A stretch of DNA of 64,000 bases from Leucocoprinus leucothites (lineage: Eukaryota > Basidiomycota > Agaricomycetes > Agaricales > Agaricaceae), in NCBI GenBank assembly GCA_013368445.1, contig JAACJO010000009.1, forward strand, positions 124,001 through 188,000, written 5' to 3'. The position numbers were made by a program, and so were the translations under genes. The notes beneath the pieces are model-generated. The model did not search any database. It was not told where the DNA came from and saw only the letters and a program-made list of their open reading frames with translations. How positions within the stretch are numbered: position 1 is the stretch's first letter; each line of letters starts with the position of its first letter. Below are positions 1 through 64,000 of this stretch, in pieces.

Positions 1-1778
1 CTATATTTGACAATCAGCGTAATATAGTCAAGAGGGCGGGGGACCAAGTGAGAGTAGAAACATATTATCCAATATGCAATGCGCCAATTAGGCGTGGATC
101 CAAGGAATCCAAACGAAATGAGCGTACTGCGAACCCTTAATGCTATCCTAAACGCCCCACAATGCATCTGGTTTTACAAGGACATGCGTGCCGGTTCTTC
201 AAGCCTGTGACCTTGGCCTTGGGGAGCTTGCTTGGTAGTGGCATACCCACGTTGGGACTTTGGCGACGGGGTCAAAGGGTGAAGTGGTGGGATTTGCAAG
301 GTGTACAGGAGGGAAACTGATATGAATAGCACGTCCAGATGCGGGATAAGCTATTTTCATACCTATTTCATCCAACGCAACCGCATCGTGGGCCGCTTTC
401 TGGGCGGGGCGACGATATAGTGGTGAACACGCCAACGTAGTGAATAGTGGGCCCGTACAACACAGCAAATACGGCCACCAACTATCCAGCAAGGAGGAAA
501 TTCGAGCAAAAGTCCTGTGAGGAGGGTAAGAGAACCTGACTGAATCTAGACTGGACGCAATGTTGATGAGAAGAGAGCTTGATCAGTCCGAAATTTAAAC
601 TCCGCCGAATTTCAGCGTCAAGTTCCAAAATAAGATACTCACGACCCCTCACGCGCACACTCCATCCTCTATCTCTCAATCATAACATGCTTAACCAGGA
701 TGTCGTCTTTAGCTACCTGGCCACATCAGCCAACAGCCACAATGCCCAGCACATGGACTAAGCACCTTATATTCTGGATAACGGGCCATGGAAAGGATGA
801 GGACGAGGGTTATACAGGTACATGCATCTCTTTCCAACTTGAAAGGCGGATAGAATTTTTGACCAGTAGCTAATCGACACCGTAGCGCACTCACATCCTC
901 GCCGTTCATACGTCTAGTTCATGGGCTACGTGTCAGCTGTACCTTGGGAGAGTTCGGCTTCGAATCATTTGGTCCTTGCGCTCCAAGATCATCGAATATC
1001 CGAGACCGAAGCATGTGACTCACGAGAAAGAGAGCGCTCCGTATTGCGTTAATGGAAAACGTCCGGTGGCAAGACGAAGAGAGTCGATTTAGCGCACTGA
1101 AATAAGGGTACGCTGTGACGCAGTAGTCTCCTCGGTCGATCCCTCATCTTTTAGAAGGAACCGTGGCTTCAAGCTCCCGACAATGCCACTGTTAAATCCT
1201 TTCCCCCACCTACTACGCCTCACGTTCACCGTGTCATTCACTGCGACGAGCTGAGTGCGCGCTCCGCCATGGCCTCTTGCGAATTAACTTGTCTTACGGA
1301 TTGCAACAACAGACTGCGATCCATCTTTCCCTCCAATCTTGATTACTGGCGACTTTGACGTACCATGCTTCCGTCCTCTGAATGCTCGCATCGGAGGACG
1401 GCCTCGATCTTTAACAATGCTGCGCATGCGGCCCTGGAGTATCCTCAGGGGCAATTCGTTCAATTCATCGCAAAATAAAAGGTACGAGTTTTATTCCGCA
1501 TATTTCCCCAATTTTATCAACCATTGTTAGGACACACTATTCTCTCCTGAGTGCTTAGGCTGTCTGCCTCGATTCCTAGTCTAATGTTAAGGCATTTCTT
1601 CGGCCGCGGTTGTAGAATCTGCCATTATATTCATAATTCGAGAACTTGATTCATCCGGAGTCGTACGTACGTAGAGGGACTGAGACGCGAACTCGAAAAC
1701 CATTATGATACGAGGACGTGAAAGAAACAGTTGAGATGATGTGCTTCACAACCCATGAGTGCTTGAGCACCCGAGCCA
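1..1778. repeat. Left copy of the accessory segmental repeat (R element), decayed
   Basis: No convincing gene. The stretch about 163-1500 is a diverged copy of segments near 4400-5770, 12430-13790 and 17050-18720. Shared landmarks in order are a block near 163-250 (tgcgtgccggttcttc, like tgcgtgcaggttctcc at about 12593), a block near 575-615 (aaactccgccga), and a block near 1110-1200 (gacgcagtag, then cgacaatgccac). A further block near 1400-1485 ending gcaaaataaaaggtac matches 18640-18725. Short open frames here are not conserved between copies. On the minus strand at about 1105-1170 a fragment reading FLLKDEG matches better kept versions at 5.6 and 13.6 kb. Confidence 0.7.
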
Positions 1779-3125
1779 TCAGAATAGACCAAAACGCTTC
1801 TTTTTCTGCACGTACAAACGCTTCAGCACATGATAAGGCAGTACAGGAATTGACCCACTGGCTCGCGAAGACCATAGAACTCGCGGAGATTGTATCCAAC
1901 CTCAATCCCCATCGCCCTCACCTCGGCGAAATGACCACGGAACTCGCGCAAACACAATAAATACTCCTCATTGATTAGTCTCTCCAGCTTATCTTTCTCC
2001 TTCGGTTCCAACCCCTCCTTATCCACCAGAGCCAGAAGCGGCTCCATTATCCTCTTCTGAACATCATCGGCCCTCCGAAACTTTGCTTGTACACCCTTGC
2101 CATACTCTGACTTGTCGAGCTCTACATATAGCTCACGTAACTCGCGCTGCAAAAGTCCGACCCTGCGATCTTCCTTGGCCCTCTTCCTTTCCTCCTCAGC
2201 CTTCTTCCGAGCCTCTTCATCTCTTTTTCTCTTTCTTTCCCAGATGTCATCTGCTATCATACCTAACTCTTTTGACTTGTCGTCCTTCCCCGCCCTTCCA
2301 TCTAGCAGATCTCTTGTGGGATTAATGATTCCATCAATGACGTACCAAGCTTCGTCTTTGTCCATCACAGGTAGCTGACCAAATGCCAATCCCCGCTCCA
2401 CGTCCGACTCGAGTGCTTTTCGGATCTCCTGCTCCCGCTCCTGCCCTTCTTCCAAGCTGTCCTTTTCCCACTTTACTGATAGGAAAGTCACGTTGTCCAT
2501 CTCCAACTTCGCATCCCCTTCAAAAATATTCTTCAGGTTATCCCAGCCATCTGGCACTCCATTTGTTAGGAGTCGAGGATTGGAAATGTCGTGCACCCAA
2601 ATGTGGGTGCCGAATTTGACACCAACCTTGTCCCTTCAAGCCACCGATTAGTAGGAGCTTGCCAGACGCTGATCTTGATATCGCTTACATCTGACCGAGG
2701 ATGCGTTGAAATCCTTGCTTCTTTTGAATCATACAGTATGAATATATATCGAGCATGGAGACCAGAAGAATTTGAGCCCCTGACGTTGGGTGCCTGGTTT
2801 GCTGAGGAAAAAACTTCCACCAGTCCAAGTCATGTGTAGTGCCAGCGAGGAGATTGAGTAGCTGCAGTTGATGGGTGCATATAAGGTCGGGTACATATTT
2901 CACAGGAACTCACTGCTTTGCTGGAGAAGGTACCCAAGGACCAAAGACTGAAAAGTTGGAAGAGTCATGGGTTGTCTTGCGAGACATCGCGATTATCGAG
3001 GATACATACAAGATCACGATATCATCCTTCTGCACCATGTTCACAACTTCATCCGCTGATTCAAGACATTCATGCTCCAGTTTCTTCCAGTGCAACATTT
3101 TGGCACTGCTGGAGGGTGTTGCCAT
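1779..3125 (-). CDS. Pseudo-GTPase-like paralogue, copy 1 (five exons, 374 aa)
   Basis: Function unknown. Exons on the minus strand: 3125-3010, 2947-2914 (34 nt), 2861-2689 (173 nt), 2633-1859 and 1805-1779. The lengths sum to 375 codons. The start at 3125 (MATPSSS) was chosen because it lines up with the N-terminus of the copy at 45157; in-frame ATGs also lie at 3179 and 3098. Visible order: HECLESADEV, DDIVI at the end of exon 1, FLWS in the micro-exon, LLNLLAG, then ILLVSML where a G3 motif would sit. The long exon follows, with VHDIS, VTFLSVKWE and a charged EEARKKAEEER coiled coil, then FRGHFAEVRAMGIEVG and LREFYGL. The tail is KKKRFGLF. The order resembles the fungal AIG1/G-domain family, but no GxxxxGK[ST] is present. 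I infer a degenerate, possibly non-nucleotide-binding G-fold; the gene model is firmer than the family assignment. Confidence 0.8.
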
Positions 3126-3814
3126 TGTACGAGGGAGAGAGGAAAGTAATTCTGGCAAAGCACCCCTGCCGAAGCTCATAGAGCGATCATCCCGAGAGGC
3201 TTGCCAAATCAGGATTACGAAGTGCTAATTAGGATCAGGGATATCGATGATCTCACGAAATTCGTGGTGCCAAATGAAGCCTAGCGCCTGCTTGCTGTGA
3301 GAACACGAAGTGGCTGGTGCAAGGGGGCATCAAAAATCAATTATAACAACGACAGAAGGTTCCCTGGAGCCTTGGAAACCACCCGATCGAGAATTTATAA
3401 GAGTAGAGAGCCTGATATACTGTACCTAATATTGGGCAAAAAAGAGGCGGCAATTGATATGCGTGACCATGTTCGCGACAATGTAAATAGACAAGAAAGT
3501 ACAAGCAATAACATCCTAGCCTATAAACGAGACAGGGGTGATAAACGAGTGGGGCAGAGGGTGGACCGGAGTAACAGTCAGGCAGGCAATAATCGGGCCA
3601 GAAGCTAGAAGGCATGGTCAGTCTATTGATAGACAGGCATCAAAGGGAACGCACTGTTCGATACTTTGTTCATCAAGGCAGCGACAGACAAGACAGTGCG
3701 CAGGGAAATATGAGGGGTTAGTTGAGGAGAAATCGTTCTCTACACTGAACAACTGAAAGCTCAATGGCACATATGCCAGGTAAATCGAAAGCCAAATTGC
3801 ATTCAAGCAGAAAT

Positions 3815-3833
3815 ACGAGTATATATCGATACA
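3815..3833 (-). promoter_or_regulatory. Conserved TATA-like block upstream of copy 1
   Basis: Read in gene sense the block contains ATCGATATATACTCG, followed by a conserved stretch like gcttgaatgcaatttggc. The same core occurs in the same orientation relative to the family gene at 11854-11870 (copy 2) and 49909-49928 (copy 6). It lies about 690 bases upstream of the chosen start of copy 1. A core promoter or 5' leader role is inference; shared ancestry of the repeat could also explain the conservation. Confidence 0.4.
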
Positions 3834-5505
3834 AGGCAGGGAGTTGAGAATAGAAGCGGTGGTTGCCACGAGGAAGTCGAGAGGGGACAGGTGCGAAGAG
3901 GGAGAGACACAGGCACCAGGGGGCAAGGATCAAACCGCAGGAAGCGTGGAAGGAGGCGAGTGGTGCGTGGCCGAGTGAGGTCTGACCAGCTCGATTAAGA
4001 CGCAGTGCTGTGTACCGTCACAGTGGAGGACAACGCCATAATGAGTCTCAATCCAAAAAGATAGCATATATCCACAACTCGTGGTGCCAATCTGCCCCTC
4101 CAAGGTACCTGGTGAACTTGTGAATTGGGCCTGGACTATGAAACCCCTCGACGTCAGGACTGTGTTGGATGTGAGGATATTGTATAGACCTAGACGGTTG
4201 AGGTGCACGTCTCCACTGGTGATGGGTGGAGAGCGACAATGTGCTCATAGTGATCTTGTTTGTCGTGGTAGCTAAGATGGGCGCCAATTGGTTCGAGAAT
4301 GACGCTCGTCCTGCTGAGGATGGGGCGGATGAGAATGAGAAAATGTATCGCAAGATGGAATGGTTGTTGAGGAGAGGACAAGAGAATAGAACTAGATCCA
4401 TTGTTGGCTAGTAGAATGCATGATGCTTGACGTGTGGGCAACGAGAGTGAAAAGGGGTGAGGGCAAAAAGAAATGTAGTGCAAGATTGGATGCGGACTTG
4501 ACGAATGCGACTGAAAAGAACGTACCATGAAGCCCCAGTGCCCCCATAACACGCCTGTCTGCACAAGGGCATACGTGTGGGTTTGGCTGGAACTGCCCCA
4601 GTGCGCCCGCTTAGTGGTGGTGCAACAGTCTCAAAGCGAGTGACGACAGTTTTGATAAGAAGCACAGGAAGTAGTTCAATTGAAAATGAGAGCGGTAACA
4701 CGTCCTGCCACGTGATGTATCATTAACATGGCTATCATACACCGCAAGTACATTGTTAGCCAAGTGCGCAGCTGTTCCTGGACCAAGAGAAGATATACGA
4801 GAGTAAAATTGGCCACCCACGAGTCAGCACAGAGGAAATTGGGGCGAAGGACGCGTGAGGAGCACAAGGGAGTCTGGGTGGCGGCTACGGAGATTTTATG
4901 GCCATGTTGGACAATCCCGTGTCGAGTGAGACTGTTAGCGCTCAGCGGGGCTCGAGATCCTGATCAGTTCAAACTCCGCCGACTCTCTTCACGCTCCATG
5001 CTCTATCTATCAGTGCCCCAACGCCCCGCCTCCACCAACTCCAATGGATAAAGGTACGTCCAAATCCTACCTGGCGCACCGAGATGATCCTTATCCCTTT
5101 TCATCGTTCATCTCTAGGTACATTGTCACATCGGTCGACAGCATCAACCCCCTGCACTTAAATGTGCAAGGAGCCTAACCACAGTCTGGAATAAATAGTG
5201 GCACCCACACAGGATTGGGACACGGGCTATGCTGGTGCGTATTTCTCTCTCTCTCTAATTCCAGAGGCAAATATAATTTTGACCTTTAGCTCAATGACGC
5301 TCGAGGCTGTTCACGCCATTTCCGTTCATGTCCCTGGCCTGCCGTCTAGATCCTAGGTGTATTTTGGGAAGGCTGAGCTTCAAATCATCTTGATTCTCGC
5401 TTTCCAAGGTTCCCGGATACCCATATGGCCCGTCCACAATGTCGACGAACTCAAAATTGAAATGGTCCGCAAGGCACGCAAGGAGGCTCAGGAGGGTGCT
5501 AATGG

Positions 5506-5640
5506 CAATCCTCCGGCGGCAATACGAGCCTGGATGATTCAACGTGTTGGAACAGCTCCCACTCTGTATCGAGGGTGTGCTGCGAGGTAGTAGTCTTGTC
5601 GTACGGCCACTCATCTTTCAGAACAAACCACGGCCTTGAG
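5506..5640 (-). pseudogene. Fragment resembling the KDxW region of a FunK1-type kinase
   Basis: The minus strand reads PWFVLKDEWPYDK, then SSRLVLPPED before a stop at about 5510. Diverged versions lie at about 13650-13540 (WFLMKDEWPNEG), 1170-1105 (FLLKDEG) and 18110-18050 (VILRDEQPND). Fungal FunK1 kinases carry an N-lobe lysine in a KDxW context, so this is a possible kinase relic. No catalytic loop, DFG or other kinase block was found in the surrounding 3 kb. It may simply be part of the repeated segment. Confidence 0.25.
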
Positions 5641-8600
5641 TTACTACAATACCACCGTCAAACCCCGGATATCATTGCTTCGAGTTGTGAGTGTGCACTC
5701 TCCAATATGGCCTGAAGCTTTATCTCCTGCTAACTTACTCGTCGTCTTTCCCCCCTGAATCCAATATTAGAGCGAGTGACGGTCTTCATAGAGATTCTGT
5801 TGGGTTCAGCGCACGTTTTAGTCGCGCAGGAAGACGACTTGTTGAATAAGAGCATTCGGAGGGTATTTGTAGAGTGGCTGAGCTTGTATCATGTGGTGGA
5901 CAGGGGTGGATAGGGGTGGATAAGGGTGGATAGCATGTCATCGAGAAATTTACGAGGTTTGCGCAGACGGGGGTGAAGGAACTGTTGTACACCAGGGCAC
6001 TGAGTAATTGGAGTTCATACACACAGCGGATACTTGTATCGTAATACGCGGTGTATTTTGGTGGAGAAAAAAAAGGGAAATATATCGTTCACGTGGATAT
6101 TAGGTTGTGGTATAGCGGCAAGGCAACAGAAGAGTAACGAGGACAAATGTAGCGATAGGGTAGCACCACCGGATCCCCGATTCCAGCCTTTCCTCTCCTT
6201 CCACAAACCAGGGTTTCGTTCGTCGATGGAAACGTCGTTCTGGTCAACTCTATCGTCATTTTTGAAGATTGCAGTGATTGGACCAACACTTCCATTCTCG
6301 CGAGCACATCTCGTTGATGCTATCTGCATCAGATTACTGGAAGATCGTCCTGAAGGCGCCGAAGGTTGGGTGGGAGGAAGTTCCAAGTCTCCTTCCATAG
6401 GTACTTCAGTACCTGTGCTGGGGATGCTCTGTCTCTCGTCTCTGCCGCCAATAAAGATGATCAGTGAACGCCGACCAAAATCGTAGACAATACCCACCCC
6501 GTACATCAAATGGCCCCTCCCATCTTTTTCGCCTTCGCTCGTTCCGGCAAAGTCGATGCTGACCCAGTGAATGTCGGATCCCATAGTCCGGGGTAGCAGA
6601 GCAGGAATGCCGCTAATTGATATCGTTAACCAGATCCCGATCTGGGGTCTTCCTCCTGTTCTGCGAACTAGAGCCTTAGAATCGCTGTTTTTGTTGGCTT
6701 TGCCGTCGGCCTTGTTGATCGCAGTGGACAGACCAATTCTTCCGTTCTTGTGAGCGTGTTGTTTGGTGCCACATGCATTGGGTTATGAAAGAGTCCATTC
6801 GATGGGGGCAGGTTATCAATCTTCTTCCATGGGCACGATTGTGCTTGTTTGAGGAATGGCAAGGCACGGTTATTCTTTGAGTTTCCAGTAATGTGGTATT
6901 AGTGTTGCCGAGAGGGTAAATGGGGGTGGTTGACGTACGAGCTCGGAGGGCCGGTAACTTGGCAATCGTTGTTGGTATCGCACGAGCAGCGTCTTGGGGC
7001 ATTGTTATCCAAGTACTGTAGCTCTATATAAAAGATCTTATCGTCAGCTACGCGGTCAAGACACCAAGTAAAGATTAACAAAGAAAATTTAAATGTCTTG
7101 GGCACGCACTCGGAGCGGCACCACCACGCAACAACAGGCCCTTCCCCTTTGTCACCCTTGCTAACTCTCTCTAAGCAGCCCACCAGCTCCTCTTTGCACT
7201 TGCGACACCCTTGGCGGCTCCGGCATCCATCAGCATGGAAACACAGCTATAACCAACAGCACGGCGTAGCTGGTTTCGAATACGGAGAGGTATTCTTGAT
7301 CGCGGTTCAAACTAGAGTGAATTTTCATACGAAATGCCAGGTGGGGAAGAACTGGTAGGAGAGCGACGATGTGCGCAGTTGAGAATGCGCTGGAGAGACG
7401 AGGGAGAATGTAGCGTGTGTTATTAGGATGAGAGCAACGATGTTGCAGGCGCCAAAAAGAGAAACCCCGGCACTGGTCTAGAGCAGGGCCTCAGTACCAG
7501 TTGTAACGAATTTAGAGTGAATCATGGAGATGGCGTACCAATCCAAAGCCTTGTTCACTGCCCTCGTCTAGGGCGATGCTCAATCTTTCAGATGCCGAAT
7601 ACCACTACATCTCCGAAGTGTGGGGGGGAAAATATCGAGGACATTGATATGTGTCTTTCTGCGCGTATATGTATAATTCGCATGATTCCAATAACGGTGT
7701 GTCCGATTAGACCGAGTCACAAATGGCGAGCTGCACTCTTTGGGTGGGGACGGGTTCTGCGCAAGGAGGATAGATGTGAGATCAAGCTGAGCCGGAAGGG
7801 GTATGTCCTCTTTTGATTCTCCTTGACGAGCGGACGGTTGGAGGGGCGACTTGAAGGTGGGATCACAAGGGATCAATTACATCAGGAGTTATTTACTCTT
7901 GCTTGGCTGGCCCTTTGATGCGAGCTCACGCAAACAATCCAGTGATGCCTTTTGAAAACGACCTCGATCATATATACCTGAAAATCCACTGCACATGCCG
8001 GGAGCATTGGCATGGGCATGCTATTGTCTACCCCATAGAACGTTCATGTGTATGGGTTAAACTGCCATGACCTTCTCCTTCACCTGGTACGCTCCTATAC
8101 GATGCTCTTCGATGTGGAGAGACATAAGCAGCTGACCTCCAAAGCCAGCGGCACCCCATCTCCATAAAATACCAGAGGCACGGATTTGATCTTCTTATAG
8201 TCCCCAATGACTGCCCGGTAACAGTTCCAAATGTCATTCTCCAAAATTCCAAGTACGTCCGGTTATCGTGAGCTTTTGCCCTTGTAGTCGTTTTCAGCTT
8301 ACCCTACCATGTTTCTTGTTGTATATCGGGACTGCGGCCAGGTCATCCACGTCGCGCAGACCTTGCCCAACGCCTCCTTCACCGCTCGCTAAATTTTGGT
8401 GATGTTTCCGAACATTGAAAGAAGCAAGTCAACATCGGGCTTTCCAGTACTCGCCAGTACTCTCCTGCATCTAGTCGTTGGCTCACCATCCTTTCGGTAT
8501 ACATTGCCCATTCTAGCTCTGTCAACTAATCATCTGGCCATCTGCTCCCATCCCCTTCAAAAGCTCCCAGGTCCCTCGTCAGAAGCTTCATCTTCACCAG

Positions 8601-9558
8601 TCTCGTACTGTTACGAACAGCGAGAACGGTATCCCTCAGCACGAAGGGGTCACTAAATATGGTGCTATCGTTCGTAAGGTCAGGAGTAAAGTGGTTGATG
8701 CTTATGGGGCCAGGGACACCACATCTTGGTGTAGGACTGGCTTCAATATCCTGGAGTAAGTCTATTTTATCTCTCGTACTCAAATGAGACCCTGACAAGC
8801 ATTTCTTGTAGGTAGCTTACCTTCGTCATATTCTTCGAATGGTGACGAGATATAAATCGTTAACTGTCATTGGGGGCGAGCACAAGCAGATAAGAAAAAT
8901 GATTGCATCCGAAATCTCCTGGCCCGTAAGTGACCTTACCATTTCACAATGCTCGACACGGCGCTACTTACTGTGGCTACAATGAGCAGGCCATTTATGC
9001 CTCATACAGGGTTTGACGAGTTGCTTTCCACTGTTTCAAACGTAGACACAGCCGATGAAATAACATTGTGCGTCGGGACAGTTCGGTTCCGAGTGTAGAT
9101 TGATCACGTCTAGGGTAGTTCTGTATGTTCGAGATGTAATTCCAAGTCACACGAATGTGCTAGTTTGTTGGTCCCCTACTATTCTCTCGATTGTTACCGA
9201 TGTGACATCAAGCATCGAGGGCTCGCGCAACTCCCTTGGATCAGTTCTTGTGTTGTTTACAACTCTAACGACTCAAGAATAATCTTTTGGTCATAATTTA
9301 TCAATTTACCATGCGCGTCGACACATTAGGCGAGCATTCGCAGTGTCTATTGTTAAATGCGTATTACTGGTGTCGCCCTTGGCCGCCACTGAGTCTGTTG
9401 TTATGCTCATAGCTCGCAGCCCTGACTCACCCTGAATTGCGCGTGGGCGCAGGGATGGACACAAATTTGAAAACGAGAGACATAAAATTGGAAAAGCACT
9501 ATGATACGTGTAAGAGAAATATTCGAGATGAGTTCACAATCCACGAGCACTGGAGTCA

Positions 9559-10833
9559 TCAGAATAGACCAAAACGCTTTTTCTGCAAAAATAAACCTGT
9601 CAGCACATCATACAATAAATTCGGGAATTGACCCACTGGCTCGCGAAGACCATAGAACTCGCGGAGATTGTATCCAACTCGAATCCCCATTGCCCTCACC
9701 TCTGCGAAATGACCCCGGAAATCACGCAAACACAATAAATACTCCTCCTCAATCATTCTCTCCAGCTTCTCTTTCTCTTTTGGTTCCAACCCTTCGGTAT
9801 CCAACTGAGCCAGCAGGGGCTCCATTATCCTCTTCTGATCATCATCAGCCTTCCGAAACTTTCCTCGCAGGCTCCTACCATACTCCGTCTTGTTGAGCTC
9901 TGCATACAGCTCACCTAGCTCGTCCTGCAACAGTCGGACTCTGCTATCTTCCTCGTCTCGATTTTTCTTTCTTTCTCTGATGTCATCTGCTATTACACTC
10001 AGCCTTTTTGACCTATCTTCCGTCCCCGCCCCTCCACCTAACAAAGCCCTTGTGACATCAATAATTCCATCAATGACGTGCCAAGCTTCGCCATTGTCCA
10101 TCAAAGGTAGCTGGGCAAATGCCAACCCCTTCTTCACGTCCGATTTGAGCGCCTTTTGGATCACCTGTTCCTCCTCTTGACCATTCTTCAAGCTGACGTC
10201 CTCCCAGCCTACTGAGAGGAAAGTCATGTTGTCCATCTCCACCTTCACATCCCCCTCAAAAATCCCCTTCAGGCAACTCCAGCCACCTGGCATTCCATTT
10301 ATTATGTGCCAATGTTCATAAATGTCATGCAACCAAATGTGGGTGCTGAATTTGACACCAGCCTTGTCCCTTCAGGCCGTTGATTAGTAGGAGCATGATA
10401 GTTCCTGAACTTAATATCACTGACATCCGACCGAGAATGCGTCGAAATCCTTGCTTCTTTTCAAACATAAAGTGTGAATCTGCATCGGGCATGGAAACGA
10501 GGAGGAGTTGAGCCCCTGACGTAGGGTGCCTGACTCTCTGGGGGATAAACTTCCACCAGCTCCAGTCATGTGTGGGACCGGCGAGGAAGTTGAATAGCTG
10601 GAGTTGATGAGTACATGAGAGATTAGTTGCGTATTTCACAGGCGCTCACCTCTGTGCGGGTGGAGGAATTCCTCGACCACAGACTGAAAATTCGGAATCA
10701 TGGGTTATCTTACGAGATGTTCTGATTATTAAAATACATACAAGATCATGATGTCATCCATCCGCACCATGTTTGCAACTTGGCCCGCTGATTTAAGGCA
10801 TCCGCGCCCCCCATTTTCCAACCGGTTGGACAT
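9559..10833 (-). CDS. Pseudo-GTPase-like paralogue, copy 2 (five exons, 351 aa)
   Basis: Exons on the minus strand: 10833-10742, 10683-10650 (34 nt), 10597-10425 (173 nt), 10369-9637 and 9582-9559, summing to 352 codons with the stop. The start MSNRLENGG at 10833 gives an N-terminus close to the shorter paralogues; an upstream in-frame ATG exists. Exon 1 ends DDIMI, the micro-exon gives FLWSRNSSTRTE, then LFNFLAG and AQLLLVSMPDAD. The long exon has MTFLSVGWE, a short coiled coil without the AEEARKK expansion, and FRGHFAEVRAMGIRVG. The tail is KKRFGLF. The last intron (9583-9636, 54 nt) is a multiple of three and free of stops, so an unspliced product would stay in frame. Function unknown; same family reasoning as copy 1. 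Confidence 0.8.
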
Positions 10834-13800
10834 GTCAAGGTTGTTAGAGAATGTCTCTACCGTAAGGATGGAGAGAACTTGGGCGAAGCACCCCCCACCG
10901 AAGTTCATATAGCGATCATCCCTAACCCACATGTTGCATCACGGATCGAGACGCTTGTCAAATCGTGATTATCAATTGCTGGTTGGGGTCAGTGATTTGG
11001 CGATCTTACGAAATTCGCCATACAAAAAACGAGCTTCAACATTCGTTGCCACAAGGATACCAAGCGGTTCCCGCAACCAAAATCTAAGTGCAACGCCAAC
11101 TGGGGGCCGGGGAAGCCACCAATCACATGATTTACAGACGTCTATAGGACATACAGCCCGATAGACTGTATCCAATACTGGATAAAAGGGAGTTGTCTAT
11201 TGACATCTTCATGACGACATTTAAAGAAGCAGTGAAGTATGAATCAGGCCATCCTAGCTTATGAACAAGATGAGGGCGATAAACGAGTAGGGAAGAGGGT
11301 GGACCAGAATAACAGTCAGACGGAACCAATAATCGGATTAGAAGCTGGAGGCGTGGTCACAATCTATCGATAGACAAGCGCCAAAAGGATCATACCATTG
11401 GGCACCTTGTTCGTCAAGTTAGTGATAGACGAGAGGGTACACAGGAAATGCGAGGAGTCAGATGAGCCGATGGATTGCTCCCTACACTCAACGACTGAGA
11501 GCTCAGGAGACTTGCACTATTTGATTAGCGAAGGCGTATAGTGTGCCCACTTCGATCAATGATCGATGATTGTGCGTGGGTGATGGGCCGGGGCGTTGTA
11601 AATGCATGGATGAAGGACAATTGCCTCCGTCGGTGAGCAGTGGCATGGAGTCCTGATCGATAATCCTCCCATGAGGTAGTCCAGTCCGGAACGAACCCTC
11701 CTTCCGGCACGCTTCTACGCAGCCCAGAATCGTTCTTGGCCCGTATATTGAGCATACACTAAAGCAAGAGTGGGAGATACACACGCTTTCAAAAGCACCA
11801 AGTGGACCATAAACTATTAGATCAAGAGCCATATTGCATTCAAGCACTACGTATGAGTATATATCGATACCGGGCAACGAGGCGAGAATTGAAGTAATGG
11901 CTGCCATGAGGAAGTCGCAAGGCGATCGGTAAGAAGAGGGAGAGACACGAGCGAGCAAGAAGCAAGGATCGGACCACAGAAGGTCTAAAAGAAGCACGCG
12001 AGTGTGACCAACTCGATTGCGACGTAGTGCCATATACCGTCGCGATGAAGGTCTGCATCACAATGAGCCTCGATCCAGCAAGGTAGCATATATTCACAAC
12101 CCGCGGTGCCGATGTACCCATCCAAGGCACCTGGTGAACTCATCAATTGTGCTGGATCACGGAACCCTTCGACCCAGATGACTGAGCTTCATGCTTCCAT
12201 CACTGGTGATGGGTGGAGAGTGATGATGCGCTCGGGGTGATATTGCATGTCGTGGTAGGTAAGATTGGCGCTCATCGACTTAAGAATGATGCTCCTCTCG
12301 CAGAGGATATAGCCGACGAGAGTAAGGAAGAGTATAGCGAGAGCAGATGGTGTGATTGGTAGAGGTACTGTCGTTGGGGAGGGGGTGAGAGAGTGGAAGG
12401 TCCGTTGTTGGCCGGCAGAATGCACGACGCCGGACCTGCAGACAATAACAGTGAAAATGAGTCTGGGAAAAATAACGTAGGGTAAAAATTAGATGTAGAC
12501 CTGAGGAACGCGATTGAAAGAGCGTACCGTGAAGTCTCGGTACTTCAGCGATGTCCTGAGCATCCCACAATGCGCCTGTCTGCACAAGGAAATGCGTGCA
12601 GGTTCTCCTAGAGGATCAGGCCCTGGAGAACCTGCTTGGTGGTGGTGTACCGGCGTTCAAGTAAGCGGCGATAGCGTTGATAAGAGGCACAGGAGGTAGC
12701 TCAATCGAACATGAGACGAGTAACACACCCGCGTATACGATGTATCATTAGCATGACTATCATCCAACGCAGGCACGTCGTTAGTCATACAGGCGGCTGT
12801 TCCTCGACCAGGAGAGGGTACACCAGGGAGACACCAACAGAGCAGTTGGGCTGCACATGACAGTGGGATTGGCTACTCAGGAGTCAGCACGGAGGAAGTT
12901 TGAGCGAAAGACGTGTGAGGAGTTCAAGGGAGCCTGGGTGGCAGCTAGCGAGAATTACAGACATTGTTAGCGCTCAGGGGCTCGAGAATTTGATCACATC
13001 AAACTCCACCGACTCCCCATTGGCTCACGCTCATGAGGCTCTATCTACCAGCACCCGGCGGCCTAACCCCTACAAACGCAATCCTCCAAAAATTCCGAAG
13101 GACAAGAGTATGTTTAAATCCTACCTTGCACACAGAAAATAAGTACCCCTAATCCCGGATGCCCTGTCATCGTTTGTCTCCAGGTGCTCTGTCACATTGG
13201 CTGACAGCAACCAACGCTCCGCGCTTAGATTTCGGAGGAGACTGGACAATGTTACTCGCAAAGTATGTGGATGCGAGTTATATAGGTCCGTACATAGCAC
13301 TTGAATGTTGTGGCTCGTCGACACCCTTGTCAGCTCATACCGCTGCCCTCCATGTAGCTGGTCTGCCGCCTAGATCTCGGCTGCATCTTTAGAAAGCTCA
13401 GCCCCAAATCATTTTCGCGCTCCAAGGCCGCTGTATACTCATATGGCCTATCCGCATCGTCTACAAACTCCAAGTTGAGTTGGAATACGAGGCGCACGAG
13501 AAAGGGAGTTCTGTAGGCTGTCAACGGCAAACCAACGGTGACAATACGGACCCGGATGATTCAACGCGTTGGACCAACTCCCTGTTGGAGGTGCACTGCG
13601 AGGTAGTAATCCCTTCATTTGGCCACTCATCTTTCATAAGAAACCATGACCCTGAGCTCCGACAATGCCACCGCCAAGCCCCGGTACCACCACTTCGAGC
13701 TGTGAGTGCGCACTCTCTAATATGGCTAGAGTGTTATCTCCCGGAACTTACTCGTCACTTTTCCCCTCTTCCTGACCCCAAGAGTACATCGAACGCCGAC

Positions 13801-16800
13801 CTTCGATGTTCAGTTCTTACTTTTCCAACTGTGTTTCTCGCTCATCTTTGCACCCACGTCTCCCTGAGTCGTCACACTTGAACAGTCTACTCATATCGAA
13901 TGCTGACAAGAACATCTTCTACTCAGTCTTGCTTGTATCTCATGTGATTCTTTGTGGTCTCCGATGACACAACTCGCTCCGACACAAGTCAGGGTACAAC
14001 GGGTAGCGCGAATCTCAATGGTTACTCATAGATCCAATGAGTTCCAAATTCCAAAGCAGGAGGAACATGAGAGAAAGTAGATCATTCATCGAAGTCGGCC
14101 AGGTAAGCTGGCCTTGCTTCGTTCGCGATTGGCCTCTATAGATGAAATTCGATTTGATTCTATTTGAATTCTAGGTCCCATGGGCATATACTTACTCGAG
14201 GTGGTGTACCACCGATACCGCTTCTTCCCAATGCAAACACTCAAAGCCATATCCTTACTGCACGGGTATACACTCTCCGACCGTCGGGTCTGGCTCTCCT
14301 CTTCTGCACAAGTACAATCCCGTCTCGAGGTCTACAAACGGGGTGAAACTATCCGTTCAATCCAGTGCATGTTCTCGTCGCGAAGGAAGAGAGTTTATTG
14401 AATAAGACCATTGGGAAGGCATTTGTGGAATGGGTGCAGTTGTATGATGCGGAGAACAGGGAGGGTGGATAGTGGGTCGTTGAGCATTTGACAGGGTTTG
14501 TGCAGACGGGAGAAAGGAAGGAACCGTTGTATATTAGGGTGCCGAGAAATAGGATTCTCCGTACAAACAGTGAATACTCGCATCGTAATACGTGGTGTAT
14601 TTCTCCGAAAAAAATGAAAATGTATCATTCATGTAGACATTCAGGATGTAATATAGACCCAAGACAGCAGAAGAGCAAGGAAGACGACGTAGCTCTGAGG
14701 TAGCACCACCGGACCCCCGATCCTGGTTCTTCCTCCACTCCTTCCGTAGAGCGGGGGGGTTTATCGCTAGGATTGTTGTTCTTGTCGACTGGATTGTCAT
14801 TCTTGTGGATCGTAGTCGATTGACCAACTTTTTGGTCCTCGCGAGCGCGTTTCTTTGGTACTGAAGGTTCAGTGGGGGAAGGCTCCCAGTCTGCTTTAAT
14901 GGGTATGATAGTGCCTGTTTGGAGCATGAGGAGCTGCGATTCAATGGATACGGCTCTGTGTGTTCTTCAAGTTTCTGACAGTATGTTAGCATTGTTAAGG
15001 AAATAGATGTTGCCATTGTGTGAACACACGCAAGTCCGCATTCGGAACAGCACCGCTCAACAACAGCCTCTTCCACTTTATCACTCTCACTAGCTCCCTC
15101 AAAGTAGTCCACCAGTTCGCCTCCGAACCCGTACCATTCTCGGTGACTCTAGTGTTTATCAACACCGAACCATGATCACCACCAAGAACCCCAGCGTGGA
15201 TAATCTTGTCGCAATTCATCGTCGAGGAGTGCTGATCCCAGCACAGCGCATCCACGACCGGCATTACTGACGCACCCTATCATCGTCCGGACATGACACT
15301 GATTTAGAGATGAGCCTCTCTAATCAAAAGTACTGGTGTGCTTCACCACTAAGTATAAACCTCTCGCTTGCATCAACTGCAGCATTCTTAGAGGCCAGGT
15401 AGCAAGGAGATTGTTGGACAGATGGATTGTCTCCTAAGATGGCAGCAGGATCCCACTGGGAGTAAGAGTGCCGTAGTCTATTTCAGACATTGATTGTAAC
15501 GTTATGGTAGGCAATAGGTGGTGCGTACCAACGCCATATATAGTCAGGGGTGTATACAAGTGCAAGGGGCGCCAACACACGCGGAGGCGCCGATGGGCCA
15601 GAGGAAGACGCCTATACCACACAGGCGAGACAGGTGATGTGGTCTCCCCAACCGAGACAAATGCTGCAAGGATGCGGTAGGTTTTGCTTTCAGTGAGGAC
15701 GAGATAGAGATGGCGGTTGGAAGGAACAAGGATGCAGATTGACGAGCAGGTAAACAATGGGGCCGGTGATGAAAGTGCAATCCTGATCGTGGTAGTAAGA
15801 ATATCGGATATGGATCTATGCTAGCGAATTAATAATAGCGCACCGTGGGTCACCGGTGTTACATCGATCGCTCCATAATTCTATCGAAATGTCGCTCAAA
15901 CACCTGGGGATAAAGTCTTTCCTTCGAATCTATACAATAGCGAGGTCATCAGCTTCGCCGAGGGCCAAAGGTGAAGTATACCGACCTGGGTGGTAAGTGG
16001 AGTTGTATGTCGAGCTGTAAATTGTTGTCGGACGATGTCATGTTGATAGGTGCCAGTCAAGATGAGGAGGGGTATAAGTCAGATAATATGGAAATATGGA
16101 GCTACATGATGCGTGCGACAATCGAACTCATCCAAAATTGTGCTTGAAAAAGTTTTTAATCGAAGTAGAAAGCCTGCGGAATGGTAGGGAGTGCTTTATC
16201 GTGTGGTGGCATCTAGAAGCCCGTGGTCTAAGGACTCGAACCTACGGGTCCACACCTCTTTGCAGATCGTACTACTATTCGCAACGTACAAGTAATGCTG
16301 ACTCGAACGTCGACTACGACTGCAATACTCTCGGCACCTTTCTCCTTTCAAAAACTCTACCACACCCTCAAAAACTTATGTCTCTCCTCATTGGCCGAAT
16401 GAAAGGGTCCCGTGCATGGGAGCATCGTCTACATTCGGGCGAGGTGAGGCAGAATACCAGATCAATGCTTCCCTTGCTAGCTCTCTGGTACTACGAAATG
16501 TTGCGAAAGTCAAACTTTGCAGTGTTCAAGCTCTAGCCAATGGCTTCAATGTCCACCACTACTGAGGGAACGGCTCAAGCTCCCATCAACCAGGCCATTC
16601 TCCAAGTTGAGTAGTGAGAAGATGGACGGATAGGGATATGCTTCTGCCTCCAATACCTCAATTCATATCGTAGCGAGAGTGAGGAAATACGCATACATCC
16701 TAAAATCAAGGCAAATACCTTATCTTCTAACGATGATGGGCACCAGCGTGTATAGGTGGTGTACACAAATGGAGGAGGTAACGGTGCTTGTCAAGTGCTA

Positions 16801-19028
16801 TTGGGTGCATAAAGACGCTCGTCTTGGGAGAGGCAAGGCCGGTGGCGTAGTTCACGGGAGGGAAATAAACTGTGCAAGCGATGGGATGGTGTATGAATTT
16901 GGAGTTGAAATAGAGAAGGCGAGTGTATGATAGCGTTTGGCCAATATGGACTCATGAAACGAGCGAACCTTGACACACAGGTGAAACGTGAAGAAAGTGT
17001 GATAGTGTTGGCTGTAATGTGAATATTAGATGCGAGCGGAGAAATTGGAAATAGCGCACCGTAGAGCCTGAGCGCCACCCTGGATACCCCATGAATTGCC
17101 TGCCAGCATGTGAAACCTCATGTCGATAACAATGAGCAGAAAAAGATCTCTGTGGGAGACGGGACGAGTCGATTATCGGCCTAGATAGTGCTGCAGACCA
17201 GTGCAGCGTGATTCGTGACAGGTCGATGGAGAGGATGAACAGGAGCGTTCTGAGCGAGAGTAGCCATCCGAGCAGAGAGCTACCAAATGGCGGTCCAAAA
17301 GTCCACTAAAGAGAATATAGGGGCAGAACGCGAGCTAGCATTGTAGGATCCAAGTGCTAGGGTGAGGACATAGTGAGCATCATGAATGGTCTTGCTGACC
17401 TGGGTTCATGACGATTTGTGAGTGACGATGTTGGCACGAAACTATCATTTGATGCTAGGGGAAAGAACGAGGTGAGTAACGTGTCCACGCAGGCGATGGG
17501 TCATTCTCGTACCTACTCCATCGTCTTGAACACAACGGTCTCTGAGTGAGACAAGACGAGTTTGGGTTAATTATCAATCCAGACTCCGCTGATCCTCTAG
17601 TCTCCACAGTCAGACTCAGCTAGTATCTTTTCGTGATCTTTGATATAACTACTGATCTTCCATGCTCCCCAATCCAGACGTGGACGCCTATGTGATAAAC
17701 AAGCAGTAGACTCGATCCGTTCTTGGGAACGAGCCAGTCCCTGCTCAGTTTTACCTTAATTTCCGCTCTCCTGGCTTAGTATGACAAAAAGGGAATCGGA
17801 TATCTGGCACTGCTCTATTCTCTCTTCCTGGATGCTTGGGCACACCTGTACTCCACCAGCCAAGAAGACCGGTGTTGAGATCTGTTTTGGATGGCGGGAC
17901 CTTGAAGAAGATGCGGACGTAGCCCGCACTAGACAAAACCGGATACCGAAAGGGATGGACAGGTGCATACTTCTTGAAAGTCTCCCTAGGACATTAAAGA
18001 CAAGATTGTAATGGGAGGACGAGCTTGAGGGATTCAGTTCTCAGGATCAGAGGTGCGCTGTGACGCAGCACTGTCGTTTGGCTGCTCATCTCTCAAAATA
18101 ACTATTGTTCTAGCCCCATTACGGCCATCGTTGACGTTGAGCGCTGAGCCTCGGTGCTATTTCAGGCTGTGAGCCTGCACTTCCGCCTGGACGTGCAGCG
18201 CCCTCTGATCAGATTACCACAGTCATCACCATATCATGTTTTACTTCTACTGATAAACTCGCAGACCATTCACGGCTTACATCTGCTGAGAGGACTCCGC
18301 GTGTGCATCTCCTCTTCCGAAAAGGGTCCAGTGGTCATAACCCAGAGATCACGCGTTGACTCCCAGCCCATCGCCCTCTTTTCTTCTGCCTCGGTATGGG
18401 TGCGGACATGTGTTTTCACCTTCGGTACCATTTCATCCACATGTCCATGCTTCACATTCGTTGTTTTGTTCACTGCGACCAGCTGAGTACGTATTCCTGG
18501 GCCTACCATTGTCTCCTGTGAATTGTGCTCAATTGGATCCTTAATCTTTGCAACAGATCGCGATCCTTCTTTCCTTCCAACCGTGAACACTGGCTACTTT
18601 GGTCCCCCATGCTTCTATACTGCCAGCGCCCTCGTTTTGGAGGTAGCCTTCAGCTTCAAGGATGCCACATACGCTGCCCTGGAGCATTGTCGGGAGTAAT
18701 CCACTCAACTCATCAGAAAATAAAAAGTACGGATCCTCATTTCTACATATTTTCCTATTATCTTATTAATCACCTTCCCTACGTCACGTATACCCCGTAA
18801 CCGTTTTTCCTAAATACTCTTGTGCCCCAGCTACCAGTCCAATATCAATGCCACCCCCACTCATGGCTGCAGGGTCTGCGCCGTTATATCCATAATTCCA
18901 GACTCTCGTTCATAGAGTTGTTTGTACGTACATGGAACCGAGACATGGATTCCGAATTTCACTACGATACAAATGCGTGAAAGAAATAGTCGAGACTTTG
19001 TATTATTCAATCCCTGAGCCCCGAGCTG
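10834..19028. repeat. Decayed accessory DNA of tandem unit B and the B-C junction
   Basis: No intact gene supported. Recognisable segments: 11165-11340 and 11340-12260 (counterparts of 3410-4300), an R element at about 12430-13790, and a segment at 14390-15270 matching 5990-6600. A second R element at about 17050-18720 leads into copy 3. Minus-strand frames at 15112-14534 (192 codons) and 15264-14995 (89 codons) overlap each other in different phases. Part of the first, EGASESDKVEEAVVERCCSE, matches ERVSKGDKGEGPVVAWWCRS at 7160-7100, so a real but unidentified gene may once have existed there. 15.3-17.0 kb shows nothing I can interpret. Confidence 0.6.
11854..11870 (-). promoter_or_regulatory. 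Conserved TATA-like block upstream of copy 2
   Basis: In gene sense the core is GTATCGATATATACTC, followed about 10-20 bases later by gcttgaatgcaatatggc. It matches blocks at 3815-3833 and 49909-49928 in the same orientation relative to the downstream family gene. It is about 1.0 kb from the copy 2 start, which is long for a fungal promoter, so an unseen 5' exon or simple repeat ancestry should be considered. Confidence 0.35.
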
Positions 19029-20321
19029 TTAGAATAGACCTCGGAAACGCTCCTTCTTCTCCATGTACCAAACCGTCACCACGAGCTTATAATACTGGAA
19101 TCGGCTCGTCGGCTGGTAAAGACCATAAAACTTAGAGAGAGTGGGTCCAACTTCAATCCTCATTGCCCTCACTTCTGCGAAATGACCCTGGAACTCGCGC
19201 AAACACAATACATACTCCTCCTTGATCACTATCTCCAGCTTCTCTTTCTCCTCTGGTTCCAATGCTTCGTTATTCAACTGAGCTAGAAGCGGTTCCATTA
19301 TCCTCTTCTTATCGTCATCGGCCCTCCGGAACTTTGCTCGTACACCCCTACCATACTCCGTCTTGTTGAGCTGTGCATACAGTTCATCTAACTCTTCTTG
19401 CAAACGTCTGACCCTCCCTTCTTCCTCATCCTTCTTTGCCTCCTCAGTCTGTTCTCGTTTTCTTTCCCAGATGTCGTCTGCTATCATGCTCAACCTTTTC
19501 GACCTATCTTCTGCTCCTGCTCTTCCACCTAGCGAGGCTCTTGTGAGATCAATGATTCCATTAATGACGCGCCAAGCTTCGTCTTTGTCCATCAAAGGTA
19601 GCTGGCCAAATGCCAATCCCTTTTCCGCATCAGATGTGAGTGCCTTTTGGATCCTCTGCTTCTGCTCTTGGCCCTCCAGGCTGATCCCCTTCCAGCCTAT
19701 TGAGAGGAAAGTCACATTGTTCATCTCCAACTTCACATCCTCCTCAAAAATCTTCTTCAGGTTATCCCAGTCACATGGTATTCCATTGTCAAGTTTGAGC
19801 CAAGACTCGGAAGTGTCGTGCACCCAAATGTGGGCACCAAACTTGACACCAGCTTTGTCCCTTCAGGCCACTGATTAGTAGGAGTTTGATGAGGACTGAT
19901 CTTAATACCATTTACATCTGACCGAGAATGTGTGGAAATCCCTGCTTGGTTTCAAGTCAAAGTCTGTTGAACCTATACTGGGCACCATGACGAAAAGAAT
20001 TTGAGCGCCTGATGTTGGGTGCCTAGTTTGCTGGGGAACAAACTTCCACCAGCACGCATCATGTGTGGGGTCGGTGAGGAGGTTGAGTAGCTGGAGTTGA
20101 TGAGCCTGCATAAGAGATTAAATACATATTTCACAGGTACTTGCCCTCTTGCGTGTAGTCCACATCCAGGACCACAGACTGAAAAGTCGGGTTATCTTGC
20201 GAGATATTCTGATTATTAGAGATACGTACAAGATCACAATGTCATCCTTCTGTATCATGTTTACAACTTCATCCGCTGATTCAAGACATTCACGCCTACA
20301 CTTTTCCTTCCAGTTAGGCAT
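19029..20321 (-). pseudogene. Pseudo-GTPase-like paralogue, copy 3, frameshifted
   Basis: The layout is the family one: exon 1 20321-20230, micro-exon 20178-20145 (34 nt, FLWSWMWTTRKR), exon 3 20090-19916, and long exon 19860-19029 read through to the tail. Exon 3 is 175 nt instead of the usual 173. Between ILFVMV and the exon end the frame shifts by two, so exon 3 no longer joins exon 4 in frame. The intron after the micro-exon begins GC, not GT. The last intron has lost its donor (gtgagc has become acgagc) and the 51-nt remnant reads through in frame to the tail KKERFRGLF. The long exon is still a clean 264-codon frame, so decay is recent. A sequencing error at the two-base shift is an alternative. 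Confidence 0.75.
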
Positions 20322-21099
20322 GTTGGAGTTGCTAGAGGATGTGCCTATTGTAAGGAGGGAGAGAGAAAAGAAAACTCTGGTGAAGCACCCCTGCCAAAGC
20401 TCATAAGTGAACAGCCTGCACCAGGGTTCCGTGTGAAATTCTGACCAAATATCTTACATCGTCGAATCTGAATTTCAAATCTCTCACACGGAATCCTAAT
20501 ACAGAGTTGACCCCATCTTAATCCATAGCAGTTCGTGGAAAGCTCCGGCCTATGGGTTTTCTTTGAATATGTATTTAGATAGGTGCTATCGATGTGCCCA
20601 TGATATTTGTCTTGCCAAAAATGGCCTTCAACGTCCACTTGCTGCAAGGACTTCAAAGTGGTTCGTGCAATGAGGCGTCAAAACTCAAGTATAAATAATA
20701 AGACAGCATCGACTGTAGGCCAGGAAACCAGCCATTTGGAGATTTAAATGTATTTATATAGCATAGAGCTCGATATACCGTATCCAATCCTGGACAAAAG
20801 AGAGGCGCTGATTGATATACGTGACTATGTTTACGATAATGGGTACAGAGACAGTAAAGTACAAACATGGGTGTACTAGCCTGTTCTCGAGATGAGGGCG
20901 ATAAACGAGTAGAGCAGAGGGCAGATCATCATCACATCATCCAAATGTCATTCTTCTGGCCCACACGCCAGTACCTCCAAAAGAAAAAGTGATATATATA
21001 TACTAACATGGGCACAACAGCTATCAGTACAACGCTGTATAACAATTTTTAAGAAAAAGACCATGTCCATCAAATCACGCAGCAAAATACATCCAGCAA
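20322..21099. repeat. Unit C remnant between copy 3 and the core
   Basis: About 20765-20930 repeats the block seen at 3410-3600 and 11165-11340 (gataaacgagtag followed by a gcagaggg-like string). This is the right edge of the accessory block; similarity to units A and B stops before about 20960. Nothing else is recognised. The last part should include the 3' untranslated region of the Pil1-like gene. Confidence 0.5.
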
Positions 21100-24000
21100 C
21101 TACCGTAACCCCTCAAAATCCAAATTCGTCGCAAACTTCCCCTGTCCATATCCTCCCCCTTGTCCCGTTCCTCCTTGCCCTTGCTCATGCGATGCACCTG
21201 CACCAGCGCCGGCACCTCCACCACTCCCAATTCCAGCCCATCCTCCCCCACCTACGTTCGCATTCACAGCTCTCCTCGTCTGATCCGCATAATACCCCTC
21301 ATCATCACCACTATTCACATATGCATGAATATAATCATACTGATCCGCATCCAATTGCTGCGTCTCCCGCTTTTGCTTGTGTACATTCAACGGTTGCACT
21401 GTATTCCCACTACTATACCCCGGCGCCAGCACACCGGCTGGTGGAGGGTCGGATGCAGAAGGAAAAGGGGAAGTGGATTCGTATGGAGAGGGCAACTTCT
21501 TCCCCGTAGCATCCGTCGGGCTCATCTTTGATAAACTTGGACTCGCAGTGGACCACGGTGATCCAACAGGCGGCGCAAACGGTGAGCCTGGAGGACCACC
21601 TCCAGGGCGAGGTGAAGGTCTCTTGAACGCCGCGGCTGAGATCTTGCCTCCACCAGGACTGTTCAGCGAGGAGGAAGAGCGGTTAGCGCCCATCCCTGGG
21701 CGCATGTACGGCGCGTTTGGCTGTTCGAGTGGTTGATTGGCGTAGTATGAGTATGAACCCTGTTGATGCTGCTGTTGGAGTTGAGATGTCATAGTCGCTT
21801 GCGATGGTGGTTGCGGTGAGGGAGGAGACATCGACTTTGAACCAGCGCCGGCACCAGCACTAGCGAAAGGACTCGAACTCACTCTCTCCTGGTACCCCTG
21901 CTCTTCCTGTGGATAATGGTGTTCCTCGTAAGGGTTAAACTCCGTCTCAGAAGGTACCTGCTGCGTCCTATACGGTGCTGCTCCAAATGCACCTTGGGGA
22001 GGAGATACAGACCCCTGATACGTTTGCGCCTGAGGTGAAGTCGGCGCTTGATACTGTTGCGGCGACTGTTCGTACTGCTGCTGCTGCTGTAGTGGATGCT
22101 GTGGTGGTCCTGTATAGGACGCAGGTTCCTCCGTGTAAGAGGGTGCCGGTCCGGGGCTAGGCAGTTGCTCTGGAGAACTGGCACGCACATCCGCCTTGGT
22201 GTCTGTGTTGATTGGAGGGCGCGGCGAGACACTCCGTCGATCAGCAGCCATGTACGACGCGGTTGGGGGTACAAGCGGCGACATTTCTCTATGCGGCGAC
22301 GACGGCAGTGGCGAGTCATATCCACGAGGACCGAAGGGACCAGAACCAGTGGTACCAGGGGCGGGTGGCGAAGGACCGTAAGGATCTTGTATACCGGAAC
22401 CACCAGAGGATGACGATGTGTTGATAGCGGGTGCGGGTGCTACCAGCGAAGGGCTTTGGGCAGCCGATGAAGTAGCGGAATGCGACTGGAGTTCTAAAGC
22501 GATTTCACGAGCTGCAGCTGCATTTAAAACCTTTTCTTGTTCTTCGGGGCTGATAACACGACTTCCTCTCGTCTCTATCAACCAAAATAACAATAAGCCA
22601 ATGTAGACTACTATCGTAAACGATACCCACCGCGTGCATCAAACGACCCTCTTTCATCCTGTTGACTTCCACTCAGCTCCAAGCCACCTGCGCTCCCGAC
22701 AACAGGTTCAGGTGAACTCGACACGGATCCCGTAAATGCCGATTCCTGAGGCGTAACAGGGGGTAACGGAGCAGGTAGCCCGTCCGAATTGATATCGCTG
22801 ACCGTACCAAACCGTACATGCCTACTCGTATGTTTATCTTCCACACCAGCACTTGCTCCTGCAGCCACTACACCGACAGCTGGTGCAGTTGAAATGGTTG
22901 GATGATAAGACCCGTACGCCAACGAAACTTCATCGTCATCTGAAATCGTACCATCGTTAATATCTGGTCCTGCTCCTGCTCCTACCCTCGCTCCACCACT
23001 GTTTCCAGCAGTCCCTGCACCACCACCAGTAGCAGATTGGCTTCCAGCCCATGGATTCACGCCCGAATCACCACCAGCAATGGACGACTCATAAGAAGGC
23101 GCCGGTCCATCTTTACTATACCTCCCTGGCCTTCCAGGCGGCGGTAACGGTCCATCATCATCATGACCATCGCCATGCTGTGCCTCACGGGAAACATCAT
23201 TCCGGGAATCATAAGACGACGTGGCGGCTAGTGCCTGGGCAACCGAATTTGAGAAGGTATCGGATTCTTGGCGCTGTGGTGGTGTGGAGAGCAAAGAGAA
23301 AGAATTTGTATCCTGGATGGATGGTGGTGTGTCGAAGCGGTGCTGAGAATGACCACCACCAGCTCCCACATTATTAACGCCTGCACCGGCGCCGACAGCA
23401 CCAGGTCCGGTGGGAGTGCCCACAGAACCAGTCCTAGTTCTCACGGGGAACGTCGCGAACCGTCTCCCACCAGGACCACCGGAACCGATGTCTATTGGAC
23501 CAGTTGGCGACCCAAACTCATCGACTCCTCCATATCGGTCACCCTGCTGAGACTGCTGGAAAGCTGATGCACTGGATAACGAACCTGAGTACTGCGGCTG
23601 ATGTTGCTGCTGCCCTTGCGTTTGGGAAAACGGACTTGGATTCGTGGCATTGGTAGGTGAATCAGGGAACCGGCCTGAGGTTAGGCCTTGATGGTCCGGT
23701 AGAACGTCACGCCTTGAATCATACGAATCTGTGGATGGATGCTGTACTTGGATCTGCGCCGGTGATGGATAAGAGCCACCTTGATTAAGGAAGGGAGATT
23801 CTGTCACCGCAGGAACTTGCGGAAGTTGTTGATCGAACGGTGGACGGCTTGCACGAGGCTGTGCTGAGGAGGGGACGGTGGATAGCCGGACTTCATTGAC
23901 GCAGCGGTGGGATTCGGCGAGTAAACTTTCGATTTTGGCATGACTGAAGTAGGGGTTACGGGGGAGGCCTGGTTGTGTTTCGTCTTCTGGAACTTCCTTT

Positions 24001-24826
24001 GGAGATGATCAGCATCGTGAGGAAATGTGATGGAAGTGGTTCAACTCACTGAAACCACGAGTTTGCCATACTCGCCAACGATCTTTCAGAGAGGATCAGC
24101 AAAGGGCAGAAATGGATAGATAAGGTATACGCACCACACCCTTCTCGCAGCACTCAAGCAAGCCACCAAATTTCAAGCCCATCCACGACCTTGTAGCCGC
24201 GCGTTTAAAATCGCCAATCGCCGCCTCCTCCCTCATAATCTCCACATCCAACCCTCTAATCTCCTCCCTTAGCCTATTCAACGTATCATTCTGCTGCATG
24301 AGGTTCTTATGCTCTGGTCCCATCTTCTGCAGCTTCTTTTCTGCGGAATCGGCTTTGGACATGACGCCCCGGCGTCGACGCCGTAGGTCATCAAGTTGTT
24401 CTTCTCGTGTTCTGATTGCTTTGAGCTGTTCGCGCATAGTGTGCCCGTGCGAAGCATATTGCGAGACTGCGGAGGTGAAGTGTGTAATGATCGTGGTGGA
24501 TGCGCTGAGGATGTTCTATGGTATGATGATCGTGTGAGATGAATAGGGCAAGGTAGACGTGGTATGGTAATGTATATTCACCCCTAGGTCGTCACCTTCG
24601 CCAAGACCCCATGTTTTCAACGCCTCTGATGCTCTTGAGAAGTCCGCGGCGAGCTTTTGAAGTCTGTAACGGAGTTTAGATGAATGATCATTGCCACATG
24701 GATATGGAAGCGACCGCACGAGATGATGACCGCTTTTTCGGCCGTGATAAGGTCTTGCAGTGGTCTGAGGTCTTGATTACCCGCGAGCGCAGGTATAGTC
24801 GAGTTGTGGGCGATCTTCCTGAACAT
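21100..24826 (-). CDS. Eisosome Pil1/Lsp1-family protein with a very long disordered tail (about 1147 aa)
   Basis: Pil1/Lsp1 proteins form a BAR-like coat on the inner face of furrow-shaped plasma membrane domains (eisosomes). Exons on the minus strand: 24826-24720, 24663-24582, 24515-24135, 24082-24050, 23996-22631 and 22574-21100, summing to 1148 codons with the stop. Residues 1 to about 240 hold the Pil1 core: STIPALAGNQDLRPLQDLI, WGLGEGDDLG, REQLKAIRTREEQLDDLRRR, PEHKNLMQQNDTL, SWMGLKFGGLLE and VGEYGKLVV. After PEDETQPGLPRNPYF come roughly 880 residues rich in S, P, G, Q and A, with poly-Q and Gly-Ala runs and no recognisable domain. Family members are commonly about 300 aa, so the tail is unusual. 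The ATG at 24826 is the first in frame; a non-canonical or spliced start further 5' is possible. Confidence 0.9.
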
Positions 24827-25287
24827 TGTGGGAGAGATTAAGCAGAGAGCTCGTGATGCAGTGCAGAGCACCGAGGCTGCGCACGCGGAGTGACATCACA
24901 TTCTCACACTCGAAATCTATTACAACAACTTATTTCAAAAACTTGAGTCCGCCTCCATACATTGACGGAGGGTCATACTACTACCACACTCTCCATGCCT
25001 CTATATATGCACGAATCGGGTAGCCGGCCTTTGCTATCACTCCCGTGATTAATCACTAACAAGAAAGTTTTCCACCTCCGCTTCCCCAATTCCAAGGTCT
25101 TCGTAATTCTCGTCACTCTGAGCGCTCACTGACATTCTGTTAGCCGCCTGTTTTATGAAAGCCTCGCCTCCACACGCCGCAATGTGACACCTTAAATATA
25201 TACTTGCAGAAACATTATAGACTGTGTCTTCCCAGTAGCTTATGCGATTTGCGAATTCCCTTTGACCTTCTCGCCCCTACAATCATC
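24827..25287. other. Divergent intergenic region
   Basis: About 460 bases between the divergently transcribed Pil1-like gene and the membrane protein gene, expected to hold both promoters. A pyrimidine-rich stretch lies around 25070-25100 and the string taaatatatac sits at 25193-25203, about 85 bases before the chosen start of the membrane protein gene. Confidence 0.4.
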
Positions 25288-26158
25288 ATGTGGATGTTAC
25301 TTGGCCTTATACTCATCTCGCCTGACAGCTGGTCGAACGCGCGAGACCTGTCCCCCCACGATCTCCTCCGTCTATTTGTATACGCTCTATATTTCCTCAG
25401 GCAAAATATCTGGCTTGATCAGCTATACGGGACCTTAGCAGCATCTGCCCCTCCTGGATTGCTCGAGGCAATTCCTTTTCTCGTATACGAGGCCCTAGCA
25501 ACATTCTGGGGATGCCTTTTAGATTTTAGCGACGTGTACATGATGTATATGACGTCCCTTAGTAACGTCGACCTTGAAGAAATAGGGAGAGCCAGGTTAT
25601 TCGAGTTGAGGGTCAGCCGGAAGCTGGATATAGGAGTAGGAAGGGAGATCGTCTGGGCATGTTGGATCCGGAAACATTGGCTCAAGGCGGTTGCATTTGC
25701 ACTAGCATGCAGGAACGCTTATGGTAAGTAAGTGAATTAAGCTTTGCCATATGGCGCTAACCCAACTACATTTCATTACGAATATCATAGTCTACTACCT
25801 CCTCCGATCAACCTTCCTGGGTGAAACCATTGCTACTACTCAAGCAATCCTCACATGGCTTTATCCAGGTATCACATACATAATATGGCGCAACATGATC
25901 ACCATCCGATGGGGACTGCTATTGATTTACCTTGTAGCAGTCAACTTGTCGATCTATTGGAGCATGAGATGCTTACCGGAGAACATCCAATCTGACACGG
26001 CACAACGGGAAAAATTGAAGCTCCGAGCCTTCAATGCGGCCTACTGCCTACTCACCGGAGAAGAACTCAACACTACACGCTCCCTCCCTAACCCAGCACT
26101 CACTCAAGGCGCCTTAATTGCGGAAGGTTGTAGATTGGTACTCGGTGAGCGAAAATAA
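25288..26158 (+). CDS. Multi-pass membrane protein of unknown function (267 aa)
   Basis: Not recognised. Exons 25288-25723 and 25791-26158 give 268 codons with the stop; the intron has a gtaagt donor and ends tatcatag. The start MWMLLGLILISP is the first ATG in the frame and begins a hydrophobic helix. Other hydrophobic stretches are LLRLFVYALYFL, AIPFLVYEALATFWGCLL, LKAVAFALACRNAY and WGLLLIYLVAVNLSIYW, so four or five membrane segments are likely. The C-terminus is polar and about 65 residues long. The segment 25868-25939 could also be read as an intron (gtatca to gtagcag), but read-through keeps a plausible helix and the frame. It lies about 130 bases upstream of the kinase gene on the same strand. 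Confidence 0.55.
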
Positions 26159-26286
26159 ATCTTCCGTGCGTTTCCAGAGACTTCATTATTAATGTCGATC
26201 GCTGGGGGCACTCAGTTCAATGTAACATTGTCAACCAACTCCTCACATCCAGCAACGCGACCGCTATTCCTTCTCGAGTCTTCGCT

Positions 26287-28010
26287 ATGCAGGATACCGC
26301 AGCAGCAAGCATGCTTCTTCCAATACTAACTAGAATAGCCGACGATGACTCGCTCTACACAAATTTACTTCACCTCGAAGGAGAGAAAATACAGGTGGTA
26401 CTCGACATCTTGCAAAAGGTGCGCCAGTCTCGTGATAAATCTCATACCAGCACATCGTATTCACCCGAATCAGGTTTCGGACAGCCAGAAAGCATCAGAA
26501 GACCTGAGAGACTCCGTACACTACGCGATAATGCGCTTATGCGCCACATATGAGGTTCTCCCTCGTCGTTTAATCCTGCGAGGCTGTCGCCTTGAAGCAT
26601 CCGACTACACGGCAATCGGCGGGTTTGGAGAAATTTGGAGGGGTTCGTACGGGATCCTGAGTATCTGTATGAAAATTCCCAAACCCGCTCAACAGAATAA
26701 TCAGGATCAGGGTATCTTGAAAGTAAGTCTTCACCGAGCAGCGTTCCACTCCAGTCCACATCGTAGAACTCACATATGATGTAAAGAGTCTCAAACGGGA
26801 AGCTATTATTTGGAGTCGACTCAGACACCCCAATGTTTTACCGTTTTATGGAGTCTACTCCCTCGAGAGCTCGCCTCAGCGAATGGCTCTGGTTTCTCCC
26901 TGGGAGGAAAACGGGAACATAAATGACTACCTGAAGAATCACCCGGAAACAGCCCACTTTCCTATGGTAACGTCCCTTACGCCATCTCCAGTCAACTCTT
27001 CCCGTTAACTTCAGTCTCACGCAGATTCTGGAAATCACAGCTGGCCTGAAATATTTACACGAACACAATATAGTGCATGGGGACCTTAAAGGAGTACGTC
27101 CCACTCTTCCCCAATCAAAAATCTATACCTGATGGACATTCACTAGGCAAACATACTCGTATCGAATACCGGTTCTGCCCGCCTCGCAGATTTCGGCATC
27201 TCACTTCTCCTCAACCCGCGTTCCCAGCTGTCAACCCCAGAATCAATCAATACTAGTGTATCCCAAGCACGCGGCACCTTGCCTTGGATGGCACCTGAAC
27301 TCGTAATACCACCGAACGGTAGCAGGAGCATATCTATGCCCACATTAGCAAGTGATGTCTACTCGTTGGCGTCTGTGATATACGAGGTACGTTCGTACAG
27401 CTCAAACTTGCTCCGATGTTCAGACTAAGCGATTGCTGGATAATCGCCAACAGGTCCTAACTGGAAAAACCCCATACTACGAAGCTCCCAGTGTGGAGAA
27501 CATCATGTTTAAGAGAATTCGTCATAGAACGCCTCTCAAACCATTGTCATTCAAGGAACTGGAACTTTCAGAAGAGATATGGGAGATTATGGAACGCTGT
27601 TGGTCGCCAACTTCCGATGACAGACCACCGCTTTTTGAAGTCGCTCAAACGTTGAACAGCATTACTCCCACTGAGTTGACGCAGACACGCATCTCCTTGT
27701 CTCAAGCCATCCAACAAAGCACTGGTTCTTCGCCCCGACAAGAGGACCAGCCGGATGATTCTATTGATATTAATATCGTGCAACCTTCGACGGTTCCTTT
27801 ATCTGAGAATATCCTCATTCGTGAATACGTGGTAAGAATCATCTTTTGTATTCCTAGATCGCACACTGAGAGCTAGAGGACTTCTAGTTCGCACACCTCA
27901 TTAAATTTGTTCAACAACAGCTGCAGAAGGAAACAGCTCTGCTTGCACAAAACATCACACCAACAACGAGCCGTGACGGTCGCAATGCAGTGGCTACTAT
28001 CGTGGCTTGA
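26287..28010 (+). CDS. TKL-like serine/threonine protein kinase (456 aa, seven exons)
   Basis: A protein kinase with all main motifs. Exons 26287-26418, 26474-26722, 26787-26966, 27025-27093, 27147-27386, 27454-27831 and 27888-28010 are all in phase 0 and sum to 457 codons with the stop. The first 75 or so residues are a helical N-terminal region. Then come the glycine loop IGGFGEIWRG, the beta-3 lysine in ICMKIPK, LRHPNVLPFYGV, the catalytic loop VHGDLKGANILV (HGD instead of HRD), the DFG motif in LADFGIS, the activation-segment end GTLPWMAPE, DVYSLASVIYEVLTGKTPY and the final lobe CWSPTSDDRPP. HGDLK is typical of the TKL-like kinases expanded in agaricomycetes, where substrates are mostly unknown. 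A tail of about 100 residues rich in S, T and Q ends in a short helix. Probably active. Confidence 0.9.
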
Positions 28011-29341
28011 GATGTCTCTAGGGGCTAGGAAAGCTACCCTCCGACTTGTTCGTGGTGTAGGCTTTCTTCATTAGAATTTCGAAGCGCCCATTCGGACTTG
28101 ATGGTTAGTTGATAGTTTGGGTAGACAGCTTCTTTTGTTGGATGTACGCGATGATAGAATCCATTTAGTCACTCATTCATGTTTTCTTACGGGGTGATGG
28201 TCCTGATAAAATCCGTTGGACTGAAAGCATCGTATTCCGCCGCTTTCGATCAATGGAGAATCGCCACATGTAGAAAGATCGAAGATGGGTTCGAGCAAGT
28301 CTCGATCGTGAAGTGTTCGAACTTCGTTCCACCCCCCACTCTTCCTCATGACACATTTAGACTCTCACGCTCCTCTGTCCACCACTCTGCATTGCGCTTG
28401 CACTCCGCACACCACTGGATACACATATCTCGTGGCAGCTTGCCAGATAAGAGTATTGTGTTTATTGTGGTACTGCGCATGGAACCTGAAGGAAGTTTCA
28501 TGCAATTGAAGAGAGTTGAGGCGTATCACACCGGCAGGTGTCGTGGAACAGTATTTGGAAGAAATCGGCTTTGAGTACATTGCTACCGTGTACGAGATTA
28601 AACAGATTCATTAAAGTAATAAACTTGATTTACTCGACCTTTCCAACGAAATTATCTGTGGTTTGCTCAAAGGCACAGATTAGGACAGTGACATCATCGT
28701 TCCCACAATCTCCTGAAGCGTGACTCGCCGAAATACTCACGCAGCCCTCTCCCCGTTCCCTATCCAGATTCTATTTCCGATGCTGTTTCTGAGAATAGCC
28801 TTTCTGATCCAAACTTGTATCATCTCGAGCCTCGATGATGTGCTCGTTCTCTCGGCGTAACTTGACAGCTCAGCGTCGATTCAGACTATCACGGCTGTTG
28901 GCTTTTCGGATCTATGCGCAGCAGGGTAATGTCGCGACATGATGCATGTTTTCCTGTTGTTTTATTTATGGAACTACTGGCTTTTTTCACCGTGGCGACG
29001 CTGGGCGGTGACTCAGTGAAGTTATTCTGTCGCCCATATCTTCATACCACCCCTCATCCGGTTCTCGAGTGCGACCGGATCTTCCTTCCTCCCGGTACTG
29101 TGCCATTGTGTAGGAAAATCTTAGAAAAACTGCGTCATTTCCTCGTTGTCCGCACGTGCCTCTATTCGACTATATCAGCCTGCTTGCGGAACCCCTCTAC
29201 CCAGCTTCAGGGAATCTGACCCTTGACCCTCGACACTGCTACCCCACACTTTTACTCCAACGGCATTGGCGATGACTACTCAAGGTTCGTTCAACGTCCG
29301 CGATCTTCTTCGGCCCTGACCGAACATCCACCCTGTCTCTA
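28011..29341. other. Intergenic region with one doubtful small ORF
   Basis: A plus-strand frame from an ATG at 28179 to 28574 (131 codons, starting MFSYGVMVLIKSVG) has no recognisable domain, no clear introns and a histidine/serine-rich middle; I give it little weight. A second plus-strand frame at 28914-29219 (101 codons, MRSRVMSRHDACF) is equally unsupported. A short ATG-initiated frame at 29271 lies just upstream of the next gene and could be an upstream ORF in its leader. Confidence 0.3.
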
Positions 29342-30387
29342 ATGTCTGACGCCACACATCCTGCAGACATTCCGCAAGGTTCCGCAGTCAAAACCACCAT
29401 TACGACCACCCTCCCCTCTGTTAATCAAGTCCGCTACATCCTTCTCACTCTAGGTCTCCCCTACGAACTCACCGACATCATCCTTACCTACGCCGAATAC
29501 TATGCTCTGCACACTACAAAACGTGCCACTCACCTACGAATCCAAGCTTCAAGTGAATACTTGAATAACGCGAAATGGATTTACATGATTTCCGATCCTG
29601 TACCCGAGGTGTGTAGAGAGGACGGGCAAGTTGTTCCTACGAAGGTTCAGTCGGTGAGATTCCAAATGCGGAGTTGCGATCAAGGATGGGGTGGATTTTC
29701 AGAGGGCAAAAGTATGGCAATCATTCCTCACACTATCCTGAACCACCATCATCTAATCACGATTTTTGTAGACACCTATCGGAACTCGTATACCTGGTTC
29801 GAAACCTCCATTCTCCGCCCCCGCTCCTTCTCATCCTCCCCCACCTCCTCCCTCATCTCTCCCTCACCTCCACAATGGATCACCACACTCACAACCCAGC
29901 CAATCAACTACACCTTTGACCTCTCGTCCCCGTCCTCCCCGCCACCCTCCCCCATCACCTCTCCCTCCTCTAATGGCGACAACACCGCAGCAATCGAATA
30001 CACCGAAATTCTTTCTCCATACAGACGCAGAGCTAAACGCTGGCTCGTCCAAATGAACGTCCAGGCTTCGCGTCACATTCGGACACACACGGTTACCTGG
30101 TCTCAGTCTTCAGCCATCGAGAGAAAGGCAAGGGAAAGTAGCGGTGATTCCCTGCGTGGTGTACTAGAGCCCGAGTATGACGAGAAAATGGGAAGCGGGC
30201 GTGGGTTCGGGTTTGTTGATAATTTGCAAGCTGGAGATCGGATTGCGCTCGTTGCGAGGGCCTTGGTGAGATCTTCTTTTCTTTTTCTCTCCTGAGGTTA
30301 CTGGGTGTTAATGATGTTACTTTATAGTATCCTGGTTGGGAGCACAACGTTTACGAAGCAGAGATTGAAGTTGCCTACCAGACTTAA
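29342..30387 (+). CDS. Conserved fungal protein of unknown function (LPYELTDIILTYAEYY type)
   Basis: Function unknown. It begins MSDATHPADIPQG; an F-box-like start LGLPYELTDIILTYAEYY lies at residues 38-55, followed by FQMRSCDQGWGG, TYRNSYTWFE and, after a low-complexity S/P stretch, AKRWLVQMNVQASRH. After the intron 30266-30327 the last exon reads YPGWEHNVYEAEIEVAYQT. This block order occurs in widely distributed uncharacterised ascomycete and basidiomycete proteins, as far as I recall. Between GWGG and TYRNS the segment 29706-29771 (66 nt) starts GCAAAAG and ends TTGTAG. It looks like a GC-AG intron that is also an in-frame, stop-free 22 codons, so both forms are possible. Without splicing it the protein is 327 aa, with splicing 305 aa. 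Confidence 0.75.
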
Positions 30388-30789
30388 AGTACGCCGCATC
30401 ACCTTGAGCGGGAGATATCACATACTTCCGCAGTTCTTGTCTTCTCGTCTCGACTCACTCGCTTTTGTGTGGGTGTTATGCATCACCACCGTCACCCCTA
30501 AATTTCCTTTTTCGGTTTCCTTCCTCATGTACATGTAATTACGGGCATGTCCATGCTCTCCAGAAAGTCTGTATTGCAGCGCATCTTCTGGAGAGGAGCG
30601 GCAACCCGAATGTTCATATGTCCCTCGTAGTAATGTAGGACGTGGCGCGTCATAAAGTCTCATATTCCATGAGCTATCGCTTGGTTTTGTAGGCCGCAAA
30701 TTATCATGCACTACTCAAGGAAGAAGCGAACTCGAGAGTTAAGGATACTTATGTGAAGTACAAACAAAAATCTTTTGAAGATATAAGAG

Positions 30790-30876
30790 TGACCACCGCA
30801 GGGGTCGAACCTGCAATCTCCTGATTACGTAAACTTATGGTCGTAGTCAGACGCGATGCCATTTCGCCAGGCGGCC
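30790..30876 (-). tRNA. tRNA-Arg (ACG) with a 15-nt intron
   Basis: The minus strand folds as a cloverleaf. The acceptor stem is GGCCGCC with GGTGGTC (two G-U pairs) and the discriminator base is A. The D-stem is GCGA/TCGC, the anticodon stem TCTGA/TCAGG, the variable loop AGATT, the T-stem GCAGG/CCTGC and the T-loop TTCGACC. The anticodon loop CTACGA-A gives anticodon ACG (Arg, expected to be edited to ICG) and is interrupted after position 37 by 15 nt at about 30826-30840, the usual place for nuclear tRNA introns. The mature length is 72 nt. It lies between the 29342 gene and the MFS gene. Confidence 0.92.
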
Positions 30877-31323
30877 CTGTCAAGTATTTTCAGGCGTCTA
30901 TCATTGTCAGGTGCTTAACGCCAGAGACTTTTTTCGTTGTTGGACTCCGATGGCACAATCTGTTCAAGATGCTCCGGGAACAGCTTTATATGAAACAAAT
31001 ACCATATTCACAGCGCAGATGAACCTAGTTATCTCTACTGAATGGGATGAGCCGGACATCGTAGATAGTGGATCGTGACATCTCAAGGGATGGTGCTCGC
31101 GCTAGAGCGGCGATAGTAGATCTGGTGGGGTTTGAAAGGTGTTGTAAATTTGGAAAATATACTGCTTCTGGAGGAAAGTGTAGAACAGTGGAGGGAAAGA
31201 TTGATCGGAGTTGGACGGAAAAAGGGCTACTCGACATAGGTGTGTACAATATGGTGTACAAGATTTGAAGCAAAGGCTCGAGAGTAAACCAAAACAGGGA
31301 GGGGAAGAGACGATCTCATCCAC

Positions 31324-33823
31324 TTATACCTTTTCGCTACTCTTCTCATTTTCGGATACACGTGCATCAGTCGACCTTGGACTGGCTTGGGCCTCTTTAT
31401 GTCCAGGAACACCTACACCTCTGAACATGACAAGCGAAAGGAGAGACCCAAGCACAGCAAACGCACAACACGTCCACTGTGCCGATCTATAGCCCCGAAC
31501 ACTATCATCTCCTTGGCCCAAGTCCGATGACACGCGATGAAAAACAACCGTTGATATCGTAACGCCTACTGATGTTCCTAGCTAAAGGGAGATGTTGGAA
31601 ATTGCGCGAATGGACAAATCGAAAGCGACTGAGGTTCAAGACGTACCTGTACCATCGTCTGGAATAAAGCTCCTGCAAGACTCTGTTCATGTGGCAACGA
31701 GATCTTGGCAATATAAAGTGACCCAGCTGTGAACACGAAGTCGACACCAATGACCGAGAGGACTGTCGCAGGAAAACCAAATGCCCAATACGTCGCCTTG
31801 GGGTCAATGAGAGCGAAAAGGATACATGCACTTGCGGTGCTTAAAGTTCCAATGGCTAAAAACACCGAAAGTCAGCGAAGAAAGGAATGAACCATTCAGA
31901 ATACAGCCCCACTTGTGATTACAATCATGGGTATATGGGCAGCCATTACGCCCACAAACGTATTGCACATAATCCCAACAACGAACATGGGCAACAGGCG
32001 GACGACTACCTCTAGTGGTCTAAGGTTCGTGCAATCCTGATAATAGAGCTGCAAAGACGACAGAAGTTAAGAGCACGAATCAAGCCGATTTGCTACAACA
32101 GCTTACCTGCACCCAGACCAACCAAGAATTGAAAGCCGCCCACGTTAAAAACGCGATAGACATGACTGCCGAAAAACGTCCCTTCGCACGGGCCCAGAGG
32201 GAAATCTTCATTAATGGAGGTGGAAGTTTATCGCTCCACCTATCGATCAGACCCGAGAGCTTTCCTGGTCGTCCCGCAGAGTCACCAAGCCCATCATGAT
32301 TTGAGTCTGATTCGGTTTCACGTTTGGCTAGTCTCCTGTTCTGCGCCTCTTCTAGAATCCACTGCCAAAAAATAAAAGTACCCGCTAGTAGTACCCCCAC
32401 AACGAGTAGAGCAATGATATCTGTCATAATATTGATGGGCGTTGATCAATCAATTATTAGAAGCCAGATCTCGAACCGGTGAAAGAGAGTTCCGAGATGT
32501 GGGACTTACAGCTTGTTGACCATTTATTTGGTGCTTCTTCGCCTTCTCCCAATACGAACAAGATTAGGACTAGCGCGGCAGTAATTATAAAGGCGCCTAG
32601 CCAGTCTATCTTGTGATCGTCTGCTGAGCCTGGAGTATCCTTATCGATGCAAAAAGCACCTCCGATGAAACAGGCGGCATTAACACCGGCAAAGAGGTAT
32701 AGACTCGATCTCCATGTCTGCCTATGAGAAATATCACTCAGTAGGTCTTCCCCGAGAAGATGAATAGCATTTGACGTACGCAGTCTTCTCTGTTAAGACG
32801 CCTCCCATTGTATTGCCAAAAACTCCTCCGATAGGCGCCCCCGCAGCGAATGTTGCGAATGCGAGAGATCTAGCCCTCGATGGAGGGAATGCATGTGCAA
32901 GAATACCCAACTAAACAGTAATCAGAAGGTCGATGAGGAAGGAAAGAAAAACGTGGTGTGGCATCAGCGCGTGTTCTGATGGTGGAGATTGCTTACTGAT
33001 GCTGGAATGGTGGCAGCTGCACCAATACCTTGAATTCCCCGAAGGATGATGAGGGTGAGGATATCTAATTTCGCAAAGGATCATGGAGTGTTGGACAATG
33101 TCAATTTTGAGCTACGCAAAGAGCAGACAGATGGACAGATGAACGCACTGTTGGCAAAGCCAGATCCAAGAGTAAAGATTGCCAGCATTAATGTTCCCCC
33201 CAAGTAAATCTTCTTGCGTCCATACAGATCCGCCAGCCGCCCGCAAACCAGCAACAAGCATCCCTATTGTAATAAGGTTCGATAAACCACAAAGTGAGAC
33301 GTCGGTCGTATATTGAAATCCCCAATTTCCGATGAAATAGAATGAGTGAACAGCAGACAATGAGCAATGAGCGTCAGGTGAGTATCACTGATATCCAGAA
33401 ACAAAGCAGTGTGTTTGCTCACCGAGCTAAGTGGGTAAGCCGATACAACCCACTGTAGTAGTGAGGGATCAGCATCGAACTCCCTTCCGATCGTTGGAAG
33501 TGAAATCGAGACTGAGGTGGTATTGCCGATCTAGTAGGTCGAGCCGAAGGCGTGAGGATGTCAATACAGGGAAATGGACCCGCTGGAGATCGCAAACGTA
33601 CATTGACGATCATGCTAAGTGTCGCAACAAGGACGATGACAAGAGAGGTGAAGAGGCTTCGGTGAACAACACGGTATTCTTCCAGGTGGGTCTGCTTGTC
33701 CGCTGCTTTTTTGGTTTTCTGGCTCTCGTCATTCGAAGGGCTTGGGCTGAACTTTATGAGGTCATGAGATAGTCGTTGATTGTCAACAGTCGAGGTTGGC
33801 GAAGCCCCGCTTGTTGTGTTCAT
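31324..33823 (-). CDS. MFS multidrug transporter, DHA2 (14-helix) type
   Basis: A plasma-membrane proton antiporter-like permease. The start is the ATG at 33823 (MNTTSGASPTS). Checked exons are 33823-33602 and 33530-33423, both in phase 0; about six further short introns interrupt the rest, and the stop is at 31324-31326. Markers in order: LQWVVSAYPLSSG in TM2 region, motif A GRLADLYGRKK in loop 2-3, RRIQGIGAAATIPASLGIL (TM4-5 region), GAPIGGVFGNTMGG matching motif C, then SLYLFAGVNAACFIGG and later AGSLYIAKISLPHEQSLAGA. The C-terminus ends RVSENEKSSEKV and is cytosolic. Substrate cannot be deduced; relatives include drug and toxin exporters and aminotriazole-type permeases. No biosynthetic cluster is adjacent. 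Confidence 0.88.
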
Positions 33824-36670
33824 GGTGTTGAGGGAGAGAGGAGAGAGGAAGTTAAGGGGGAGATCTCGTTTGGCACTTTGGCATATGAAGGTACTGGCAC
33901 TAGTGTGTATTATGTCAAGCCTTGAGGGGCAGCGGGGGTACACCAGAACCGGCGCACCGGAATCCGGAGGATAAGCTGAATTCAAGCCGAGCAAACATCT
34001 TGATCCGCTGGCAGATCAAATGGTCTACAATAACCGCAAGGGCAGACTGCATAATTTTTCCGTAAGGTGTCAGTCACCTGGCCGGGCGGGTTTCAGAGGG
34101 GGCTGTCATGCTCGACAAACAACCATAGGGTTGAAGACTGTCCACAGTGCTAGTGGTAGCTGAACTCAAGCGTGCCAAGGAGCTGAGAAAGAGTGGCGCA
34201 GAAACAGTCCGTAATAAAGCACGAGATTTGCCCAAGCCTAAGATATGTCTTAACATTCCCGAGGAAATAACCCTGCGGCATCTGCGATTGATCATTGACC
34301 AAACGATCACTTGTTGACCCCGGCTGACCCCACGACTCGGCCACGACTCTGGCTCCACGGTGGACACGGATCAGTAATATCCTCTTCGCCGCCTTCTCGT
34401 GGCTTGTCAGCTGAGAAGACCTCAGCTCCGATTTGAAATGAGGGTGACCACATATGGGCCCTCGCGAAGCACCGAAACCATCTCCTCTCCCAATGGGTGG
34501 TGGGGTGCCGTTAAGACATGAGTCATGAAACCCATGCGCATCCTTGGATTATGACGAAAAAGTCGGCGGAGCAGTGGTGCAGTCCTTGGAAAACAGAACC
34601 CCGCGAATGTTGGCTTCCGTATGCTCTTTGCCGTCTTGTTTTTTCAAGGATGTATTACGTGATTGTCACGACAGGGGGTACCTTGACTGTGTAAATCACG
34701 CCAATACGGCCGTTAACGTAAGGGAACTTTCGGTATACATGAGAACAAGAGGGGCGCTTGTGGCGCCTCTTTTGGGTTTAGCTTGACTATTAGCGTGTTT
34801 CTCGACATGCTGGTGCTGCTCTGTTCGAAGAAGCCAGAGTTCTGTGGAACATGACGAATGTCATCATTCAAAAATAACATATATCTCCGATGCAAAAAGG
34901 CCACGAGGCATACTTCAATAATTATTGCTGGGCGCCGTTTCCTGACCGAGGGCGATGACCCGACATTTCTCTTCAACACTTGACCACTGACGAAATAAGA
35001 GGGCTAGATTATGTTGTTATGCCGACTGCAGAACTTTCGGGAAGCCCACGCGCCTGATGACGAGTAGGAACCTGTAGGCTAAGGAACTCGGGAAATTAAG
35101 GGCGTCGAGGCACTCATCAGTTTTGATCCATAGAATAAAAGCAAATTAGCATACAGTACCTAAGGTAGAGCAGAGGTAAAAGAGTGAATACCGCTGCCCG
35201 AAGTCGTCCATATCCGCCGCAATCATTGAATGTGGTCCTGGAAGTGATACTGGGTTAGACACTTTATATCGCCTTATTCACAGCGGAACTGACTATGTGA
35301 GACACAACAAAGCGGCGGATATGCTACCAATCCCTTAGTGGTCAGTAATTCGCAAGCAGTTAGGATGCAGAATTAGGATATCCAAGCAAATTCTCCCATT
35401 TCGCAGCGATGGATAGACAAGCCTCTTGACCCTCGTGTGACGTGTGTAAACAAACGCTGGAGAGGGTGTGTTGTTTTCGAATAGCTCCGTTGGTTGTAAG
35501 CCGCCGCCTCTTGTGAAGCCTAAGCCGCTAGTACATATGTTTGGTATCCCTGTATCGGAACGTTCGGTCAGCTGTGATTGTGCATCCACCTTGAGGCGAA
35601 CCTCCAGTCATTCCGGCCCACTTACAAACTGTACGAATGCCTGCATCGGCCAAATCCCGGTCCATGCGAACATTGTCATGCAGGAGATGCTGCAGCGGTA
35701 GAAGTACGAGGACCTCTGTCAAGCACAATAGCCCTCGGAATGAGCCTGTTCTTGCGATATTCAGCCCCTAACCTCGCTTGAAGTCGATAGTCGACGAAAC
35801 TGATCAGTTCGTTTGGGTGCGGTTGGGTCGGGAAGAACACCAAATTGCAAAGAATGTTAGTTATCATCTGTGCTGGTACGTTGCATTTATGAGTTAACAT
35901 TTAGAGAATAAAAAATTCTCTGGGATCCCATAAAGCCCATAAGGAACTAAAGTCGACATTGGGTTGGTCAAAGACTGAGACTCTGGAGTGCTTCGTGATA
36001 ACATGATAACAAACGAATGGTTAGACTCACGTTCAGTAGATGGTAATTTGGTCATAATGGGGAATTACGATGGGGGTGGTGCTCCAGGTAGACGGCGCAA
36101 AGCATAATTCAGCCATTCAATTCGGAAGGCGATCCCCGAAAGTACGAGAGTTTACTGCTTGCTGTGGCGTGGATGGGAAAATATAGAGAAATTCTGCTCG
36201 CGGTTTCATATCACCCTCGGTCGACTTCACCAATATACACATTTGGAATCGGCCTCGGAACTTCGCTATACACAGGCTCTACCTGCTCGCAAGTGAACAG
36301 TGTACATTCCAAAAGTCGGAAACACCATTTATAAGATGTGCCCGCCTATCCACTGTCCAGTTCGCAAGTGACCGCTCAGGCGATTGCGTTCTAGTTTAAC
36401 ATCCTTGAAATTTGATAGGTGCGTTAGATCGGCACGGAGGAACGTGCTCGATAATGGTAAATAAGCGGGGGTATATTCAGGAAGATAGGATACAACTATT
36501 AAGAAGAAAGCTGATCCCAACAGTCAGAACGTCCAACAGTCCCTAGCAACAAGCACAACTCACCAAATGTCCAGAAAATCCATAACCCAACGAATTAGTC
36601 CAACCATCATGTACGACCCTTACATCAACACAGGAATATTCATGTCAACACAAACTCCATTTTGTCCACT
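33824..36670. other. Gene-poor stretch
   Basis: About 2.8 kb with no supported gene. Open frames are short (up to about 97 codons), overlap on both strands and lack conserved motifs or paired splice signals. No block similar to the accessory repeats was noticed. The left end (33824-34100) should contain the MFS promoter; the right end lies downstream of the Bet1-like gene. Confidence 0.4.
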
Positions 36671-37174
36671 TTAAGTGGTCGATACAGGCGGTGACCACCA
36701 CCAAGCAAGAATCTTGGACGAAATCCAAAAAGCGATAAATAAGCCGACTATGAGCATGGCGATACGCCATGGCCGTAGGCTTCCGGTCCCAATACCGAAA
36801 GCTTGTTGCGCACGACGGGATGTCTGCGAAAGGGTAGTCGTGAAAGAGGAGAAGCGATCATTCTGCAGGGGAAGAGCGGATAATAAGCGACTGAGAACCG
36901 GATGAATAGTTTGGGCAACGCACGGAACCGTCAAGCATCAAATTCTGTGATTCGACGTCGGCGTGTATGTCGGTTGTAACCTATTCCGATGCAAATGCGG
37001 GTTGGGGGAACCGAGAATTCGGGCCCAAAGAGTCAGTTTGTAATTCAATACTTGGGGAGTTGGGAAGAAACATACCCCTCGGAGTGTTCGGATTTTAGAG
37101 TGAAGTTCGTCTAGACGCTGATCATTTTGGGTTTCGTATGTATCTTCGACGTGCCCGCCTCTCGATGATGACAT
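36671..37174 (-). CDS. BET1: Bet1-like SNARE (115 aa, three exons)
   Basis: A Qc-SNARE for ER-Golgi vesicle fusion. Exons on the minus strand 37174-37076, 36980-36924 and 36862-36671 sum to 116 codons with the stop. The protein starts MSSSRGGHVED; the SNARE helix covers roughly residues 15-75 (ETQNDQRLDELHSKIRTLRG, DIHADVESQNLMLDGS, NDRFSSF), with Q47 in ESQN the likely central-layer glutamine. A single C-terminal membrane anchor, AMLIVGLFIAFWISSKILAWW, leaves a short lumenal tail SPPVSTT. Length and layout fit Bet1. An upstream in-frame ATG (MHGAASQS) would add about 36 residues; I prefer the shorter form because Bet1 N-termini are brief. Sft1 is the main alternative. Confidence 0.85.
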
Positions 37175-38011
37175 GCTGGAAGGAGTGAAAGGGAAGAAGG
37201 AAGACTGACGATCGTAAGCGCAAACGGCTGCCCCAGGTTTGTGATTTGTGACAGTGACTGATTGTGATGCCGCACCATGCATTCCTGAACTCTGCCATCA
37301 TCGAGCCGACGTCAAATTGCTCAATTTCTGCGATCTTCGGAGGCTCTATTCGCTCGGATATCTCGAGTTTCTCATTGCCGGTTACCAAAGCGCGAGAAGA
37401 TGAGAGACTTCGTTTTAATACTCATATACGGGGAAAAGGATGGTCCGTTTTCAGTCTAACTGAAAGAAACCTTACCCCGAAAATTATCTGCTCCCGGAGC
37501 TCAAGTCGCCATACCAGTCCTCCTTACTCCCGGTTTATTTTAAGCTCAACAGCCATTCTCTCCCCATATCGTCTCATTGACAAATCTCTTTTATGCTGTT
37601 GATGACGACTTCTTGGCGATCCTATGACCTTGTGCTAAAGAAAGGGTGTTCTGAGCTTTGTTACTGTGGCTATGTATGGGGGGATTTTGAGTGCAAAATG
37701 CTTGGCCGTGCTATAGCACCATCTCGCAGAATACTCTAATCAGGAAAATCTCAAACCATGACAAGAGGATTCATTGCAACGAAATGAGCGTGTGGAGAGT
37801 CTGTTGAATTTGACACCGGAGCATGACATGCACGCATACAAAAAGAAGCATTTGTCTTCCGAAGCCAGAAGTTGTTGCTAATCAGTTCTTCGGGGTATTT
37901 ATAGTGCTCTCCATCCTCGGTCGAATTTCCCCCCGCTTTTTCTCTCCCCTTTCCTACCCTTGTCCCCCCTCCTTGTCCTCCCCGCCTTGTCCTCGTCCTT
38001 GTCGGTGTAAC
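37175..38011. other. Divergent intergenic region
   Basis: About 840 bases between the Bet1-like gene and the four-helix membrane protein. A strong pyrimidine stretch at 37930-37990 (runs of CCCC and TTTT separated by single bases) sits just before the start at 38012, typical of fungal constitutive promoters with CT-rich blocks. No gene seen. Confidence 0.45.
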
Positions 38012-38928
38012 ATGGCTCTATCCAATGATGTACCTGTCTGGTTGGGACGAGTTCTCACCCTTGCTATGGCCTGGGCATGGTCCATTATCGCTTTCGGCAC
38101 AGGTACACAGTCGTTGATTTCATATCACTTCACTTCACTGACATACGTATCACCCCAGCGATAAACGCCGTCGTGAAATCTAATCATGAAAAGGACCAAG
38201 TCAACGCTCTCGCACCTCCTGGCTCACAGGTCACCATCGACGATGGCGGTGAGTTCTCTCACCCACATGGACCATCTCCACTCAGCTACTCAACATCTCA
38301 ACCAAACCCCAAATCGCCCACATGCATACAGACGTCTTCAAAACCGGCGCAATCATCACCGCAGTTTGCATCGTCATCTTCGTCCTCACCTCCGTCTACC
38401 TCGCTATTCTCCTCATCCGCCCTACGTCATTCACCCGTCCCCGCATAATCGCTATTCAGGGTGGCATCCTTGCCTTTTTTGCTGCCTGGCTCTTTGCTGC
38501 TCTCGTCCCCTATACGCATTTCTTCAGGACTCGTAGCGCTGGCATTTCCGCCTCCTTGGGCGGTCGACCTATTCCGCAGTCCATCCTCCAGCCGTTGATT
38601 AACAGTATTGAAAGGCAGACTGGTATCACTCCTAGGTATAGGGATCATGGATACTGTGAGTTTTGACTGGGCGGTTAGATGCTATTCTGGTTACACGTGC
38701 TGATAAGATATATGTGTTCTTCTAGTGCGCCTTGTAGCCATTCTTCCGTGGATCACGCTGTTATTTACTATCATTGCTTCCGTCACCCTTTACGTTGCCG
38801 CTTCTCGTTCAAAGACGCTCCATCACACTCGACCCGCCGCAGAGTCTGCAGGGGGAAAGGATGCTGCTGAAACGAGCGACAAGGCAGATAGTCCTGTCAC
38901 GGAAAAGGTTGAGAGTCCGACTGTCTAA
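38012..38928 (+). CDS. Four-helix membrane protein of unknown function (235 aa)
   Basis: Not recognised by name. Exons 38012-38102, 38159-38248, 38332-38655 and 38726-38928 sum to 236 codons with the stop, and each junction restores the frame. Predicted membrane helices are VLTLAMAWAWSIIAFGTAI, AIITAVCIVIFVLTSVYLAI, GGILAFFAAWLFAALV and LVAILPWITLLFTIIASVTL. Between helices 3 and 4 is a polar loop with FFRTRSAGISASLGGR. The C-terminal tail is hydrophilic and rich in A, S, K and E (AGGKDAAETSDKADSP). Such small four-pass proteins are common and uncharacterised in basidiomycetes; localisation is not deducible. The CT-rich promoter suggests steady expression. Confidence 0.75.
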
Positions 38929-40257
38929 ATTGACGAGATGATACACTTTCTTGGGGAACCAGCTTATCATTTTTATGATCTTAGTAAAGATACCAGGGCC
39001 CAAGTTCCGAACCTGTATATGTTTATATGTTGTTTCTTCACAAACGTGTTGTAACTCGTCACGGAATTTGACAGCTTCTTGAACATGCGACAGGCTTTCG
39101 TCGACCAAGGAACCCAAAACGAGATTTGGAAAACCCCACGAGCACGGAATATGAAAGTTCGCAAACTCCAGAGTGCCACTGGTATGTATGCGGTATTGAA
39201 TCAGCATGATTACACAAGTTGTCACCGAGTTTACTTTGCATGCCGGTGTACTCTCATATCCGCGAACATAAGAATAGGCTCAGCGCACTGGAAAAATCAG
39301 AAGAAGCGGGGCTGGGGGCTGTGAGTGCAGTGTTGCATCGATGGGAGATCGAACATGCACAGACACCGTGGCGACGACCGGGTTACGGCGCCAACACGAA
39401 ATTACCCCCAATTCCTTCTCAGTTACGTATCGCAATGCTGTTTCCCGAGCCGTGCCGCTACCCTCTTCGTCACATCACCATTCAGAGGAAAGTCAAGGAT
39501 CAATGTGCGTTTATCTTATATTCAGTATGATCGATTTACCTGCAGCACGGCTTCGGCCTGCCGCCAGTAGATGATAAAAGACATCGATCTTCAGATATCA
39601 GCAAGCCAGTGTTTGGCGTCATCGACTATCTACCACTTTAGTGTTCATGCCACAACTCTTTGTTTTCATTAGGGTTATGGTGCGAAGACGTTCTATCGTT
39701 TGACAGCATCGGAGTTGCAAGTGCGAGTTTGCAGTCAACTCCAGTCTCGTCACGATCCCAAGTCTGCCTCTGCAGTGCTCAAACACGGAAGAAAACGATG
39801 ACCCATAGATGCAGCACGATAATACTAAGAATAACAGATCGCCAACTACGCTAGAGTGTCAATGTGCCTCATGGTTCACACACTGCCATACCGCCCAAAT
39901 GCTGTACGAGCAGTGCAAATCCGTCCTGGCTCCACCTTGCCAAGTGACATGTCTGGATATCTGGATTCTCGATCTCTGGTTGGGACCGTGCCCTGAGGCG
40001 CAAACCACAGCCATGGTCCTCAAAGCAGTCTTCCAGCTTCATTGAGTGCTATCGACCTCAAGATCAGTACCCGATTCGAGCCTGATCTTTATTTTGGTGC
40101 AGGCTGTACGCTCATTCGTGATCAGACTCGTGAACAAAGAATCTTCTTTTCCCAGGTGACATGCTAACATAGTGACTGATAGGCGCCAGTCATTCATGAG
40201 CATTGAGAATACAAGAAGCGTTCCCTCGCGTTCGTTGCTTGATACACAACCCCCATC
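38929..40257. other. Intergenic region without a supported gene
   Basis: About 1.3 kb before the NACHT gene. A plus-strand stretch at 39219-39530 is open for 103 codons (including RLSALEKSEEAGLGAVSAV) but has no family resemblance that I can name. Open frames in the other phases over the same bases are similarly long. No accessory repeat block noticed. Confidence 0.35.
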
Positions 40258-42651
40258 ATGCCTGTCCTCCAGACTGTCCAAGGCCTCGTCTTGGGCTTTA
40301 TGTACCCAGGAAAACGTCGATATTTTCAACAACAGTTACCGCAAACTAGTGCTCGTGAGACTGGTAAGTTCACAACTTTTGTGAATGGCGGATACAGCTG
40401 ATGGAGATATTAGGATGGGACATGGATAGGGATGGAATTCGTGGCCAGGGGCCATTTGCTGGTGCTCATGATTTTGTGATGAACGGACCGACGCTTAATA
40501 ACGTTCAAATTGAACGAATAGTTCAGGTGATTGAGAGCGGAGATTCAGGTACTTATCTCGTCAAGATTCGATACACTGCCATTGTTGACCCATTCCCCCA
40601 GCCGTTAAAATCCTCCAAGAAAAACGTGCCGCAGGTGCCGAGGTCGACTCCTCGGAGCGCTTTCCGCCACCTAGATGTCATCCATTCACGCGAAAACAGC
40701 TTCGTGGCCGAATCAGGGATTGGCGGCATGACAGATCACGAGCGCTGAACATGTTCTGGCTACTGGGTCCAGCCGGCGTTGGGAAATCGGCGGTAGCGCA
40801 GACTGTCGGTGAGGAATACAAAGCCTCCAAGCGACCATTTGCATCGTTCTTCTTTTCGCGCCCAAATCGTCGCGACGATCCATCGACTGTCATCCCTACA
40901 CTCGTCCTGCAACTCATGGCTCAGATACCTGACTACAAACGCTTAGTAACGGAGATCTTTGCTGCAGACCCAAACATCCTTGAAAGAGATCTTCACACGC
41001 AGTTCAAAGAACTCCTTGTTGATCCCTTTCGCGCTCTCCATTCCATGAAACCATTCGAACATCCCGTTCTCATCATCCTCGACGGTTTAGATGAGTGCAA
41101 GAGCAGAGAAGCGCAATGCGACTTTATCAACCTCATCAGCGATCATGTTCGCCTACGAACAAACTCTCCCCTCATCTGGCTTGTTTGCAGTCGTCCCGAG
41201 TGGCATCTCAAACGAATGCTCTCCGATGCTGACTTCGGTGTTCAGTGTCGGCGAGACGAAGTATCTGTTGATGACGAAGAGGCACGAGCGGATGTCTTGC
41301 TCGTGCTACGCGATGGTCTACAAGACATCCAACACCGCTTCTGCGATCGGCTCCCCAAAACCTGGCCGGGTGAAGAAGCAATCACTAAGATCGCAAAGGG
41401 GTCTTCCAATCTATTTATCGTTGTCACCACCATTGTGCGCTTCATCGGCGATGAAAATCATGGAAACCCTGATGGACGACTTAAAGCCTGCCTCGAGTTC
41501 ATGGAGCGCCAATCATCGTCACCCTCCTCCGCTCCCAATCTCTTTGGCGCCCTTGATCTACTCTACGAGCGAATTCTGGAGGACATTGTGCCCTCTGAGC
41601 TCCCAGCTGCCATGAGCATCCTCTGCCTCCGTATTCTTTACCCTGGCACCGATCTCTGTGCTTCTTTGCATGCAAACGTGCTCGGTCTCACTTCATCTGC
41701 CTTTTACGCCGCACTCAACGGAATGCACTCGATCCTCTTGATTCCTCCTCTCGAATATGCCGACAAGTATGGGGTACAGTTCTACCACGCATCGTTCCAA
41801 GATTTCCTCAGGGATCGCGGACGTAATCAAAAATTCCTTCAGGCATGGAACACCGCCTACTGCGACGTCACGACCGCGAGTCTACGTTGGCTTAAACCAT
41901 TCATCAGTACTGACTGTAGTTTGAACGGTATGCATGCTCTCATTTCTTGAAACATCGATTCCTCACGTAGTATTTTGCAGAGACCAATGAGAAGTGTCAT
42001 GTTCCCTTACCCCCTATTTCTTGGCCCTCCGAAGAACTTGCGCAACAGGCAGTCCTCGATCAAGTCCGTGATATCGTTGAAAGGTTGACTTGGGACGCGT
42101 GTTGTCAGATTATTCCGAACGATACGTCCAGTGTCCTGACGACCTTGGAAGCATTTAGCGAGTTTGACTTTTGCCATCTGACGACATCGATTCGGAATGA
42201 ACGGCAGCTTGTACCGTTCCTTAACTGGCTTGATGAAGTCGTGAGTTTGGTCCCGCATCTTATTTGTGTTTTTGTTTATTCTATTCTCAGGACGAAAGTG
42301 GTACCATCCTAAGACGGAATCCGACTACCATCAACGAGATAAAGCTTACCCTGAAGATCGGCATATCTGCTAACATTCTACCAGTAAACGTAGGTCAATC
42401 CATTGTTTATGTCCCGAGTGCTTTATTGAAAGTTTTTTTTTTACCAGCCAACTGGCTATAGACTCGAATTCGTCTCGTCACACACTCAGCAGAAGCCAAG
42501 CATGCGAACTCAGTCCGGAGGTTTTTTCCTTGGTACTGGGAAGCGATCTTGCTTTGTGCGTATACTTCCTGAAGAGGGGAGCAACGAGCGAAGTTTCCGT
42601 AATTTGAGTACTCGTGAACACTTGGGCACATCATTGCGGTTGAGGTTCTAG
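40258..42651 (+). CDS. NACHT-domain STAND NTPase (about 707 aa)
   Basis: A fungal NLR-like signalling ATPase. Exons 40258-40363, 40414-40548, 40602-41927, 41981-42240, 42291-42383 and 42448-42651 sum to 708 codons with the stop. The N-terminal 110 residues include FAGAHDFVMNGPTLNNV, the lead-in usual before NACHT in agaricomycetes. The NACHT core has Walker A GPAGVGKSAVAQ, FASFFFSRPNRRDDPSTVIP, Walker B VLIILDGLDEC, and a sensor-like LIWLVCSRPEW. The following helical region contains YHASFQDFLRD. After this there are about 190 residues without WD40, ankyrin or TPR repeats, so a repeat sensor is missing or lost. The last intron ends in a ten-T tract and ttaccag; without it the protein would stop at 42461. 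Related genes act in non-self recognition and cell death in other fungi; the role here is inferred only. It borders the right paralogue array. Confidence 0.85.
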
Positions 42652-42988
42652 TTTAATTCTCAGCTTTGTATATTATATCATCTGGTTGCGATAAATTCAT
42701 CTGTTTTGGTTTTCCAGGTACTTTGTTTGACGGGATAGTCATTTCCGGCGTGATCATGCGCCACTCCTTCATTCATTAATCCGAGTCGCACGTTGTCATG
42801 ATTGGGTAGTATTCTTGGGTTCTCCGTTCTGGGTGTTTAAACCCCACATACGACTGTTATGTCGGGCCGCTCATGTGCCAACCAACGATCATGGGCAACT
42901 GGGCGGCGGGGGAGCACGCCGCCTGAGAGAATTTGTGCTTACCTCCCTCCTTTGACGTCGCTCGTCCCCTCCGTGGTTCTGATCAGAA
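42652..42988. other. Short intergenic region between the NACHT gene and copy 4
   Basis: About 340 bases. No TATCGATATATA block like that of copies 1, 2 and 6 is present. Nothing else recognised. Confidence 0.4.
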
Positions 42989-44256
42989 ATGTGGATGGAA
43001 GATTCGGAACGTCGTCAATCCGTCAACTTGGTCAGAGACATGGTGCAGAAAAACGACAATGTTATCTTGTATGCTGTTACCAGTTTCCTGAGAATGTATT
43101 GTGAAGTGACGCATGGATCCACTCCTTCAGTCTTTGGTCCTGGGACTCCTCCGTTCGCCAGCCAGTGAGGAGTTTTAGGATGCGACCCCAGCCTCATTCT
43201 TATGCACTCTCTATAGTTATTCCAGAGTCTCATTGGTATGAAAAGTGACGTACCTGTCAACTACTGGCTATTTCACCCCGCACGTGTCAAGCAGCCTATA
43301 ACCGGGGCTCATTTTCTTTTCGTCTCTGCACCCAACCCGTCTCGGAATTTTGAAAATGGAAAAGAGTTGCACCGACTCCTTGTCAGGATGTCAGTAAGAT
43401 TGGGTTCAGCTGTCAAGGAACCGCCACTGACTGAACAAAGGCATGAGGTTGGGGTCAAATCTACCACCCACATCTGGATACACGACACCTCTCGACCTCT
43501 TCTCCTCACTGATAATGGGAACCCACGTGGCTGGAGTCATTTTGGATTAGAGAGAGATTCGACGGCTAAATCTGAAAATATGGTCTTTCTCTCGTTATAT
43601 CGAACCAAAGCCAGCTGGGAGGAGGGTCAGAAACAGGAGATGAGGATTCGTAGGGCACTCGGAAAGCATGTAGAAGGCATCCTAGCGTTTGGGAAAACGC
43701 TTGGATCCAATAGAAGTGGGGCTTGGTATGTCATTGAAGGGATTATGGAATTGATTGATACCCGTGATAAAGCGGGAGGGGTAGACGACAGGTCGAAATG
43801 GCTGAACGCAAGAGTGGAGGAGATCTTGCAAAGGGAAAGGAAGAAGGCTGAAGAAGACAACAGAGTCAGACTGATGCAACACGAAATAGGCGAGTTATAT
43901 GAAGAGCTGAGTAAGACGGAGTACGGGAAGGGTGTACGTGCCAACCTTAGGAGGGTTGCTGATGAACAGAAAAAGATGATGGAACCACTCTTGGCTCAGA
44001 TGGACAACGACGACCTGAAACCGGAGGAAAAAGAGCAGTTAGAAAAAACAATTGAGGAGGAGTATCATTTATTCTTGCGGGAGTTTCGGTTCTATTTCGC
44101 AGAGGCAAGGCAAATGAGAATCACCATAGGACCCAACCTGCGCGAGTTTTACGGGCTCCTTGAACCAGTGAGTTTTCCCCTATTTGGGTGCATTCGATGT
44201 ACTGAAGCCCCCCGAAGAGAAAGAGAAAACTTTTCGGTCTATTCAAACGGAATTAG
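42989..44256 (+). CDS. Pseudo-GTPase-like paralogue, copy 4 (five exons, 350 aa)
   Basis: Exons 42989-43068, 43131-43164 (34 nt), 43217-43389 (173 nt), 43441-44167 and 44218-44256 sum to 351 codons with the stop. This is the most diverged intact member. Exon 1 is short (MWMEDSERR...VQKNDNVI). The micro-exon gives FLWSWDSSVRQP, then LFQSLIGMKSD instead of LLNLLAG, and AHFLFVSAPNP at the G3-like strand. The long exon has THIWIHDTSRPLL, MVFLSLYRTK where others have VTFLS..WE, EYGKGVRANLRR, and FRFYFAEARQMRITIG. The last exon gives RKRKLFGLFKRN, so the basic FGLF tail is kept with three extra residues. A longer last exon starting at 44208 is possible in another phase but loses the tail. It is the copy nearest the NACHT gene. 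Confidence 0.8.
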
Positions 44257-45156
44257 TTATGCAGAAGCTTAGGGTTACATTCATCATCCCTGAACTATCC
44301 TATGAGTACCTTATCTGCCCACCGAATCACAAAATAATAAACACGAACGCTGTTGAGATGAATCTCTGTCTGTTTGAAGCAGTGATTAAGGCCAAGACAA
44401 TCACCATGCTACGAAAAGTTGACAAAATTCAACATGTATTATTGTGTTCAAAGTCAGTGAGGAGCCCAAACAGCTCGAAAGTAATATAACACTGGAGCGG
44501 TGATACGCACACATATTATTCATCATGTTGAAAGGTTTTTACATGGACCTTATAGGCAAACAATTAGGAGGGCCGAGAGGGAGAGCGCCATGCATGACAA
44601 TAAATAAATTCTGCCATCAGTGAGCTGACAACACAACCAATTTCTTTGTAACGTCGATACCATCAATCACATTCATAACAATAAGAAGTCGAAGCTTGTT
44701 CTCAATGGGATAACAAGTGGATAGGGGCGAGCTGGGAATGGGGTGCTTCACAGAATTCACTTTCCTTGTAAGTCTACAACAAAATGAAATGCCTGAGTAG
44801 AATAGTCAGTCACAGCGGTCACCCCTCCTTACCTCTTACCACCACCTCCCGCCGTGGCTGCTGGTTGGCACACATCGTAGTTCTCTCTCTCCCACCCACC
44901 ACACCCTTGCCATCCTGCACCATGCCTGTGCAGGCCCCGTGGCTTGAGCTTAGATAGAATTCTGGAAAACGCACCACGGGCAACTACCCACCCGCCCATC
45001 GCACTGTTTCTCACCCCCAAGTCACGCCAAATCAGGCAGGGAAACCCCTCTAGGGCTTTCGCCCACCTCTTACAGAACAAGTTATACCATACTACATACT
45101 CACCAGGCCGCTATATCAACTTGATTATCCATCTCCCCATTTGTAGCCAGACGAGT
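44257..45156. other. Spacer between copies 4 and 5
   Basis: About 900 bases with no supported gene. The minus-strand frame at 45080-44829 (83 codons) is arginine- and glycine-rich with no conserved motif. No clear copy of the left-block repeat segments was noticed. Confidence 0.35.
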
Positions 45157-46559
45157 ATGAGACGCAAAGATCCCCCCACTAACAACAGAACACCTTCGAG
45201 CAGCTCCAGCATGCTAGAAGGAAGGGGGCATGAATGTCTTAAATCAGCAGATGAAGTCGCAAAAATGATGCAGAAGGATGACATTGTGATATTGTGTGTG
45301 CTTTCGCTAATCGGAATATCTTACAAGAAAACTCATAGTCACGATTTTGCAGACTTTGGTCTTGGATAGTTCTGGACCGCCAGAAGGTGAGTGCCTATAA
45401 AATGGATATGTAGTCAGTTTTATATGTACTTGTCGACTCCAGCTATTCAATCTCCTCGCTGGCACTCAGCGTGATCTGGACACATGGAAGTTCGTTGCCA
45501 AGGAAGTCAAGCATCCGGTGTCAGGGGCTCGAATTCTCCTCGTCTCTACGACAGATGCATATTCATACTTTATGCTTGAAAGGAAGCAAGGTCTTGAACG
45601 TATTCTTAGTCGGATGTAAGTACCAAAACCGACATTCATCAAACCCCTGCTGATCGGTGACCTGAAGGAACAAGGTTGGTGTCAAACTTGGCGCCCACAC
45701 TTGGGTGCACCACATTACTGATACTTGGCCCATAAAACATGGAATGCCAGTTGGCTGGGATGAGCTGAAGGAGAGCTTGAACAGGGATGTGGCAATGAAG
45801 ATGTCCAACGTGACATTCCTCTCAATATGCTGGGAGGAGGCCGGGTTGGAGGAAGGCCAGGAGCGGGAACTGAATATCCGGACGATGCTCAGAGAGGATG
45901 CCGACAGGGGATTGGCATTTGGCCAGTTACCTGTGATGGACAGAAATGAAGCCTGGTGCATCATTGATGGAATAATTGAGCTCACAACAACTTTGCTGGA
46001 TCAAAGGGCAGGGAAAGAAGAAAGATCTGGACGGTTAAGCAAGTTAGCGGATGATATCAGAGAAAGAAAAATAAAAAAGGATGAGGAAGCAAGGGAAAAG
46101 GCTGAGGAGGCGAGAAAGAAGGCTGAGGAGGCGAGAAAGAAGGCTGAGGAGGTAGTGAAGAAGGCCGAGGAAGATAGTAGAGTCAGGCTTTTACAGCATG
46201 AATTACGCATGTTGTATGCAGAACTGGATAAGACGGAGCATGGTAAAGGTGTAAAAGCAAAGTTTCAGAGGGCCAGCGATGATCAGAAGAGGATAATGGA
46301 GCGCCTTATAGGTCAATTGTGTGGTGAATGGTTGGAACCCGAGGAGAAAGAGAGGTTGGAAAAGGTGATCGAAGAGGAATATATTTTGTGTTTGCGCGAT
46401 TTCCGGGGTCATTTTGCAGAGGTGAGAGCTATGGGGATTGAAGTTGGGTTCAATCTCCGTGAGTTTTACGGCCTTCTTGAACCTGTGAGCTGTTTGTTGT
46501 TGATTTGTTTCCATGCACTGAATGCCTTGTAGGAGAAGAAGTGGCTTGGTATATTCTGA
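45157..46559 (+). CDS. Pseudo-GTPase-like paralogue, copy 5 (five exons, 395 aa)
   Basis: Exons 45157-45293, 45353-45386 (34 nt), 45443-45615 (173 nt), 45668-46484 and 46533-46559 sum to 396 codons with the stop. It starts MRRKDPPTNNR; HECLKSADEVAKM and DDIVI end exon 1 (residues about 27-45). The micro-exon gives LLWSWIVLDRQK, then LFNLLAGTQRD and GARILLVSTTDAY. The long exon starts NKVGVKLGAHTWVHHIT and has VTFLSICWEEAGLEEGQERE, AFGQLPVMDRNEAW and IIDGIIEL. A coiled coil built of three AEEARKK-like heptads (46080-46175) follows, then HGKGVKAKFQRASDDQKRIM and FRGHFAEVRAMGIEVG. The tail is EKKWLGIF. Order and spacing resemble the lid and C-terminal part of fungal AIG1/G-domain proteins; nucleotide-binding motifs are absent. 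It is the clearest reference copy. Confidence 0.85.
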
Positions 46560-49500
46560 TGTAGATATACCCTTGATCATTGGATGTATTATTCTCGTCG
46601 GCTACTTGTGTATCACACTAATAATTGATTTTCCCGTATCTGTCCCTGTACATATAGGTACCTTGAACACATCGGGTCACAAGTGCAGAACTCTGTTTAC
46701 TCGCGAACTGAACGTTAATGAGAGGACTGAATAACAAACCCCTAAAATATACCAACAACTCTGGTCTGCGGCACAATTGGGCTGCAGCGAATAGGCTACC
46801 AGCCACTATTCTCGAACATGCTGAGCCCTTTATCGATTAAGTCAGCGTGGAATCGTTATAGTGCCAACTTGTGCACACATACCTTATGTACAAATCGCTC
46901 TGCACACAAGTCAATTCTAGGCAATCATGTACAGGTGGGGTTCGAGGCTCCCGTAATCTTTGCTATGTCATCGGAGATCAGAAGGAATAGCGTGAAAGAC
47001 CAGCAAAACCTTTGGGCGGAGAAATATCCTGGTCAGCTTCTAGATTAAGCGAACAAAGGGGAGCGGTCCGGGTAGTTGTAACTCATGAAGACATAAAGGC
47101 GAACGTAAGCGAAAGGGTGGCTGAAAAAGCGAGAGGCGAGACAAGGGGACCGGAATTTTCTGTGCCTTTGAAGCCAGGAGGGAGGGACGGGCGAGTGTCT
47201 GCGACCTGGTGCGTGGCGGGGCGCAAATTGGTTGGTGGGGTGAGGGTACATGCATGAGTTGAAGAGTTCCGCGTCATGAGCCTGTAAAACATTCTGGGGG
47301 AATAAAGATATCAATTGTAGGGAAATTAAGACAGCGACATGACGTACTTCTGGCTTCCATGTCCATAGGCTAGCGGTCTTGCCAAAGAAGCGCTGATGAG
47401 AAAGTCTAGTAACCTATAGGTGGCATTGGGAAAAAGATAAGCCATAAAACATAGGAACATAAAATAAACACCCACGAGAATGCTGGTAGGACAAGGAATC
47501 GAGGGGATAAAACCAACCGTGATCAAGATTGGAGAAAAAGAAGTATTGTGATCTGTTGGGGAGAAAGAAGAGAGTGAACCCCAAGAGCATCAAAGAAGAG
47601 ACGTGGTCATTCAATTGGTTAAAGCAGAGTAGAAAATGCAAAGAATGAGAGGTACAGATATGTTGACGAATGGCCGCTGAGCATCAGAAATATGTATGCA
47701 CACTTTACTATGGTGTATAATGGTAGTTATTTGGCTTCTGGTAGAGGTTCAAGAAGACCAGGGAGTGTGCTGGAGTGTTTTACTAATCAAAACGATCATC
47801 AAACATCAAGAAGCGATCCTATCGACTACTTAATGCTTCGATTTAGGATATAGGTTGACGACTGAATTCTTTATGGAGATGCGGACCTATGATAGCTGTA
47901 AGCTGCGAATGGCCTTCTTGTCCATTTGTAAGCGTAGGCGAATCATAGGGCTATAATGATGAATGTGGGTATCTGGTCAGACGATGTGCGTTTGTGCTGC
48001 ATTATTTATGCGTGCTCACAGTTTAGAATGATTGTACCGAGATTCAACAGCTGTCATGGCGATAGTTGAAGCAGTGAATCCTTTAGATGATAAGTGAAGG
48101 AGCAACGAAAATGCTATATTACAACGCACCTCTAATGTGGAGCTAGAGTTACTTGGAAAAGCTGAGTTCCTTACAGTTAGGACATATGCCACTAACAACA
48201 TACGGGACCTCCTCTCTCTCAGATACCCCTGGCTTGGATTTGGATTCAGAGTTTTGTAGACGTATACTCATCATGCAAGAATTAGATGATCTTGTGACAT
48301 AAGGATAAAGACAATCCAAAGTGGAGACTTTATAATGTGAAGCCGAAATCCAGTCCTCAAAGCAGGCTCCTGAACGGCAGCAGGTGCGAGTGGACTGGTG
48401 GATATTTCGTCCGGTTTTCAAGTTGAAGTGAGATGTATGTGCCTATAGAGTATAATTTCCATCCGCGGCATCTTTTTCAAGTGCATAGGCTGTGCTTCTT
48501 GCTCCCTTGCTACCCCCAGCTAGATATGCGCCTCGATATCATCAGGTGATGGCCGGAAACAGAGAGCGGAAGGGAACCAGGCGCCAAGGTGAAAATGGAA
48601 ACGGGGAGAACGAGAATCGGTTTGCATATGCCCAGTTATGAGTTAAATGCACCATTTATTGTGTTGTTACTTATTTCATTTTTTCGATGGGCTGGTTGAG
48701 TAGCGGCAAAAGCATGGAGAGATGAAGAATGGGCTGCCATGCGTGACATAGGCACCTGTTCGAAGCTGACTGAGGAGCATCAGCGGAGTTCAAAATTTCT
48801 GGCATGGAGTCCACATTTGGCACTGGATGAAGCACTGACACTCAGCTCCCTGTTTGGGGTTGCTTACACGCCTTTCGCCCCCCATTGATTCTTGAATGGT
48901 CCCTTCTGCTGTGTTGTGCTATCCTGGCCATCTACTCCACCAGCGTTCTCACTGATGTATCAGCTCTTGGTCTCTTCCCTGGTGAGCTAGATTTTTGTTA
49001 TTGTGGAATCACGCTCACTCCTTGCATTAGAACGCACATTCTCTGAACAGCTTGAATGCTTTGTTGACACACTGAATATTCAATAGTTGATTTCTGCATT
49101 TTCCGCTAGTGTACCTAAGTGAAAATCGTCGACTGGGAGGTACGGGACCTATGGCCAACGGTCCAGTATTGGATGGAATCGGTATGGGAATGAGCGATCG
49201 TATATGTTGTCATGTTACTCACCGCATCCTCACCGCATCTTGAACTAGTTCCTAGACATCAATAGCTCCCGACCAGCATTGTCGCCCACGCAGTCCCAAT
49301 GAACCTCTTTATCATTTTCCTGTTCTCTGGCCCTTACCTCTTATTCTCTTCACCTATCGGCAGCTCGGCACCATCAGACAATGCTTCTCACCCTACCGGA
49401 CAACTCCAGATGGGTCTCGGGCAGGTCGGCGCTCATTGTACCCATAGCAACACACATCCTTGCTCTCCGCTCAGCACCAGTGACAGAGGCATGCACCTCA

Positions 49501-50203
49501 ACTGCCTGAGTACATAGTGAATCCTCACCCTCAACGCAGCCCTGGTCAAATTGAGGGATTTTGTGACATAGCACAGTTGATAAGATCGTCGGGTAACTTG
49601 GAAGGATAGTCCGACACCACGAGTTGTAGAGATATATGAGGTTGTTAGACCTAGATCGACCTCCGTCACGGCAGTATACAACACTACTATGGCCAAGAAA
49701 GAATTTAGGGATCTTTGCTCATATACTCATGTCTCGGAGCTCGCTACACCACAACAATAAACATTCAACTGCCTTCATATTTACCAAAATACCCACCTGC
49801 TTCTTCCAGGTCCTTGCCTCTTGCTTGCTCATGTTTCCTGCTCTTATCAACTTGCTCCCTCTCAACTTGCTCCTGTCAACTGCCACTTTCACACTCAACT
49901 CCTCACCCTGTATCGATATATACTCATGTTTTTTTCCTGAACGCAACTTGGTTCTTATTTCTACAGGCTTAATTATCATAAGTGCTCCTGGTAGCACGTG
50001 TAGCGCCCATTTTTCCTTTGCTTGATGCCAACTTTCATGGGCTCTTTTACATATCAGCAATCCCCAATCAGTGTGTTACAATTGCAATTTGACAAGCCTC
50101 TCGATAACATGCGTGTGGGAGAAACCTGGAACCACTATATGATCATAGGATTTGCTGAGGTGCTTCACCAGAGAGTGTGCTTCTTTTCCTTCCCCCGCCA
50201 ACA
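46560..50203. repeat. Long spacer with the left copy of a 0.9-kb segmental duplication
   Basis: No supported gene in 3.6 kb. About 48585-49450 is a clear duplicate of about 51530-52400, in the same orientation. Matching landmarks include tgattcttgaatgg (48886 and 51846), cattctctgaacagcttgaatgctttg near 49030 versus the near-identical run near 52000, and gacaactccag near 49400 versus gacaactccac near 52350. A plus-strand frame at 49299-49517 looks like a signal peptide (MNLFIIFLFSGPYLLF) but is not open in the duplicate. 46.8-48.5 kb shows nothing recognisable. Confidence 0.6.
49909..49928 (+). promoter_or_regulatory. Conserved TATA-like block upstream of copy 6
   Basis: Reads tgtatcgatatatactcatg, followed by cctgaacgcaacttgg. 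The core GTATCGATATATACTC is the same as in the blocks upstream of copies 1 and 2, in the same sense relative to the gene, at about 275 bases before the chosen ATG. That distance is plausible for a core promoter with a leader. Function is inferred. Confidence 0.45.
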
Positions 50204-51374
50204 ATGCACCAAGATGCTAGAAGCCCTCACAAGATGTGGAGCGAATACCTTGCCTCAGCAGACGAAGTTGCGAGCATGATGCAGAAAGATGACATTGTGA
50301 TCTTGTGTGTATTCTTGATAATGACAATATCTCGCAAAATAACCCATGACCCCGACTTTTCAGTCTTTGGTCTAATCAGGTCACTGAGCATATGAGGGTG
50401 AGTGCCTCTGAATTATGTATCCAACCTCTGTGTAATCATGAACTCCAGTTATTCGGTCTCTTTTCCGACATCGCACACCACTTCGACTGGTGGAAGTTTG
50501 TTCCCCAGCAAGTTAGGCACCCAGTGTCAGGCACTCAAATCCTTCTCATCTCCGTCCCCAATACAGACTTGTACTTTATAATGGGAGAGCAGCAAGGGCT
50601 CCAACACATTCTCAGTCAGATGTACGTAATATCAAGGCCGGCATCTGTCAGGTTTCTATTAACCAGTGGCATGAAGAGACAAAGCTGGTGTCAAATTTGG
50701 CACCCACATTTGGGTGCATGATATTGCTAGCCCTTGGTTAACGCATGGAACACAGCCTGGATGGCCGAAGGTGGAGATGGACAGCATGACTTTCCTCTTG
50801 GTTGGCTGGGAGTACGTCAACTTAGGGGATGGTCAGGAGAGGGGGCAGCTGATTCAAAATGCACTTAGAGAGGACACTGAGAGGGGATTGACATTGAGAC
50901 GACTGCCTTTGATGAGAAAAGATGAAGCTTGGTGCATCATTGATGAGATTATTGAAAGATTAAGGAAGAAACCTGAAGATAGAAGAGTCAAACTTTTGGA
51001 GCATGAGTTACGTGAGTTGTATGTGGAGTTGGACAAGACAGAGTATGGTAGAGGTGTACAAGCCAAACTTCGGAAGGCATCTGACAACCAGAAGAGGATA
51101 ATGGAACCCCTTCTGGCTCAAATAGATAGTAAATATCTGGAATCAAAGGAGAAAGAAAAGCTGGACATGATGATAAAGGAGGAGTATGATTTGTGCTTGC
51201 GCGAGTTTCGGGGTCACTTCGCAGAGATAAGAGCAATGGGAATTGAAGCTGGATTCAATCTCCGTGAGTTCTATGGTCTTCCCGAGCCAGCGGTGAGTCG
51301 ATTCCTAAATCATTTTATCATGTGCCAAAACTTAACTGTACATGCAGAAAAAAAAGCATTTTGGTCTATTTTGA
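50204..51374 (+). CDS. Pseudo-GTPase-like paralogue, copy 6 (five exons, 316 aa, shortest)
   Basis: Exons 50204-50304, 50364-50397 (34 nt), 50449-50621 (173 nt), 50677-51292 and 51348-51374 sum to 317 codons with the stop. The start MHQDARSPHK is the nearest ATG; an earlier in-frame non-ATG extension is possible. Micro-exon FLWSNQVTEHMR, then LFGLFSDIAHH and TQILLISVPNTDLYF. The long exon starts DKAGVKFGTHIWVHDI and has MTFLLVGWEYVNLGDGQERG, but lacks about 60 residues. The DRSK..IADDI region and the charged AEEARKK coiled coil are reduced to LRKKPEDRRVK. EYGRGVQAKLRKASDNQKRI and FRGHFAEIRAMGIEAG follow, and the tail is KKKHFGLF. The loss looks like a clean in-frame deletion of the linker. 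Confidence 0.82.
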
Positions 51375-54300
51375 GGACTCATCATGGACTGAGTTATATC
51401 ATCTCGACTACTGTACCTCTTGTATTATAGTGACTTTCAAATGCCATTTCTCTCTTCTTGCATGTATGAACAATTCCGGACAAATCGGGCTTTAGAAACA
51501 TGAATAAAACGGCATAGACCATTATGATGCAGCACCAAGGAAACGGAGAAACAGGGAGATCAAAAATTGGCCCTGCGTGTGCCCAGTTATAAGTTGAATA
51601 AGCTGGTTACCGGATCGTTTTTCTTTCCTTTCCTCAATGGACTGATTCAGTAGCCGTGAAGGGTTGAGAGAGAGAGGAAACGGGATGTCTATGCATGCTA
51701 TTGCAATGCAGGTACCAGGAGAATCAGCGGAGTTCAAATTGCTGGCACCAAGGCGCTGGACTATCTCAGCCACTGCATCCTCATCGCTGAGACTCAGCTC
51801 CCCGTTCGATATCTTGCACCGCATACACACGCCTTTCACCCCCGTTGATTCTTGAATGGCCTCTTCTGCTCTGTTGTGCTATCCCGGCTGTCCACTCCAC
51901 CAGCATTCTCATTAATATATCCACCCTTGATCTCTGGCCTGGTGAGCTGGATATCCGTTATTGTGGAATTGCACTCGCTTCTTGGGCTAAAGCGCACATT
52001 TTCTGAACAACTCGAATGCTTTGTCGACACACTGGATACTCGATGGTTGATTTCTGCGTTTTCACCTAGTATATCCAGGTGGAAATCGTCAACTGAGAAG
52101 CACGGTACCTATGCTCAACAGTATACCAATATGGGATGGAACAGGTATGAGAATGACTGATTGCCTTTGTGGACGGATTATTCACCTCATCCTTGCTCCA
52201 ACTTTAACTAGTTTCTAGACATAAATAGCTCACAATCAACACTGTCGCTCGCGCAATCTTGATATCCCACCTCACTATCTTTTGTTCTCTAGCCCATAAA
52301 TACATACCTCTCCTCATCTTTGCCTATCAACAGCCTGACGCTGCCTGGTGGACAACTCCACCTACCACTTAGACCGAGATACTTCTAGTCTTCGTTCCCC
52401 ATGAAAGTGGTGACTTCGCTGTTGGATAGATTGGAAGGAAATCACTTAATCATCAGGTGTTTCAGCGCAGCTCCGATGGCATTGTTTGGAATGGTCAGCA
52501 CAACACCAGTGGTCCACAGTATGCCATTTTCAATTAGCCAGTGCGGGTCCATATCTTACATTTGTATCACAACTAGGACCGCACTTTCATCACAATCCCC
52601 CATTTCCACCTGCTCATAAATTTCGTCCTCGCGTCTTCAGTTCACCAAACGCCTTTTGACCACTACCCCTACCTCGTCCCTAATTGAGGTACAACTTACC
52701 ACATTCAATCCCTTGCACCATTTGTCTCACATCTATAGACTACGTCACCCACCTCGTCTTTGTGATACAAGCGATGGCGCGAGTGCGAAGAGGAGTTGGG
52801 GAGTTGTTTTGTGAGAGTTGGTGAGGGTGACAAGGGGAATGGGCTGTTGTCGAGCTGTAGCACTACTGCCAAATCAAACCTGTGCTCCGCAAAATGTGTT
52901 TGTCAACTTAACCTGATTTTCCGACCTTCTGGCTAATGGTTAGATCGCTTTTGTAGAGCTACAATGCTTGGATTACCCAAGACATTGCTCTTACTTACAT
53001 GCAGAGTTGTATTCTCCAAGTCACACCCGTTTATTCCCCAGATGAGCGCTTTTATACTCCTAGAAGCCAACTCGGAACCCCCGCCCTGCCCTCAGTGCAC
53101 CCCAGTGAACCTCCTTGTAATTCAATGCAGGAGGCATCAAAGGAATGTACTCGCGAGGACGAAAGTGTCGGAACATCCACTACAATCAACAGGAGCGGCG
53201 ACATCGCCGACGAGAATAATGATTCCAGTGCTAAGTAGCTCCCTGGTACTCGGAAGAAAAACAGGACGAAGAATCAGGATTAGGAATGCGGTGGTGGTAC
53301 TTCCCTCATACCTATATTCACCTCCCATGGCCCCCTGCCCCCTTTCATCTACACCACGCTTCGAATGTCTACGTAGGCGATATATTTATTCAATTTCCGT
53401 CAAAATACACCACCTATCACCATCTAGAGAGTCGGACATGGATTTTAAACGCACGTTTACAAGGTCATGGACGGCTTGAAATTCGGCGGTTTGCTCAAGC
53501 AGTGAGAGAAGGGTGTGTGGTGTGTCCATTGATTACCTGTTTCTGTCCTTTGCTGGTCTTCTCCTCAGGAAGATTGGTGGTGAGTATGGCAAACTTGTAG
53601 TTTTAGTGAGCAGAGCTACCTCCACATCCTCCCTCACGGTGCTTATCATCTCCAAAGAAAATTCCAGAAGACAAAATCTAGTCGCGTCTCCCGTGTAATC
53701 CTATTTTAATCACGCCAAATTTGAAGGTCAACTTGCTGAAACTCATATCTGTGTCAACGATGTCCGATGATCCTCACCACAGCCTCGTGTAAGTTGTCCT
53801 CCATACAGCAGCAGCAGCATAAGCTCTATGTCATTATCGACATCCCATGACTAAGAATAAAGTTAGTTCCTAATGCGGTGCCGGGTGTCGGAGCACGGTT
53901 TGATAGACACACAACAGCATAGACCGACAGCGTCACCAAGATGGGACAGGATGGCTCACGGCTCGGGCAGCTTTATTTCATGTCTCAGCCCACCTGAATC
54001 CTGCAACCCAGTTGGACGACAGGCCTTGGTTGAGTGGTCAGCGCAACTCAATAGGGAGAATTATGCGAAGGACGAGGCCCAAATCCCTGACGAGACGGCG
54101 GTGGCGCCGAATAAGGTGGATTAAGTTGGTGAACCATGAAGATAGATATAAAGATTCATAATGCAGGCTCATATATCACTATCAGGTTGTCTTCGCGATA
54201 TTGTTTGTTCCCTAGAACGCGAATATCTTCAGGTGGCTGTGCTCTTCTATTTCTAGCTTTCTTAGTGTATTGGATACCATCAAGTTGTTCACATATCAAC

Positions 54301-54384
54301 ACACCTGGCAACCTGCACGAGAATTGCCAAAACTGACGAGTATATAAACAAGGTAAGACTCCTCAACGACCTTCATCCCAAACA
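51375..54384. repeat. Spacer with the right duplicate and an inverted accessory segment
   Basis: About 51530-52400 duplicates 48585-49450. About 52990-53480 is an inverted, diverged copy of the segment at 5990-6600 and 14390-15270: its plus strand corresponds to the minus strand of those. The shared string is gatatattta...aaaatacaccacc, reverse complement of the run near 6045-6090. Inside it a short plus-strand frame (53050-53238, with ECTREDESVGTSTTI) matches CARENGSVGPITAI on the minus strand near 6310-6280. No intact gene is seen; 53.5-54.3 kb is unexplained. Confidence 0.55.
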
Positions 54385-55768
54385 TGTCTGAGCAAATCAA
54401 GCATGAATGTATCGAATCAGCCTACCAAACTGCTAAAATAATGTGTCGATATGACATTATAATCTTGTGCGTATGTAATGAACTCGCCCCTACGAGCTGC
54501 CATCTGACTTTGGTTCTTTAGTCTCTGGCCATCTCAACACTCTTACTGCCGCGAGAATGCAAGTGTTTATACAACAAGTGACTAATATCGTACTTAGTAT
54601 GATTCTTACTTAGTTCCTCAACCTTCTTGTTAGAACAAGACGCGACGCTGTCCAGCATTGGTGGAGGTTTTATCCTCAGCTCGCAAAGCATCCTGTAACT
54701 GGTGGTCGAATCATTCTAGTTTCCATGCCTACTCCACACGCGTTCTTGCATAATGATATCAAGGAGGGCCTTCAACACCTTCACGCGCGGATGTAAGTGA
54801 TATATGTTTCACCGAACTAGTACTAAAACTTCGAAGGGACGAGGCTGGTGTTGAAATCAGTGCCCATGTCCAGGTAGACGACATTTCAAAATCACAGCTC
54901 CCTGACAGCTGTGGGATGCTAAACAGCTGGAATTGCTTGAAAGATATCTTGAGGGAAAACATGAAGGTTGAAATGAACCGTCTGATTTTTCTTACAGTGA
55001 ATTGGAACACGGATGAGGCAAGGAACAAGGAGCAGGAGATGAGGATCAAGGAGGCACTCAGAGAAGATGTGGAAATGGGACTAGCATTTGGGCGACTACG
55101 TGCAATGGGGAACGCTGAAGCGTGGTGCGTCATTGAGGGGATTGTAGATTTGGTAACAGCTACTGCCAACGGAAGGGTAAAGATCAGAGATAGATCTAAT
55201 TGGCTAGGTATGCGGGTGAATGATGCTCGGGACAGTGCAGCGGGAAGAGATTTTAGAGAAACATGGGAGAGACAGATGATACCAATCATGCAGGCGCAAG
55301 AGAGAGCGAGAAAGAAGGCCGAAGAGGAAAGGAAGAAGGCTGAGGAAGCAAGGAGGAAAGCAGAAGCAGAGGCCAGGGTCACGTTAATGCAAGATGAAAT
55401 AGATGAGCTACATGTGGAGCTAGCCAAGACAGAGTACGGAAGGGGTATATCCACAAAACTTCGAAAGGCCTCGGACGACCAGCGACGAATAATGGAGCCA
55501 TTATTAGCTCAGATAAACAGCAAGGACTTGACATTGGAGGATAAACAAAATCTGGAGAAGGTGATTGAGGACGAGTATCATTTGTGTTTGCGCGAGTTCC
55601 GGGGTCACTTCGCGGAGGTGAGAGCAATGAGAATTGAGATTGGGCTCCATCTCCGCGAGTTCTATGGACTTCTTGAGCCGGTAAGTTGTCCTGAGTTCAT
55701 ATCGTCTTACAAGCAAGCTGAAGAGCGTCTAGAAGAAAAAGAAGACACGTCATCTCATTATACTTTAA
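54385..55768 (+). CDS. Pseudo-GTPase-like paralogue, copy 7 (five exons, 392 aa)
   Basis: Exons 54385-54467, 54522-54558 (37 nt), 54614-54792 (179 nt), 54837-55680 and 55733-55768 sum to 393 codons with the stop. It starts MSEQIKHECIESAYQTAKIM. The micro-exon encodes FLWPSQHSYCREN and its intron uses a GC donor (gcaagt); the usual GT position reads aa, and the exon is three bases longer as a result. Then FLNLLVRTRRD and GRIILVSMPTPH. The long exon has ISAHVQVDDIS, IFLTVNWN, AFGRLRAMGNAEAW, an ERARKKAEEERKKAEEARRK coiled coil, EYGRGISTKLRKASDDQRRI and FRGHFAEVRAMRIEIG. The tail, KKKKTRHLIIL, is basic but has lost FGLF. Without the last splice the frame continues to 55815. Confidence 0.78.
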
Positions 55769-56525
55769 ACAGCTTCAATAATTCGGAAGAAAATTATAAA
55801 ATTATCAGAGTTTGAATCAACGAGGCGCTCCATTTGCCGCACTGGCGGGTCGGGCCAGTCAGTGCTGCATACCGTCCTCCCTCCTCAAAGCTCAAGGTGC
55901 CAGTCCACCTTGCCATATAGCTCAGTGTGGCCTTTCACCCATCAATCCGATCCTTCATTGCCAGCAAGTCGTGTTTCCCTCGAATGTTCCTTCCATCAGC
56001 TCCTACATGCAAGAATCGGCTGACGCGTTTGCTGTGTGGACCCCGCACCATTTAATTCACTCCAGTCAATGTAGCTCGCGTCAATTTAATGTCAGAAAGG
56101 ATACCCTTAACCAAATACGGTGTATAACGAGCATTTCCGCACGTCGCCGATGTCATTGTTGGACGTTGGACGTTGGCCCCTGAACTTGAATGTCCAGCAT
56201 CCTGGTTTTGAGGCTATGCAGTATTGTCTGAACACTACTTCCCGGGCTGTTGCTCAGTTTCCTGTTCCTGTATTCTCTGAATATACTTGATTGACTGTTA
56301 CTGTCATTTGATTTGAACCAAGATAAGTCATCGCTACAACCAGACGTGTTTGCGGAATGATAGGGTTCCTATCCCAAGTCGGTCTCCTGAGCCTTTGATT
56401 CTAGGCGCCTTAATGTACGTGACCTGAGGCTGTGACCGCTTACCCTCATATAGCTCGCTACGAATGTATCTTGCAAGGGTTCCTCTTGTCTTTCCTCCGG
56501 TTGCACACAGTGTTAGCATTCCCCT
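55769..56525. other. Spacer between copies 7 and 8
   Basis: About 760 bases, no supported gene. A plus-strand frame at 55812-56183 (123 codons, cysteine- and serine-rich) has no recognisable motif and overlaps frames of similar length. Confidence 0.35.
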
Positions 56526-57934
56526 ATGATCACGCCCGATTGGGAGCAGTGGAGGCATGAATGTGCTGCATCAGCTAATCAAGTCATCAAATTGATGCGG
56601 AAAGACGACATCGTAATCTTGTATGTGTCTACGAAAACCAGTATATGCTACATCTCATTAGGCAAGCCATGTTTTTGAACGTTGATCAGCCTTTGGTCTT
56701 ACTGGGCTTCTGATCGTGCCGCGGTAAGTGTTTATAAAATAACTCTCCGATCTCATATCAAATCATGCATAAACCCCAGCTATTCAACCTCCTCGTTGAC
56801 ACAACAGCGGCCGCACATGACCTATCCGACGAGTCCAACTGCTGGAAATTTTATCCTAGGCGTGTCAAGCATCCCATTTCTGAAGCTCAAATCCTTCTCA
56901 TTGTCATGCCCGATGCGGACGGAAAAATTATCAGCGAAAAGAAGCGAAGGTTCCAACGTATACTCCGTCAGATGTAAGTGACATCAAGCTCGACCTCTAC
57001 CAATCACTTACTAGTCAAATGGTTCTTGAAGGGAGAAAACTGACATCAAAATCAGCGCTCACATCTGGGTGCATGATATTTCTCAGTCGTGGCTCCGGGG
57101 CGATGGAAAGCCACATGGTTGGGATTCGCTGAGGGAAATCTCGGGGCTGGAGATGGAAAAAGTGACTTTTCTAGCGATCAAGTGGGAGAAGGCTAGTTCG
57201 ACGCACGGGCAGATTCAGGAGAAGAAGATCCAGGAGTCACTCAGAGAGGACATGAAGAATGGGTTGGTATTCAAGCGACTACCCAAGATGGACAAAGATA
57301 AAGCTTGGTCCGTCATCGATGGAATCAGAGTTATGAGGGCTCCTGTGGACGGAAAGCCGGGGAAATTGAACGTGATGGTGAAAGATATCATAGAAAGAGC
57401 GAAGAAGAAAGCTGAGGAGATCAGGAGGAAGGCTGAGGAAGCCAGAAAGAAAGCTGAGGAAGAGGCCAGAAAGAAGGAAGAAGAGGAAGCTCGGAAGAAG
57501 GCCGAAGAAGAGGCTAGAAAAAAGGCCGAGGAAGACAGTAGGGTCAGGTTCATGCAACGCGAGATAGTTGAGCTGTATGCCAAGCTGGACAAGACAGAAT
57601 ATGGTAGAGGTGTGCGAGCCAAACTTCGGAAGGCCTCTGATGATCAACAAAGAATAATGGAGCCATTATTGGCTCAGATGGATAGCGAGGGCTTGAAACC
57701 AAAGGAAAAAGAGAGATTGGAGAACGTGATCAAGGAAGAATATGACTTGTGTTTACGCGAGTTCCGAGGTTACTTTGCCGAGGTGAGAGCGATGAGGATT
57801 GAGATCGGGCCTCATCTTCGTGAATTTTATGGACTTCTCGAACCAGTGAGTCAATTCAAGTTGTTTGGTTGTTTCTCGAGCTGAAAGAGCTGTAGAAAGT
57901 GAAAAAGAGGCGCCTCCGCCTATTCCGGTCCTAA
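56526..57934 (+). CDS. Pseudo-GTPase-like paralogue, copy 8 (five exons, 391 aa)
   Basis: Exons 56526-56620, 56690-56723 (34 nt), 56780-56973 (194 nt), 57032-57845 and 57896-57934 sum to 392 codons with the stop. It starts MITPDWEQWRHECAASANQV. Micro-exon FLWSYWASDRAA, then LFNLLVDTTAAAHD (seven residues longer in this exon than usual) and EAQILLIVMPDADG. The long exon starts EKTDIKISAHIWVHDISQSW and has VTFLAIKWEKASSTHGQIQE, FKRLPKMDKDKAW and VIDGI. The longest coiled coil of the family follows, about seven repeats of AEEARKK (57400-57540), then EYGRGVRAKLRKASDDQQRI and FRGYFAEVRAMRIEIG. The tail KVKKRRLRLFRS is strongly basic, resembling a nuclear or membrane-surface targeting tail. Function unknown. 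Confidence 0.83.
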
Positions 57935-60660
57935 CTCGAGTTCCTTGTTTTCCGTCATTTGGGCGAATATTCCATTATCATAAAAGCATCTCGATAGATC
58001 CGATGATCAGTGATCCGGCCATGAACGGGTTATATTTACATGAGTAATAATACGTTTTTGTGAGCACTAATGCCCATCGTAATCAGAATCGATTCTGGGT
58101 AGTCGTACTAATCATATAGTCCGACCCGGACGAGAGCGGACTCGTGGTATTGAGAGACAGTTGGAAAGAGTTCTGGTATATGTCGTACTGATTGAACCCA
58201 GCATATAAGCCGGCCTACGCGTTGGAAACGGCGGAGTGGTGATCTGTGGAAGGCATAAGAAATGCGGGTCACATAACAACGATAGCGCGCACGAACTTGA
58301 GACATATGCGATAATTCAAGCCTTGTTGCGATCAACACTCGTCGAACATCATCCCTGAGTCGAGGGCGTTCATTGACTCTCGACATGGCGTCGATACTCG
58401 GAGCCAATCCCGACCAGCCCACAAGATAGCCAGCACGTTTTGTGCCCTCGCACGCCCGTAGCCAGGGTAGTTGTGTGCGCTGCTTTTGTAGTAAGAAAAA
58501 GCCGAGTTAAGGGTCCAGTAGTGGGGCTCTCGACAGTAGCCATTAGTGGTCAAGTTGACATATTCGTATGGCGTAGGCAAACACCGCCCCAAAGAATACG
58601 AAGGCCGAGACAGGCGAAGCCAAATATTGAATCAAGCGAACGAACGGCACCTGTGGTGGGGGCCGTTTGCAGGATTGGATGATGTTGACAAAGTAAAGTA
58701 AAGCCGATAAAGGAATCATATTGGCCTTTCAGGGAACTTATTCATGAGTGTCCCTAGTAATCTGGGGTGATTGACATGCTCACAGAGGAGGGATGTCCTT
58801 TATAGTTATTATTGGTAAAGGCGCCAAAGCGTGAGTAGCCCGGTTTATGGGAGGGAGCCACGAAGTTCACTAACGATTGGAGTACAGCCAGTCAGAAGTG
58901 ACTCAAAACATGTGGAGTTGAACGTGGGGCGCACACTTACATCTGGAAAAACCCTCCACTGTTACAATAACCGAGATCACTCTCCGCATGTAGCGCATGG
59001 TAAGCATAGGGCACCGAGAACTTGAGTGTTTTTGGTTGGAGCCCCGCGTTTTCTGGGGCAAATCCAGCACCTATTGTAGCCGCCATTTCGAACCAGGATG
59101 ATGGGTTAGAGAGCTTATCGGCCGATCCGCCTGCCAAAGTCTTCAGCGACGATCCATTTTGAAGCGAAATGAGATGCTCCCAATTGCAAAAATCTTGACT
59201 AGCCTTCCTCCTGGGTTGGCTGTCCAGTCTTGTTCGCGGGCCAATGACAAAGTGCGTCGCATCACCCAGTTCCCTCCGCAACTACATCGCGGTCCTATTT
59301 TGGGACGCTTCTGAGAGCAGAAATCAGGAGTGTGCATAATTCACGGTCTATTTGGCCAGGGCACAGTAAAATGAGTGCAGTTAGGGGATCTCAGTCTATG
59401 GGAGAGTGGGAGGGGTGGTGTAGAGAATTGTCGGAGTTTGAATCAGTCAGTAGAACACTCGATGCTCGTTGACCAACAGCGTTTTCCCACTTCAAGACAC
59501 CAGCTTCGGCCTGTCCAGTATGTCCAGGGTACCCTTGCACCTGCGACCCGGATCTTCATCTTCGGCTCGTCTCTTTCGCCTGTTCTTTCTCCCGGACTCT
59601 TGGACTACCCAATTTTTTCGCATGAGCGGACCGTCGGCATTTCACCCCTCTCTGTACTTTTGACCTAGACTGGTCAACCGCCCCTCTATGAAACGGATGT
59701 TGAACCAAGGATTCGCCCCCGCTTCACAAATTCTTCATTGGCCGACTGGTCACGAATCTACGTTTCCCCAGCAACACAGACTTGCCTTTTATTATCCGTA
59801 TGCATCGACCAACGGCACATTCTACGCCTGACTCGACTGTCTCTTTACGCTTTGACGGGCGCTGATGACCTACTCGCTATGAGGACTAGAACCTGGAAGC
59901 ACACACTTCATGGGATGTTTGTGATGGCGTTGAGGCTTTCCGGTATGCTCCTCTTACTAGAACTGTCCAGTTCCGCACCTAACATTCGGATTACGCGCAG
60001 GATAATCTATGATACGTTCTTCCCTCGCCCTTTCTCGATACTCAACGTCACTATTCTCCCCCGCATCTTACCTATCCATATTTACTCTCTCCTTGACGGC
60101 AATAACTCTCATCCCGCCTCATTTCGCCTTATTTCCGTTGCTCCCGTTGGTTGTGTCTCCCATCGTCCCTTCTCTGGGCAAACACCATTCTCAGATTGAC
60201 TGACCCCATTCCTACCTCTCTGTGACTACATACATCATCACTACCGCCTAGCACCAAAGGGGATGCAGTACACTCTAATTGAGGGTACCTTTACTCTTCG
60301 CAGCTCCACTGAACATTGAAAGACAGGTGCCCGCTTCTCACACTTCGTAATCTGGCACCATTGACGTGATTGGGCGGTATCTTGGGTATGCTGGATGTCA
60401 GTATTACGAATCGTGGATATATGCGATATTGCTTGACGGAATCTCTTACTCTGAGGTTCAATTCCATACTGGTAGCATTTACCGCTGCTTGCTGACTGTC
60501 TGGCATTCACCACTGCAAGGGGTACCGTAAAATGGGCTTATTCCGCTTGGAACGTCACTTCGGGCTAGAGCATATACCCACTCAAAGGGTATTGCAAGTG
60601 AACATTATCTGTTTGGGTATCCAGTCATGATTATCACTGCCACCATCATCCACAGCCTCG
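57935..60660. other. Unexplained stretch between copy 8 and the fossil copy
   Basis: About 2.7 kb without a supported gene. Open frames up to 153 codons (59738-60199, plus strand) overlap others in different phases and lack conserved motifs; the 153-codon one has a hydrophobic, serine-rich C-terminal half that shifts in character when read one base over. No clear repeat segment shared with the left block was noticed. Confidence 0.35.
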
Positions 60661-61655
60661 ATGAGCGGTCTCGCCAAGAGGAGAGAGGGAGGTTTGCTGA
60701 GATTATTTGTATTGTCGGACCGAATTCCCCTGGGAAAAGATCCGATAGTCACGACTCTGATGAGGATGTATAAAGTAGCGGGTATAGAAAACCGTTTTGT
60801 TGCGGGGCAGAACTTTCAGTATATCGACGGGTAAACATGCGGCATGGAGTGATGAGCAAGGTATGATTAAATGACTTTCAGTTTTCAGTTCAAGGCATTG
60901 GATATCGTGCATGGGCCCAAAGGAGCATTGCTCATTTTTCGCACAGCGGCTGTGGGCTTACTTTTTCCAGAGCCTATGTGCAATGAGCCAAGTTCTAACT
61001 TGAAACATGTTCATCTCTGTTAGAGAAGACTCGAGCACTTCTCTCGAAGAGCTGAGGGTTCAAGATCAGGAGAGCATAATCCAAGATGCTCTTGCAGCAG
61101 ATCTGGAACAAGGGCCAGTTTTTGTACGACTCCAAAAGTATGTCATGGAGAGGGTCATGAATTCGGCGCCCACTACCCTTGCCGGTGAAGTGGATCAGAC
61201 AGATAGGAAGAGTTGGTTCACCTGTAAGAAAAAGGTTGAAGGTATAGTTGGATGGTATGACGAAGACGCCCGGGTCAAATCAATGCAAAAGGAGTTAGAG
61301 GAACTTTTTCTAAGCTGGATAAGACTGGGCATGGAAGAGGTTTACAAAGCTCACTTCAGGCGTGTCGGATAGGCAGAGGACCACGATTGAGCCAATTTAA
61401 GCTGAAATAGACGCTGAAGACGTTGAAGAAGATGTTAAGATGCAATTGGATGAGGAGTTGGAGGAAGGGTAGGGATATTTTAGGCGAGAGTTTAGGGGGG
61501 TATTTTGAGGAAGCCAGAGAGATGGGCATTCCCATTGGGAGATAGCTCCGGGATTTTTACAGTATCCGCTCTTCTGTGAGTACTATTGTTCACTGTCCAT
61601 CAGGTCTTAGAGAAAATCAGAAAAGAGGCTCTTTGGCACTTTCTGAAGTCCCAGA
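60661..61655 (+). pseudogene. Fossil paralogue, copy 9, with frameshifts and stops
   Basis: Pieces of the family long exon survive. 61020-61372 reads SVREDSSTSLEELRVQDQES, QDALAADLEQGPVFVRLQK, then ARVKSMQKELEELF and EEVYKAHFRRVG before a stop. About 61495-61575, in another frame, reads YFEEAREMGIPIG, a stop, then LRDFYSI, followed by gtgagt like the normal last donor. About 1.3 kb of sequence in the family order is thus eroded. Upstream at about 60705-60750 a plus-strand frame reads EIICIVGPNSPGKRS before a stop, at about the position where intact copies have DDIVIFLWS. If homologous, it would be a near Walker A motif. Assignment of the 3' half is fairly safe; that of the 5' part is uncertain. 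Confidence 0.6.
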
Positions 61656-61977
61656 TCAAAGAACTTCCTTCCAAAAACTTATGATCAAGCTCCTATTCTC
61701 GCACCAAGACTGCATCTAATCCACAAACTTTTATAACGGCATTGCACACTTACAAGCATTTCTCCTCAGTATCTCATCGAAAGCTCAGGCGCGTTGGTCG
61801 AGCCTAGCGCCTTGTTGCATCGATCACTCGTTCTGTCAAGGGTCAAGCAACAAGCAAGGTGGTTCCGAGCCGGACGGTAAAAAGGAGTTTCAAGTATAAA
61901 ACTAATATGCAAACATCATTCTATAAATACGAATATACAAGGGAGCTGTCCGGCGTTCTGCTCGCCACTGTACAAGT

Positions 61978-64000
61978 TTACGTCGGGTCAATCGATCTGC
62001 GTTCAGAAAAATTAAATTGTTCACTCACGGCATTCATTTCTTCTGCCGTGTACCAACTCTTACGTCCAGAGTCGAGATTGATTTGGTGAGCACGTTGAGG
62101 GAGGGCCCGTTTCCAGATGATACCAATCATGTAGAAGATGATCACAACTGGGAAAGCAAGATAAGCCTCTGCAAACCTTTTATCAATTGCTAACTCGAAA
62201 ACGAGAGAATTGTGACCCACGGAAGAAGGTCTCTGCGACCTCGCCAGGCGAATCAAGCATACCACCAACTGGCCAGATAGCCTGAGAGAAATGAGTGAGC
62301 ATTGAGTGGCTTAACCTTGATAATGATATGTCTCACAATGTAGAATTGAGCGATTAAGACAAGAATGATAAGGACGACACCGAACCAAGATCCCCAGACA
62401 CCACCGAAGGCACGGAAAGGTAGCTCGTCAAGCGAATGGCCCTGGACCTTCCAGGCTCGGCGGAAACGAATACTAAGCAGCTGATAAGCGACCCAATAGC
62501 AGACTAGATGCTGACAGGGCACTTACTGGCATAGACAGATAGAGAGCCAGGTGAAGAGAACAGAGAGGCCCGAAAGAGCGATTAGCCAGTTGACTTAGAA
62601 AGTCAAGATTAGTCTTCCACGAGTACCGAGTGAGGTAATTCCTACATACAGATGACTGTCCCCTGTGGGGCGAGATTGATGTATGCAAGCGGTGCAAAAA
62701 GCAAAATGGCCACAACAGACCAGAGGGGTCGAGATGACTTGTCGACATAAGCGAAGATTTTTGGTGCATAACCCGTCTCAGCGAGTGCGGTTAGCGTACG
62801 TGATCCTGCATAAATACAGGAAAGCCCGATTGAGAGCACGGAGACACAGACAGTAGCATTGAGGAGATCTGAGCCGCAAATGAGAACATTCACTAAGAAT
62901 GTCGTGATGGTCTACGTACGATTCAATCCTTTAATTTGGGCGTAATCAAGAGCGATGACGAAAGGCGAAGCGCCTATCGCCCAAGGTTAGTTCTCCAGCG
63001 GTGGCACAAATGTTGCTTGAAGTACTTACCAGCACCACTACCGGTTGTAAGCCGGTCCTCTGTGTATGGAACCAATAGGCCGATAATTGTTAAGGAGGTT
63101 ACATAGATGATGGTCTTGGTTGGGTCAGATTAGAGTTGACTCATGAAGAACACGAACTCACAATACGCCAGAAGGTGCCTTTGACTGCAGCGGGCATGGA
63201 AGCACGAGGATTAGGAGTTTCGGAAGCAGCAAGACCGACGAGCTCGGTGCCAGCTGAAGGGAATAGTCAGACTCCAAATCAAGACATGTGAATACCTTGG
63301 AACTCACAGAAGGAGAAAGCGGCTAACGAGGGTTATCTCAGTGTATGCTATTCATTGTGAAAGAGAAGATTCCGCACCAGTTACGAACACAGCGCATATA
63401 CCCTTGAATCCGTTGGCGAAAGCACCGGGATTTTGCCAATTAGAGCCACCTATGTAATGACTATATGCTCCTGCATCGGGTCCGCCACCGCAGATACAAA
63501 CACTAGTGGGCGAAAAAAATATTAGGTCTTATCTTAATGAATGGGAAAAATACTCACATGCCAATGAGGATAAACATAACAACGACGATGAGTTTGAGGC
63601 ATGAAGACCAGAACTCTTCTTCTGCGAAGCCGAGGGTACCGAAGATACTAACAATTACTAAACACCAACATACAGCTTAGTCGAGGAAGAAAAGCTAGTT
63701 AATCACACTTACAGATAGCCATCCAAAATACCGTAATCCAGACTGCGAAGGACACATTGTTTGGCCAATAGTTCACCGTCGTTGCTGCTACAGTAATTTC
63801 CAGAGGAAGGGCGACAGCCCATTGGAACACATAATTCCAGCCCATAGCAAATGCGAACGAAGGATCAAGGAAACGAACAGCCCAAGTATAGAATCCACCA
63901 GAAATTGGGTAGAGAATAGATATTTCACCAATCGCCTAGGGCTAGTTAAAAATAGGAACCGGAAGGAACTGCTTATGAAGTGCCGCTTACCTGAGTAACA
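61978..64000 (-). CDS. Amino acid permease, YAT (APC superfamily) type, partial
   Basis: A plasma-membrane amino acid/proton symporter. The gene is on the minus strand, its N-terminal part lies beyond the right edge, and the stop is at 61978-61980. Several short introns interrupt it. From the edge inward the translation shows [134 protein letters not shown] and a terminal helix [19 protein letters not shown]. These are the standard blocks of fungal general amino acid permeases of the Gap1/Dip5 kind. The C-terminal tail [18 protein letters not shown] is cytosolic. Substrate range cannot be told. It marks the return to ordinary genes right of the accessory block. Confidence 0.88.

What the first reader, a model, noticed from the sequence alone, without database searches (positions are those of the whole stretch)
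42989..57934. A lineage-specific family of five-exon genes that looks like a degenerate (pseudo-) GTPase family
Seen: eight recognisable genes (three on the left, five here), seven of them intact, with one exon plan. Order of elements: DDIVI(F/L)LWS, LLNLLAG, ILLVSMPD, THIWVHDIS, TFLS..WE...GQE.E, LP.MD..EAW.IIDGI, LQ.EL.ELY.EL.KTEYGRG. Known: fungal AIG1-like G-domain proteins have a DIVIAVMGxTGxGKS strand and P-loop, LINLLAG-type helix, VVLIDTPG strand, YLHRISD, VTTxWD, GxxRE, AW.II and an LQxE...TxAG helix in that order. Inference: the family is a derived G-fold in which G1, G3 and G4 residues are replaced in every copy (GKS lost, DTPG to SMPD or SVPN, WD to WE). Conserved yet catalytically dead members in tandem would suggest a scaffolding, decoy or sensor role.
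Basis: partly seen in the sequence, partly recalled or inferred. Interest (0 to 1): 0.9.

Follow-up and report, generated by a model that had tools for sequence, protein, structure and literature searches.

The report
Mushroom pseudo-GTPases with hypervariable dead P-loop
A parasol-type mushroom carries a tandem family of genes descended from a GTP-binding protein in which the GTP-gripping loop has been erased and turned into a fast-changing loop under diversifying selection, as expected of a recognition or decoy surface, though what it recognises is unknown.

Summary
The window (Leucocoprinus leucothites, contig C9) carries eight genes of one five-exon family, seven intact, plus a relict; the genome search adds eight more copies, one of them broken. 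The family aligns end to end with ordinary G-domain proteins of the same genome (profile-profile 99.6%; G part alone 98.8%, shuffled controls at most 0.6%). Three introns agree in place and phase, including the 34-nt mini-exon that in ordinary genes encodes the P-loop. A model predicted from family sequences alone is a G-domain. G1 and G3 are lost in 17 of 17 members; 'G4 lost' is not supported.

New here: in six close copies the dead G-domain is under strong diversifying selection (M1a/M2a 2dlnL 40.6; 0 of 60 null simulations reach it), the coiled coil much less, and the G parts of ordinary paralogs give at most 2.0. Six of 21 high-posterior sites are former P-loop residues, and that segment outpaces the introns in 14 of 15 pairs. 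Best reading: a pseudo-GTPase repertoire whose former nucleotide face is a variable recognition or decoy surface. Ligand unknown; nothing tested biochemically.

The parts
45157..46559 (+). family gene w45 (P0001, D9756_006922, 395 aa); exons 45157-45293, 45353-45386, 45443-45615, 45668-46484, 46533-46559
   Evidence: spliced model has the same sequence as the deposited protein
45353..45386 (+). exon 2 of w45, 34 nt, phase 2 in / 0 out: the former P-loop mini-exon (..LWSWIVLDRQK)
   Evidence: same length and phases as the P-loop exon of ordinary paralogs
42989..44256 (+). family gene w43; exon 2 at 43131-43164
50204..51374 (+). family gene w50; exon 2 at 50364-50397
54384..55768 (+). family gene w54; exon 2 starts at 54522, 43 nt by the GT-AG model, 37 nt if intron 2 is GC-AG (read by eye)
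56526..57934 (+). family gene w57; exon 2 at 56690-56723; its spliced product equals database protein P0004
1779..3125 (-). family gene w1 (P0002, D9756_006907; the deposited start lies further upstream); exon 2 at 2914-2947
9559..10833 (-). family gene w9; exon 2 at 10650-10683
19029..20321 (-). family gene w19, probably broken: exon 3 frame shift; intron 2 read by eye as GC-AG; 3' end not resolved
61004..61643 (+). degenerate ninth copy (relict of exons 4-5 with an in-frame stop; no exons 1-3 in the model)

Best explanation
The family is a lineage-specific set of pseudo-GTPases. Shown computationally: it is homologous to the ordinary G-domain proteins of the same fungus, keeps their gene plan and predicted fold, has lost the P-loop, the G2 threonine and DxxG, and its dead G-domain is under diversifying selection, densest in the former P-loop. 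Inferred: the proteins bind no nucleotide in the usual way; the former nucleotide face became a variable binding surface that recognises, or baits, fast-changing partners (parasite, viral, bacterial or allelic non-self factors). The conserved coiled coil and the basic C-terminal tail (KKxxFGLF type) would carry the constant function: self-association, or pairing with ordinary G-domain partners or a membrane. In short, a repertoire of sensors or decoys with a constant handle and a variable head.
Against: No ligand, partner, localisation or phenotype is known. The selection test compares paralogs of one genome, not alleles. The 108-kb and 120-kb copies have identical exon 2, which suggests gene conversion, and that can inflate site tests. 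The site models are my own code with branch lengths fixed from M0 and naive posteriors. The coiled coil also has a weak signal (M7/M8 7.2, M8a/M8 6.7). One ordinary set gives M7/M8 11.2 with three sites above 0.9, and another has a relaxed C-terminal part (omega 0.86, two sites above 0.9). In seven other copies the P-loop columns are only modestly more variable than the rest (p 0.03). Neither nucleotide loss nor the decoy role is tested biochemically.
Confidence: 0.55

Rival explanations
1. Constitutive regulatory partners: the dead proteins pair with ordinary G-domain paralogs (as pseudoGTPase septins do in filaments) and the variable residues tune partner choice rather than recognise foreign factors.
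For: The genome holds many ordinary paralogs (24 distinct loci modelled); coiled coil and tail are conserved; septin pseudoGTPases show co-variation with their G-interface partners (PMC10731463, abstract read). The variable residues lie partly where G-interface contacts would be (inference).
Against: Partner co-evolution would have to be fast, yet two of the three ordinary control sets have G-part omega 0.19 and 0.15; the third has 0.50. Omega about 3.7 in about a quarter of sites is high for a stable partner interface.
Confidence: 0.22
2. Relaxed constraint: the G part is decaying after loss of function and the copies are on the way to pseudogenes.
For: Two copies are broken (19 kb, 100 kb) and one is a relict. 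M0 omega of the G part is 0.99, the neutral value. The 318-kb model has no stop within ten codons of its modelled end.
Against: M8a against M8 rejects a maximum of omega 1 (41.2). The exon-2 segment differs more than the introns in 14 of 15 pairs. 14 of 16 genomic models have no internal stop or frame defect after their start. FLWS, HDIS and W motifs are kept in most copies, and the C-terminal part is under purifying selection (omega 0.25).
Confidence: 0.1
3. Still a nucleotide or phosphate binder in a new way: the Arg that stands at the P-loop Lys position in most copies holds a phosphate of another ligand.
For: Arg stands in that alignment column in 12 of 17 members.
Against: The P-loop glycines, the Ser/Thr, the G2 Thr and the G3 Asp are gone except for single chance matches; the residues around the Arg are among the selected sites.
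Confidence: 0.1
4. Convergent fold: an unrelated domain that resembles a G-domain.
For: None of 14 family queries matches a Pfam GTPase family even at E 10, though HMMER's filters drop most weak matches.
Against: Shared intron positions and phases, full-length profile match, order of elements.
Confidence: 0.01

Closest known systems
Ordinary G-domain (MMR_HSR1/GBP/AIG1-like) proteins of Agaricomycetes, incl. own paralogs at C4:1.92 Mb, C4:1.97 Mb, C19:0.26 Mb
   Same: full-length alignment, intron plan with a 34-nt P-loop exon, helical C-terminal half
   Different: they keep GxTGxGKS and DTPGF with few exceptions and show no diversifying selection at the P-loop
Vertebrate GIMAP / plant IAN GTPases (Pfam AIG1)
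   Same: G-domain with helical C-terminal extension (recalled); clustered, tandem-like loci in other organisms are described in PMC7053062 (passages read); structural matches to GIMAP1, 2 and 7
   Different: no sequence match of the family to the AIG1 profile; no P-loop
Mouse Irgb2-b1 tandem IRG protein
   Same: divergent selection on the G-domain surface; suggested to distract the parasite's ROP5/ROP18 complex (PMC3810784, passages read)
   Different: another GTPase family; selection there lies on H4 and alphaD, here densest in the former P-loop; no parasite factor is known here
Septin pseudoGTPases
   Same: repeated, independent degeneration of GTPases, yeast included, with fast evolution in some (PMC10731463, abstract read)
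   Different: members of a filament-forming family; the abstract describes changes at an assembly interface, not a tandem family with a hypervariable P-loop exon
p190RhoGAP pseudoGTPase domains
   Same: GTPase-like domains called pseudoGTPase (PMC5593906, search listing only)
   Different: domains inside a large regulator, not a tandem gene family

Membership tests
G-domain fold (descent from) | homology to G-domain proteins over the domain | tested here: met
   hhalign G part alone 98.8%, E 4.3e-17; 20 shuffled controls at most 0.6%, reversed 0.8%
G-domain fold (descent from) | six-strand alpha/beta G-fold | tested here: met
Functional GTPase | G1 GxxxxGK[ST] | tested here: not met
   0 of 17 members; 17 of 17 own and 18 of 18 other ordinary proteins have it; 23 of 24 over all distinct own loci modelled
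Functional GTPase | G3 DxxG | tested here: not met
   0 of 17; D in 0 of 17, G in 1 of 17
Functional GTPase | G4 [NT]KxD-type base recognition | tested here: inconclusive
   the site is mostly TMWx already in ordinary relatives, with the fourth residue variable
Functional GTPase | GTP binding or hydrolysis | not testable with these tools
   needs purified protein
AIG1/GIMAP (Pfam PF04548) | profile score above the curated cut-off | tested here: not met
   0 of 8 single-exon pieces and 0 of 6 full-length members listed even at E 10; ordinary paralog 21.3 bits against a cut-off of 27
PseudoGTPase (functional class) | G-fold with conserved catalytic motifs missing | tested here: met
PseudoGTPase (functional class) | measured lack of nucleotide binding or hydrolysis | not testable with these tools
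   bench assay needed

The most novel reading that the evidence does not exclude
The P-loop mini-exon has been turned into a hypervariable cassette: a 34-nt exon with a constant frame (FLWS ... R) and a freely diversifying core of about five codons, moved between copies by gene conversion. It gives a mushroom a germline repertoire of recognition heads on a dead G-domain, an innate or non-self-recognition family of a kind I found no description of in the searches.
Probability: 0.3. Interest if true: 0.85.

Novelty: new variant of a known kind. Interest (0 to 1): 0.72.

Why it matters
PseudoGTPases are, as far as I recall, mostly described as single members or single domains of working families. 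Here a whole tandem family has lost the nucleotide site, and that site is where selection diversifies most densely. If it holds, it shows how a GTPase can become a recognition molecule (lose the switch, keep the fold, vary the loop), with a clean record because the loop has its own mini-exon whose length and splice phases have hardly changed (34 nt in 14 of 16 models). It also gives a concrete entry point into non-self recognition in mushrooms: seven intact genes in one window, one with transcript-like evidence, with defined variable residues to exchange.

Tried and rejected
Pfam on exon-4 pieces and on full-length proteins gave only sub-threshold matches, largely in the coiled coil, and a PDB sequence search with one member gave only weak matches, mostly coiled-coil designs, so ordinary profile annotation misses the family. 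Protein searches with one member and with a family alignment found, at E below 1e-30, relatives only in L. leucothites, L. birnbaumii, one unnamed read-assembly cluster (equal to the 56-58 kb gene) and one unnamed JGI contig; both scored only the roughly 8000 candidates sharing most words, so wider absence is not proven. The first splice script on the ordinary genes used the family's profile and gave poor models; introns were then placed by pattern. One search stopped on a script error after the first of three genes. In one search loci on the minus strand were scanned on the wrong strand; they were redone. The first site-model run hit the time limit; it was rerun with branch lengths fixed at M0 values.

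Considered and rejected: unrelated fold; simple decay; G4 loss as a family trait. Checks that went only weakly my way: in seven other copies the P-loop columns are not the most variable (ranks 14 to 94 of 175; p 0.03). Without the P-loop residues the enrichment of selected sites on the strand-end face is borderline (6 of 15, p 0.047), and that face was defined after seeing the sites. Of nine pairs put to Fisher's test (of 15), seven are below 0.05; one is 0.088, and the 108/120-kb pair is 1. Structure rows beyond the 50 shown were not seen. Ten paper searches listed no paper that looked to be on this family.

Rows dropped before counts: codon site tests used 6 of 16 copies (closest intact ones); pairwise rates used 14 of 16 (19-kb and 100-kb copies left out), and of 91 pairs only those with dS below 1.5 (46, 30 and 36 by region). 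Ordinary own loci: of 30 fetched, 6 were repeats of the same gene and 7 were more diverged or lower-scoring and left out by my judgement, leaving 17; one of the seven (L038) has a damaged P-loop and G3, so the '17 of 17' is 23 of 24 when all are counted. Site tests on ordinary genes used 13 of the 17 in three overlapping sets. The tree used 15 genomic copies (100-kb copy left out) plus one L. birnbaumii protein.
Full report
What is there. The window is C9:124001-188000 of a 47-Mb genome whose proteins are deposited as Leucocoprinus leucothites, Agaricaceae. It carries eight copies of one gene family, three on the minus strand at 1.8-20.3 kb and five on the plus strand at 43.0-57.9 kb, plus a relict at 61.0-61.6 kb. 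Four more lie at C9:97-121 kb on the minus strand, so the locus is two arrays reading away from each other; others sit at C9:318 kb and 595 kb, C8 and C16. I placed exons with a spliced profile aligner of my own; it reproduced the deposited 395-aa protein P0001, which was one of six in its profile. The first three introns have phases 2-0-2 in 15 of 16 copies and the last has phase 0 in 15 of 16; the exception is the 19-kb copy. The C16 model has an extra 5' intron, and the broken 100-kb copy has extra ones inside exon 4. Exon 2 is 34 nt in 14 of 16 models. Read by eye with GC-AG introns it is 34 nt in the 19-kb copy and 37 nt in the 54-kb copy.

Ancestry. Weak matches of the genome search led to three genes on C4 and C19 with an intact P-loop. 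Their exon 2 is also 34 nt, enters in phase 2 after DDI(V/I)I and leaves in phase 0, and it encodes the P-loop (AFMGPTGxGKS plus one residue). Intron 3 splits a codon in phase 2, followed by four residues and then a VKL-type triplet, at the same place in 16 of 16 family copies and in these ordinary genes. Seventeen ordinary own paralogs modelled later all show phases 2-0-2 with exon 2 spanning 12 codon steps, and seven of the 17 also have a phase-0 intron near the C-terminus, as the family does. Profile-profile alignment of seven family proteins with 18 ordinary ones gives 99.6%, E 4.9e-25, over 282 columns. Repeated in a script: full 99.7%, G part alone 98.8%, C-terminal part 97.1%, twenty column-shuffled G parts at most 0.6%, reversed 0.8%. 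In a tree of 54 proteins the 16 family rows (15 genomic, one L. birnbaumii) are one side of a branch with support 100/100 and a very long stem of 1.82.

The dead site. In an alignment of 17 family members (16 genomic, one L. birnbaumii), 17 ordinary own paralogs and 18 other ordinary proteins, G1 is present in 0, 17 and 18; D..G of G3 in 0 of 17, 16 of 17 and 18 of 18; the G2 threonine column is lost in the family. Over all 24 distinct ordinary own loci modelled, G1 is present in 23; the exception, L038, was left out of the 17. The G4 place (TMWx) varies at its fourth residue in ordinary proteins too, so it says nothing. Family-specific constants are FLWS, WVHDIS and, in the column of the P-loop lysine, arginine in 12 of 17. 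Eleven of the 16 models end directly before the stop in a K/R-rich stretch followed by four residues ending in F, such as FGLF or LGIF.

Selection. I compared the six closest intact copies (45, 1 and 9 kb of the window; 97, 108 and 120 kb of C9). Over 181 codons of the G part one-ratio omega is 0.99; over 103 codons of the coiled-coil part it is 0.25. Site models (own code, branch lengths fixed from the one-ratio fit up to a common scale) on the G part: M1a/M2a 2dlnL 40.6, M7/M8 46.3, M8a/M8 41.2, with a class of omega about 3.7 holding about 24% of sites; the coiled coil gives 5.7, 7.2 and 6.7. Sixty simulations under M1a gave mean 0.75 and maximum 6.2. Dropping each of the six copies in turn left 20.7 to 36.0; about exons 1-3 alone gave 11.6, the exon-4 part 39.0, and the G part without its first 18 codons (residues 39-56) 28.5. 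Twenty-one sites exceed 0.9 (naive posterior): 50-54 and 56, then 71, 96, 132-134, 143, 147, 169, 177, 181, 184, 190, 212, 219 and 220; none of 42 strand residues is among them. Residues 50-56 stand where PTGxGKS stands in the ordinary genes; six of these seven are selected (hypergeometric 7.8e-6, chosen after seeing the sites), the exception being the position of the lysine.

Independent of codon models, nucleotides 10-24 of exon 2 differ by 56% on average between the six copies, while the four introns together differ by 23.5%; exon 2 exceeds the introns in 14 of 15 pairs, and the 3' flank in the same 14. In two pairs with separate paths on the tree Fisher gives 0.0008 and 0.00016; seven of nine pairs tested are below 0.05. 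The exceptional pair, 108 and 120 kb, has identical exon 2 with introns 13% apart, which looks like gene conversion.

Controls. Three sets of ordinary own paralogs (6, 4 and 5 genes, 13 distinct), G part: omega 0.19, 0.50 and 0.15; M1a/M2a 2.0, 1.6 and 0.0; no site in the first 24 codons above 0.59. The first set has M7/M8 11.2 with three sites above 0.9. The set with omega 0.50 also has omega 0.86 and two sites above 0.9 in its C-terminal part, and one member has DTPPF for DTPGF, so some decay occurs there as well.

Expression. P0004, from a read-assembly source, is the uninterrupted product of the 56.5-57.9 kb gene with all four introns removed. That implies an RNA origin; I could not see the library.

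Reading. Ancestry and loss of the motifs are computed results with controls; the fold is a prediction. Diversifying selection is well supported among paralogs of one genome. The function is inference: a constant coiled-coil handle and a variable head made from the former nucleotide face is the pattern of a sensor or decoy. The nearest precedent I read is Irgb2-b1 of mouse, where H4 and alphaD of a G-domain show divergent selection and the protein may distract a parasite kinase complex (PMC3810784, passages). Septins show degeneration into pseudoGTPases with fast evolution in some (PMC10731463, abstract). No paper holding both 'pseudoGTPase' and 'positive selection', or both 'AIG1' and 'Agaricomycetes', is in the library searched.

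Noticed in passing
window 40589-41950 (+): Open frame with NPHP3_N / NACHT domains (E 9e-26 and 7e-12), an NLR-type gene lying between the two arrays.
   Followed up: partly
L017 (C9 about 108 kb) and L018 (C9 about 120 kb), exon 2: Two copies with identical exon 2 while their introns differ by 13%: likely gene conversion of the mini-exon.
   Followed up: partly
window 20100-20180 and 54522-54565: Two copies seem to use GC-AG for intron 2 (read by eye).
   Followed up: no
L016 3900-5900 (C9 about 100 kb): A broken copy with in-frame stops and a long lysine/glutamate-rich repeat in exon 4.
   Followed up: no
L038 (C3:2186699-2187301): An ordinary-type paralog outside the family with its own damaged P-loop (GPTDSGQS) and G3 (VIPG) but the same intron phases 2-0-2: an independent case of motif loss.
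   Followed up: no
L024, L030, L033 with L022 (C19 and C9:909 kb): A young group of ordinary G-domain paralogs with raised omega (0.50 in the G part, 0.86 in the C-terminal part) and one DTPPF in place of DTPGF: perhaps another group starting to decay.
   Followed up: partly
P0145 (L. birnbaumii, 625 aa): Deposited model that looks like two family units in one protein, the second lacking the exon-2 residues; may be a merged gene model that skipped the mini-exon.
   Followed up: no
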